Of a stretch of DNA of 64,000 nt, positions 1-64,000 are shown one piece after another. Each line of letters opens with the position of its first letter. Within the stretch, counting starts at the first letter, position 1. A model generated the notes under the pieces. The model had not been told where the DNA came from. It saw only the letters and a list, made by a program, of their open reading frames with translations, and made no database searches. The stretch is taken from contig NW_026570359.1 of the NCBI RefSeq assembly GCF_019649055.1, positions 245,535-309,534 on the forward strand, in the 5' to 3' direction. Origin of the DNA: Paramacrobiotus metropolitanus (lineage: Eukaryota > Tardigrada > Eutardigrada > Parachela > Macrobiotidae). The position numbers and the translations under genes are program-made.

Positions 1-2965
1 TGGCGGTAAGAGGAGTTTACGTTTACTGCTGCAGTGCAATGCTGTATTATGCGCGTTGCATCTTCCGCCCGCGACGCATTACAATTTAAATGGGTGGGAC
101 CGACATATGGTACACTGGGAAGTGGGAAGCGACGTCCACTTTCCGAATTCTTAACTAAGCACGGCATGTATGCACACGGCATTAATTCTTTGTTAAGCCT
201 GTGATAACGAAAGCACCGCACTTAATTGGAATTTTTAACTTGGGCCGATCGATGTATGCCGGGATTTCAAGATGTGTGGTCACTGATGAGCCTGATTTGT
301 GGCGCAGTGTCACCTGACCGTTCAATTCGCAATTGCGATTGGTTATTTTGAGAGACATTATGCAAAAGTGGATCGTGTGTATGGTAATGCGTGGATTACG
401 GGCTTTCTGTTGTTATGAGACGCTTGTTGCACGTTAATCCAGAAAACGGATGGTTACCGGAATTGTGTGCCATTTCCCGTACTTGATACGATTATAAGAA
501 CCAGCACAGTTTTTGTGGAGCAATGTACCAAGGACACGGCGGTATAATCACGCTGGGAATCGCGAGCGCTGAAGGCGGTCAACTTCGTGTATTAACACTC
601 AGAACGGATGCACAGCTTGGCGGGACTGTTTTTATCACCACACAAGAGAATTTTTCATTGCTTTAGTCACAAATAACGTATTATTGATCACTAAGGTTGT
701 TGCATATCCAATATCCTAAGTGTATCCATATCCAAAATATCGTAATATCATATCCATATCCGAGACCAGCCGGCGGGATACGGATATTTCGGATATCCTA
801 TATATTAATAAAATAAGCCTTAGCGAATTCCATTTCTGTCTCCCTTTTTTGAGCGAGCCACTGAACCAAACTTTGATGTCTATATGTCATTCAATAGCCG
901 CGAGTTTGCAGATTTGCAGGAACCAGTCAGTTTTTTGAAAGTGTATTAAGTTTCAGAGAAAATCTTAAAAGAACTTAACATACAAAGTCTATGGGAAAAG
1001 TGGAGAACCCACCACTGCAAACCCACCCACGCCACCACCGTCATGAACAGCATAGGAAAAGCATTCATCTACACTTGATGGAGCTTTGGTGTCCATTTGT
1101 TATCCGATTGCCTTTAGTTCATAAGATTTTTATTAAGAGTTAGTTTTTAAAAAAATGTAGGCTTTGAAAGTGATGTTTCTTACAAACTGAACATGCGAAA
1201 TCTTCTGGAAAGTGGGAACGACTCAAATTCCAAAGATAAAGTAGTTGCCTTTCGCAACAGGTTGATTAGATTTAATATCGAAACTGCTTCCACAGGGCGG
1301 CTAGCTTTGGTAATATCCTGCTAACGTGCCAATGAACATTCTTGTGGATATTTTGGATATAGGTTAAAATATTTTTCCTAAAGACTAAGGAACGTAGAAA
1401 AAACGGTTTTATGAAAACAAAAATCGCATTTTTAGCATTTAAAAATTTAAAACAAACAGGAGATTCAAAAAGAGAAACTTATCCGCTTTCTAATCTATCT
1501 TTCCGCCAGCTATACAGCAATCCGTCAGATCGATCTCCCATCAAAGGTCAAAATCAAAAAATACGGGGAATACCCTCCCCGGTGCGCCTGGCCGGCCTGG
1601 GTGCGACGAGCTACATTAAATGAACCATCTGTGCGGATGTAAGCGTGAAGCCACAATGCGTTTATGGGTTGGGGATGTTGTTGGCGTTTAATGGGTTGGG
1701 TTTGGGATGGGTTGGGGACGGGGATGGGAGAATGCGTTGGGGATGTTGTGGTGGGATTAATACGCGAATGCATAGATTTTTGCCAAACTCGAAACAAATT
1801 CTATAAGCCGTAACAGAAATCGGAAGCACAGGCGACGCCTATCTGCAGCGGGGTCGCACTAAAGTTGTCGACGTTAATTAATGACAAAAAATTCAAGAAA
1901 GAATACAACGAAATTTTGAAGTCTTCATCAGGTTTAAATTGTTTTGTGTCTAAGCAGTAGGAGCAAACTGCACACTGGAAAGTATTTTTATTCTAAGGGT
2001 TCAAAGGTTAACATCGGTGGTCGTACCGTCGTATCACTGGATCGTTTTGTCGGTCACAACGCACTGACTAAAATTTTACAAAGCTCAGACTGAACGAGTA
2101 GTACTAGAACTGTAGAAGTACTGTAATACGGCTACAAAAATTCCAGTTATTATGGAGTTTTATTATTTTTGGTTCTTGACAACTGACCGGCATATGCTGC
2201 TGATTGATTTGGGGAAAGCTTAAAAACTTTGTTTTATAATTGCAAAAAAGGGCATATTCCTGGAAATTTTCAAATTTTTCGGGTCTAATTTAAGGTTAAA
2301 TCCGAAGTCAGCGGAACGCGACAATGTTTTCTCAAAACGGCCTTAAACATCTGATTAGTAAACTGTAATACATTTTAACTGCTCCTAATCTGTCAGTGAA
2401 CTATGGCCAAAATAACTAATACTGTAATTTACGACATACGTTATGATAAGCAGTCAAGTTGAGTCAACCAAATAGGTACGGTATATGGCAAATACAGAAA
2501 TACTGTCTGTCTCTGCCGATGAAACTATATTAATATTATTAACGCTCCGCTCAATAAAACTAAAATTGTAGTCATGGGTTCGTACTTTGTAGTTTTCGTA
2601 AATAACAATTCATCAGTTTGCGCGGGGTCTACTAGTTACGAGATATTTTGGATATGCTGGATAAACTTGGATATTGCGTGGATTTTGTTTTTAAAGCAAC
2701 GAAAGCTTAAGAAAAGTCTATTTATTGGGTTATTCAACTTAACATTGGTTAAACTCAAAATTACGCAGTTCTCATCATTTCAACACATAGTACACTTCGT
2801 CCAGTCTCTTACCGATACAAAACGTTTCCTGAACACACGCAGCATTACCTCGCATATTAAAGCAACACTGATTCTCTGCTTCAGAAACTGAGTGGACCGT
2901 TTCTCCTGTGTCCTCTCAAAAAGCATCTTACCGAGAGTAGACATCTTACACTTCGCTTCTTTACT
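1..2965. other. No gene recognised; intergenic DNA
   Basis: I see no open frame here that resembles a protein family, and no splice-bounded coding segment. The stretch around 700-810 is rich in degenerate TATCC/GGATA words, and a similar GGATATATCC-rich stretch lies at 5665-5760. This could be one dispersed repeat family, but the two are too diverged for me to align. A guanine-rich tract at 1693-1728 is listed separately. Confidence 0.5.
1693..1728 (+). other. G-quadruplex-type guanine tract
   Basis: Six runs of three or four guanines, separated by loops of two or three bases, follow one another on the + strand. This meets the usual G3+N1-7 definition of a quadruplex motif. No gene was found next to it, so any role is unknown. 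Confidence 0.6.
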
Positions 2966-3216
2966 TCATACGCCCATTGTTTCAAAAACCAAAGCAGAGA
3001 AATTGAAATTATCGCGTAAATATCCGTGCTTATTGTTTTTCTTCGCCTCTGCCATCATGGCGGCAGCCCCGGCCTCCTGGGACGTCTTGGCGATGTAGGA
3101 AGTGGCCATGGTGTCCGGGCAGGTGACGTCCCAAACCCAAGCTTTGCCTTGGCTGAAGGAGACCGAGGTCATGCCGTCCGGTCGTTTCAGAGTGTCGCGG
3201 TACAGGCCTGGTGGTT
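2966..3216 (-). pseudogene. Non-LTR retrotransposon, C-terminal domain remnant
   Basis: Read on the minus strand this segment has the recurring C-terminal signature of non-LTR (LINE-type) retrotransposon polyproteins: PPGLYRDTLKRPDGMT, then VWDVTCPDTMA, then an alanine-rich helix (SQEAGAAAMMAEAKKN) and a closing VFETMGV. In such elements this lies downstream of the reverse transcriptase. The frame is open but is cut at about 3216 by the fold-back element. The matching upstream part of the same protein lies on the other side of that element (4984-5165, same strand). The stretch normally expected between them, well over 100 residues by my recollection, is missing, so this is a dead fragment. 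Confidence 0.75.
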
Positions 3217-4990
3217 CGCGTCCGATCACTTCGGCCGCGTTACATTTCGGCCGCACAGGTTCACTTCGGCCGACGTTCATTTCGGCCGTGGCTCACTTCG
3301 GCCAACACTGCAATTCGGCCAACGCTCATTTCGGCAGATGGACGTTTCGGCCATCATAGTTTTTCTTGGGTTCTACGTTTTGTAGGTTTTTCTTAGATTT
3401 TTTTACATTTTCTTAGGGTTTTTAGGTTTAATATTATGGTTTCTTAGGTTTTCTTAGATTTGTTATGGCTTGTTAGTTTCTTAGGTTTTCTTAGATTTGT
3501 TGTGGTTTCTTAGGTTTCTTAGGTTTTCTTAGGTTTCTTAGGTAATCTTAGATTTGTTATGGTTTCTTAAGTTTTCTTTGATTTGCTTTTGTTTGCTTTC
3601 TTTTTGTATGTGTAGGTTTCTTAGGTTATTCTTAGGTTCTTCTTAGGTTTCTTAGGTTTCCAAGGTTTCTTAGATTTCTTAGGTTTCTTAGGTAATTTAG
3701 ATTTGTTATGGTTTCTTATTTTTTTTTTTTGATTTTTTCATGTTTTCGTATGTATTCTTAGGTACGGTAGGTTTTCAAGACTCTCCCGTGATAGTAGACT
3801 TTGTCGCGTCTGATCACTTCGGCCGCGTTACATTTCGGCCGCACAGGCTCATTTCGGCCAACGTTCATTTCGGCCGTGGCTCACTTCGGCCAACACTCAT
3901 TTCGCCCAACACTCATTTCGGCCACACTCATTTCGGCCAACGCTCATTTCGACAACTGGATGTGTCGGCCATCTTAGGCTCTCTTAGGTTTCCTAGGTTT
4001 TCTTAACAAGTTTTCTTAAGTCTTCTTAAGTCTTCTTAAGTCTTGTAAGTTTTCTTAAGTCTTCTTCTGTTTTCTTAGGTTTTCTTAGGTTTTCTTAGGT
4101 TTGTTATGTTTTCTTAGGTTTCTTAGGTTTCTTAGGTTTCTTAAGTTTTTTTTTATGTTTCTTAGATTATGAACTTATGGTTTATTTGGCTTTCTTAGGT
4201 TTTCGTATTTATTCTTAGGTTATTCGCAGGTGATTTAAGATCTGATGATTTCTTTCCGTTTTTTGTTTTTCTGAGTGTCGTGCGGTTAACTCACCCTGGA
4301 CGGTAGACTTAGTGTGATCGATCATATGACGGTCGCGATGTGTTAATAAGAACACTTGGAAAAGAGAGACATAATGGTGCATTGGTGAAAATAGCACTTC
4401 CAAAATTTGTTTGAAAAACAGTGCGTGCAGGATGAAATAGAAATAGAAGGAAAGTTCGTGTCAACGATAATTATTCAGTTACTTTTACGCTGCAGAATAA
4501 AAGTTTAGGCAACGCCTATTTCCGCCGAAATGTACTTTGGCCGAAGTGAATTGCGGCCGAAATGAATGACGGCCGAATTGAGCGGCGGCCGAAAAACTTT
4601 TGCCGAAATGAGCGCGGCCGAAATGAAAACGGCCGAAGTGATCGGTAGCCAGACTTTGTGACTTCGGCATTCGGCCTTATGACGGTCGACGAGGTGTTAA
4701 TCTGATCAACCGGGAAAGGGAGACATGATGGCGACACGATGACAGTAACACTTTAAAAACTGCTCAAACCAATTTTGCGTGCAAAATGAAGCTGGAAACA
4801 GATCAAAATTTCGCGTATAACGAGAACGGAGCTAGTTTCACGTTGGAGATTAAAAGTTTTGGTAAACCGTCTTTCTGCCTAAATGTAATGTGGCCGAAGT
4901 GAACTGCGGCCGAAGTGAGTGGCGGCCGAAAAACTTTGGCCGAAATGAGCACTGCCGAAATGAAAACGGCCGAAGTGATCGGTAGCCAGT
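3217..4990. mobile_element. Fold-back element with inverted TTCGGCC repeat arrays
   Basis: The two ends are inverted copies of degenerate tandem repeats of about 11-13 bases with the core CATTTCGGCC. Forward arrays lie at 3217-3353 and 3804-3970, and reverse-complement arrays at about 4520-4650 and 4880-4988. Both left arrays begin with CGCGTC(C/T)GATCACTTCGGCC. Both right arrays end with GGCCGAAGTGATCGGTAGCCAG, whose core is the reverse complement of the left ends. Between the left arrays, and after them, lie long tracts of TTCTTAGGT-like repeats (3363-3790, 3971-4210). The right half consists of two diverged direct copies of about 340 bases (4310-4650 and 4670-4990). The order is therefore left-left-right-right, a nested fold-back. 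Frames inside, full of HFGR/SFRP repeats, only reflect the repeated DNA. There is no transposase, so it is non-autonomous. It sits inside a non-LTR retrotransposon remnant. Confidence 0.8.
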
Positions 4991-5165
4991 CGTTCAGTGC
5001 GTCTAATGCCCAAACCGCCCACTCTCACAGGTAAGGATGATTGTTCCCAGATTTCATCGGTAATTTTTATGTTGGTAATTTCCTCAAGGCTCCTGCGTAC
5101 TGATAAATCGAATTTAGCCAAGATTTCCGGAAATTTAAGCGCTTCGCTTCGCTTAAATTTAAAAG
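4984..5165 (-). pseudogene. Non-LTR retrotransposon remnant, upstream part
   Basis: The minus-strand frame reads through EIWEQSSLPVRVGGLGIRR, the post-reverse-transcriptase motif of many LINE-type elements (consensus roughly SLP...GGLGIR). It is preceded by an open stretch of about 40 residues. It stops being retrotransposon-like exactly where the fold-back repeat array begins, at about 4988. Together with 2966-3216 it shows one old element interrupted by the fold-back insertion, with loss of the middle part. Confidence 0.7.
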
Positions 5166-7185
5166 CTTAAGATAAAGAAGCCAGTATTGATTATTTGACT
5201 TCTGGCGTAAACTGTTTGGTAGCAATACATACTGCATACACATTCTAACTCAAATCAATCAGGCTGAATCAATCAGTATTTGGAATTGATACATTTTCTG
5301 TGCCGACAATTGCTCGCTTTAACTGAAAAGAACGCGGTTAACTGCCATAGTTAAGCTAGGTTTAAATTTAGTTCAATAGTTAAAGAAAATCTACAGCGAT
5401 TATTGTTATGGGTAGTTCGTTATACGTATATCGCCTACACCTGTCCAACATTTATTATGCCATTTATTTTCATTCAGTGTCCTATTTATTTTCTCCTTCA
5501 CGCACCCTTAATGTTCCATCATTTCTCCCATTATTTCACTTTAGAAAGTACACCGTTTTTTGTTAATGAATTTTGTTGATGTTTAAAACGTATTTTTATA
5601 AAGTATCGTCAGTGCAACTGCGCCACGGTGTTTATTTGGCGGCTAGTGCTTAATAAAAATATTTTTTGGATAAGGAAGGATGTATCTGGATATCAGAGGA
5701 TATATCCGCGATATATCAGGATATATCCTGTATCCAACCCTTTGGTCTTGAATATCCACAACCTTATTGATCACGGATGCGATCAATCCGTCACGGCGAA
5801 GGCGTTATACCGGAGAAGTATGTGCTTTGATAGTATTAAAACTGGTAAGCAATATCACTACAATCTGTACGCAGAGCACAGAGTCGCTGAAAAGTGGGAT
5901 AGAGCAGTATTTATAACGAAGCGAGATTGCATTACACATTCTGTACTCTGCATTATTCTAAATCTTCTTGCATGATAGCGTTAATTTGTTGCCGTTGAAC
6001 TGACACAACGACACATAATAAGTCACTTCTACTAACGTTGTTGGTTAATGTGACTTTTTAATGTGCCATACAGATAAATGCACTGCAGGGAACGGAAGAA
6101 TTTATTTTTCGGGCAAACGCAGACAACAGGAAAGAGAAAGCGATTCCGGGAACTACTAATTTCCTTGGCCAACGCCGCAAATTAACAACAGCGACCGAAG
6201 GTGGACAACTACAACGCCCGCTTATCAACTGTAATTGATTGGAGTGCCATCGGTACAATCTTGCCCTTGCTATTCTCGCCTTGGTCGGCAAAACTGCATT
6301 CAGCAGCGCAGCATCGCATACTTCGAGACGGTAAAGGAGAGCCCGGAGGTATAAAGGAGATGTCGCATCTCCTATAGTCACCGGGTTCTCTTTTTCACCA
6401 TGTCATTGTGTGGAGGCCCAGCGGACGAAGTGATGGAAACCTCACAACAGCAGATCAGGACCGGTGGTACCAACCGTAATATCAATCCCTGATAAATAGG
6501 CCGTTTGAGTGCGTATTACTCGCTATCCCAGGCTTAATAATTACAGTAACTAAAGGCGTGCGCACGCCTCGGCGCGGATGAGATTCCGTGGCATGCGGAT
6601 GTTCAAACACTGTACATCGCGGTTCTTCCAGTTAAAGTCCAGTTCATTTTAGCCCGTTCATTCTATTTTAATTGTATCGCGTAGTCGGAGGCCGAAGCTG
6701 CGGCGCGCATTACATAAATCCTTGCAGGAATTGCAATTATGGCATAATAACTTTGTAGAAACGTGTTTTAGCGAGCGTGAACAGAAACGCTCCAGTAAAT
6801 ATATTAAAATTACGGAATTGCCGGCAATCGATTTCTCTGAACTGCTTGCTCAGTAGGTTACAGTATTTACACTGACAGCATTCAAGCTGTAGATGGCTGT
6901 ATGATCTCCGCAGAGCCGGTTAATCTGTTCCAACAGCATGCTGCTATTTGCGCAGAAAACGCAAAACCGTTCGGAACGATCGAACGTGGACAATGGATAT
7001 CGGTAGTCAACTGAGACATCATCAGTTATGCCGCTGCCGTTTTATTTTTAGTGTGGTTCTCCTCTGCAGTCTCGCAATATGAAGTGCTATAATTGTGCAT
7101 AGCTTTTCGTGTTGTCAGACTGGCGTGGAGATGCCGGCTTAATACAGAAAGTGTGGAAGCACCGAAGAAGCACGTAAAGGAGGAC

Positions 7186-7320
7186 ACACCGATAATTTTG
7201 CTGACCGCTATGCTGCTGACCGATATCTTGCTGGCGGCGTTTTGCTGACCGACAAAACGTTTAACCGACAACTTGTTGGAACGACAACTCGATGATCGAC
7301 AATTTGCGCCCTGTCGATGT
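7186..7320. repeat. Degenerate array, core CTGACCGACAA
   Basis: About seven copies of a degenerate unit of about 16 bases, with the core GCTGACCGACAA, follow one another. The style resembles the arrays of the fold-back element at 3.2 kb but the word is different. No matching inverted partner was found, so it may be one end of a decayed element. Confidence 0.45.
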
Positions 7321-8814
7321 ATAATGCGTTAATGCAGAAGATCGATTATAAGCGGAAGGTGGCGCGTGTCACGGTGCGTTATACTGCTCAGAAGAGTTTA
7401 TTAATTCGCACAGCTCTCATGATCTGCGGGCGCACTGGCAGCTAGCGCACCGGCACAACGGTGTCTTTGCTGGAATATGTAAGTATGCGGCTGTTCAGCA
7501 GCGTTGCAGTCAGTTCAACTGCGGTTATTTGGAAAATGTCTTTAATGTGCAGATAACAGCCGAGAGTAATCGAGTCTTTTCTTTAAAATATTACCTGAAC
7601 AACTGATACAAGAACGCATGCAAATGTGGCAACATACGTTAATCTGAACCACCTGGGAGATATCGTTGTTAATGAATTTCAAGTCTAATTTGCTAACTCA
7701 TAGGACGGCATTGTTCATCCGCTTTCATTACTGACACGGTCAAAGACCCAAAGTGAAAAGTTCCGTTTTCAAGGATAGGTTTTCAACTAGGTGTAAAGTG
7801 CCGGTCGGCGCACTGAAATCAATCCACGAAGAGGAAGAGGCACACGTATCTGTACATACCGTCATCAAGACAGTGAAAACGGTTTAGCATTTCCATTTCC
7901 TGGACGCGTTTAAGTTTCCGGAATAATTTTCTTCCACGTCCTAACCGGTATATGTAAGGGCTCACAGAAAGCCGGAAACCAGTGGGGCGTCACAGCGGCG
8001 TATTTTTTGGAGAATGGGATTATGGGTTGCACAGCAGCGCTGCCGGCTGCAGTTCGGTCAACTGCGCTCATTTGGAGAATGTCTGTATCACACCGTTTCA
8101 CACGTATAGAGTGTAGTTTCGCAGCACGACAAGACTGTAAGTGTACGACCATATAGACAATTTCTCATAGTCGCATTTCTCACCTTTTATCGATCCCTCA
8201 CGGCCCCATGAAGAAGTTATGACAGAATGGTTTCATATGACGGGGTTCAATAATATTAAAGTACAGACCTGTAGTATGTAACTTGATTAGTGCCGCTAGG
8301 AGGTAGAATCCAATTGCGGCATTGTCGTTCTATTTATTTATGCACCTCATATAATTCGTTCAACTTCAAATTCTAGCATTTATAGGATATTTCAAAACGT
8401 TTATAACCATTACGCCGCAAATCTTCCGTGTCTAAGCGATTGAAGAATTCCGAAACCAATCGGTTCCAGTAAGAGTGTGTTTTCTTCAAGTCTGTGTGAG
8501 GATGGAAAAATCGCTTTCAGGGGAAAAATTGACATAAATGCTGAAAGACTGGATTTCTGTCTTGCTTTCCCGGCGTTATGTGCTTTGACATCCACTCCTT
8601 CGATTTTGAAAACTGCAACAAGAAAATGACAAACTTCTCAGCCGGTCGATACTTGACAACGAAGGTTGTCCACTACCGATCCGCCAGGAAGTTTATTTTT
8701 CCCACCGCTATCCAGTCAAGTAAGGTACTTTACGACGCTTTGTCGGCAAACAGTACATAGTCCTGATGTGTCGTGCGCGAAGCCGCAGGTAAGGCTACAA
8801 ACAACCATGATTAT

Positions 8815-8995
8815 GAAATTCAAGATTATTAAATTTGTCTGGCAAGTGACAAATGAAATGCCTCTTCACCGAAACGGCCTCGCAACGAAAATTACGAAAT
8901 GTCTTGCGACGTGGTGTCCTGCCGTCTAAACGTCCGGCGACAAAACGTCGCGCAGCGAGTTGACCTTGCGGCGAAATGTCTGCGACCAAATGTTA
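8815..8995. repeat. Degenerate array, core TGCGACGAAATGTC
   Basis: Roughly eight copies of a degenerate 14-16-base unit with the core GCGACGAAATGTC. The orientation is the same as the array at 7.2 kb (shared GACAAAACGT words), so the pair is direct rather than inverted. The function is unknown. Confidence 0.4.
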
Positions 8996-10364
8996 TGGGG
9001 CTAGTTTTTGTCAGCGAATATTGCGGGGCCCATTTATGAGGATTAGATCATGGCCGGCGCTACGAACGTGGACAATGTAATACCTCTAAGAGTTCGGCAA
9101 GATACTTTACGCAACTGCACCATAACAATGGAATATGCCTCACGAAACAACCGCTACTCATGCTGACTGCTTCCTGTTATCGCGCTTATTTTCCATACGA
9201 CTTTCGAGTATCAATCCAAGTTACTCGGCAACACTGTGTGCAGATATGTCCCTACAACGTCATTACATTTTAGCTTTAACGTCTTTACATTTTCGGCGCT
9301 GTACAGATGAATAATGTGTAGTAAGACTAGGCTAAAAGCATCGGAGTGACTTCGACAATTTACGTCAGTTTTTGTAGAATCATACCACATACGGTACAAT
9401 CTCACTGCGGAGCGCTACAAGATTGAGACTAGGTCGTGCAAGCCGCTACAATCAACATCCTACAGACACCACACTGTCCAAAATCACACAAGCGCTTAAA
9501 AAGAGTGTTTCTACTTACAGTCATACGTTCAGTCATTCCAGTAATTATTTTAACATTTCATAGTCCATATTGAGCTATGTGTAGTTTAACCGAGAAGATT
9601 TCAACATATTATGACCTTATCCGCTGTGGAATTTTGGAATTATTTTCCTGTGGTCTGCTTTTGGATAACGACTGTGCCTTTCGTCTTCACGTGTAGCGTC
9701 TCCCGTGGTAAGCGAAGAGCAGTACATAAATTACGACAAATCGATTGCTTATTCTGTCTGGTGGAATTGTCGACCAGCGCAGTCGTCCGATGGTCGACGA
9801 TGCCATTAGACAGACCCGGTGTTTTTTAGCTGGCATACCCTTGTCGATCCCATGCTAGTTTTTCCATTCTAACTAGAAATGCTCTTACCTCTGTGAATCG
9901 AGCTGAACAAATTCAGATTATAACGAAGCGTGCGAAGGTAGCGCAGTACAATGTAAAACAGAAGCGTTTGCGGGCTTGGCTTGAGCCGTATAACTTTAAC
10001 TGAAGTCAATAGTACTCTATAATCAAAATGACACGTTCTTGTTCAGGTGTACTTCAGCTTCAGGTGTACTTCAGACGTACTGCTGATTATACTTGACCGC
10101 AGTCAGTTAGACTGAGACGCGAGGGAACGTGACACTTGCTTACGCTTTTTTTCTGTGCCCAAGCTGCAAAATCAGTTTTATACACAAAATTTCAGAATCG
10201 CCCGTTATGGAACGGAATACTGGACACTTTACCGAGCTATCTTTTTGTCGTGAATTGAAAAGGGTGGCTCATTCGATCGACACCTGTTGCCAAAAACGAA
10301 AAAGCTGATATTCTACTGGGAAAAAATGTCTAACTCCTTCTCAATCATATTACTGTAATTGCAG

Positions 10365-11142
10365 CTGGAAGAATTGAGCAGCTAGTTCAGGCCGCTGAAC
10401 AGCAAATCCAAGACGACATCATCCTCCTACCAATGCCCAATCTGCCGCCATTAAATCCCGGCATTGTCCACACAACCGTTGGCCGAACAGCCGTCTTCTC
10501 TTGCAGTGCTCCTACACAAGAAGCGGACACTGGTGCGCCGCAGATCGTCTGGCGGCATAGGAACATAACGATTCACACTGACCACACAGTCCCGGCTTCC
10601 ATGCCCTTTAACTATACCCGACGCGAGGATAACGGCAACCATTATTTATCCATACACAACATTACGCCGCTGGATCCGTACGGTGTTTCCATCATTACCA
10701 CGGCGAAATGTTTCTTTTAAAGCATTACAAGCTGCAGACGCGACCCAAAGCGGACGACGTCTTCGTCGGCCGACTGCAGAACGTCACCACACCGTATTCG
10801 CAGGCATCCTTAACGTGCAGCGCCTACGTCCACTGTACCTGCTGGAATGATGGGCCGTACTTTATCTGGAAGTTCGACGGAAAGTTCGCCATGATGTCGG
10901 TGCGCCTTGGTCATTACCTGATGCAGTTCTTTGATTCCAGGCGTTATCCGTATGGAGTCCACAAGTTCGAGGGTAAAGATAGTTGTGCGAAGTGGGTTGA
11001 AGGAACTCCGTGCGATTCGACCTTCACAGTTTACATGAAACCTGACACGAAGCGCTGGCCAACGTTCGTTGAATGTTGGGCACAGCCTAATCAAACTGTT
11101 AACGAGTGGTACGTACAGAAAACGTATGTCGAGTTTGTTTAA
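10365..11142 (+). CDS. Immunoglobulin-like domain protein, 3' exon(s), with frameshift
   Basis: A splice acceptor (CTGTAATTGCAG) precedes 10365, and the frame is open from there (GRIEQLVQAAEQQ). It carries an Ig-like domain: GRTAVFSCSA with the first cysteine, then IVWRH with the core tryptophan, then YLSIHNITPLD, the usual strand E-F region. Near 10690-10707 the frame must change by one base to continue into a second Ig-like segment. This has LTCSAY, FIWKF and TFVECWAQ as cysteine-tryptophan-cysteine landmarks, and it ends at 11142. No membrane segment follows, so the visible part ends as an extracellular or secreted protein. The frame change could be a sequencing error, a small unrecognised intron or a real mutation. 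The 5' exons were not found. Family-level call only. Confidence 0.6.
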
Positions 11143-11955
11143 TTAATGTCGCACTAGTTCATTACAGCTGGATCTTTCTTCTTTCCGGCAACTGACCACC
11201 CTTATTTACAATGACCTTGCTCTAAAATTTGGTTTGTGTACTACCATGGTAGAATAACTACTTTTACTTTGTGATTCTTACAATGCAATTTTTGCTGCGA
11301 TGGGTAGCTTTGGTGGACCAGTCTTCTAGCAAGTTCTGTTTCAACTACTACGGCCCGCAAATGTTTCCCGCCGTTGCATGGCACTGATAAGTCTGACAAT
11401 CACGTTCTGAAATGTCGATTTTTTTTAGATTTTTTCGATCCAGTGAAAGCGTAATAAATGTTGAAACATCATTTGGAAAAAGCGTAATAACTGCCAACAT
11501 TTGTGCATATATCTATCTTTACTGATCCACACTCTACTTCTGTCACCTGATGTGACGTTACGTACTACGGCTATCAGGCGCGGTACATACAATGTAGAGC
11601 AATACTGCACGCAGCAAGCAGAGTCTGACAGCATAACAAACGTAACTGATCTCAACAATAAGTCTTCTGGCAAGTGTGATGTACACAGTCTGCCGCAATC
11701 CGTCGTATATCCTATTCCGAATCGTCGTTATAATTGTGGTGAGCATATGCAGACTGTAAAGAAGTATCGATGACCAGCACCAGTAACGTACGCGTTTCAC
11801 GAAATGCATGAGGATCATTCTAGCGGATCCATGATTGGCAGTGGCAGTAAATGTGCGGAATAAAGTGCCTGCAGGATCCAACAAGAGATCTCTACACGAG
11901 TAACTAGCGTCCCAGAAACCACCACACTGCCCAATGCAACAATCTCCCTGCGTCG
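11143..11955. other. No gene recognised
   Basis: Intergenic between the Ig-like gene and the 3' end of the minus-strand coiled-coil gene. I see no coding segment or repeat that I can support. Confidence 0.4.
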
Positions 11956-14900
11956 CTATTTCTTGCTTTTCGTAGCAGCTTGCGCAGCGGCCAATTTGGC
12001 CTCGGCGCGCGCCTGCGCCTTACGGTCGGCCTCGAACTCAGCAGCCGCCTGCTTGAGCCGCGCGAGCTCCGCCATCCGCGACCGCTCCATCATCCGCCAG
12101 TTAGCCTCCTTGATCTGGGCATGGGTGATGAACCGCGGATTCAACGGCAACGCCATCCCCGGGATAGCCTCCCCCTCCGCCAACAGTTCCGCCTCCTCGG
12201 CCTTGGGATGCGCCGGGCCGCTGTCGAACACCAACCGGTTATTGGTGGAGGGGAGCTTCCCACCGCGGTACTCCAGGAACTCCACGTCCTCCACCAGATC
12301 CCGGAGGACCGCCCAGTTCCGGTTGAAGAACGGCGCCAACTGGCCCTCCTCGACGCGGTGCAGCGTCAACGCGGTGAGGTCCAGGAGGCCATCGATCCCC
12401 GGGTGCTCGTCCAGGTAGTGCATGTCGGCGTCGTACGTGGCGAAGTTGAGGCCGGCGCGTTTGATGAGGAGGTGCAGGATGTCGTGGAAGGTCAGGAAGT
12501 CGTCGACGTTGTCGCGTTGCGCCGTGATGATGCGGCGCGCCACCGCGGCGGTGTCCTCGAAGGTGGTCTGCACGGCGGTGTAGGCGGCGGACATGGCGTG
12601 CTGGCGGGTGGCGGTTAGGACGCGGTGGCGCTCACGTTCAGCGGCGAAACGGGATTCCTCCGGGCGGAGGACGGTGGTGGTTAGGTGCTGCAGGCGGGTG
12701 ATGGAGGATTCGAGGTGGAGGGCGCGGATGACCTGGTTGCGGACTAGTTTGCTCAGCTCCTCGGTGGTGGTGGCCAGGGTCATCTCCTTGAGGATCATGT
12801 AGGAGCGCTGCAGTTCCGTGTCGTGAGGGGCGTCGGATTCTTGGGAAAACGGCGGTGGATTGCTGCAAATACGTACATTACCTTAGCGAATTACCATTCG
12901 TGCTATAGAAAACGAGTAAAATTCAAAAATATTAAAAGCAAGCATCGGTTTTTATATAGAAAATGGTAAAGGTCATTGTTCACTTCGCTGACCATTCATT
13001 TATTTTGGAAAGTTATTATAGCAGCAATAAAATCCAGTGATTGTAAGTAATTGTAATCAAAATTACAATAAATATAATTCATTACAATAAAATATTAAAA
13101 ATCACAATTACATACAATAATTAATACTATTAAAATTAAATAATTACAATTACAATACATTACAATACAATTACAATAATTAATTACAATAATTACAATT
13201 TCAATTGCATTACAATAATTAATTACAATAAGGAAAATTACAATAATTAATAACTAAAAAAAGATGTTAATGAACGAAACGTTTTTATCATAAAGGTATC
13301 ACTAACGCTTTATGTAATGCTTAACGCGCAGACAAGCCAGTGCACTACGTTACAATTAACAACCATGGAAAATCAAAACGAAGTCTTTGTATAGCGGACT
13401 CATTAGCCAAATATGCGAAAGGTAACCGCTTAGTTAAGTCATTCTGCAGCACAAAGTTCGCTGGTTTTCGAAAATTTATTGTAAAAGTTATAAAAATTCT
13501 CAGTAAGATATTGGTTAGGAAAATAAAAACACATTTAAATGGTAACTTAAAGAACAGTAATATAAATTTATAAATGTGAAAAATAATTGCCGTTAACTGC
13601 TCTCGCGATAAATCCGTCAAGACCGATTCTCGCTATTCAACATACTGATTTTCCGTCGTGCCAGCATGGCGTGCGGATACTGTTTCACACAGATAGCGTT
13701 GCCGGGAGCGCGCGGTCCCAGCCCGGAAATGTCGGCGTAGTCCTTCTGGATGTTGGTGTTAATCGCCAGTATATCCCGGATACACCGGTCACACATGTCG
13801 CGGTGCTGTTTGAGCGCGTCCTCAATATCCGTCATGATGGCTTTGCGCAGGATGGCCGTGCGCCGGATGTCGAACATCACGTCCCAGTACTGCCGTTTGG
13901 CCTTCACCGCGCTGCGCTTCACTTCCGTGAACACCATGCTTAAGTAGTGCAGTTCCTTGTGCTGCATACGCACCTGAACACATATTATTAATTTATTATT
14001 TTTCCAAAAACATTGATAGAAAATTGACAAGATTATTATTTCTTGGATGGCGTCTGCACTCTGCATGCTTGCCGACTGCCATGTGGAAACTGCACCGGTC
14101 TTAACCACTGAAAATTCATATAACGTGCAGTTAAATTTCCGCAAACGTTATAATTCAATTTTCGCTTTGCTTACTTAATTTATTTTTTTTATTGTTCGCT
14201 TATATATTTTCCTAATTTTGTGTATTTTAAATTTATAAGTTTTTTTTTATAAATTCATGATTTTTTTTATTTATCTGTTATTTTTATTTTCATTTTCACC
14301 TTATTTATTTTTTATTTTTCTGTTATTTTTATTTTCATTTTCACCTTATTTATTTTTTATTTATCTGTTATTTTTTGTTTTTGTTTTTAACTTTTTGTCT
14401 TTTTTTGGCATTCGCCAGCATACATAACAATCGCCTGCGCAGGTTTTACACTAATCAAAAGCTTTTTAACTTAAAAACCGTTTTCCCATCTAAACCAAAA
14501 CAAACAAAGACAACGCAGAAATTTTTTTAAAAAATGGTATTAAATTACCCGGTTATAAAGGTCATCGAGTATCCGGGCAAAATGCGCGGCATCCTCCGCC
14601 AAATAATCCTTCAACCGGCTGAACTTCGCCGCCGCATCACGCAAATAATGGAAAAACGTCATATGCCCCTTCAAACCCTGGATCATCTCGTGCGTCTGCC
14701 GCAGCAAATTCTGCAGCCACGTATTATGCAGCCCCGTTAGGAAAACATGCGCCCCCGGCTCCCTCTGCTCCCGTTGATACTCCACAATCACCTCCCGGCG
14801 GCGGGCGATAGTCGCCGCCTGCCGCCGGTAGCCCACCCGCTCAAAGGTCATGCGGTCCAGATGCCGATAGCGCGTTAAAATACGGCGGCGGAGAAGCGCC

Positions 14901-15250
14901 TTAATGCGGTCTAAGGGAAGAGAACGGAAGGGGAGGGCGTCGGCGGGGGACCGGCCGTACTGGATCCAGATGGCCGGGAGGTAGGGCTTGTCGCCCGCCC
15001 GGTCGGATTGGTCGTGGAGCATGGCCAGGAGGAGGGATCTGCGGCGTTGGAGGGAGGTTAACTGGGCGGTGGATTGTTCGCGCCATTCGTCGACGTCCTC
15101 CTGGAAGACGCGGCGGTCCGCCTCCACCACCGCCAGCATCCGGCGGGAGACTTTCAGGACGTCGATGAGGGCGGAGGGGGGCAGGGGGTCGTACTGGTCC
15201 ACCAGGGGGTCTTCCGGCTCCTCTTCCAGTTTCAGCTTTTTCTTCGTCAT
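11956..15250 (-). CDS. Coiled-coil protein of unknown function, three exons
   Basis: Exon 1 runs 15250-14549 from an ATG and ends at a GTAATT donor in phase 0 (MTKKKLKLEEEPEDP...LDDLYNR). Exon 2 starts at 13973 after a TGTGTTCAG acceptor, also phase 0 (VRMQHKELHY...). Exon 3 is 12862-11956, from an ATTTGCAG acceptor to the stop. The exon 2 donor is uncertain. GTATCC after 13681 gives the phase that exon 3 needs, while the stronger GTATGT after 13646 does not. The product would be about 630 residues, rich in charged helices: EADRRVFQEDVDEWRE near the N-terminus, a long lysine/alanine/glutamate-rich helix at the C-terminus, and no signal peptide or membrane segment. Exons are GC-rich against very AT-rich introns, supporting real coding sequence. 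I do not recognise the family. Exons 1-2 and exon 3 could be separate genes, but the shared strand and composition make one gene more likely. Confidence 0.65.
13003..13262. repeat. AT-rich (ATTACAATA)n-like repeat
   Basis: Imperfect repeats of ATTACAAT/ATTAATTACAATA fill this stretch of the presumed second intron of the coiled-coil gene. It is simple low-complexity DNA with no open frame. Confidence 0.75.
14235..14400. repeat. 45-base tandem repeat in intron
   Basis: A T-rich unit beginning CTGTTATTTTTATTTTCATT recurs at 14275, 14320 and 14365, a spacing of exactly 45 bases, giving about 2.5 copies. It lies in the first intron of the coiled-coil gene. Confidence 0.75.
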
Positions 15251-17098
15251 GGTGTATTACGGGAGAACGCTCCAGAAATTGGGAGAAGATGGGATAAAAA
15301 TTTGGGGAAAGGAGGGGTGAAAAATCGGGATAAAAGGGACGGATAGAAAATCGGGAAAATGAGGGAGAGAAAATCGGGAAAATTTGGGATGGAAAATTAG
15401 GGTCCAAAAATCAGGATAAAAAGGAATTAACAACAAATTATTCCAAGAAAAATGTTGTTATATATGGTAATGCGAAAACTAAAGAATCTTATATATTTCT
15501 TTTATGTGAGTATGGGACTCAGACAACAGGCTATCCGTAAGGACAATGAAATCCATGGAAGGAGAAAAGCAAAAAAGATCTATACAAAAAAAACGTGAAC
15601 AATGACACAGTGATTACTAGCAGATTAGTTAAGCAATATAACGCTTGAAGCGCAGCAAGCCACGAAGTCAAGAACTCGCTTAAAGCCATCACTCTACGTT
15701 CTACATCACGCTGTCATGATTCATCCACATAAACGTAAAAGAATTATGCCAACAAACAATATTTCGAAAACAATATCGAAGGTTTTACGGATCATTTAAG
15801 CAGCCAAAATATAGGCACAGTACAAAAATTTTGCATGATCGTCACATTAAGAATACATCCGAAATATCGCATTATGCCAGGACCGTCTTACTACAGTGAA
15901 CGTATATATTGCGCCGTTTCAGGTCACGAAACACACAAGGCATGTATAAGTACATCAAGTAATTCCGTGCAACATAAAATTATCAGCAGCAACAAAACAA
16001 TAACATTTTAATAACTGAATTAGTTACGACACGCTGCATAGAAAAACCCGGTTGAGGAATTTCTTCATTAATTGATCTCGCTTCAACCGACATGAAAAGT
16101 ACGAGTACCGTTTTTATATGAGATGTAGTAGCATTTTTTTCAAGGTTTTCCTCAGGTTTGAATTTCTTTACATTTCTACAGTTCTTTTAGATTTTAATAT
16201 ATTTTTATGTTTGATTTCGCTTCACTGACAACGCCATAAGCAGGCATAAACTCCATGATTTTTAACAGGCAACAGCCATAAAAATTTCAGAAAAAGTGCA
16301 CACTAATATTCACAGGGACAATTTACTTAAGCTTTTAAAACCAGCCGAAAATTTTATTAAAGTAAGTAAGTAGTTTTAGCCAAGATTTTAGCTCCTCATG
16401 GAGGCCTTCTGCGTGCAGTTGTGGGAAGCGCGTCAAATGCCGGTCTCCAGGCAACAACACCGGCAAACTAGACACTACGAAATCTTGTAGAAGAGCGGTT
16501 TACAGCGTCCCTGGCCTCTACTTGCTGCACTAATATCGCGCGTTGAAAAAATAATATTCGCTGGCGTTATGCATTTTTGTTTTAATTCTTAATTAATTAA
16601 CTGTTCAATTACTTTGAATTAAAATTCAGTCCCCCTTTTATTCGCAGCTTTCACTCACAAACTACATACTGAACTCCGCGAGAAAAACCGGTAAAATACG
16701 AGTAATATTCCAGCGCAATTTACATCTTACAACCGCCAGTAATTTTATTATGAATAAAATGTCATCCACCGCTTCTCAAAACCCGACATGCGATACACTC
16801 AATTTCCTAATATTTATACTCGGTATAATTTATCACACAATTTTGTTAAAATTCCCTGGAAAGATTTCGGATAAAATCAGATTAAACCACACAAATGAAT
16901 GTATCAACAAATTGCCAATATCATTTAAAAATACCAGAAAAAAAGAGGACCCATTCCGTCGCACCGCCGCCCCATGGGGGGTCAACCTGGTGGCAGTGAT
17001 GCCGGTTGCAAATTTGCAATCACAAGCAGCAGAGGACGGGGATACCGTGGAGATTCTTTGGAAATAATTAATTCACAGAGAAATATCCAGTTGTCTGA
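15251..17098. other. No gene recognised
   Basis: AT-rich intergenic stretch between the 5' end of the coiled-coil gene and the 3' end of the SLC6 gene, both on the minus strand. It presumably includes promoter or 3' UTR sequence, but I could not pick out sites. Confidence 0.4.
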
Positions 17099-20000
17099 TC
17101 ACGCGGAGACGCGGTGCGGACTGTTTTCCGGCGGCTGCTGTGTCCGCTCGACGTAGAGGGCGCGGTCCGCCGGCCGCATCGGGCCGTAGCGTTCCGTGCA
17201 CCGCATCATGCGCCACACGCTGCGCCAGAGATTTTCCGGGGCCGTTTGTCGTCCGGAGGTTGGTGGCGGGTGTGGGTGATTTTGTACAGGGCGTACAGGG
17301 GAATCGGCAGCATAGTCGCCAACTGCAGGCAGAAATTCGGACTTGAATATTTAAAGAGTATTTAATTATATAAACAATGCTTAATGTTTTGTAGGTTCGT
17401 AGCCTTTTGGATTCAAGCGAAAACGGCATCTGCTAGTAGAAGTACATTTACAGTATTAAAAAATAAATCTCTTATATTTTGAAATCAAAAACAATAAAGA
17501 ATTTTAAAATTAATTATTTACCACAAATCACAAAGAAAAAAATCGACCACTGTATTTGTAATTAATATCGATAAAGGGAATGACTGCTTTGGCAGTATGA
17601 AGCGACATATAAAATCAGCGATTTCTGAATACAAGGATAAATTTCCAGTTTTTAATTCAAATTTTCAAAATTTAAGGTTATAAAACGCTAATACAAATTC
17701 ATGGTCAAAATCAAATGGGCCTTCGCGTGTTAAAATGATTTCAAAAAGTAAAAAATAATTTTTTAATACAAAAAAAGTTCGATTAAAATTGTTGTAATAC
17801 AATAAAGTGTGAAATAGTTATAAGCGAAGAAAGCGGAAAAGATTTGACGACTGGCAATGACTGCCCAGATGTTAAAAATAAAACGAACATGCAGTCTTAT
17901 GTTAACAAATTTAGCACTTTTAACGAATTTAACGTTATCGAAATAAAATCTATTACAAAATAATTATTCTAGCAGCTACCATTCCAGCGGTTCACAAACT
18001 GAAAGGGAGTTAAATTAGCGAGCGCAATATTGCAGCAGTGTCGCAAACTTTGTGAGAAACGGCATAACAATTGTAGAACAGCGGCCTGCATAGTGAATTC
18101 AGTCATTTCAAATGATGTCGGTGCTTTCGAACAACAAAACTATCGTTTGAAAATTAATAAATATTAACTTATATTTCACTTTCAGTTCAGTTTTTGACAT
18201 CAGACTCGATCAATCAGAAGCTGATAAAATTAAAAATTTTAATTTTGTACAAATTGTGACCTTAATCGCTTGAAACAATATAGAATATAAATAATAAAAA
18301 AATATAGGAATAAATAATTAAAAATACAGGAATAAAAAATATAGGAATAAATAATTAAAAATACAGGAATAAAAAATATAGGAATAAATAATTAAAAATA
18401 CAGGAATAAAAAATATAGGAATAAATAATTAAAAATACAGGAATAAAAAATATAGGAATAAATAATTAAAAATAGAGGAATAAAAAATATAGGAATAAAT
18501 AATTAAAAATACAGGAATAAATAATACAATAACTACAGGAATAATAAGTAAGAAAATATAGGGATACATAATATAGCACACACAGGAATAATAAATAAAA
18601 AAAATAGAGGAATAAACATAAGCATATAGGAATAATAAATTAGCGCATTAACGGTGTACGCTAAAGTACTCACCGCCAACGCCCATCCCAGCACCAGTGA
18701 CCAGCGCGGGAACACGTAGCCCTCGTAGGTGACGGGCACGTGGAAGTAGCAGACGCAGAAGAGGATCCCGGCCACCGTGGCCGGCGTTAAATAGCGCCAG
18801 CAGAAGGACCAGAAACGGGGGATGCCCCGGCCGATCATCTGCTGGATGTCGGCGCGCAGGGCATCCGCCCCGTACACCCAGCCGACGAGGCAGCACTCCA
18901 CCAGGCAGATGACGAGGAGGGTTAAAAAGGCGCTGTACCAGTCGATCACCTGCACCCAGTACATGCCGGCTTCGCTCACGCACACCAACCTACAGCACCG
19001 CCCAACAATAATATTACTGGCCCATAATAGATTTATTCTCTCATTTTTTTGTATATTTATTTAATTAAATTATGACTACGGCTGTCGCGTTTTATTTCAG
19101 ATATACATAGGCAGCAGTCTATCTGACGACTGAGAATATTATCATTCAATAATACATACTACCTATTATTAGTTTTAACTTTTAAAGACCTACTGCCGGT
19201 TACTGCTTTCAACTCACAACTACATTTGATTAAAAGCGAAATATTCCAGTTTTCAAAAAATAATAGCGAATTTCAAATACCCATTTCAATCGAAAGAAGT
19301 ACTGGAAAAAAATAAAAATATAATCGGGGTTTTTCCCTTTACGATAAACTACGGCTGGATGCATGATCGTTTTACCAAAATCTAATAACATCTGTGAACG
19401 CTACGGTGTAATGCTACATCACACAAAAAAAGCATAAAATTTAACCAAATTATTAACAGGAGATCATTCTAAATTTCCAATCATATGGCTGCATATATGC
19501 AAAGGAATGATTTCGACCCTCCCAATCTGCCACTGTTCTACAATATGTGCTCTACAGACAGACAAGCGTTTTCCACGTTAAAGCTGCATTTCTGTAACCT
19601 GCTTGTATTTTAATGGTAGAAAATCGTCAGACGTCTATTTCTCTTGCAACATACCCCAGCATGAAGAGCAGCGCGCAGGACGCGGCGACAAAGAGCAGCC
19701 GGTGTCGCCGGATGGCCGGGAATTCGTCCGCCAGGCCGGAGGCGAACGTCTCAAACATTCCCACCTGCCGAATTCCCAGGAGATGATTAATTCAATTTTT
19801 CCGAATTATAAATGCAATTCTGCACCTGGCTGTCGATGCCGATGGTGAAGAGGGTGAAGAAGAACAGCACCGACCAGGCCGGCGCGAAGGGCAGCTGCGA
19901 CAGGGCTTCGGGATACGCGACAAACGTCAAACCCGGACCTGCGATCGGTAACTTTGTAATTCACACCAGTCTTCAATCCAAAACATTCAAAAAAACATTA

Positions 20001-23000
20001 TTAATAATTTTAATTAAGAAACTATCCAGGCAATTTGTTCGGTTACGCATGAAATTTCCCAGTCAGTTTCCAAAGCTGTTTGTTTCATTAATTCCCAAGG
20101 ACAAAGAAAACAAACAGTTTTACTATGTGGCTCTACCGACGAAAGGATCGTGTGTCTGTCCAAATTTCACTTCATTTGTCTTTGTTTAAATAATTTTATT
20201 AGATTTGTAATTTATTATTTCTAGTTTTATTGTTGAAATGCAGTGCATTCGTACCATGGGCGACGACTTGACTAGCCGGCAGTCCGCTCCGATGACTCAG
20301 ATAACCGATCACCGAGAACACCGCCAATCCGCCCAACATGCTGGTTAAGAAATTCAGGATGGGAATCATCACGCCGTACCTGTCAAGAGTCCAGAACATT
20401 TGCGCACCGGAGAAAATTTTTATTTTTGTCGACAAAATTTAGTATTATTAAGTTTCCGATGACATTACCGGACGGACTACCCATCGCCTCTTTTTCTCAA
20501 ATAAAAACTAACTTCCGGATTTAGATTATACTATGTATAATTTATTTTATTTAAAGCCGTTTTTAAATTAAAAGTTAAAACACTATATTGTAAAGCGCGG
20601 TGACAACCGGGTAGGTGGAATCGCTGCTATTACAACATACAACACAAACGATGTGAATATCGTAGAATAAGGGCATCGTACAGCTGTGCGTAATCTCCAG
20701 CGAATAATACTGCCCCAACAAACCAAAACGATAAAAGTTCAGCACAACATTTTTTTCGTTAATCATCAATCAGTTAAGACTGATTATTAAACTGGATATC
20801 ATTTACTGATTATTCTTATTATTTACGAAAAAAATAAGATATTATTACTTACTTATAAACGTTGACATGGAATCCATTGTAGGATGCAAAACTCCTGCAA
20901 ACAAAAATTTTAACAAATATCCAGTAACCGACGATCGCCAATACTGTCCGCGATACTGAGGTTAAAATGCACCACGAGAAAAGCGGTTCAGCATCCCACG
21001 TAGTTCAAGAATATAGCAACTACCGGTAAATGAACTAATACAAACAAACACCGCCTCAAAGGTACAGGTAGGAAAAAAATATTATCAAAATCACTAATTT
21101 TATAAAATTAAAATTTTAGTGTATTCCCGTATCTGAATGATGTGGGAAAATTGCTGCTAAACTCATACACGTCGCTGGAAAAAGCCCACAAAAATGGACC
21201 AATTCCAATGTTTTCGCATATATACGACGCTTAAAAACGAACAGAAACTTTCTGAGCTATTATCTTATGCTGACTAAGCCTGACTTTTAATAATTTTTCT
21301 ATAAGGAATAAATTCAGATTATAATGAGAAAAGCACTTACAATAATCCGCCCCATCCCGGCGCCATGGCGTAAAAAATCTGCATAGCGGCATCCATCCAT
21401 ACCTACGACAGTCGACAAAGACAATGTTGCCACCAGACAAAACAGCTACCAAAAACAGCGAATCAGAAAACTTTACATCCAACCAGCAACATGAACAGGA
21501 ATTTGTAAAAAACAAAACATGAAAATCTCTACACCAGAATAAGAACAATATAATGATCGCCGGGTACTGCATTGACTGCCCTTCTTTCGTTATGCCACAA
21601 GCCGTAGTCAAGCCGTTACACTACACACATCTACCATAATTACAGCAACTGTCGTCGCAAAAAATAGGGTTCATTTACACATAAGTACTTCAATAGAAAA
21701 CAGATTGAAAACCCCTATTATTACGAGGAAATTATACTAAAAACAACAGTTTCAATAAAAATAAAATACTACGAACCAAAAACAAACTGCACAACTTCTT
21801 GGACCATTTTTGGGATAACATTTAGAATAACATTACAATTATGTTTATAACAAGCGAAAGAAAACATTTCTAAAAATGAAAACCCCAATACAATTACGAG
21901 AAAAATCATAAATAAAAATCGACAGACAAAAACACATCACCTGCCTAATCGAAAATCCTTAGGCGCGCGAAAATTAAACAAAAAACAAACAAAAAAACTT
22001 TTTAAAAACTTTTTTAGAATAACTTTTTTCAAAAATTTTTAAAATAATCGAAAAATCGTTCTTAAAAACGACAAATCCAAAAAATTTGTGAGAAAAATCA
22101 TAAATTAGAAAAAATTACAGATACAAAATCCTATGCCTACTCGAAAATCCTTGAGGCGCGCGAAATCCGGCTGGAGAAAGAGCCAGACGCCGCTGGCGGA
22201 GCCGGGCAGCGTCATGCCGCGGATGAAGAGGACAATCAGCATGAAGAAGGGACAGATCGCCGTGAAGTAGATCACTTTGCCCGACGTCTTGATGCCTGCA
22301 GCCACGACACGCTCATTAGACGGCCGCTTGTCAAGGAAAACAACGCAATATTGTCACGCGTCAGGCGAACGACCTTTGCAGCTGCACAGGAACACGCTGA
22401 TCCAGGCCACCAGCAGGCAGATCACCAGCTCCGTGCGCAGAGATCCAAAGTCATCTACGCCGCTGGATAATTTTAAAACGTGCCGACTACAAACGAAAAC
22501 AGTCTGTTTATAGCAAAGTCCAAATCTGTACCAGGAAACAGTAGCCGAATCAATTAAAAAAAATTACAAAATGACGAGTAAAAAATAATAAATTATAAAA
22601 GTTACCAACTCTAGATTCATAAAAATACTATCAGAATTTAGACCTTTAGTTAAGAAGTAACAGATAATATTAAAATTATAATTTATAGGCTCATGCGATG
22701 GTTCTGTGAAATGATAAAATTATATCATTTAATTTCAGCCACATTTAATTCGTTCCGACGCAACTAAATCCTTGCTGATTAAATTACCTAGTGTGGCCTT
22801 TCAGTCATAATCCAAATACAATAAAAAAATGCAAAAAAACATTAACGCTGACGGGTCTGATTTGTCGACATAAGTTTACCGACATTCGAAATAATCTTTG
22901 TTCTTTTTACCGTTTTTGGAATAATTAAATGTAAATAAATGACGCTTTAATGTGATGAAATTCTAGAATGTTAACATTACGCAAAAAAATCCCTGAGTAT

Positions 23001-25567
23001 CGGTTATTTTTTACTAACTTCCAGAACTCCTCGGATGAGGGAACCTGTGACCGGTTGTCCTTGAAAATGTAGCGATCGATCACACTCCGTTCATCCAGCT
23101 GGGAATGATTCCCGTCCGCCAGTAATGTTTGATTAACAGTCGACGTATTGTCGGGTGACTGGGGCGTGAAGCAGCGCGCGGATGCCCAGGATTTATCGCA
23201 GACACTCCACGGCAGCGTCCACGAGAATGACGCGTACAAATAATAAATCACCCACGATAAAATCGTATCTACCAAAAAAACAAAGATAAATAAAGAGGAA
23301 TTTAAAGAGGAATTCCATTAAAAAAAGGAATTTAAATTTACCGGAATATAACTGTTACAGAGACTACCGTTGCTTATCAAAATATTGCCGGCATCACCTA
23401 TGTTTTTATCACAAAGCAAACAAGACACCCTCAAAATAACTTGTGGCAAAATTCCAAACAAAACCAAATTTACTATAAAATTAAATTCTATTTTCATTCT
23501 TTCATTTTATTTCTCAAAAATTAACTGTATTTATTATTCGCTTTTTCAGTTAATTATGCCTTTAAAAAAGTGCAGGGTTCATTTGTTCTGCGCTTTTATT
23601 TTCGCCAGTACTACAGGACCAAGAAATTCCCAGATCTCAAAATAATGTGGCATAGCATTCAAAAGAAAAACAAATTTACTACCAATTAAACTTAATTTTT
23701 CGAATTAAATTTAATTCCTTTGTTTTATAAAAGTTAATTATATTTTTTATAACTTATTCTATCATTAAATCTTATTAAAAAGCGCAGCGCTTATTTGTTT
23801 AGCGCTTTCATTATTCGGCAATACTCTAGAGCCGAGAAATTTCCATGCGAAACGAAACCTGAGAATCCCCATTTTTTAACTACAAAAACCACACTTTTTC
23901 ATTTTTTTTGGAATTTTTGTTTGCCGCGTTTCGTATTGCTTACTGTAATAAATACAGACGAAGAAGGAGATCATGACCATGGAGAAGCCGAGACCTTTGA
24001 ACAACGGACTGAACTGTCCGAAGAGATGGATGGCCGTCAGACTGGAGAACTGTCCCAGCGCCATTTCCTGTGGAAGTTGCAAGAGTCAATGTACACACAG
24101 CCTGCATCACCATGACAATGCCAGGTGTTGGGTTTCCCTTCTACGCGAACAACACTCTTACCATCAGCACCAGGGGAATGCCGCACAACACTGCAAAAAG
24201 AAAAATCAATAAGGCGCCGTACTTGTGCCGGTAATGTGCGGCAGACGGGGGAAAAACCTTACCCAGGAATATACAGTAGGGAATGAGAAAGGCTCCTGCA
24301 ACGCGAACAAGTTCACGGACAATTATCGATTAATTCCGCTCAAGATTTGCTACACTCCTTGCAATCATTCACACAAATTAAAGCTTTCAGTAAATCTTAA
24401 AACTACGAGCCTCATGGCTAAAATAAAGAACAAAAAATAAAGTATAAATAATCCTTAAAAAGACATATCGAATGGAAAATATAAAATAAAAATTTAGTAA
24501 TAATCAAAATAAAAATAGTAAGATTTAAATAATATATAAGAAAATATAAATAAACACCTAATAATTACCATGATAATTTTATAAAAAAAATAAATCAATT
24601 TTAAAAGACGTCTGTGGACTATGCACGACTGCGTTTTACAAGCGTCAAAGTATTTTTCAGCACTTTCTTCTATTTATTTGCATTTTTAATTGCACAAAGC
24701 CACAAACCTCCTCCATTGCGGTACACCTGCAAATATCCAGCATGTGTGTTTCTTATTGTCATCTCACACGCGCAAAAGGCATCAATATTTACCAGAAAGG
24801 GAAAGCGCCAAATCTGCAAAACAAACAAAATGAGAATCTGTATTACGCACTAAAAAATGTGAAAATCGTAGTACAAAGGCTCCATAGGCTAGTATCTCTT
24901 CAGTTAAAGGATCATAGCTCTTCCGTTAAAATCATTCATTTCCGAACGGAAAGTTTATACGGTATCTACTACCAACACTACAATTTTTAAGTATACCAAA
25001 TTTTTATGTACACTGCACTTTCATTATACGATAATACGAATATGATTTCATTAATCTGAATTATATTATGTTTATTATTTCTTACTTCAAAAATAAATAA
25101 ATTTGCTAATAACTATACAAAATCAAATAAAAATGTTTTACTGTCAAAATAATCCAAAAAATATTTATTATACAAAAATATTTTTAGAAGCGTTAGCTCA
25201 CATTGCCAAATCCGACGCAATATCCGATGCACATGAGGAAGAACTCGAACCGTCCCGACCATGTCTCGCGGAGCTTCTCCGGCGGCTCATCCCACACTTC
25301 CACGGCGTTCTCCGCATAAATCAGCAAATTCACCGCGGAATGCTTCCCCATCAGATCCCCGTCGGAATGCGCCGTCCGCAGCGGCATTTTGGCTTTTTCC
25401 GTGGTCAGCGGCAGGAGTGCGGGGCTGGATTCTTCGCGGAGCGGAGGCTTTTCCACCCAGTGGAAGTAGCGCAATATCCGACGAATAATCCGCGACATGC
25501 GACACTGATTATCCGCCGCCGCTTCCGACGGCGGCACGGAGAGGTCCGGCAGAGAATGGGCATGCAT
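17099..25567 (-). CDS. SLC6-family sodium-coupled transporter, 16 exons
   Basis: A 12-helix plasma-membrane symporter that moves amino acids or a related small solute with Na+/Cl-. Exons read by eye (minus): 25567-25202, 24813-24793, 24726-24708, 24295-24263, 24190-24162, 24067-23944, 23268-23019, 22486-22374, 22295-22141, 21402-21341, 20894-20853, 20379-20255, 19938-19826, 19764-19655, 18989-18674, 17322-17099. All junctions are GT-AG and phase-compatible, giving about 700 residues. Landmarks: TM1 [34 protein letters not shown]-like ETWSGRFEF before TM1, [92 protein letters not shown]. The TM1 position that is Asp in monoamine carriers is Gly here. WGGLLSFASYN resembles glycine/proline carriers, so an amino-acid substrate is my inference. 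Exons 2-5 are only 19-33 bases. The last exon needs a one-base frame change near 17235-17275 to reach the conserved tail (LWRSVW...RYGP). Confidence 0.93.
18303..18645. repeat. 37-base minisatellite in SLC6 intron
   Basis: The unit AGGAATAAATAATTAAAAAT(ACAGGAATAAAAAATAT) recurs with a constant 37-base spacing (18306, 18343, 18380, 18417, 18454, 18491), then decays into irregular AGGAATAA repeats up to the splice donor of exon 15. It is AT-rich and non-coding. Confidence 0.88.
21900..21980. repeat. Partial duplicate of an SLC6 exon end
   Basis: The segment around TCGAAAATCCTTAGGCGCGCGAAA here closely matches the 3' end of SLC6 exon 9 and its donor at 22090-22170, with similar AT-rich flanks (AAAAATCATAAAT). 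It appears to be a short tandem duplication that left a fragment of exon in the following intron. The copy lacks the rest of the exon and should not be coding. Confidence 0.65.
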
Positions 25568-28500
25568 GATCAAGTCTATAAAAGCGCGAAAAATGCCGGG
25601 AATCAGAAATTTAAATAGATAAATCAAACAATAAATCAGAAAATTAAATAGCTAAATTGAAAAATAATTCCGAAAATTAGGCGATAAAATAAAGAAATAC
25701 TCGGGCACAAAAAAATATAACCGGCAAAATTAGGAGTTACAACCTTGGCTTATTCTGGCTGTAAAATAAAGAACTTTATCTTTTGCCCAAAAATAAACTG
25801 TTTTCAGTTTAAAAAAAATAAAAATTTTATTTTTAAAAGCGAATCAGAAACGTTGGCGATTTTTTTTACACGTTAAAGTATTATTTTTTGCATCTTCGAC
25901 AGTTAAATAATCTATTTCCAAATATCAGCAATTAATTTTTATACAAAAAACGGAAGAAAATTCAACAAAAGCAGCAAAAGAAATACGTACTGGCTGTTTC
26001 TCATACACGAACAACAATCTAATAAAAGCACCTAATTAACGATCGATTGCACGAGCGGCTTCGGTTATTTCAGTCAACCCGAGCACACCGCTGGTGGCTA
26101 ACGGTAAAATCAGATTAATCCCGATAAACATCACCCACAAACCCTAATTCGCCCAAATTCAAATCCGATTTAATACACTGGTAAAATTTTTATCAAAGAC
26201 GAACGGCTTCGCCATCAGGCATCAAGAATCACCATAAAAAAGGCCGCGTTATCAGACATCAAAGGTCACACGAAGAAACCTTGTGCTGGCAAATGTGGAC
26301 GCCAATTACAAATATTTTTAACCGATCGTGACCCGCCAGAAATAGTAACCTTGTCGCAATTAACGATTGCAAGAAACTCAACTTTCGTATAGATGTTTCA
26401 ACAGATTTTAATGCCGAACGCATCGTGAGCAATCCATTTAATCCATCCATCATGGAAAACACATGAGCTGGTGAAAAATCAGCCGGGGTATTGATTAGCT
26501 CAGTCGTTTACTATTGATATTGGGAAAAGAAATACAAATATATACGCGGTACATTATAAGTGCCGGAATCCAAGGGATGAATGAGTACCCGCGTTGAAAA
26601 TCAAATAAGCCCCAACGTCGATCAAACAACCGACGGCACGCGGCAATTCGTGCAATAATTGTTGAAGTTTTATACGTACGTACAGCGTGCGTATTTTCTG
26701 ATCGCAACCGGAAATGAAAAGCCTTATCAGTGCACAATTAGATCAAATTAACCCCATATAACTGCACTGAAAACTGCCGCTAAAAATCACAAGAAAACCA
26801 GAAGAAAAGCTATCTGCTTTGCTGTTCCATTAAATTTTCGCAGCGTACACTTTTATAATTGTACAAATTATTATACTATTTTAAATTTTTTAAATCTATC
26901 TTTTATAATTGCACGAATTGTGTCGTGTTATTTTTTTCCATACACAAGGAACTTTCGAAACAGCGAATGCTACTAGAGTAACATTACACAAGCTGACCAG
27001 CAGCAGCGTAACATAAAATTACTGTAATTATGCGTATGTGAATAATCGTGCTCGCTTGAATTCATAAATCCATTTTAATAAATAATTTATAAATAGCCGA
27101 CGTCGTGACATGCGCAGTTTGTATTGATGTAAGTAAACAAAAACACGTTCTACAGCCGATCGACTGAAGAAAACTGGTTTTTTAAGCACATGATTACGGC
27201 AAAACGACGAGCCTTTACTGGCAAAAATTCCGTGTTCCATCGTAACCATTTATACGGATTTACTGTAAGATTTCACAACAAGAACAACTGCGCACCTCTG
27301 CTAAAAAGGCAAAATTAACTACCAGATTAAAAGTGTAAAATACCTGTGTTCCTATGTACCGACGGCAAAATTCCAAGATTTCCATCACAGTAATGAATAT
27401 TATTAATAATACGAGTAAATGCGCTTCAGTGCACAACGTAACTGTACTACAGGCTTTCAACTGCGGGAGCTTCTGCTAATGCCAACAATTTAATCAAGAA
27501 TTCCCAGCTGATCGGCTTTCATTCGGAATGCACCAATAACTACTACAATATTACAACTGAGTAAATACTGGAGCGTAGCCGCTGTACGCTGTAGTCGCTG
27601 ATAAGCTGATTAGTGATTACGCTCTACGGCGAACCACCAGGCACGTCCACCGGCAAAATTAAGTCAGCACTCATCTGATCAATATTATCATTATTATGTA
27701 TAAAACCGTGCAAACGCCGAGAATCTCGCGAATACAAATTTCGTAATCGTGCCACTAAAAAACGGAACTGCTCGAAAAAAAATTTAAATAAAAGCCAGTC
27801 AAAATTTCTGTTGTTTCTTAAACTTTTACTTAATTAATTGTCACTTTTTTATTGATTAATATCTTTATTAATTATTATATTTTGGTTAAGCTGGGTTGTA
27901 TTTTCTTAAATTATGAATTAATTTCTCGAAAAATATTAATGTTAATTAATATACATTATTTTTTGGAAGGTTCAAAATAAATCAAAAATAATTTATGTTA
28001 AAAAATAATCAATTCATATGCATCTGAAAAAAACAGTAAATCTTCCTGTAAAAAATTAAGCTGCAAACCAGCAAACAGCTGACAAAACCAGCAAACAGCT
28101 GTTGAATGTGTATAACGCAGTGTACAGGTTATCACTGTACGGTGTAGGCATAAACAGCAAAAAGCAGCAAAACCGCAGCAACCCGCAAACTGGAAGTCTG
28201 AAGTTGCAGCACAAAGTTGCGGCATAACCTTCTTAACAGCCCGTACAATTTCAGTATTTACCTTTCGCGTACGATTGCCGTAACAGTTAGCTATCTGGAG
28301 AAACAGGGAGAGGATCAAGAAACCGCTGGTCCGCTGTATGTTGACAAAACAACGGGAAAATCCATGGGAATCTGCTGTAGCCTGTAGCGACGCGCAGTTA
28401 TGCGTAATCCTGCAGCTGATGACGTCCTGATTGCATCCACCGCGGACGGACCGTCAGATAGGATGCGGAATACCAAAAACGTTCTTCCAAAATGTTCAAG

Positions 28501-29018
28501 GAATACCACAAAAGAAAACAGATGGTCGAAAAGTGGAGTAGAAGCAGAAAGATGAGAAACTTGCTGTTACTCTCGCAAGCGATAAATGAAAAGACGGAGA
28601 AACGACGGTGATTGGCAAATTGTTGACTGCAGGAGTGCAGGCGCTGCAGGGCTGCCGTTGCGCAGCAGCCGCACCGGGCGGTTGGACTGGTGTTACCGCT
28701 CAGTGAATTCATAAGGGCTCGGCTCGCTACGGCTGTTTTGCGAAATCAAGAAACTGAAAAATGCAGTAAACAGCAAACTGCAAAGACAGCAAAGTGAGCA
28801 AAGCTCACAATTTGGAATTTTTCAGTTCTTCTGTTCTTGGTTTTTTTTGTGGCAAATTAGTAAACATCTTTTCCTTTTTTTCTCTTGGGCTTTAAAATTC
28901 AAATCACCTTCAGGAATTTCTTTGAGGATAGACATGCGACTGATCAGTTGTGATTATTTCGCGTTTGTGAATTTTTTGTGAATTTAAGTTTATTTTCGGG
29001 AATATTTTCGATTTCACC
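25568..29018. other. Mostly non-coding; SLC6 upstream region to DDX28 start
   Basis: Intergenic between the divergent SLC6 (-) and DDX28-like (+) genes, so it should contain both promoters. Short direct repeats (AAACCAGCAAACAGCTG twice near 28066-28100) are present. One possible isolated exon is listed separately at 26043-26148. Nothing else could be supported. Confidence 0.4.
26043..26148 (-). CDS. Possible isolated membrane-protein exon
   Basis: On the minus strand, after an AATTAG acceptor, one frame reads LWVMFIGINLILPLATSGV and continues to LGLTEITEAARAID. This is a hydrophobic helix in a patch less AT-rich than its surroundings. No partner exon was found, and the donor (GTTAAT) is weak. 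It may be an orphan exon, a gene relic or chance. I do not recognise a family. Confidence 0.22.
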
Positions 29019-32000
29019 ATGCTTCTCTCATCCCGACTCCTCTCCATCATCCGCCATCTCCCGACCATCCGCCGCTATCCAGATCTGCAGAAAACATGTG
29101 GCTTCTCAACTGTATCCCATCAGCTGGACACTCCTCGTGTCCTGCCAGAAACTCTTGTCCCGCGAACCCCCCTGGGTTCCTCGCGCGCTTCTTCCCATCC
29201 CCCAACCTTCTCCACTGTCTTCGCTCAACGAAATTTCTCCGTCTCGGCATGTCTATTCCCCGGACGCGAGATGCGGCATACGCGCTCCCAGGATGAGGAG
29301 TTCGCCGAGCACACACCCTCCGGCCTCCCAATTATCCGCCTCCCCACCCGTCTCCAGGGGAAGGTGAAGCGGGTCGCGGAGCGCAAACGGCAGCTGGATG
29401 AATGGGCGCGGGAGGATCGGCGCCGCATCAGTGAGCGGCCCCTGGTGATCGCCTGCAAGAACCGCGAATTTAACCACCGTCTGGGAGCCCCTCTGGCGTT
29501 GCCCAAGGGGCGCAAGGGACACAAGATCACCCATCCCAAACAAAATCCACGGTAAGGAAATCAGAAAACCATGGTTTCTTTATAGGCAGGAATTGCACAA
29601 TATGCTCACTAGTCACTGCGGCCATTAAATTGTGCATGTTTAAAAAATGAACTGATTTAAAATTGTCATCATTGCGGCTTGTGATTTCTGTTCGTACTAC
29701 ACCAAATTATTAATAATATTAATATCTTCAGATTTTGTGTAAAGCATAAGTCGAGCGGAGATATTGTTCAAATAATTATTATTCTGTGCCAATTTATTTC
29801 AAATATCACTTGAACAGTAAAAAAAAACGTTAAAAAAATAAAAAAACAGAAGATCATTAAGAATTGGGTACCCTTATAGGCACCCCCTAAAACCCCCGTT
29901 TATTATAGGCACCCCTTTTCACACCCAGTTTATTATAGGCACCCTTTTCTGAATTTGAAGTTATAATAATATTATGTGAATGGATTTTAATTTACATATT
30001 CCAAAAATTATTTTATCATTTTATACAGTTGCTGTGACCGTTAAAACTTACTTTGGACAAAAGGTCAGTGTAATAGGGTTACACATACTGTACGTAATTA
30101 TTACATAGGTATCAATAATTATGTTCTCAGTACCGGCAAATATCATAATTATTATGGCGGGTTCAAGTAGCCCTCCGGTGTCGGGGCCATCGGAAGACCT
30201 AACTGATTTAGTATTCCCCTTGCTCGACAACGTCGCTGAACTGAAGGACGAATATCCTTCATTTGAAGCATTCGAGAAAGACTTTAAGACGTATCAGGAA
30301 GCGACGTTCCAAACATTCATAATACGACGGTCCGAAAAGTTCAAGAACGGAGAAGCTCTGGAGCCATCCCTTAAGTACAGAAAGTTTCTACGAATGCGTG
30401 CACCACAGAGAATACGAAAATAAAGGTGTTGGCGCTCGGACATTCACTCATAGCCGACGAAACCATCCTGAATGGTCCGCTGTCGCCGCACGTCCAACTG
30501 CAGCTGTCCATGCTGTACGGTGGCGAACAGAATCCGGGCACCGTAGTATTTCCGATTATCCAGCTTCAGTTGCCGGGTCTAATCAGTGCGGCCCGATGGT
30601 GTGTTCCTACATTGCTGAACTGATCTCTGGAGTGTCGCCGGCAAACACTGTATTCGCAAAAGCCTCAGCTCAAAGGGAATGGTTGGCAGAAGTTGCACAG
30701 GCTGAGAAAGTGTCCTAAACGGCTCGGGAGTAAGGCGGTGAATGAGCTGGCTACAGCGAAAGATGACCTTCTAGTCACAATAGAAGACGCCATACCAATT
30801 CGTTCTGCGCTGGCTGATTTGCCTAACCGTCCTATTATAGGCTGGAAAGAATGATGTATGTAACTCGACCGTCTCGACGCCAGAAAGAATCCTTATACTA
30901 TTATCCGAATAAAACTGCACTGCCATTTGAGAATACTAAATCTGTTATATATACATATATTAAATTAAAAAGGGTGCCTGTAATAAACGGGGTGTGAAAA
31001 GGGGTGCCTATAATAAACGGGGGTTTTAGGGGGTGCCTATAACGGTTTCCTTAAGAATTACCGTTTTCTCAAGAATCTCAACTAAAATTGTAAATTCGTT
31101 ATTTTAAAGTCCAGCGAGTTTTCGTAGTATAATGGCTACATTTTAGAGGTAACTGGTCGTTGCGCCCTTATCTGAACTATACATAATTCGATGCTGCACT
31201 TATCCACAATATGTTTTCATTTTTTTATCAGATGCATTATATTCTAAATATTATACTAGTAGAATACTAGGTAGAACTGCTTTGAATTGGTAAAGTGCAA
31301 AAAACAATAGTAAATAGCTTCTCAGCAGGAACCACGCAGCATTTTCTACCATTTTACGGTACCTCGTATTGAACGCGGTTGTTGGTCACTTGTTCAGATT
31401 CCTGACACTGAAGTTGGCGTCGCAAGGCTGGAAACAACCGAAAAGCAAGGGCGATTGGTTCCAGATCCGGCCCTACATCCCGTTCGGCGGCCATCCCTCC
31501 CTCTCCCACTCCTTCCACGACGAACAACCTGGCTTCGAAAAATTTCCCCTGCACCCCACCCTCCAACAGGCCCTCCGCGACTTCCAATTCGACGCGTCCA
31601 CGGCCATCCAGAACAGCGCCATCCCCCCGCTCCTGGCCGGGGAGAGCGCGGTGCTCTCGGCGGAGACGGGCAGCGGCAAGACCCTGGCCTACCTCTTGCC
31701 CACCCTGCACCGGCTCATGACGGAACCGCGCAGTCGGGAGTTCGCGCCCAATGCCCCGCGGGCGCTGGTGCTGGTGCCCAGTCGGGAGCTGGTGGACCAG
31801 GTGTTCGAGGTGGTGGGACGGGTGTTGCAGTATGATGAGGTGCTGCAGGTGGAGAAGCGGGTCGGCGGGGGCCGGCACTTCCGCAAGGTGAAGGAGCCGC
31901 AGACGGGGCGGGTGGATCTGCTTATTATCACTCCAGGTGAAGTTTTAATTTTAGCGATTTTTGTGAATTGTATTCCCGGGTTTTTTAAAAATACGATCCG

Positions 32001-35000
32001 ACATATTTTTTCGTAATTAGTGTTCACGTTTTTCACGTGCTCGCATCCTTCTGACATAGTCAGTAAGGTTGTACTGTGTCAGAAGGTTATAACGTAGAGC
32101 GATGGCTTAACGCAAGGTCCTTCCTTCCTGTAACAGTGAACACGCAAAATAGGTCTTGGGCAATACTGTAAAATTCATTCATCCATTTTTTACCGTTCTT
32201 TTTAATTTTTGCGCTGTATCACTGCTTAGGTTATGTGAATTCGCTGTTTAGTTTATTTTATTTGTGGGATTTCGCACGGTGACTATGTATCAACGCCGCT
32301 GTTTCCAGTAATTTTACTGACTGCGAACTTTAATTAAAAGATTAAATTAAATTCATCGACCGAAATAAAACGAAAAAATAAATTTCGTTTTTCTATCATG
32401 TACTACTTTACGTTTCCTATCATGTACTATCATATTTACACTAACCAATTTCAAATACCAGAGTACTTCAGCGTGGAATGAAGTGAAACGTAGTACAGTG
32501 GCGTTACTATGGCGTGAATTATGGCGGTATCGCTGTAACTTGCTGGAAGTTTTCGTGCAGGTTTCGAGTCGATGTTCATTTTTTTATTGTTTAATTAGTT
32601 TAATTGTTCGCTTTATCTTACGCACATAAGTAACGGTTTTAATAAGTACAGGCTGTACAGCCATTTGAAGTTGGACTTTTCGCTTTATTTAAATTTATTA
32701 AAGCCCAGCACGGATGAATATTGGCCGATGACTATTAAAAACTAAGTAATTCCAAGGATGTGTTGCTTTGCGGTCGCTTACATACTGTCATAATAAACCC
32801 GTACGTATGTTTAGTAATATAGATATTATGATACACTTTACATAAGTTAATCGAAACACGGACTGTCTACTTGTACATAGTATATACAGTACATAACTTG
32901 CAATGATCACTAACGTGATGATGACTATAACGTGTTAAGTTACATGAATTTTTACTTTGTATTGTACTCGTACAGATACTTATTAGTTATTGTTAAGTAG
33001 CAGCTCAGATATTTCTGCTGTTTTCGGTCAAGTTGTGTTAGGACAGTGTGCATTTCTTATCGCGTCCATGGTAACAAGCTTATGATTGACCACTGGACCT
33101 AGACAAACGATTTTGGCAAAAAGTCAACAATCTTGGATCCACCGCTACACCTAGAGAATTTTGATGTACTTTAAAGCAACAAAATTGGTGAAGTAGAAGC
33201 CGAGATCCTTTGCCTCAAAGGAGAGGGGCCGAAGTCCTGGCACAGATAATCAGTATTCATATAACAATGCGGCAACGCTATTGAGCGGTGCTTGTTATGG
33301 AAGTTCTCGTCTGTTGTCTCTTTGTGCGGTTAAAAACAAAAATAATAAGAATGTTAATGATAAAATAATCAGAAGCAGTCAAAAAATTACAAGAAACCTA
33401 AGAAAATCACAAGAAAGTGAAGTATTTATAAGAAAATAAAAAAGAAATAATTATAATAGAACCATAATGAACTGAAATTGCAGTTATAGAAAATCCGTTG
33501 CACAGCGGATAAGTTTCCTTCCCCTAGGTATCCTTTCCACCCTCCTGGCCAAGAACGCCTACACCCTCTCCCACATCCAGACGGTCATCCTGGACGAATG
33601 CGACACCCTCCTGGACGACTCCTTCAACCACCTGACCCGGGACTTCCTCTCCCGCATCCCGCTACACGAAGGCCCCCTCACCTGCCAACCGGCCGCCGAC
33701 GGCAGCCCGGACCCCACCACCCTCCACCAATCTCCCGCCGCCCAACTCCTCCTCGTCGGGGCCACCACCCCCCTCAGTCTCTCCAAAATCCTGGACGGAG
33801 TCGTCGATGTGGACACACTGGTGCGGATTAAAACGCAGCACACACACCGCATCCAGCCGCATGTCCTGCAGACGTTCCTGCGCGTGGGGAAGGATGAGAA
33901 GCCGGAGAAGCTGTTGCAGTTGGTGCGGGCGGACCAGAAGGGCGGGCTGGTGACCATGGTGTTCTGTGGGACGACGGCGGTGGCGAGTTGGCTGACGCGG
34001 TTCATGCAGGAGAACGGGCTGCCGGCGGAATTGATCGCCAAGTCGGTGCAGGCCGGGAATCGGGCGCAGCGGTACGCGGCGTTCCAGAAGGGCGGGATTA
34101 ATATTATGGTGAGTTGGTAGTGTTGTTGCTGTCCTCTTGGACTGACCAGGTGATTATTAAACTGTTATTCTGAATAAAAATATTCGTAATTTGGAGATTA
34201 TTTTAGGGACATTTTGTTGATATCGGTATTTTAAGATAAGTTTTTTCTTACGAAGATTTTGCAGATAATTATTTCATAGATTATTCTGTTAACTTTTTCT
34301 TTATTTATTTTAATGATAGGTTACGGTTTATGATTTTTTTATTGTAGGATTATTTTTATTTGATAAACGTTTATTTTATTCGGATTTTTAACAAGAGGTA
34401 GTTGGCTCCTCTGGCTGTCCGCTAGCTAGTTGAATACTTCGGTAATTATGTTGAAAACTTGAAAAGCGATTTTGTTGGTTGTTTGTGGCTTGATCAGTTC
34501 GTTAATAAGGAGTATCCGTGATGTAATGTAGTGTAGAGGCTCGACGGTTGCACTCAAAAATGCTGATAAATCGATCCGTATCAGGATACATCATTATTGT
34601 GCTTGATGAGATTCCCTCTAGTACGAATATTTTTGGCGATTTATAAAACATTATGGCTGCGTGCACGGGTAAACACGGGTGTTAGCTATTTGCACGGGTG
34701 AACTTTTTGGGTCCGCACGGGTGTTGGCTGTGGGCACGGAGTTTGGGAACGGGTGTTGGCTGGGAGCACGGGATTCCTGCACGAGCGCTGGCTGCATGCA
34801 CGGGTAATTTATTTAATTTTAAATTGTTTAAATAAAATTTTTTTACTAATAATTCAACGTATTCTATTCTTCAACGTATTCTATTATTCAACAAATTAAG
34901 TTTTGCTATTGTGATAGCGTGTTTCTTTCTTTATTACCATAACTGTGCGATGATTATTAATAAAAGAATGCTTCTATTCTTTTATTTCGATTTTTTAAAA

Positions 35001-36653
35001 TAATTACTATAGAAATCTGTCACAAAATCCATACTTTTTACCAAAAACACTGGTAAATACTAAGTAGTACCCGGTTCCATTCGAAACCACAGTAGTTTCG
35101 TAGACCGTACAATAAAACGGCCTCCATAAGTTTACTGAAACATGCCGTTTTAAAGGCGACGGCGTGCTGTACTCCGACGATGTCCTAAGCGCATCAAAAA
35201 CTTGCTTGCCGCAAAACCGGGTACTGCAAATTTTGTCGTATATCATAACTACTGTGTTACCAGCCATTAGTGCTTGCTAATACAGTGCTGTGTATTACTG
35301 TACTTGAAACAACTTGAAAGTCACAGTAAGAAGACTCGAATATCAAATCAGCCAACACTCAAACGTAAAAAAAATGTGAGAAACCGTGCACGCAGCCAAC
35401 ATCCCTGTAGACACCCGTGCACACAGTCAACACCAGTGTCCAAACTCCGTGCACGCAGCCAACACCCGTGCAGACACCCGTGCACGCAGCCAACACCCGT
35501 GTTTTCCCGTGCACGCAGCATCGACCTTTTATTTATAAAATTGTATTAGATTTAGTTTTTCGTTGTATTATATGTTCTGTAAATGTAAAGCTGATATCTC
35601 GTGAAGTGGTGGAAGGTGCGTTTGTCGATAAAGTGGAAATGTGAAAATCATATACTACTTCGAAGTATGCATTTAAATTATCTAGTGTTTCATGCTCTAA
35701 ATTGTGTAAGATTAAGAAAGCCGTCTTAAGATTCTCAAGCGGAAAGTGATAAGAGATCTGACGAGTTAGTTGGCGTACGCGTTTCCGTAACGATGGCGTC
35801 ATAACGCAAAAGAAATTATGACGCAGCTTTGTGGTGCTGGCATCAAGATTGACATCTACCGGTTGCTTTTCATCAGATAATGTAATTATTTCATTAAAGC
35901 CGAGTTATCGTTGCCGGCACATCAAGTTTTGAGTAACAATAGCGGAAAATTATAATTCCGTTTTAATTTATTTGAAACCAAGCTGGAACTATTAATTAAA
36001 AATTTTTATTGATTATTTAAAATTAAATTCAGATGACTTGTTTCGGGTAATAAGAAAAAATTAAAAATTTATAAAATTAAAGAAAACAATTACTTAATTC
36101 AAAAAATAAATTAAATAAAGAAAAAATTAAAGTAAAAGTAAATAAAACAATTAGTTAAGTAAAAAGATAAATTAAATACTCAAAAAATTTAATTGAATCC
36201 TGTTAAGTTTGAAATAAAATTCATGAAGAAGGCCTTAAACACTGACGAAGATTTGTGTGGTGACCTTAGGTGGGCACGGACGTGATATCGCGCGGCATCG
36301 ACACGACCTTCGTGGACCACGTGATCAACTACGACTTCCCGCGCGTGGTGTCGGACTACATCCACCGCGGGGGACGGGTGGGCCGGCTGGGCAGCGGGGA
36401 GCAGGGGCGGTCGCGGGGCCGCGGTGCCGGGCGCGTCACCAGCCTGGTGGCGGCCAAATGGGAGATCCCCACGGTACAGGCCATCGAGGAGGCCGTCCGC
36501 CGCACCACCGAGTTCCGCAACGTCAACGCCAACATCACGCGGGTGATGAATGCGCGGCACGGCGTGGACCCGCTGCCGGAGATCAGCGGGAAGGGCCGGC
36601 ATAAGTACGAGTTGAGTGAAGAGGAAACGGAGGGGCTGGAGAAGCTGTTCTGA
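29019..36653 (+). CDS. DDX28: DDX28-like mitochondrial DEAD-box RNA helicase
   Basis: An ATP-dependent RNA helicase; its vertebrate relative acts in mitochondrial ribosome assembly. Four exons: 29019-29551, 31398-31936, 33528-34108, 36270-36653. All junctions are GT-AG and phase-consistent, giving 678 residues. The N-terminus is arginine/serine-rich and basic ([20 protein letters not shown]), fitting a mitochondrial presequence. Family markers: [16 protein letters not shown] before the core, Walker A AETGSGKT, motif Ia [14 protein letters not shown], motif II DECD ([14 protein letters not shown]), motif III as GAT (LLVGATTP), MVFCGTTA, motif [10 protein letters not shown] and motif [17 protein letters not shown], the GAT motif and HR-GRVGR are features I associate with DDX28 rather than other DEAD-box proteins. 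The DECD spelling of motif II is a variant. Introns 1 and 3 carry transposons (29866-31050; about 34657-35524). The encoded protein looks intact. Confidence 0.94.
29866..31050 (+). mobile_element. MULE-type DNA transposon, 1.2 kb, with 9-base target duplication
   Basis: Near-perfect terminal inverted repeats of about 75 bases (starting TTATAGGCACCCCCTAAAAC) lie at 29874-29948 and 30970-31042. Each is extended by eight less-conserved bases starting with GG. The element is flanked by exact copies of TTAAGAATT at 29857-29865 and 31051-31059. A 9-base target duplication with long inverted repeats is typical of Mutator-like elements. Inside each repeat, the TTATTATAGGCACCCCTTTT unit recurs. The interior holds only pieces of a transposase-like gene (30121-30718), so it cannot move by itself. 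It sits in intron 1 of the DDX28-like gene, in the same orientation. Confidence 0.88.
30121..30718 (+). pseudogene. Truncated MULE transposase N-terminus plus Ulp1-like protease end
   Basis: Frame 1 (30121-30423) reads [19 protein letters not shown] then [10 protein letters not shown], like the N-terminal zinc-binding region of MULE transposases. After a one-base shift near 30390 the CVHH...GVGART continuation appears in another frame. The catalytic transposase core is absent. A second piece (about 30462-30718) reads [16 protein letters not shown] and then, after another shift, [18 protein letters not shown]. This resembles the catalytic Q...CG end of Ulp1/C48 cysteine proteases, which some MULEs carry. 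Two frameshifts and the missing core make this a dead, internally deleted gene. Confidence 0.65.
34657..35524. mobile_element. Second fold-back element, GCACGGGTGTTGGCTG repeats
   Basis: The left end (34657-34805) consists of degenerate copies of GCACGGGTGTTGGCTG. The right end (35386-35520) consists of CAGCCAACACCCGTGCACG copies, its reverse complement. The outermost parts pair best (GCTGCGTGCACGGG...AACACGGGTGTT). Exact copies of ATTTATAAAA lie just outside, at 34639-34648 and 35531-35540, and may be a target duplication. The interior has no recognisable transposase. It lies in intron 3 of the DDX28-like gene. The design matches the element at 3.2-5.0 kb, but the repeat word is unrelated. 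Confidence 0.8.
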
Positions 36654-36831
36654 GCGATTGAATGTGGCGGTGTGATTGGTTTTCGGATTTTGACGGTAAA
36701 GATTTAACTGCTGGTTCTGCTGTCGAGATGACCGTGTGGAATTGAAGCCAGATAAAATGTAATGCTTTCTGTGGGCAGTAGCCATTCGAATAGTATATAG
36801 CATCAGCTGTAAGCGCGGACACACTACAATG

Positions 36832-36989
36832 TAGGACTAAATGGTCGCATAGCCCCATACCCAGCATTCTGTACGCAAGCGGTGCAGTGCACTTGTACGA
36901 ACCGGATATTTTGAACTCAGTCGTACAGTGGACAGCGCTGCATTCGTACAGAATGTGGAGATTTTGGGTATGCGACCATTTCGTCCTAA
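36832..36989. repeat. Imperfect hairpin (fold-back MITE) of about 160 bases
   Basis: Two arms of about 70 bases are imperfect reverse complements. The left begins AGGACTAAATGGTCGCATAG and the right ends TATGCGACCATTTCGTCCT; both contain ATTCTGTACG. There is no coding capacity. It lies about 180 bases after the stop of the DDX28-like gene, so it may fall in its 3' UTR, where it could form a strong RNA hairpin. Confidence 0.75.
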
Positions 36990-37250
36990 GCTGTATGTGA
37001 TGGTTGATATGCCAAATTAAAAAATCAGCTAGAGTCTGTTTTCTTTTCGGGTGCAGAGACAAACCACTTCACACGGGTGTAGCGTTTTCTCCAACCACAG
37101 CTAGACTAAAATGCTGCGTAAAAGATTTCCAGTTTTCCGACCGATTATATCTAAAAAAATTTCCATAGCACAAGCCGACTGGAAAATTGAAAAATAAAAG
37201 AGTCAACTCAGTCGTAGACGGAGAACGCCGTTTTTCACGAACAGATTCTC

Positions 37251-37836
37251 TCAAGTGTGCTCTTCACTTTCTCCACCAAGCAAATCCCGCGCGATCTCCG
37301 GGAAATCATGAGTAAACAGACCCCGACGAATACTCAGAGGGATCTCGGTTATCTTGGTTATCCCACCGGCGGCATTGATCAGGCATTTCGCGACGTCCCA
37401 ATGGCACCCCATAGCATGCATAGTATGGGTTATGGGGCCGGTACCAGCGCCGGGCCTCTCCAAACAGCGATCATGGACGTAGCAGCAGTGATCGAACTTA
37501 TCCATCCATCCGCTCCGCGCGTTCCCGGCATTGCGGCCACAGTTGTGCCCGTAGTACGGCCGCTCGGCCGGGATACAGCACTGATAATCCCACCCACCCG
37601 GGCAGGCTCCGCTGACGAAGGCACAGCCGGTCGTGCCGGGATTGCTGATGGGACGGCACACGCCGGTCTTCCCGCGCGCATGGCATTGAGTGTACATACA
37701 ACACTGAAAATCTACCGGTCCCGGACAATGACCGCGGCTAAACCGACATCCACGGGCCAGAGGATTGCTGGTGTACGTACAGGCGCCGCGCAGTCGTTGC
37801 GGCGTCGAACGCGGGATAAGGGATGGTCGGGATTAG
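37251..37836 (-). CDS. Secreted phospholipase A2-like protein with two cysteine modules
   Basis: The minus-strand frame holds two related modules, roughly GACTYTSNPLARGC...CPGPVDFQCC and GVCRPISNPGTTGC...CPGGWDYQCC. They share the spacing C...SNP...GC.F..G.CPG..D(F/Y)QCC. A PLA2-like domain follows. YYGHNCGRN fits the calcium loop and DHCCYVHD carries the histidine-aspartate catalytic pair of secreted PLA2s, which cleave the sn-2 acyl bond of phospholipids. The stop is at 37251-37253. The frame is open only back to a TAA at about 37835-37837, with no ATG and no acceptor in the right phase just upstream, and no signal peptide was found. The 5' part is therefore missing, frameshifted or spliced in a way I could not see. 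The module motif resembles small cysteine modules found on other secreted enzymes (recollection, not searched). Confidence 0.7.
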
Positions 37837-37839
37837 CTG

Positions 37840-39715
37840 CAACGTGATGGATTCCATTTATGGCTAACATTAACAGTGTAATCAACTCCATTATGGGCTC
37901 GTATAGTCGACAATATACTGTAATTATGAAAGGTCAGCTAGCACAGCTAAAGGCGTGCCGGTAGATATTGAAACTAGTGGAACTGAAAGCGTTGTGCCGC
38001 TCTTCCCTTGAAAAGTTGTTGGAGCGGTCACACTAATGAAGCAGTTTTAATGCGCACAGTTTATATATGCCTTAATTTTTGTAGGAAAATAGTCAAAGAC
38101 TCAAAATACAGACAGGCCAACCGCTAACGGCATAAGAAACATCATTTTTTGTTAAAGATTTTGAACATCATGTCATCTCAGCCTGTAAAGTTGACCTACC
38201 CAACTGGACACATTAAGCGTATGAGTGAGTTCTAAAGAAAATTAAGTTTAAATGTATCGAGTTCAGTTTGTTTGATTGTGTACAATGCATCTCGTGATGG
38301 AAGAGGAATTTAATTTGTACTTTTAAGTATGTCGCACAAAGTAGACAATCATGTGCACCCATCAGATTACAGTACTTTTTTCCGATCCAGCAACCCTGGA
38401 TCGGCGACAATTCGAATAGCAGCAATATATTACTACCGTATACCTATACTTCTACACATTGTACTCACACTCTGTGTGTTTTTTAAATTAAAAATAAGGA
38501 ATGCTGCTTGACATATGAGTGACAGCGAGTAATTATGTACGTGGTTTTTCAACCGATTGTCCGTCAGACATCACTGTTAAGGCTTTGTGTTGTTAATCCG
38601 GTGAAATTCGCCGGTGGCTAGAGGAGCGGTTCGGGTAATTGCTGCCTAGCTAATTGCAGGTTAGTCTTTTTTGCACTTTCAAGATTAGTTTTATCATCTC
38701 TCGAGTTCAGTTTAAAACTGGATAAAAATACTACGAAACTGGTTCGAATTTGTCTTCATAGGTTTGCGCCTTCTAGGTACAGTAAAGTATAGTTTCAGAC
38801 AGATGGAATAATAACTTTAAGTTTTGGTGCACGGCAGAGCTTGGTAAACTTTTACAACAACAACTTTTTACAACTTTTTTTACAACATGGACGCAAAAAA
38901 AAATATTGGTCTTCACCCTTTTGGTTGACGAACGACATAAATACATAAAAACTCGCGAAGATTTCGACAATATACGGGTATAATATACGGGTTTCGACAA
39001 TATACGGGTTTTCGAAGATTTCGTCATGGGTTAATAATACGGTTACTATCATAACTTATCTGCGTAAATAACTTACGCTAATAATAAGTACCGTAAGTAC
39101 ACCGGCCGTAAGCCGCCAGCCAGCGGCATTTTGTGCTGCATGCTGTACAACCTAACCCACCCGGAAATTAATAATATTTACGTAGCCGTGCATTTTCTGA
39201 CGTCATCATATCACAATTACATCAAGATTTAAGACCTTCGGACCTATTCAAGCAACAACGGCACCGCATGCTCGAGTATTAGTACTGTACCATCCCTCGT
39301 GAGGAGTCGTCTGATTCATCCCGATGACAATAACAGTTTTTACCGTCTATGTAATTACCAAACAACAACGCTGGTACTGGAAGTATAATGTTCTCGCATA
39401 TATTCTTTACGGCAAGCGCCTGCCGGCAGCCCGTGGAGTAACAGTGCCGATGCGACTTCCGATACGGAAGCCGTCTCTATGATTAATCCAGCAGTAGTGT
39501 GCCGGTCCTCTAAATGATAAGCGGGTGTTGTTACGTTGGTGGGTGGTAATCTGATGGCGCGATACGAGCATGAACAACCTGTGCCTGTGCGCGGGTTTGC
39601 GGTCAGCGGTGCGGTGAGTACCATCATGCAGCGTTAGCGGTTATGATCCATAGGGTGTCCTTCATGGAAACATTCTCACACGCGTCTTCCGGACAACGTC
39701 AATTGGGTTAGTAAA
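37840..39715. other. No gene recognised
   Basis: I see no supported coding sequence. A small tandem repeat of AATATACGGGT(TT)CGAC words occurs at about 38966-39015. The last few hundred bases should be the promoter of the secreted peptide gene that follows. Confidence 0.4.
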
Positions 39716-39720
39716 CCGGT

Positions 39721-39730
39721 ATATATAAAG
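39721..39730 (+). promoter_or_regulatory. TATA box of the small secreted peptide gene
   Basis: ATATATAAAG followed by GGGTCGGGC is a good TATA element. It lies 180 bases upstream of the ATG at 39910, giving room for a 5' UTR of about 150 bases if transcription starts some 30 bases downstream. Confidence 0.6.
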
Positions 39731-39909
39731 GGTCGGGCAGACAATTAGGCGACACATGCCGGTCGTAGTCTTGCGAAATCGTTTTAACTATCAATTTACG
39801 GTCAAACATTACAGTCAAACATTACATTAACCAAAGTATACCTTTGTGTGTGCACAGCTTGGAATAGTTTGTTAAATTTTAAATATAGCTCTGTGATAAA
39901 CCTGAAAGA

Positions 39910-40325
39910 ATGCAGCGTTACATAGTTATTGTGGCATTTGTCTTCGCCCTTTCGTGGATATTTGCCGAATCGAGTCCCGGTAAGTCATGTAATCCGCCAT
40001 CGCATAATTTTTTATTCACTTTCGTTTAATATAACTACATGACACGTGATGCTGTAAACAAGTACTTATTTTATTGTAAAGCGGTCGCTGCTGATTGGTT
40101 ATTTGTTCTGGATCTTGATGTGTTTTTGTCGTTACAGTACTGACGTCCTATGATGCCGTTTTACGGCCGTACGTTTTGCGCGGATCATGCACAACGGATG
40201 CGGATTGTGGGCGCGGCCAGTTTTGTAGTTCGACCGCGAAAATCTGCGCCAACAAACGGTTTCGTCGACGAGCGTATTTAAGGTTATCTAAAGGAAGTTC
40301 CAGAAATCCTTCCATTGATGTTTAA
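39910..40325 (+). CDS. Small secreted cysteine-rich peptide, two exons
   Basis: Exon 1 (39910-39979) encodes a clear signal peptide, MQRYIVIVAFVFALSWIFAE, and ends at GTAAGT in phase 1. Exon 2 (40138-40325) follows a GTTACAG acceptor and ends with TAA. The mature part contains SCTTDADCGRGQFC and KIC, a C-x5-C-x5-C-x6-C pattern of the C..D.DC..G.FC type. Four cysteines are enough for two disulfides. A basic stretch NKRFRRR follows and could be a processing site. The total is about 85 residues. It could be a secreted ligand, a protease inhibitor-like or antimicrobial peptide; the C..D.DC pattern alone does not decide. The TATA box fits a strongly or tissue-specifically expressed gene. Confidence 0.72.
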
Positions 40326-40771
40326 TGCAAAGACGGAAACCGCAAAAATTCGGTTTTTGCCGGTTGTCGGATATGGCGGTGCTGGTCGCCGCTGCCACTC
40401 AGATCTCACGAATCTCGGACGCGGAATAGCGAACTGGATTAATTTATTTTGGATGCGTTTGGCATTTATTATTTTAATAATTATTCATTATTCCTTTTCC
40501 AAAGATGTGGTTGTAGACAGCTTGTTCCTAAATTCGAGCAGTATTACAAATGTATGTGAGCTATGCAACAGCTTTAGTAATATTCCTTATAAATTAACTG
40601 GAGTTTTTGCGTCAACGGATTAGCATCGTAATTCAGCGGGGAAACGCAGCATCTATAATGGGAACAGCCCCACCGGCGGCGAATTTAGACGAAATATTTG
40701 CTGTTATTCGCCCGCCTGAGTTTATGGAGGTTGTGTAACTCGCCTGTGTTTTAGTTTCTCACGATCTACAG

Positions 40772-41377
40772 TACTTCGAATGCTGCCTTATATGGGCTCC
40801 CCTTATATTACTTTCCCTTATCTGGGCTCCCGGGCAATATGAGCAACCCCCTACATGGGCGGTTACGTTATTGCTCACACTTTCGCAGCTGTTATCAGTG
40901 TTATGCCTGACTGCAAATTTTGATTTATATTATAATACTTATTTCGCCAGTACTTTTGTAGCATTTAGTTTGTTTCAAGGTGCATCAGGTTGCATCAACG
41001 ACAGATTCAAAATCTTTCTAAAATTCAAAATCTTTCTAAATTCAAACTCCTTCTAAACGTCGCCCGCTTAAATGCACTAAAAACACCTTGAAAAAATAAT
41101 GTGATATGGAATTTCGGCATTTTTCAGTTTGTTCATTGGCAAATCCGGTTGAAATTAATGAAAAATATTATTATACAGATAATATATATAAATATAATTT
41201 GGATGTGAAGTTTCGGAATTCTTTGGTGTGCTCACTTGTAAATCCGGTTGAAAGAAGTAGAAAAGGGTTCTGCTATAAATCCGATAAATTTAATTTGACG
41301 GGTATTGCTAACTAGCCGGGAGCCCAGATAAGGGAGAGTAATATAAGGGGAGCCCATATAAGGCAGCATTCGAAGTA
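40772..41377. mobile_element. Non-autonomous DNA transposon with 60-base inverted repeats
   Basis: The left end (TACTTCGAATGCTGCCTTAT...CTGGGCTCCCGG, 40772-40834) and the right end (41313-41377) are reverse complements over about 60 bases with one or two mismatches. If the ends are taken as CTTCGAA, a TA dinucleotide flanks both sides, which would suit a mariner-type target; this is tentative. The interior holds a diverged direct repeat (about 41104-41165 and 41201-41262, shared core AAATCCGGTTGAAA) and no transposase. Confidence 0.8.
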
Positions 41378-41379
41378 TG

Positions 41380-42226
41380 TAGAAAGTGTGAAAATTTTGT
41401 TGCTAATAAGTAATAACGCGAATAAAAATAAAAAAAGCCTTATAAATTAAGTATCTGTAGATGCCTGTCTTACGTACGTACCTGTATATACAGGTACGTT
41501 TAATGTATCTGTATTTTACAATGTTCCATTAATTCCTAATGAAATAATTTATTGCGCCTTTAAAATAATAAAAATTTGAAACCATTGAAATAAGTTATCG
41601 CGCTTGATATTTTAACCTTCTCCACATAAAAAACGTTAGACGGATACCGGCACATAAGGGCAATAAACATTCTGCACCAGTACTTTATTACGATTTTAGA
41701 GTAATTATATTAATTTTACTTTATGGATAGGGTTTTTTAGTAAGTACCTTGTATGTTGATCGTGTACATTGTCACTGTGCTATAAAGATGGTCTGTTTTT
41801 TTTCCACTTATGAATCACACGCTTTGTAATCCAGGCAACTGTTATCGTATAAAGTGCCGCAGGGTCATCACTGCGATCGTTGACATTGACATTGAAACTG
41901 CCGGCTGGCGATGCTGCACACCTTTGCAATATGTATCTGTACAGGCAGTACAGCCATGCATCGCAACCACGTATAAAGTTATCAACAGTTCACATAGAAT
42001 GATGAAGAAGGCTCTGTGTGCGAGATTAATATTGGAGAAACTTCATGTCTGCACTGTTATGAACAGCATCAAATCAGGAAACCATGTTTTTTTCATGGGC
42101 CGCATTAGGTAGTCGCGCATACACCTAGAATCCCTAACTTTGATTTTCTCTGAAATTTACCGCATCGGTGTCACATATCGGTATACAAAGTTATTGGCAA
42201 ATTTCTTGAATATTCAAGTCTGCAGT
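41380..42226. other. No gene recognised
   Basis: AT-rich stretch upstream of the fucosyltransferase. It should hold the promoter and 5' UTR of that gene, but I cannot point to specific sites. Confidence 0.4.
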
Positions 42227-44422
42227 ATGGATGAAAAATCTCAAGAGCAGCTTCTGCCTGCAACCGAGCCGCTAAATCCACCCTGGACGCGTCGGCTAAT
42301 CACGATCGACTGCTACAACCGGATATTCGCTACCATCATCTTCTGCACTCTTTTAAGTTTAGCTGGAGTACTGAACTCGTATTTTCAGTGCACAAACGAC
42401 AACAACGCAACAGCCTGCTCTAATTTCATACGGGTATTTATTGCGCCGGATGACACCGACCAAGTGGAGATGGACGACAGCGACAACACGTTCCATTCAG
42501 TATCTTCCATTCCCAACGACCAAAGAATGGCCATCGATGTCGGAGTGTTCCAGCTGGATCCGTGGACAGCGGGAACCGAGAACATCTCTAACCTAGGTAT
42601 AATGTATCGCAATGGACCGTAACAAGTAACGCTACATATAGCGGTAATTATTGCTACGATGCTGTTAGAATACCTCAACTCGAACCGATTACTCCTCGCT
42701 TTTAAGGAGCTTCTAACTGTACGAGTATAGGATGAAAAAAGATGTACATGCAGGAGTAAAAAAACAGATGCTTTGCTAAAATGCATTTTGCGCACGGTTA
42801 GCTTCTCTCGAACCTAGTGCTGATGATTTATGCGCATTAGATGTATTCTTGTTACATACCGTTTGTTATAACGGGAATCGACTGGTCGCTTCCATGTTTG
42901 TTCCTGCACTAATAAGGTCACCAACGCAGCTAGGATAGCGATTGACGGAATCAACAAAGCATTGGTTTACAGGCACAATAAACGTTTAGATTGCTCTGCG
43001 TAATAAATAGTGAAAGAACCAAAGAAGTTAAGATCAGGTTCGGAAACGCAGCGATAAGTCTAACGATTGCGATATCTATGCTGATCCGAATATCGCAAGC
43101 CCATTAGACAATTTCATTTCCCCTGTAGTATCGTAGCGAACGCGTATTAAGCACGTAACCCACTGTTCGTAACTAGGTAACAATAAGCTGGTCCTCGTGT
43201 ACGGCGACATCACCTTTGCCGGTCGCGGCCACGACTTCTTCACCGGCTGCCCGGTACCGTCTTGCTTCGTAACCACCAACAAATCCCTGTCCGACCGTGC
43301 TGACGCCATTCTTTTCTACGCCAGCTACATGATCGACACCGCCCAGAAGACGCTGGACCGTCTGCCTCGGAAACACGGCGACCAGGTATTCGTGTACGTC
43401 CAGGGTGAATCACCTATCCACAGTATCCCGGGCGAGGGACTGGCGACATCGCATTTCTTCAACTGGACTATGACATACAGGCTGGATTCGGATATTCGCG
43501 GGCACTACACGTACGCGGTACCGTTGCAGAAGAAGGCAAAGAATTTCGCCAAGGGCAAGGATAAACTGGTGGTGTGGTTCGCCAGTCACTGCAATGTGCA
43601 CAGTAAACGCGATCAGTATGTGCGCAAGCTGCAGCAGTTTATCCCGGTGGATATATACGGAAAGTGCGGGAATCTGACGTGTGATAAAGCTGAGCATGAA
43701 AGCAAATGCCGGGATATTATTCGACAGTACAAATTCGTTCTGGCATTCGAGAACAGGTTCGTCACGTGTTTGACTGTTACTTGCATCTTAGAAAGTACTA
43801 GAAATTTGAAAAACGTGAGCTCACGATAATGTTGCGGTGACCTTTATAAAAATGCTAACACGGCCAGAAATCAACTTTTTTATTAAAACGCAAGTAAACA
43901 AAAATTATGTGGAATACTGGCGAAAGATTTACTGTTACCAGTGATTCGTGTCTGTTTCTTTGTAGCATTTGTCGTCATTATGTCACCGAGAAGATTGTCA
44001 CCGCGTACGACAACGACGTGGTCCCGGTGGTCATGGGCGATGGCGATTACGAAATCTTCCCGGAGCACTCATACATTCACGCCTTCGACTTTGCCAGCCC
44101 GAGTTCACTGGCAAAACATCTGTGGCACTTGGCTAACAATGATACCGCCTATAATTTATACATGAGATGGCGCTACAATCCCCGTTTGACGCAGTCGCAC
44201 GGAGAGTTCGCTGTTGAGCGCAATGGATATTGTGAGTTATGTAAGCGACTGCATGATCTCAATGAAAACGTTAAGGAACAGAGGAAATCCATTGCCAGCA
44301 TTAATCACTGGTGGAGAGGTCGCAAGAAGGATGTCTGTGTTGGTAACTGGTACACGACGCCGAGTGTGAGACATCAGTTGCGGCTGCGTCAGCGGTCGTC
44401 AAACATGGACGCGTATCTGTGA
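42227..44422 (+). CDS. GT10 alpha-1,3-fucosyltransferase-like enzyme, three exons
   Basis: A Golgi type II membrane enzyme that transfers fucose from GDP-fucose to glycan GlcNAc residues (family knowledge). Exons: 42227-42596, 43177-43756, 43966-44422; phases 1 and 2 match at the two junctions, giving 468 residues. The N-terminus is cytosolic (MDEKSQEQLLPATEPL), followed by one membrane helix (IFATIIFCTLLSLAGVL) and a stem. Catalytic-domain markers: FNWTMTYRLDSDI, KLVVWFASHC, the VDIYGKCG stretch, and the family signature FENSICRHYVTEK, assembled exactly across the exon 2/3 junction, then VPVVMG. The start is the second in-frame ATG; one at 42140 would add 29 residues before the acidic N-terminus and is less typical. 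An AATAAA signal lies at 44613-44618. The gene looks intact. Acceptor specificity cannot be told. Confidence 0.94.
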
Positions 44423-44612
44423 TACCCTAAAGTTATGATATTTTTGAAAATGTTTGAAGCGACTGCGACCGCTTTTTTGTTGTGTCGCGTGAAAAATTTG
44501 CATTTGTCTTCCGGATTTTTATTTTCTGTAATACAGGGAATGGGAATCGCATACATTTGTTGGCGGTACGTTCACGGCTAAAGAACAAGACGCCGCTCTA
44601 ATAAGAATGTAC

Positions 44613-44618
44613 AATAAA
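44613..44618 (+). terminator. Polyadenylation signal of the fucosyltransferase
   Basis: AATAAA about 190 bases after the stop codon at 44422. This coincides with the tail of the convergent kinase fragment on the minus strand, so the two 3' ends overlap or nearly meet. Confidence 0.5.
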
Positions 44619-44619
44619 C

Positions 44620-45600
44620 CTACCATGCTGAAAAAAGTAATAATCGGATTACTATTGCCGGTCCCAAGGAAACGCTGCCATCCATCGTTACGTTTTCCAG
44701 AAGCGTCAAATAATTTGCATTAAACTGATTGTAAACATCGTCCAGTTTGAGATACGACTCGGTGGAATCACAGTCCATTACCAGCCGCAAATCATGGGTC
44801 AGCTGAGCAAAATCAGTGCGGTCATCCGGAGAAAATTGCCAGCATTGTGACATCATCTTATAACTGTCAAAACCCACATAGCTGGTTAACAGTCAGCCGG
44901 CATTTGTTCCAGTACTTACCAGTACTTATTGCTCGCAAATAAAGCAGCTTAATGCAATAAAGAACCACGGATAAGTAAACATGCGGTACGCTTCTAGCAG
45001 AACGGTCAAAAAACAATAACTGTTGCACTTACATGGCGTTAGGACAGAATGTCGGCCTTTCCCAAACGTGATCCGTTTTTCAGAGATTCCACAAATTCAG
45101 AGATAGACTGATGCATTATATCACTCGTACCATATGGTAGTTTACCCAGACTGAACGTTTCCCACATCACCACACCAAAAGACCATACATCGGATTTGTG
45201 GGTGAATTTCCTGTGGGTGATGGCTTCCGGTGGCATCCAGCGCACGGGTAACGCTTCCTATGGTTGAACCGTGGGTCATTCCTTAATTTGAAAACACTAC
45301 TGAAACCGCGTACTACTGAAGCCTTATACTGTAGTACAAGCAGTGGTACGGATTTACTGCCCGTTTATACAGTCGGAAACTGTTCTAAAGACTGCCTAAG
45401 ACTGGTAATGATTATCGAAATTCTGTCAAACTTTTCAATGTAAAATATAGTACTTCCGGGATGTAGCAGCGTATTAAAAAGTGGCATCTTGGCTGACCTT
45501 TGGATCAAACGGAATTTCTTCGGTACCGGCTTGTGCCATTCCGGAATCAGCAATTTTCACCACATTTCTATCACAAATCAGGATATTGCGCGCCGCCAGC
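44620..45600 (-). pseudogene. Receptor tyrosine kinase fragment (third family copy)
   Basis: Only the last three kinase exons of the astacin-kinase family remain: 45600-45498 (catalytic loop end to activation segment), 45257-45033 (RWMPPEAI...[12 protein letters not shown]) and 44863-44620 (CWQFSPDDRTDFAQL to stop). The first is cut just before LAARN, so HRD is lost, by the hairpin element beginning at 45601. DFG has become DSG. The middle exon is 225 bases against 224 in both other copies. The extra base produces an early stop (ADILS), while without it the family sequence would be restored. There are no upstream exons before the hairpin element. Three independent defects make this a pseudogene. 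Confidence 0.85.
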
Positions 45601-45886
45601 AGGTGTACCAAAAGTTTCATTATGGACCAATCTACTGTACCTCAAATTTTGCACGTAAATGCACATGACCACGAGAACGTTTTTACATCGATCCACTGTA
45701 CTAGCATGTTTTTCAAATTTTAAAATGAATTTCAAAAATGTTAAAATTCATTTTAAAATTTGAAAAAAATTAGGGAAGTCTGAATCGGTGTAAAAACGAT
45801 CTTCCTGGTTATTTGAATTTACGTGCAAAATTTGAGGTAGATCGGTCCATAATGAGACTTTTGGTACACGTACACCTGAACGCATT
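45601..45886. mobile_element. Hairpin (fold-back) element of about 285 bases
   Basis: The left arm starts GGTGTACCAAAAGTTTCATTATGG and the right arm ends CCATAATGAGACTTTTGGTACACGTACACC. The arms are imperfect reverse complements over at least 100 bases, and the centre (AAATTTTAAAATGAATTTC...GAAATTCATTTTAAAATTT-like) is itself palindromic. It has no coding capacity. It lies exactly at the broken edge of a kinase exon and so is probably what cut it. Confidence 0.8.
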
Positions 45887-46446
45887 TAAACTTTTTGGAA
45901 TTTTCTAACAGCCATAACTCCCGAACCGGATGTTGAGCGCACAAACGGTTTTCGCGCCAGTGTATACAAACCTTCTGGCTTCAAAACGTCATAAACCGAA
46001 TCAAAAATATGTTTGGAGTGCGCGAAAGCGAAAGTTTTCGTCCATGTACCGGCCCACTTCCATTAATTCTAACCTTCTGCACGTCTGTACATACAGATTG
46101 CAGAGTACCTAAGTCGCGATGAGTTGGTCAGTGCAGTAAATTCATAACAAATTTTTCTTAGCGCGTGTCTGAATATACTCATGTACTCTGTATGAATAAA
46201 CAACAATTAGCGCGTTATAGAAAATGGAAATGTTCCAATTACTGCAATTTTTTCCGCATTATCTCGCCCAAAAAAAACATCGCTCACGTTTTGCGAATAT
46301 ACGTAGTGTAAATATAGACTATATAAAAAAGATTGCGTGCTGCCGAATTATCGATACTTCTCTTTATTAATGGCTTGTCGGCTTCACTTTATAACTGATA
46401 TCGTGTACTGCTCAGTTCTGGGGAATCAGTAATTACCTGATTAATG
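45887..46446. other. No gene recognised
   Basis: Spacer between two same-strand kinase pseudogenes. I found no kinase exon in it, although a tandem-duplicated upstream half of the 44.6-45.6 kb copy would be expected here. Confidence 0.4.
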
Positions 46447-49005
46447 TTATTGATTTAAGGCAATACTACCATCCATTATCACATTTTCTAAAACGGTCAA
46501 ATAATTCACATTAAACTGGTTGTACACGTCGTCCAGAAGAAGATATGTTTCGGCGGAATCACTGTCGATAATCAGTCGCAGAGCATGGGTCAGTTGGGCA
46601 AAATCGGTGCGGTCATCCGGTAAGAATTCCCAGCTTATATCTGCGAAAAGCACAGCTCAGATAAATCTCACTACATTATTATGTCAGCTATGGTTTCGCG
46701 GCTCAGAAATAGAAGAATTGTTTTGGAGTTAGTGAATGTGAACTACTTTGAGGGACAAACGAGTGCGTTTGGAGAGACACGTTGCACGGAAGGTTCAAGA
46801 ATAAAATTATTAATAAGCGAAACTTACATGCCGGAAGGACAGAATACATGTCTTTCCAAACGTAATCCATTTTTTAATGACACCACGAATTCTGCGATGG
46901 ACTGGCGCATAATATCACTGCCACTGTACGGAAGATTACCCAGACTGAACGTTTCCCACATCACCACGCCAAATGACCATACATCTGATTTGTGGGAAAA
47001 TACTCTGTGTGTGATGGCTTCGGGCGGCATCCAACGCACTGGTAACATTTCCTAGCATTGAAATTAAGTTACTCGATCAGTCTACAATTATGGAGACTAG
47101 TGTGCCGTTGTAGTCGATTAAAACGTGCAGACATCAAAAACGCTCAGTTGACGTTTTCGTCGCTGAACCGACCAAACATCTGGTCTGGGGAAACCAAAAA
47201 GACTACGGCCGTAAATATTGTCGTCAATTTAAACCAACCGGCGGCGGATACCCACAGAAAAAGAACAGGAAAACAAAGTCGGTGGCTAGTTCGTTAGCTA
47301 TGCAAAAGATGATAAGATCATGATATCACGCCCCTTCGGTTCGATGAATAAATCAACAGGCAAGATAACCAAACTTGGTATGGTAAAAGTTAAAAGCTGT
47401 ACTCTTTACCCTTTGAACAGTTGGTTTTGGTCATAGAACCGACGACCGACATCTAGTTTGGTCCGTAAAATGATCACTTTACTGCATGTAAAACGAGCAG
47501 TAGCTTTCGTTTAGATTTCCGTTCGGAAAACCGATAATGCGGCACAGCCTAATGTTTGCGTACTCTGTCCAAACATAATCGGTTTGCTTGCGCTTAGTCG
47601 TAAACTTAACGTCCTAAATTGCAGACAAGCGACAACTTCACTGACCTTAGGATCAAAGGGAACGTCTTCTGTACCGGCTTGTGCCATTCCAAAATCGGAA
47701 ATTTTCACCACGTTTCTATCACAGGATTCACAGATGAGGACATTGCGGGCAGCGAGATCTCTGTGGATGATCGATTTTGTGCCAAGATACTCCATGCCGC
47801 GGCTAATTTGATATACAAAACTGAGTAAAGTTTTGGACGATAAGCACAGTGGACTAAGTCCGTTCTCCGTCCACTGAGGATCACCAGCATTCAGAAGTCG
47901 TTCGATATGTTCGGCTTTGTCTTCATCGTAGGGCAGGATATCTCCGTTCTCATCGACGTGATTGTAGAAGCGTTCAGTGTTGTATGACTGAAGGTATCTT
48001 AGCAAGGAGCCATACTGGGCGAGCTCCAGCAACAAGAGCGCTTCGCCTGTTACAAGAAGCTGAATATCAAGACGTATAACAGTTTAACGAGAGTAAGCAT
48101 TACCTTTGGTTACCACTCCCAACAGGTTCACAATATTTAAATGGCGACCGGTCCGTGTCATAATCTTCAGCTCCTGGATAAGTTGGCGAATTTGACCGTT
48201 GTCGTGTTTTCTTCTAGGACTTTTGACAGCAACATCCACTTTACTGGGATTGCCGTAGACGCCATCCGCAGTGCCTCTCCACACTATACCGGTCGCCCCT
48301 TTGCCAAGAACTGTATTCGCTGCAAAGGCCCAAAGGTTGCCAGTCCGATAACAATTTTGCGAATAATATGATTACGTAGTGGCCTCTTACAAATCGCCAA
48401 TCTGGCCAGTGAAATCTCTAAAAGCTTAATATGGCCGTGGAGCGCGGAATCGTTCGGAATGAGGTGATGGAGATCACCTTGAACAGAGGACAGATCGTGT
48501 AATGCCACAGATTTAACGAGGGAATGCGGACGCCAACTGTCCTTGCGCATGGTACTGTGCCCTTGATGATGCTTCTTAAGCCGCAACCAGTATAGTGCCA
48601 CTGCTGCGACGACGACTGCAAACGGAATCAGCGTGCCTAAAGTAGCCTGCAAAGCGATACTGGTGCGGTTGGTATCCATATGCGTAGATGTGGTCGCGTT
48701 AGTAGTATCGTCACCTGAAAAAATTACGAATCTATTGAACAATTCTTTTATTTTTGTCTGCATCCAGAAGGTCACCGTGAACTTGGCGAAGTAAAATCGG
48801 ATGTGCGGCACTACACTGACTACCAGCTCCCAATAATGCTATTTAACGCTGTAGGCGTTAAATACCGTTAACGCCGGGCGAGTTTCGTTTGTCCCTGGCA
48901 ACGTAGCAGCTTCATCCAGTGATGACGCTAACAATTTAGTAGAAGAAAGCATAGTTCTTTTGATTGAACATTTAGTAATTAGTTCGCCAATTTTTTCGCC
49001 AAAAA

Positions 49006-50100
49006 ATGGCTCCTAAACCCCGGTCCGTCGCGCCTGTCGCACCCAGAAAACGCCGGAGGGGGATTGTTAAAAAGACAACAGAGCAACAATCACCAGACTC
49101 CATCGATTTGGTTGCTCTTCAGCATACAGTTTCTCAATTGCAAACGCAATTGGCTGCTTTAACAGTTCAACAACCCCAATTTCCCGTCCCACCTGGATCT
49201 TCACCTTCAGTCACTACTCCCGCGCTGATTGACCTTTCCATTCCGGAGCCCAGCACGTCATTTAAACCGCCATCCAATCTATGTTTACCCACACTTGATA
49301 ATCCTACGTTAAAATTACTGTCCGATCGTCATGGGTTCATTAATTTGCATAAACTACTACCGGTTAACAGAGGCGTAGAATCAGTTTCCGATCAGCCTAT
49401 GTATGTGCCTGATAATGACGGTAAATTAATTCCCACCACCACTGTGCCTAATCGCCGGAAGATTGACACTTTCAACTCCTGGCTGGACGCATTTTTGTTA
49501 TTTGCTCGTTACCGGGTTTATTATCATCCTAGTCTGGCACTTGCGCTGTTCGCATACATTGACATTATTCGTGGCTTATCAGTATCTCGTCCTCTGTTAA
49601 TCTGGCTTGAATATGATCGACGGTTTCGCGACAAGATGAGCAACCGTGACATTTCTGATAATGCTTGGTTCGTTGAAGATTCGTCTGTCATTGCTGAGGT
49701 CATGCGTACTATCCCACTGAGCTACACGGGTCCTCTTTTCCAAAAAGACGTCCGCTCGCCACCGCCTCCGGTTTCAGCGAAGCCGCCCTTTGGCTGTTAT
49801 TTGTGCCGCAGCTCTGAGCATTACGCTAATGTATGCCCGCAGCGTCGTAACCCGTCTGATGTATCCGCTCCCGCACAGCGTTCCCCTACCGCCCTTTCGT
49901 CCACCCCGCGTTGCAGCTCAGCCCTTTCGTCCACCCCGCGTCAGCCCTTTCGTCCACCCCGCGTTGCAGTCTGCCGGGATTACAACGCGGGGCGATGTTC
50001 CAACCCGTGCCCCGGTCGTCGATTGCACATCTGTGATGAATGCTTCGACGCAACCTACACCCGACCTTTCCACTCTTCCTCGACCGCGTCTACCAACTAA
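49006..50100 (+). CDS. Gag-like protein of the tyrosine-recombinase retrotransposon
   Basis: 364 residues. The N-terminus is basic (MAPKPRSVAPVAPRKRRRG), then comes a glutamine-rich helix that may oligomerise (LQHTVSQLQTQLAAL). The middle domain has LPVNRGVE and FNSWLDAFLLFARYR, and is typical in style of DIRS/Ngaro Gag. A zinc knuckle CYLCRSSEHYANVC (CX2CX4HX4C) follows, and a second cysteine-rich patch (CRDYNAGRCSNPCPGRRLHIC) closes the protein. Between them the phrase LSSTPR/FRPPR reflects three tandem copies of CAGCCCTTTCGTCCACCCCG. It would package the element RNA. ORF2 overlaps its 3' end in another frame. Confidence 0.85.
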   Translation: MAPKPRSVAPVAPRKRRRGIVKKTTEQQSPDSIDLVALQHTVSQLQTQLAALTVQQPQFPVPPGSSPSVTTPALIDLSIPEPSTSFKPPSNLCLPTLDNPTLKLLSDRHGFINLHKLLPVNRGVESVSDQPMYVPDNDGKLIPTTTVPNRRKIDTFNSWLDAFLLFARYRVYYHPSLALALFAYIDIIRGLSVSRPLLIWLEYDRRFRDKMSNRDISDNAWFVEDSSVIAEVMRTIPLSYTGPLFQKDVRSPPPPVSAKPPFGCYLCRSSEHYANVCPQRRNPSDVSAPAQRSPTALSSTPRCSSALSSTPRQPFRPPRVAVCRDYNAGRCSNPCPGRRLHICDECFDATYTRPFHSSSTASTN

Positions 50101-51739
50101 TCCTTACACTCCACTACAGCCCTATAAATTCCTTGGCTATCTACGTGAGTACCCCAATCGTGGCGTTGTATATCAGTTTATAACAGGTTTGCTGTATGGT
50201 TTTTCCATTGGATACACTGGCCCAAGTTTAGCTCGTCATACTGCCAACGCGCTCACTGCTCGACAGTACCCGGAAATAGTGCGTCGTTACATTGCCAAAG
50301 AGATTGAACTGAAGCACACTTTGGGACCTTTCACATCTCCTCCTTTTAAATTTTTCGTCACTTCATCTTTAGGAGTAAGACCGAAGAAGACCGGAGGAGC
50401 ACGCTTGATTATGGACCTTTCCCGGCCTTTCGGTACCTCTGTGAACGATTACATTTGCAAGAAAACATACACTATGCGATTCTGTTCTGTCGATGACGCA
50501 ATTCGTATTATCATCAAGTTAGGTGCCGGTGCCATCATGGCCAAAATGGACCTGAAACATGCCTTTCGCCTCATACCTGTCAGACACCAAGACTGGCACC
50601 TTCTCGGGTATTGTTTTGACGACCGATACTACTTTGATGTCGTATTACCCTTCGGCTGCCGCTCTTCGCCCGCAATTTTTGACAGAATGGCCTGTTTTTT
50701 GGAATGGATCATTCAAAATGTATGTCATTTTCGGAACGTTCTGCACTATATGGATGATTTCTTTTTCGCGGGTCCATGCGGTTCCATCTTTTGTCAGTTA
50801 GCCATTGAGCTTATGGCGTTGTTGTGTTTGGATCTGGGCATTCCGCTAGCGCCCGATAAGACTGAAGGGCCCTCAACGAAATTAACTTTTCTCGGCGTCG
50901 TCCTGGACTCAGTCGATCAAACTATTTCGCTTCTACCAGGAAAACTTCAAGATTTAATCGATGAGTTCACAGTGTTCTCAACTAGGCAGTTTGCTTCAAA
51001 GCGTGACCTTCTGAGTCTTATCGGCAAGCTTAGTTTTGCTACGAAATGTATTCCGGCGGGTCGGATCTTCTTAAGACGAATGATCGATTGTGCCAATTCA
51101 GTCCGCTTGCTACATCAGTCAGTTAATCTGAACTCCGAATTTTGCGCCGATTTAGAGTGGTGGATTAAGTTTTTGCCTCTATGGAACGGCACTGCTTCTT
51201 TTGTTGAGCCAGACTGGACAGACGCAGACAGTCTGAGTTTGTATACGGATGCGTCTCACGTCGGCTGCGGCGGATTTTTTGGTAACCGATGGTTTCATTT
51301 AATTTGGCCACCTGAACTTATGAATCTGCATCCGCATATCACTTGGTTAGAGATTCTGCCAATTCTTTGCGCATGTAGACTATGGGCTACACACTGGCAC
51401 CGCAAGCGAATTACATTCTTCTGTGACAATCAGGCCGTAGCAGCAGTTTGGAGCAAGTTCCCTTCTAAGCATCCCGGGGTCATGGCACTAATCAGAGCAT
51501 TACATTTCGAGGCTGCACGGTATAATTTTCATCTACGCATCCTATACATACCTGGGAAGAGTAATGCCACAGCAGACGCGTTGTCCCGTGACAATATTGA
51601 GCGGTTTTTTGAACTCTTACCGACGGCAAATCGGCTTCGAGATGACCCTCCGTTTGATGTCGCCGAATTCTTCGACATTCTTCCTACTCCACCCAAATGT
51701 CGTAATCGTCGGTCAAAGTATCCCTTTGTCTCTTATTGA
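49790..51739 (+). CDS. Reverse transcriptase-RNase H polyprotein of the retrotransposon
   Basis: Real homology begins near 50120 (PYKFLGYLREYPNRG). The ATG at 49790 lies in the Gag overlap and may not be the true start; frameshifting or re-initiation is possible. Reverse transcriptase: GARLIMDLSRPFG, AKMDLKHAFRLIPV, LPFGCRSSPAIFD, and the catalytic box LHYMDDFFFAG near 50745-50777. RNase H: SLYTDASHVGCGG (first Asp), ITWLEILPIL (Glu), FFCDNQAVAAVW (Asp) and GKSNATADALSR (last Asp region). No protease and no integrase. The frame is intact, so the enzyme may be active. Confidence 0.92.
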   Translation: MAVICAAALSITLMYARSVVTRLMYPLPHSVPLPPFRPPRVAAQPFRPPRVSPFVHPALQSAGITTRGDVPTRAPVVDCTSVMNASTQPTPDLSTLPRPRLPTNPYTPLQPYKFLGYLREYPNRGVVYQFITGLLYGFSIGYTGPSLARHTANALTARQYPEIVRRYIAKEIELKHTLGPFTSPPFKFFVTSSLGVRPKKTGGARLIMDLSRPFGTSVNDYICKKTYTMRFCSVDDAIRIIIKLGAGAIMAKMDLKHAFRLIPVRHQDWHLLGYCFDDRYYFDVVLPFGCRSSPAIFDRMACFLEWIIQNVCHFRNVLHYMDDFFFAGPCGSIFCQLAIELMALLCLDLGIPLAPDKTEGPSTKLTFLGVVLDSVDQTISLLPGKLQDLIDEFTVFSTRQFASKRDLLSLIGKLSFATKCIPAGRIFLRRMIDCANSVRLLHQSVNLNSEFCADLEWWIKFLPLWNGTASFVEPDWTDADSLSLYTDASHVGCGGFFGNRWFHLIWPPELMNLHPHITWLEILPILCACRLWATHWHRKRITFFCDNQAVAAVWSKFPSKHPGVMALIRALHFEAARYNFHLRILYIPGKSNATADALSRDNIERFFELLPTANRLRDDPPFDVAEFFDILPTPPKCRNRRSKYPFVSY

Positions 51740-51779
51740 CTCTTAATGATGTTCTGTTGTCCACTGTTATTAACATTTT

Positions 51780-52751
51780 GTGTTTTTTCCAGAAAACGCT
51801 CGCGTACTAAATGCTCATAATGCGCCATTTCGCCCAGTTATCCGAACTTTATTGCAAGCGCATTTGTCATCTGCCAGCCAAAAAGTGTATCGGGTCGCTC
51901 TCCGAACTTTCCAATCATTCTGTAACCGTAACGGTTTTCCTTTCGTGCCCACGGATTCTGAAACCATCTTAAATTTTGCTGCACAACTTTTCTTGGATAA
52001 ATTAACTGTAGCCACAGCGCGAGTGTACGTTTCGGCCATTACAACATATAGCACTCTTAACGGCTATCCGGATCCTATTCCGGACAAACGCCGCCTGGCG
52101 CTGCTTTTTTCTAGATGGTCCAGAATCCGTGGGTCACCTCCCATGAAGCGTGCCGGACTAACAGTAGCAAATCTGCGTTCTTTGTTTCACTATATTCAAT
52201 CACTTCCGTACTGCATGTTTGATCGCATCATGTTGCAAGCTGCCACGATGATGGCTTTTTATGGATTTATGCGTGTGTCTGAATATTGTGCTCCTACTCA
52301 ATCCCGATCAGCTACCCACAGTCTTCGTGGTTCAGATATTTCGTGTGATTTTTCCTGTCTTCAGATCACACTGCGGAAAAGCAAAACATCTCAGCATGCT
52401 CCCGTTGTTATATCTATTCCTCCTCTATCTGATATCACGTGCCCCGTTACTGCTGTTTCTCGCTATCGAGCGCTTCGGGATACCCGTTTTGATTCTTCAT
52501 CTCCATTCTTTTGTTTTTCAGACGGAAAATATTTAACTCGTCAATATATATCCAATTTGCTACATAGTTGCTTCGGTCCCACAGTGTCAACCCATTCGTT
52601 TCGGATTGGTGCAGCTTCAACCGCGGCTAACGTCGGTTTAACATATGTGGACGTTCAAAAGATGGGACGGTGGACCAGTGATGTCGTTAACAGATACATT
52701 CATAAGTCTTCCGCTCCATATTGTCACTTGTACAACTGTTTATTGTCATGA
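51780..52751 (+). CDS. Tyrosine recombinase of the retrotransposon
   Basis: About 323 residues, lambda-integrase type, joining circular cDNA into the genome (family knowledge). The catalytic set is visible: arginine in FYGFMRVSEYC, HxxR in THSFRIGAAS, tryptophan in MGRWTSDVV, and the nucleophilic tyrosine in NRYIHK. The N-terminal SAM-like core-binding half includes LSSASQKVYRVALRTFQSFC. A pyrimidine tract plus CAG just before ENARVLNAHN is conserved in both copies of the element, which may mean that this ORF is reached by splicing rather than from the nominal ATG. The frame is intact. Confidence 0.92.
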   Translation: MFFPENARVLNAHNAPFRPVIRTLLQAHLSSASQKVYRVALRTFQSFCNRNGFPFVPTDSETILNFAAQLFLDKLTVATARVYVSAITTYSTLNGYPDPIPDKRRLALLFSRWSRIRGSPPMKRAGLTVANLRSLFHYIQSLPYCMFDRIMLQAATMMAFYGFMRVSEYCAPTQSRSATHSLRGSDISCDFSCLQITLRKSKTSQHAPVVISIPPLSDITCPVTAVSRYRALRDTRFDSSSPFFCFSDGKYLTRQYISNLLHSCFGPTVSTHSFRIGAASTAANVGLTYVDVQKMGRWTSDVVNRYIHKSSAPYCHLYNCLLS

Positions 52752-54257
52752 AATATTAATACTCTCTTTCCCGTTCGGTTGCGTTTTCTCGTTCCGGTTG
52801 GGCCGCGCGGCGTCGCTTTGGGGTGTTCGGCGCGGCTTGTCTCAACGGAAGTCGGTGACCAGCGGCGCCGTTCAGTTGCGACCGTTTGGACATCGCCGGC
52901 TTTCGAGCACTTGTCCCGACATCCACAAAGCGGCAACTTAATTAAACGAGTCCGAAAGCGTTAATGAGCGGTTAGCGCAGCTAAACACATTTATCGGAAG
53001 CTGGCCATTTTATTTGTAATCTTTTTTTAGTTTTCGTTCTTCATCCGTTCGTATGGGACGTTCTAATAAATTTAAGCCTGCGGTCTGGCCGCACAATGAA
53101 CTGGTATTTCTCGATTCTGGTAATGTAATCTAAGCTGCTTCGTGACCCCGCATCCTTTTCTAACCTGAACAGTCGTCTGCTCCAACTCGCTGAAAGAGCT
53201 GTATAAGCAACTCCAGTTGAGAGGCTTTAAGAGGATCGTTTCAATACCGTATATTACGGCAGTACTTCGTAACTTTTGCTTACCTATGAAATAGGACGCT
53301 TCGGCTACACCACATTTATATCGCATTTGAACGCGCAGAACATCCAAGGGGCTTAAATTGATGTCTGTCCCAACTGTTTTCCTTTGGCTTTCGGAATTAT
53401 TGTTGGTTTACTAGAGTCGCGGGCAAATTCGTTGAACCGGTAGTGCGTACCTGAAGCGTATGGCAGCCCGTAAGTTTCCATTCCTTTACGGATAGCGAAG
53501 TTGTCGAGCACTAAATGGGGCAAACTTGCTTTCTCGTTCACAGTATATGTACTTGGTTTACAACTTCACGTTTTCGTAGCCGTCGACGATTCGACGTGTT
53601 TTCCTATGTATAAGCAGTTAATAATACCAGTAAGATCTAATCAAGTTATCCAAGCCACACTTACTAAAAACAAAAAACTTTACCCTTTGGATTTATATTG
53701 CTCCATATGATTTCCACATAATTGTCGCGATCAGGCTTCTGGTTTTCATGGTAGAAGCCCAAGGTGTGCATGAGTTCATGCTGTACATTTCCGTGGTGAT
53801 GTAGACATCCTTCCTTCAGCGACAAAAACTGCTTTCCACCCACTCGACCCACGTTTGAGTGGCAGCTACAAAATATAAACACACCCAAAGATTTCTTTCT
53901 CGAAGTAAAACCTCATGACGAACCTGTCATCGTGATTAATCACAAGATAGTCCGGTTCCGTTGTGCGTTCCACAAATTTGACACAATTTGCGGTCATACG
54001 GTTAATAACTTGCATGGACTGCAGCACCATACGCTTTTCTGCTGGGACTGAAAAATAAAATATAAAAAATATCAAATATGCCAATGTAAAAGAACCGTTT
54101 ACAAAATCTTACCATCCATGATCTGGGCGTCAACGGAATAGGGTACAGTGCCATTAGGCCATGTAAGATGTTTTCTTTTTCATCTTGTATGGATCCTTCT
54201 AAACTTTGAAAAAAAAGAAGTAGTAGAAGGAGAAGTAGTAGAAGGATTTCACTCCTC

Positions 54258-56095
54258 TTCGGCCCTACAAATTTCTTCGTTACCTACGTGAGTACCCGAA
54301 TCGTGGCGCTGTGTATCACTTTATTGCAGGTTTGCTGAATGGGTTTTCTATTGGCTACACCGGTCCAAGTTTAGTTCGGTCTACTGCCAATGCGCTCACT
54401 GCTCGACAGTATCCAGATATAGTGCGTCGTTACATTGCCAAAGAGATTGAACTGAAGCACACGTTGGGGCCGTTCGCATCCCCGCCTTTTAAATTCTTCG
54501 TCAGTTCGTCTCTAGGAGTCAGACCGAAGAAAACTGGAGGAGCACGCTTGATTATGGACCTCTCCGGCCTTTCGGTAGCTCCGTAAATGACTATATTTGC
54601 AAGAAAACGTACACCATGCGATTCTGTTCTGTCGATGACGCAATCCGTATTATTATCAAGCTAGGTGCCGGCGCCATTATGGCCAAATGGACTTGAAGCA
54701 CGCCTTCCGCCTCATACCTGTCAGGCCGGAAGATTGGCACCTTCTCGGGTATTGTTTCGATGACCGTTTTATTTTGATGTGGTATTACCTTTTGGTTGCC
54801 GCTCTTCGCCCGCCATTTTCGATAGAATGGCATGTTTTTTGGAATGGATAATTCGAAACGTGTGTCATTTTCGGATGTTCTGCACTATATGGATGATTTC
54901 TTCTTCGCCGGTCCATTCGGTTCTATTCTTTGCCAGTTAGCTATTGAGCTTATGACGCTGCTGTGTTTAGATCTAGGAATTCCGTTAGCGCCTGATAAGA
55001 CGGAAGGACCTCAACAAAATTGACCTTTCTCGGTGTCGTCCTGGACTCCGTTGATCAAACCATCTCGCTCCCACCCGGAAAACTTCAAGATTTAATCGAT
55101 GAGTTCACGGTGTTCTCCACCAGACAGTCAGCTTCTAAGCGTGACCTTCTCAGTCTAATCGGCAAGCTCAGTTTTGCTACGAAATGCATTCCAGCCGGTC
55201 GGATTTTCTTACGACGGATGATCGATTGTGCCAATTCAGTCCGCCTCTTACATCAGTCGGTTCATTTAAATTCTGAATTTCGAGCTGATTTGGAGTGGTG
55301 GATTAAATTTTTGCCACTGTGGAACGGTACTGCTTCTTTTATCGAGCCAGACTGGACAAACGCAGACAATTTTAGCTTGTATACGGATGCGTCTCACACT
55401 GGGTGCGGCGGATGTTTCGGGTAACAGATGGTTCCAGTTAACTTGGCCTCCTGACCTTATGATTCTGCATCCGCATATCACCTGGTTGGAGATGCTGCCA
55501 ATTCTTTATGCGTGTAGATTATGGGGCACACACTGGCACAGCAAGCGGTTGACGTTCTTCTGTGACAACCAAGCTGTAGCGGCAGTTTGGAGCAAGTTCT
55601 TCCAAGCATCCCGGGGTCATGGCATTAATTAGAGCATTACATTTTGAGGCAGCGCGATATAATTTTCATCTACGTATTGTCTATTTACCGGGGAAGAGCA
55701 ATGCTACAGCAGATGCGTTGTCCCGTGGCAATATCGAGCGGTTTTTCGAACTTCTACCGTCTGCAAATCGGCTTCGAGAGGAATTTCCGTTCAATATGGT
55801 TGAATTCTTTGACGTTCTTGCTGCCTCGCAAGTGCCGTAATCGCCGGATAAAGTATCGTTTTCATTCTTATGTTATCTAGTTGTTCACTGTTATTAACGA
55901 TGTGCTTTATTGCAGAAAACGCTCGTGTACTTAATGCTCACAATACGCCATTTCGTCCAGTTATCCAAACTTTGTTGCAAGCGCATCTATCATCCGCCAG
56001 TCAGAAAGTGTATCGGGTTGCACTGCGCACATTTAATTCTTTTTGTAACCGTAATGGTTTTCCTTTTGTGCCCACGGATTCTGCAACCATCTACA
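54258..56095 (+). mobile_element. Truncated, decayed copy of the same retrotransposon
   Basis: It aligns closely, apart from indels, with 50118-51970 of the full element: from PYKFLRYLREYPNRG through the reverse transcriptase and RNase H into the first part of the tyrosine recombinase (QAHLSSASQKVYRVALRTF). Both ends of the element are missing. Several single-base indels break the frame, for example near 54570, 54690, 54885, 55015 and 55420, although YMDD and the RNase H motifs can still be read piecewise. It abuts the 5'-most recognisable exon of the broken astacin-kinase gene, whose start codon is missing at this border. Confidence 0.9.
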
Positions 56096-56990
56096 GTTGT
56101 GAACCGCTTCTCAGTTATGCACTGTATTTAGTAGCTGCAGACGACATGCAGTGGTCGCGTAATTCTTCTTTCGGTTGCCGCTAGCATGCTTATGCTCAGG
56201 CTCTTTCGTGTATCCATCGGAACTTATCCGTGCGCCTTCAGTCATGGCGCGCTTTGTCTCACAGTTACTGTATCTGATTGTGCAAGTTGCAGTGGATTTA
56301 TGAAGGCAGTCGCTACAATCGACAGCACAGGACTTCTGGAAATTATTATAACGAGCCACTGTCATCGGTGTCGTTACCCACGTCTGCCTACCTGGTACCG
56401 AGGTCAGCGGGCGCCACCGTTCACATATCAATATATGACCCCTGTTTCGTTCTTAACGTCCGGACAAGCGTTGCACAGACGTGCTCTGATGGGAGACGGT
56501 CATCAGAAAATTCCTCCATATTAACTCCAGCGCCAGTAATGTCGCCCATGCGAAATTGGGTGGGGGAGCGACGGACACTGTCAGCAATAAAACATTATAA
56601 ATCCTGGAATTTTCACTCTTGCGTGCAAGTGCTTAACGTGATGAGTCAGAAGGTGTCGGTCGATCTTTGCAAAACAGTCGGCCACTTAAGATGGGCACGT
56701 TAGCAGCAACCAATTCGGGGATTCAGGTTGTTTCTGACGCTGTTAGTGTCCGACAGTCCACCACCCACTTGACGAATCCACGGAAGTATGGACAAGTGTT
56801 CAACGAAGATATTTCATGCACCGTAAGCAAAGTCGCGGTGCAGACAAAGACATGATATTGGGAAAACACTTCAAATTTGCAATGCTATCATAGTAATGAG
56901 CATGGTACGTGGCATATTCCGGTTACGGTGGCGGCGTCTTCGCGATAACTGCTAGCAGAAAGCACTACGCCAGCCATGAAATGTGCCTGC
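56096..56990. other. No gene recognised
   Basis: Between the truncated retrotransposon and the next gene I find no recognisable coding sequence. I searched it for the missing 5' exon of the broken astacin-kinase gene on the minus strand and did not see it. Confidence 0.4.
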
Positions 56991-56996
56991 CTGTGG

Positions 56997-57003
56997 TATA
57001 AAA
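56997..57003 (+). promoter_or_regulatory. TATA box of the secreted protein gene
   Basis: TATAAAA lies 87 bases upstream of the ATG at 57084, a spacing suited to a short 5' UTR. ATG codons before 57084 in the same frame would lie upstream of, or on top of, the TATA box, which supports 57084 as the start. Confidence 0.6.
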
Positions 57004-57083
57004 CGCGTTTGCATCAGTCGCATGCTCCAGTAGTGCGTTTCAACTGCAGCACATCGGTAAACTTGTTCCTTGTTCTCACTAAA

Positions 57084-57540
57084 ATGTTCGGTGTTTTTTT
57101 GCTATCTTTTACCGGCTTAGTATCGCTTTTTACAGCCAGCGGCGACTATATCCAGTACAGTATCCCGAAAGATCAACCGACTGACCGCGCACAGTACGTC
57201 CTGATCGAAGAACCCTGGTCGGGGGGAGAGAGCAACCTGGACGCCTTGCGAAGCCAGTCCTTTCCAGAACTGTCACCGGGGGGTGATCCCGATGACAGCT
57301 TGCGGCCGGGGGAGAAACGATGCCCCGTGGACGGCTATCCGAACTGCCGTGACTGCGTGGCCGGACACAAAGCCAACAATTTCGTGCAGACGCAGTGCTG
57401 CCATGCCCACCACTGGGCCTGGCAGAATAACCGCACACTCCGCGACGTTATTCCCTATTCTTTTCATTTGTCACCGGTGACACACACTACCCCCTACGCG
57501 GATCTTGATAAATACGCAAGTTGTGGCCAAATTTGGCAAG
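57084..57540 (+). CDS. Secreted cysteine-containing protein, first exon
   Basis: The signal peptide is MFGVFLLSFTGLVSLFTASG. A low-complexity proline/serine/aspartate-rich region follows, then a cysteine-rich stretch (EKRCPVDGYPNCRDC, then QTQCCHAHHWAWQ and KYASCGQIWQ) with seven cysteines. An N-glycosylation site, NNRT, is present. The exon ends in phase 1 at a GTAAGC donor (57541). EKR before the first cysteine could be a dibasic cleavage site separating a propeptide from a cysteine-knot-like mature domain; this is inference. A MITE lies just beyond the donor. No downstream exon was found before 60.4 kb, so the gene is partial or broken. I do not recognise the family. Confidence 0.6.
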
Positions 57541-57548
57541 GTAAGCAC

Positions 57549-57915
57549 TTAACGCGAAGTGGCTAGCAACTCGGTCCTTCTGCGGAAACGGGCATACCGT
57601 CGACGCGTTACACTTTTAGGCAAAACCGTAGCATATGACACATACAGAAATGATTTTTGTACTTTAAAATGGGTTCAGTAATAGTACCGCATTTGTTGTT
57701 ACTGACTCACAATAAGCGCGGCGCAACCCATTATTTTGCGGTTCACCTTATGTGCCCCCCTCTACCACTCGTACAACTTTAATTTTTTGCTTGTTAACGA
57801 AAAAAGGTATACTCACTCCAATTATCGCTTTATGTAGTATAAAAAGCGCTCTGTAAGATGAGCAAAGGTAATTTTTGAGAATTATTTTGAAAATTCGCTA
57901 GCCACTTCGCGTTAA
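57549..57915. mobile_element. MITE of 367 bases with 5-base target duplication
   Basis: Terminal inverted repeats of about 20 bases (TTAACGCGAAGTGGCTAGC) lie at 57549-57567 and 57897-57915. They are flanked by exact copies of AGCAC (57544-57548 and 57916-57920). There is no coding sequence. The left target copy overlaps the splice donor GTAAGCAC of the preceding exon, so insertion was within the first few bases of that intron. Confidence 0.85.
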
Positions 57916-57920
57916 AGCAC

Positions 57921-60406
57921 ACAAACTCTAATGTAGTCCTCTATGTCTACCAAGATGATAAATTTACCCTTCATAATACGTACTTAAGGTAATTATAAAG
58001 GAGAACAGTTAATCTTTTAAAATCTGTACTTCTAGTATAAAAAGCAGTTTATAATTTCGCTGCGATTAGATCGTTGTCGGTAAGTACTATTACATAATTA
58101 CTCGTATATCAGAATAATTACTGCAAGCTTGAATAGTATTTAATTTACTGTCACATTTAAATTATAATAGCTGCTAAATCTGGTTGATGTACACGGTTTT
58201 ACTGCAAGGTACTTTGTCATTAATGCATTGTCAGCTCCGAGTTCCAATCAGCTGATTTGGCATACCGTTCTGCCGGAACATGAGTTCTATCGTACATAGT
58301 GCAATGTGCAGTACGCCAACAGCTGGCTTATTCGCCCGCCTCTGTTTGCAGATGTTGCTGTGTAACTCGCTTGTGTTTTCCGCTTCTGACGATTTATGTA
58401 GAATGCGCAAAAAATTATTTTTTGTTGTTCATAACGCGAATAACAATAAATAAACATAGTTGACCAATGACCACCGCTTGGGTGTTATGTAGAGGATCCG
58501 TGCACTGGGGAACCCGCATCCTCCGTTCCGGCGGAAGGCTACATTCCTTGGAGCCAGCGCCGTAACAAGCACTAAGGCCCCTACTTCCGGCCAAGATCCT
58601 CCCGATTCCGCAAGCCATACATGCGTTCCCGTGGCGTTGTAATGCAGCGATGTAACCGTAGTTTGTTAGTGCCGCCATTCATGATGCTGCTTTCTCTTTT
58701 ACCTGTCTCATGTTTCCGCACCGCACATTATAATGATCAACTACAAATAAAATGAACAACTTTGAATGAATGATTGAAGCTTCTGAACTGACATTTGTTC
58801 GCACACTGTTCTGACAGCTGTCACATAAAACCGTACTGCGACCACTCTTTTAAGTTTTAACCATCTTTGAAGATCACAGGGCTCAGAATTTAAATACTGA
58901 ATATACTGTACTCGTACAACAGATATCAGATTACTGTGTAGCAGTTTGTTGTTAAACACGACAGAATCTCGGAGTCGGGATCGACAGCTTAATTCAGTGC
59001 TGACGCTAATCGCCGCGTCCTTCACGTAACAGTCACTCTTGTGCCTGTCTGTTCACTGCAGCTGATAGACAGCATTACGATAATCTTCAAAATTAATTAT
59101 GAATACTATAGTAACGGTACCACTGCCACAATAATCGCATTCTATTAATTTTCTGCATTCAGCTCTTGCGACTGCGACTTATGACATCGAGATAAAAATC
59201 TCTATTAGTCATGTCACTTTTAAAGAAAGTGACACTAATACCTACTCTCATATAAAAGGTTCAGTTTAAACGTCATGCCGGCAGCGAATTGCCAGTCACT
59301 CAATAAATCCGATATAAATTGCTGCAGATTCCTTTCGTTTTTGTTATCCGTGAACACGCGCATTGTGATGTCGATTTTATACTTATTACAGTAACTTATG
59401 ATTTTAATTTATACCAGCTAATAAGCCTAAAAGATACCAAAAGCCTTAAAAATTAGTAGTTCTTGTTGATATCAAAATGCCAGTGATGGTTGCCACTCTT
59501 ACCTAAAATTCTCATTTCGACACATATGGGTAATATCAGAAAACCGACAGTAATTTAATGTACGAGTACTAGACGTAATCGGATGGCTGGCTCGCCAAGA
59601 TGAATTTACAGTATACGTACAGAATTCAGAGAGGCGATAATAATGTACTGTACGCTTACCACTTACAACTCACACGTGAAATGGTACAGTACTATAACGG
59701 CCCGGTGCGGAAAATCTGAACATAAGATTTCGCATAAATACTCTGGCATAAATCGCCGCCAGTATTATCATACGGCCATCCGGATACGGTAAATTTGGTT
59801 GGCTATTGCCCTAACCATCATCCACGAGATTTCTGGAAATGAGAGTCTCAGTTAATAAAAACGACAACCTCCACTGCCATCTAGACAACCGACCAAAATT
59901 CCATCTGTTTCCGGCTTATCAATAACTGACCGTATAAACTGTGATAAATTACCAATATAATGCTACAAAATCGGCCGTAAAGACATCTGCAGCAAATTTT
60001 GTCAAATTAGTCACTGATAGCTTAGCTGCTGGCGTGACATTTAAATTGGACCTCTTTATAGCAGTGTCTCCTTTTTGTTCGGAAATGATTGACGTTAAAG
60101 GAGATTCTTATCTCGATAATTATTTCACTTAACGCTTTTCATGTATGAACTATTAAGTCTCTTGTGCTCAGAGCTGGTTGTACGATCGTGCAGAAGTATT
60201 GTATATGCAGAAAAGGCAGGCACGCCAGTTACGCTCGATAAAGGGTAATACCGCATTTCCCTTTTTTATGAAACACTATGCCGATATAGGTTTTTGTGTA
60301 GTGCTTTCAGAGACTGGTTGACGCAAAAAAGCAGACTATAAGTGTTTTTCTAATTTAACCTAACACGGGAATACCGCTACCTGGCCCAGCCAATTTTACG
60401 GATGCC
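57921..60406. other. No gene recognised
   Basis: Intergenic or intronic. A stretch at 58328-58396 resembles 40704-40765 (TTATTCGCCCGCCT...TGTGTAACTCGC(C/T)TGTGTTTT), a small dispersed repeat. Otherwise nothing is supported. Missing downstream exons of the secreted protein could hide here. Confidence 0.4.
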
Positions 60407-63400
60407 ATGTTTCACGAAAGAACGATATTTCTTTTAGCCGTTATTCTTCAAATATTAAACGAATCCATACAGGATGAACAAGATCGCTAACACTGTTCCG
60501 TACGTTTTTAGCGCCCTAACAACACTGTTCCGTACGTTTTTAGCGCCCCGTCCCTTAAGGGTAAGGATGGTTGTCTATGTCGGCATTAAATTCCGTCTAA
60601 GACGTTTGCCTCTTATGGATTCCCAGACAAAACAGCGGCGAACAGAAACATGGTGTTGGAGTCCATGCAGATCATCAGTCGTATGACCGGAAATTGTGTC
60701 AAATTTGTGGAACGCACAAATGAGACGGACTACCTTCTTATTTCTACGCTGGGTTTCCGGTAAGTTGCATGCTGCGGTACTTAGCTTTTCAAAAAATGAT
60801 GCTAGGGTGCGTTTGTAGTTGCCAAGCCCACGTAGGACGCAGTGGCGGCAGGCAGATCCTGTCCACACAGAGAGCGTGTCTCCACGAGCACGGAAGCGTA
60901 CAACATGAACTCATGCACACACTGGGCTTTTATCATGAGCATCAGAGGCCTGATCGGGACGACAACGTCGAAATCATTTGGAGTAATATCAGTCCAGAAT
61001 GTAAAGACAACGTGTACTTGATACGTTTTTAATGGAAAATGCTCAGCTGGCCGAACTATGCATAAGCAAGCATAACTGCTGCAAACAAGTGAGTCTTCTG
61101 TTTGTAAGACAGTAAACTAATTTGTCCCGCGGTGTTGCAGGGAATGACTCCTTCGCTATCATTAAAGGAATGGAGACGTACAGGTTGCCATATGATTACG
61201 ACTCAGTAACGCATTTCTCTGCCTATGAATATGCCATTAACCGGCGTACACCAACGATAATCCCTAAAGTCGAAGGAAAACAAATTGGGCAAAACAACAA
61301 TTTAAGTCCACTGGATGTAGTCAGAATTCACATGCGATATAAATGTGGTGTTGCGGCAGCTTCCTATTTTACAGGTATTTGTATAGTCGTATATACGAGG
61401 ATATCAATAACTGCGTAGTGCGTAGCGTTTAACTGCGTACTATTAAAAAACGTTATGTTATGTACTGTACTTATAAAATAAGGCAGAGAAATTAAGTTAA
61501 ATTCAGTTCTAACCTTTTGCACGCCGTATATAAATCGCTATAAGCTGGTCAATGCAGAGCTGCAAAAGCTAATTGTACCGCTAGTTTTAACTTTTACCAT
61601 AATAATGAAATTTAGATAGTATTTACTGAAGATATAATATTGTATGTTTGGATAATATAATTATTTAGATAATACATATACAGATATATTTACATTATAT
61701 ATATTTACATTTATTTACAGACGAGCCTCGGTCGAAAAAATCAACGACTGCGCCGTTCCTCACAAAAGCATTCCTGCAGAAACCACGGCTCACCCGGAAT
61801 GGAACAATTTACCCACTGCAGACTGCAAACGGCACAGCCTGGTCAGGTCTAAACTCAACAATCGGTGAGCTTTGTTTTAGAAAATTATAAAGAATTTTTT
61901 AGAATTTTTATAAAGAAAGAATTTATTTTTTTTAAAGAATTTTTATAAAGACTTGTCGAAATATATTCATACTGTCATACAGCAGCAGCACCTGTAATAA
62001 AAAAAATTTCGGGAAATTCTGGCAGACTTGTATTGTTATAGGCGACGATAATGATAACGCTACCACTTTGTTTACGGAGACCATCAGCAGCAGAATCGTC
62101 TTGCCGGCTGCATTGGGCACTCTGGTTCCGATTGCAGCCGTTGCAATAATCGTGGCACTGTGCTGGTTGCGGCTGAAGAAGCAGCACCAGGGACAAAGTA
62201 CTATGCGCAAAGCTCGATGGCATCCCCATTCGCTCGTAAAATCAATGGTATTACACGATCTGTCCTCGGTTCATGCGGATCTTCTGTTGAATGATCCGGC
62301 GCTACATGGCCATGTTAAAATTCTGGAGATTTCTCTGGCCAAAGTGATGATCTGTAAGAACAAATGACATATTCTAGCCAATTGTCACAAAGCAACCAGA
62401 TTAGCTGACGATTAGATATACGTCTTTGCAGCAAATACACTGCTTGGCAGAGGAGCGACCGGTATAGTATGGAAAGGTACAGTGGATGGTGTTTACGGCC
62501 ATCCCGGTCAGCTGGATGTTGCTATCAAGAGTGCGAGAAGAAAACATGATACCGGCTGCATCCGTCAGTTAGTACAAGAGATGAAAATTATGACACAGGC
62601 CGGTCGCCACTTGAACATCGTGAATTTGTTGGGAGTTGTAACAAAAGGTAATATGTATACCAAAAGGACCTACTGTATACAGTAGGTCCTGATACCATGT
62701 AAATCCGGCTTTCCTGTTCAAAAATTACTATTTGGCTAGTCCACTGCATGCGTTGATATCATGATTCTAGAAGTGATACTTTTCTCTAAAAGGTGAAGTG
62801 ATATTGCTGCTGGAGTACGCTCAATTTGGCTCCCTGTCGAAGTATCTCCAGTCGTATAACGCGGAACACTTCTATAACCACATCGATGAGAACGGAGGCC
62901 TGCTACCATATGACGAGGACGAAGCGGAACTTTTCGAAAGACTACTGTATACAGACGATTCTCGCTCAGAAGACGGACTTAGTCCACCGTGTCTGTCGTC
63001 CAAAGCTTTGATGAGCTTTGTATACCAAATTAGCCGAGGCATGGAGTATCTCGGCACAAAATCTATTATCCACAGAGATCTCGCGGCTCGCAATGTTTTA
63101 ATTTGTGATAGAAACGTGGTGAAAATTGGTGACTTCGGAATGGCGCAAGTCGGGACCGAAGACATTCCTTTTGGTCCTAAGGTTAGCAGGATTGTCTTTT
63201 TGTCGTCGTTACTTCAGTCACCCATTTCCACCACAGGAAGCATTACCAGTGCGTTGGATGCCACCCGAAGCCATCGCCAACAGGATATTTTCAAACAAAT
63301 CAGACGTATGGTCTTTTGGTGTGGTAATGTGGGAAGCATTCAGTCTGGGTAAACTTCCATACGGCGACAGTGACATTATGCGCCAGTCCATCTCTGAATT

Positions 63401-63874
63401 TATAACGTCACTGAAAAACGGATTACGCTTGGAAAAACCAAAATTCTGTCCTAGTGCCATGTAAGTGCATGCTGCCCATTCTTTGATCTTTGATCGTGAT
63501 TCGTGCTCACGATGTGCTAAACTTGTAGGTACAAACTGATAGCGTATTAAATAACTGCCTAGAATTACCTCAAGTTTTCTTATTTCTTTGGAGTTCCGAA
63601 AGTTTTACTGTAGGCAAAGTTGCAGTATTTGTTAAATACCCCGTTTGTTTTTGGCAGTTATAACCTGATGTTACAATGCTGGAAATTTTCACCGGATGAC
63701 CGTACTGATTTCGCTAAGCTGACCCTTGCTTTGCGACTAGTCATTGATAACGATTCCGCCGAAACGTATCTTCTCCTCGACAATGCTTATAATCAGTTTA
63801 ACTCAAATTATTTGACAATTTTGGAAAATGTCATGATGGATGGAAGTGTTTCTTTAGACCGACAACTTTTATAA
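60407..63874 (+). CDS. Receptor tyrosine kinase with extracellular astacin protease domain
   Basis: Exons: 60512-60560, 60627-60759, 60819-61000, 61141-61374, 61721-61864, 62042-62353, 62432-62647, 62793-63181, 63237-63460, 63658-63874; all GT-AG with matching phase, about 700 residues. A separate ATG frame at 60407 gives a good signal peptide (MFHERTIFLLAVILQIL), but it hits a stop before 60490, where a 32-base tandem duplication sits, so the 5' join is unresolved. Domains in order: astacin (NTVPYVF; zinc site HELMHTLGFYHEHQRPDRD; Met-turn reads SVTHF; ends HMRYKCG), threonine/asparagine-rich linker, membrane helix (LVPIAAVAIIVALCWL), juxtamembrane, then kinase with glycine loop LGRGATGIVWKG, DVAIKS lysine, kinase insert, [52 protein letters not shown] and RWMPPEAI are receptor tyrosine kinase hallmarks. 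The activation segment has no tyrosine. Proteolysis outside coupled to signalling inside is inferred from domain order. Confidence 0.85.
60489..60548 (+). repeat. 32-base tandem duplication at the start of the astacin domain
   Basis: AACACTGTTCCGTACGTTTTTAGCGCCC occurs at 60489 and again at 60521, a spacing of 32 bases, which is not a multiple of three. The second copy is in frame with the downstream astacin exons. The TTTTTAG at the end of the first copy makes a plausible splice acceptor just before it. Confidence 0.85.
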
Positions 63875-63968
63875 GTAGATGCTAATAATCTCACCACTAA
63901 GACAAGAACGAGCATACTTGACTTACCTTTTAAAGTGAAGTTCATGCAGAGTATGTCATCGACCCCTA

Positions 63969-63974
63969 AATAAA
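63969..63974 (+). terminator. Polyadenylation signal of the astacin-kinase gene
   Basis: AATAAA, 95 bases after the stop codon at 63874. The position suits a short 3' UTR. The cleavage site would lie at or just beyond the window end. Confidence 0.55.
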
Positions 63975-64000
63975 CTGCATCCAATCAGGTAAAATACAGT

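Follow-up and report, generated by a model that had tools for sequence, protein, structure and literature searches.

Paramacrobiotus metropolitanus appears to encode single-pass receptor tyrosine kinases in which an astacin fold without a prosegment replaces a GH16-like domain and would act as a ligand-binding sensor, an explanation that we consider moderately likely. On the best reading of the sequences, this is a lineage-specific receptor family that uses enzyme folds as sensors. Searches of the genome with astacin and kinase queries meet on the same strand, within a few kb, at five loci (A, B, C111, C118 and C89), and the order astacin, membrane helix, tyrosine kinase recurs with the same exon phases at all five.

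The window, the whole stretch of DNA that was analysed, is the terminal 64 kb of the 309,534-base contig C139, from a genome of 169.8 Mb in 533 contigs, and has a G+C content of 42.4%. A telomere repeat of the tardigrade Hypsibius gave no match, a result that speaks neither for nor against a tardigrade source. Gene A lies on its forward strand at 60407-63874 and consists of astacin exons carrying HELMHTLGFYHE, a linker exon, a hydrophobic helix and a kinase of the receptor tyrosine kinase type. This order, already described in the earlier note, is confirmed, except that exon 1 proved not to be open. Ten exons separated by nine GT-AG introns can be drawn for gene A, as follows.

60407..60560, forward strand: exon 1, which begins like a signal peptide and goes on, past two in-frame stops, to a WPNNTVPYVF-type astacin N-terminus
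60489-60516 and 60521-60548, forward strand: perfect 28-base direct repeat with 32-base spacing, breaking exon 1
60627..60759, forward strand: exon 2, astacin N-terminal subdomain with the Cys of TGNCVKF
60819..61000, forward strand: exon 3, zinc site HELMHTLGFYHEHQRPDRD, 182 bases
61141..61374, forward strand: exon 4, SVTHF Met-turn region to the last astacin Cys and the YKCGVAAASYF junction
61721..61864, forward strand: exon 5, extracellular Ser/Thr-rich linker, phase 1-1, with related linker sequence in C118
62042..62353, forward strand: exon 6, membrane helix and juxtamembrane segment, from hydropathy and a genome search with the C111 counterpart
62432..62647, forward strand: exon 7, kinase N-lobe with glycine loop and VAIK
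62793..63181, forward strand: exon 8, kinase insert
63237..63460, forward strand: exon 9, kinase C-lobe with WMPPE
63658..63874, forward strand: exon 10, kinase end, Tyr-rich tail (SAETYLLLDNAYNQFNSNYL) and stop

Exons 2 to 10 form a single open frame that runs to the stop at 63874, and the hand-joined protein scores 140.8 bits against Pfam Astacin and 251.1 bits against PK_Tyr_Ser-Thr. The donor of exon 3 (GAAT/GTAAAG) was picked because B and C118 use the same one. Exon 1 translates as MFHERTIFLLAVILQILNESIQDEQDR, stop, HCSVRF, stop, RPNNTVPYVFSAPSLK; the two stops sit between the signal-peptide-like start and the first astacin residues, around the 28-base repeat. The exon ends in the donor AGG/GTAAGG after 60560 and is homologous to the open first exons of C111, C118 and C89. 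In this assembly gene A therefore has no uninterrupted start, and the frame that the earlier note kept across nine GT-AG junctions is open in exons 2 to 10 and interrupted in exon 1.

The helix of gene A, AALGTLVPIAAVAIIVALC, has a mean Kyte-Doolittle hydropathy of 2.53 and is, judged by hydropathy, the single membrane helix between ectodomain and kinase; the only other hydropathy peak in A and C111, at 1.7, falls inside the kinase. The motifs VAIK, HRD and DFG are present in A, B and C111, and C118 has HKD for HRD. By sequence, the best PDB match of the kinase is an entry labelled EGFR (9p9u_A, 263.7 bits), followed by VEGFR1, PDGFR alpha and FGFR4/1. The receptors of the PDGFR/VEGFR/FGFR group likewise have a single helix and a split kinase domain with an insert. 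They differ in carrying Ig or FN3 domains where an astacin-fold ectodomain stands here, and in the Tyr of the activation segment, which was not seen in any of the five tardigrade copies as read.

A second copy, B, is present on the minus strand of the same window, at about 54.3-46.4 kb, and was absent from the earlier note. Its parts are as follows.

53924..54290, minus strand: exons 1 (about 54.29-54.12 kb, frameshift before WPNGTVPYSV) and 2 (54041-53924)
53284..53865, minus strand: exons 3 (53865-53684, HELMHTLGFYHENQKPDRD) and 4 (53510-53284, SGTHY, frameshift near 53360)
48391..48714, minus strand: exon 6, membrane helix and juxtamembrane segment
46828..48319, minus strand: kinase exons 7 (48319-48104), 8 (48046-47646) and 9 (47051-46828)
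46453..46640, minus strand: exon 10, apparently frameshifted, for which an in-frame junction was not found
44623..45575, minus strand: partial duplicate of the last kinase exons of B, downstream of B

The copy at C111 is an unbroken frame of 684 amino acids from a signal-like start through to the stop. It scores 168.1 bits against Pfam Astacin (positions 2-188 of 189) and 245.3 bits against the kinase model (4-258 of 258), and its exon 6 reaches a hydropathy peak of 2.55. In C89 an open frame of 573 amino acids begins at the start codon and reaches into the kinase, where the reading ends; the later kinase exons are visible as open segments and were left unspliced, and the Pfam Astacin score of this copy is 111.6 bits. 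Of the five copies, it is C111 and C89 that seem, from the sequence, capable of producing a receptor. Exon 3 is 182 bases long and exon 7 is 216 bases long in all five copies, and the junctions preceding the membrane exon are in phase 1. C111 and B yielded no linker exon, an absence that is tolerated because the linker has phase 1-1. A sixth astacin-kinase locus was not found in genome searches with the A astacin, the C89 astacin and membrane part, and the C111 membrane exon, of which the best 150, 144 and 16 candidates respectively were scored, in a genome that may contain gaps.

That astacin and kinase form one fused gene, as the earlier note had proposed, is well supported, because the paralogues share their junction phases and purifying selection acts on both halves. 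Comparison of A, B, C111 and C118 with one another, six pairs in all, gave a dN/dS of 0.20-0.30 and a dS of 0.79-1.12 for the astacin half, against a dN/dS of 0.15-0.19 and a dS of 0.74-0.91 for the membrane and kinase half; these Nei-Gojobori values are approximate, as dS is near 0.75-1.1, and pairs with C89 are saturated at synonymous sites. Both halves are under purifying selection among these four copies, and the similar dS in the two halves is as expected if the fused gene was duplicated as a whole. It is very improbable that these are separate neighbouring genes, an astacin followed by a receptor kinase, even though there are introns of 347 bases before the linker and 177 bases before the membrane exon, and solo astacins abound in the genome (at least 164 matches, with the best 150 of 445 candidates scored). 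Order and phase are identical at five loci, the frame is single and open in C111 and C89, dS is alike in both halves for each pair, and the frame is kept without any need for a stop or poly-A-like end after exon 4. Chance adjacency was rejected, given five loci with the same phases.

Gene A itself could be a pseudogene, or its kinase could be expressed without the astacin half, so that the fused receptor would come from other copies only; we regard this as a serious alternative, though somewhat short of an even chance. Besides the two stops in exon 1 of A, the frame of copy B shifts in exon 1, in exon 4 and apparently in exon 10. In C118, exon 3 is interrupted by a stop, and exon 4 is frameshifted and has lost its donor. 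The kinase half is open in both A and C118. Set against this, exons 2 to 10 of A are open and constrained, and the repeat might be joined by splicing to a first exon further upstream that escaped notice. The Paramacrobiotus sp. TYO assembly, which this one resembles, was built from Nanopore reads polished with Illumina data, according to PMC8277472, so the repeat or an indel could be an assembly error, and the exon-1 frameshift of B adjoins A-rich runs. The break in exon 1 may reflect genuine damage to the gene, a fault in the assembly or a first exon that went unseen; in its assembled form, gene A is probably a copy that was damaged recently. Viewed post hoc, lesions are denser in the astacin half (one in A, two in B, three in C118) than in the kinase half (one, in B). 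The ectodomain may simply be decaying, since the astacin half is broken in three of the five copies (A, B and C118) in this assembly.

We consider, from the residues retained and lost, that the protease part has probably turned from an active enzyme into a sensor. Astacins are characterised, according to PMC9848320, by a prosegment, by HExxHxxGxxH with a Glu after it, and by a Met-turn of sequence SIMHY in which the Tyr binds zinc. A complete active-site signature of this kind is found in none of the five copies, although the Pfam Astacin scores of A, C111 and C89 are all above the cut-off of 22.5. HExxHxxGxxHE, with the three zinc His and the catalytic Glu, is retained in A, B and C111. C118 has HALMH for HELMH, a change of the catalytic Glu to Ala, and C89 has RELMHVLGFYNE at the zinc site, with two zinc His lost. 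No copy has a SIMHY-type Met-turn; the sequences are SVTHF in A (against S[I/V]MHY), SGTHY in B, SVTHY in C111, SITHF in C118 and SVMQL in C89, with Met changed to Thr in four of the five. The earlier note was correct that gene A has the complete HExxHxxGxxH zinc core, and it overlooked the altered Met-turn. The first exon, assessed by eye, is open with a signal-like start in C111, C118 and C89 and is not open in A and B. Within that one exon the signal-like start reaches WPNNTVPY, WPNNTIPY or WPHNTVPF, and this adjoining of start and astacin N-terminus leaves no room for a prosegment in these three copies, whose first exons are the readable ones. Both the zinc core and the Met (SIMHY, SVMHC and SVMHY) are intact in the three closest stand-alone astacins that were read, and these have an upstream EGDI-type segment, which we take to be the aspartate motif of the prosegment.

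It is unlikely that the receptor is an active protease, in which the astacin of A and C111 would cut a ligand, a matrix protein or its own stalk and the cleavage would be signalled. Activity is still conceivable because all three zinc His and the catalytic Glu persist in the HELMHTLGFYHE region of A, B and C111, and the dN/dS of 0.20-0.30 in the astacin half is in keeping with it. Loss of the Met does not by itself imply loss of activity, as in MMP-2 it could be replaced by Leu or Ser with minor effect, whereas several replacements in protease C were harmful or unstable (available part of PMC1266349). For C111, a working protease on a kinase is possible. Against an active protease stand the absence of a full signature from every copy, the lack of space for a prosegment in C111, C118 and C89, the missing catalytic Glu of C118, and C89, which is without two zinc His and yet is still an open receptor gene. 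The suggestion of the earlier note that cutting drives the kinase is weakly supported, because every one of the five copies departs from the full signature and a prosegment would not fit into the three first exons that can be read. The sensor reading has difficulties of its own. If none of the copies is an enzyme, four of the five would have to lose activity by different routes, HExxHxxGxxHE persists in three, and Met-turn changes are not always fatal to metzincins, to judge from the same portion of PMC1266349.

Most relatives of this kinase, on the best reading of their sequences, carry a GH16-like ectodomain, and astacin is in the minority. The 150 listed kinase matches group into at least 79 loci. 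Among 40 genome matches to Pfam GH16, 25 are on the same strand as a listed kinase locus and no more than 5 kb upstream of it (21 of the 79 loci), compared with one of 40 on the downstream side. The ectodomain of C154 is GH16 by Pfam (61.8 bits) and one at C98 is weakly so (23.2 bits, cut-off 22); no Pfam match was found for three other ectodomains run alongside them, and Pfam lists no GH16 on the A and C111 proteins. A custom profile built from seven ectodomains found a GH16-like ectodomain in 35 of 41 surveyed kinase stretches, of which six had helped to build the profile and several others had been chosen because Pfam GH16 was already known there. In 24 stretches chosen for having no listed Pfam GH16 nearby, 18 matched (one weakly, at 18.4 bits) and six did not. 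The astacin profile matched none of the 41 surveyed stretches, C89 being its sole match. The membrane and juxtamembrane type, the kinase family and the C-terminal Tyr-rich tail are common to the astacin receptors and the GH16-like receptor tyrosine kinases of the same genome, which differ in the ectodomain.

A genome search with the membrane and juxtamembrane exon of C111 ranked C111, A, B, C118 and C89 first, all at E 1e-7 or better, with C89 at 1e-7 and the next two loci at 3e-4 and 9e-4. In a kinase tree of 23 rows, A, B, C111 and C118 form one clade (100/100) and C89 falls outside it, which requires two ectodomain changes; a single clade of all five is not rejected (p-AU 0.276), and C89 was likewise unplaced in a FastTree run. 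Two separate astacin swaps are possible, because the kinase tree places C89 apart from the other four.

To the architecture, paralogues, shared exon phases, purifying selection, changed active sites and GH16-bearing relatives, as read from the DNA, the proposed mechanism adds parts that we infer: a single swap, binding instead of cutting, dimerisation and signalling. Most relatives of the kinase have a GH16-like domain, which an astacin would have replaced, most likely in a single event within the phase-1 intron that directly precedes the membrane-helix exon; gene duplication would have followed. The astacin fold would then bind a ligand, which might be a peptide, a protein or an inhibitor, and binding would pair the receptors and switch on the kinase inside the cell. 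Such a mechanism fits because there are many GH16-bearing relatives and because the open member C89 would be unable to hold zinc in the usual way. The ectodomain might instead act as bait, or as a decoy, that captures protease inhibitors or the proteases of pathogens and not hormone-like ligands, which we think rather improbable. A retained zinc core with an altered Met-turn would presumably still bind inhibitors, and the ExDxxE catalytic motif is absent from the GH16-bearing relatives C154 and C4, the two of 15 loci given whose motif region was readable. To our knowledge, insect glucan-recognition proteins are likewise without this motif.

The astacin domain scores far over the Pfam Astacin cut-off and, in A, B and C111, shares HExxHxxGxxHE with the astacin metallopeptidases (M12A); among PDB entries its best matches are the zebrafish hatching-enzyme-like chain 3lqb and the choriolytic enzyme 3vtg, followed by astacin (1ast). 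Unlike M12A enzymes, the receptors are without a prosegment, are altered in the Met-turn or zinc site, and are joined to a membrane helix and a kinase. Meprins have an astacin domain tethered to the membrane. They resemble the present receptors in this tethering (available meprin text of PMC9848320) but are without a cytoplasmic kinase, and the word kinase does not occur in the accessible part of that astacin review. The available part of a paper on the holozoan tyrosine kinome (PMC8662651) makes no mention of protease, peptidase or hydrolase, and PMC11191345, on the genus Paramacrobiotus, mentions neither astacin nor kinase. The earlier note knew of no described astacin-kinase family, and searches of an open-access library likewise showed no description of an astacin-kinase or GH16-kinase receptor architecture.

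Receptor kinases usually bind their ligands through Ig, FN3 and similar domains, and here one kinase chassis bears enzyme-derived ectodomains. The paralogues form a series in which the astacin is seen at successive stages, from an intact zinc site to lost zinc ligands, so that the step from enzyme to receptor is directly testable within one genome. More tentatively, and with rather less than even confidence, we suggest that tardigrades may have a lineage-specific repertoire of dozens of receptor tyrosine kinases with co-opted enzyme-fold ectodomains, mostly GH16-like and a few astacin, for germline-encoded surface sensing, in which modules are swapped onto one chassis, catalysis is lost, and microbial or dietary polymers and proteases are sensed. 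Tardigrades are a phylum known for stress survival, and the finding points to a large undescribed receptor family in these animals.

The activation segment, from DFG to the WM[PS]PE motif, contains no tyrosine in any of the five astacin-kinase copies as read from their kinase exons. A tyrosine-free segment is unusual among receptor kinases and, judged from the sequence, these five kinases may be activated without loop autophosphorylation. The copy on contig C118 (locus L002) has HALMH in place of HELMH and HKD in place of HRD, and carries one stop, one frameshift and one lost donor. As read, this is decay in both catalytic motifs, with the kinase frame nonetheless open.

Copy B, the minus-strand paralogue of the flagged astacin-kinase gene in the window, is accompanied by duplicated and mobile sequence:

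44623-45575 (-), incomplete duplicate of the final kinase exons, directly downstream of copy B (segments 78-85% identical)
48979-52748 (+), retroelement with reverse-transcriptase and tyrosine-recombinase-like frames
about 54247-56184, partial copy of the retroelement

The retroelement, which we take to be DIRS-like, lies within the copy B intron between the astacin and membrane exons, on the strand opposite to B. Its reverse-transcriptase frame matches RVT_1 (45.2 bits) and its recombinase-like frame Phage_integrase (23.6 bits, below the cut-off). The segments flanking it are repeated at about 83-90% identity.

Other coding segments were found in the window:

31318-32013 (+), DEAD-box helicase exon (78.3 bits)
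37254-37832 (-), frame rich in cysteine that contains the stretch CCYVHDRC
43898-44419 (+), fucosyltransferase exon (Glyco_transf_10, 99.4 bits)

The CCYVHDRC stretch is reminiscent of phospholipase A2; the frame has no Pfam match at E 0.001.

Elsewhere in the genome, ectodomains resembling glycoside hydrolase family 16 (GH16) are carried by a large family of receptor tyrosine kinases (loci L004-L008 and L015-L049):

contigs C154, C98, C77, C72, C4, C6, C7, C9, C25, C53, C74, C516 and others

The catalytic ExDxxE is missing from the GH16-like ectodomains of C154 and C4, the loci whose motif region could be read. The flagged gene itself is probably less notable than this GH16-like receptor kinase family.
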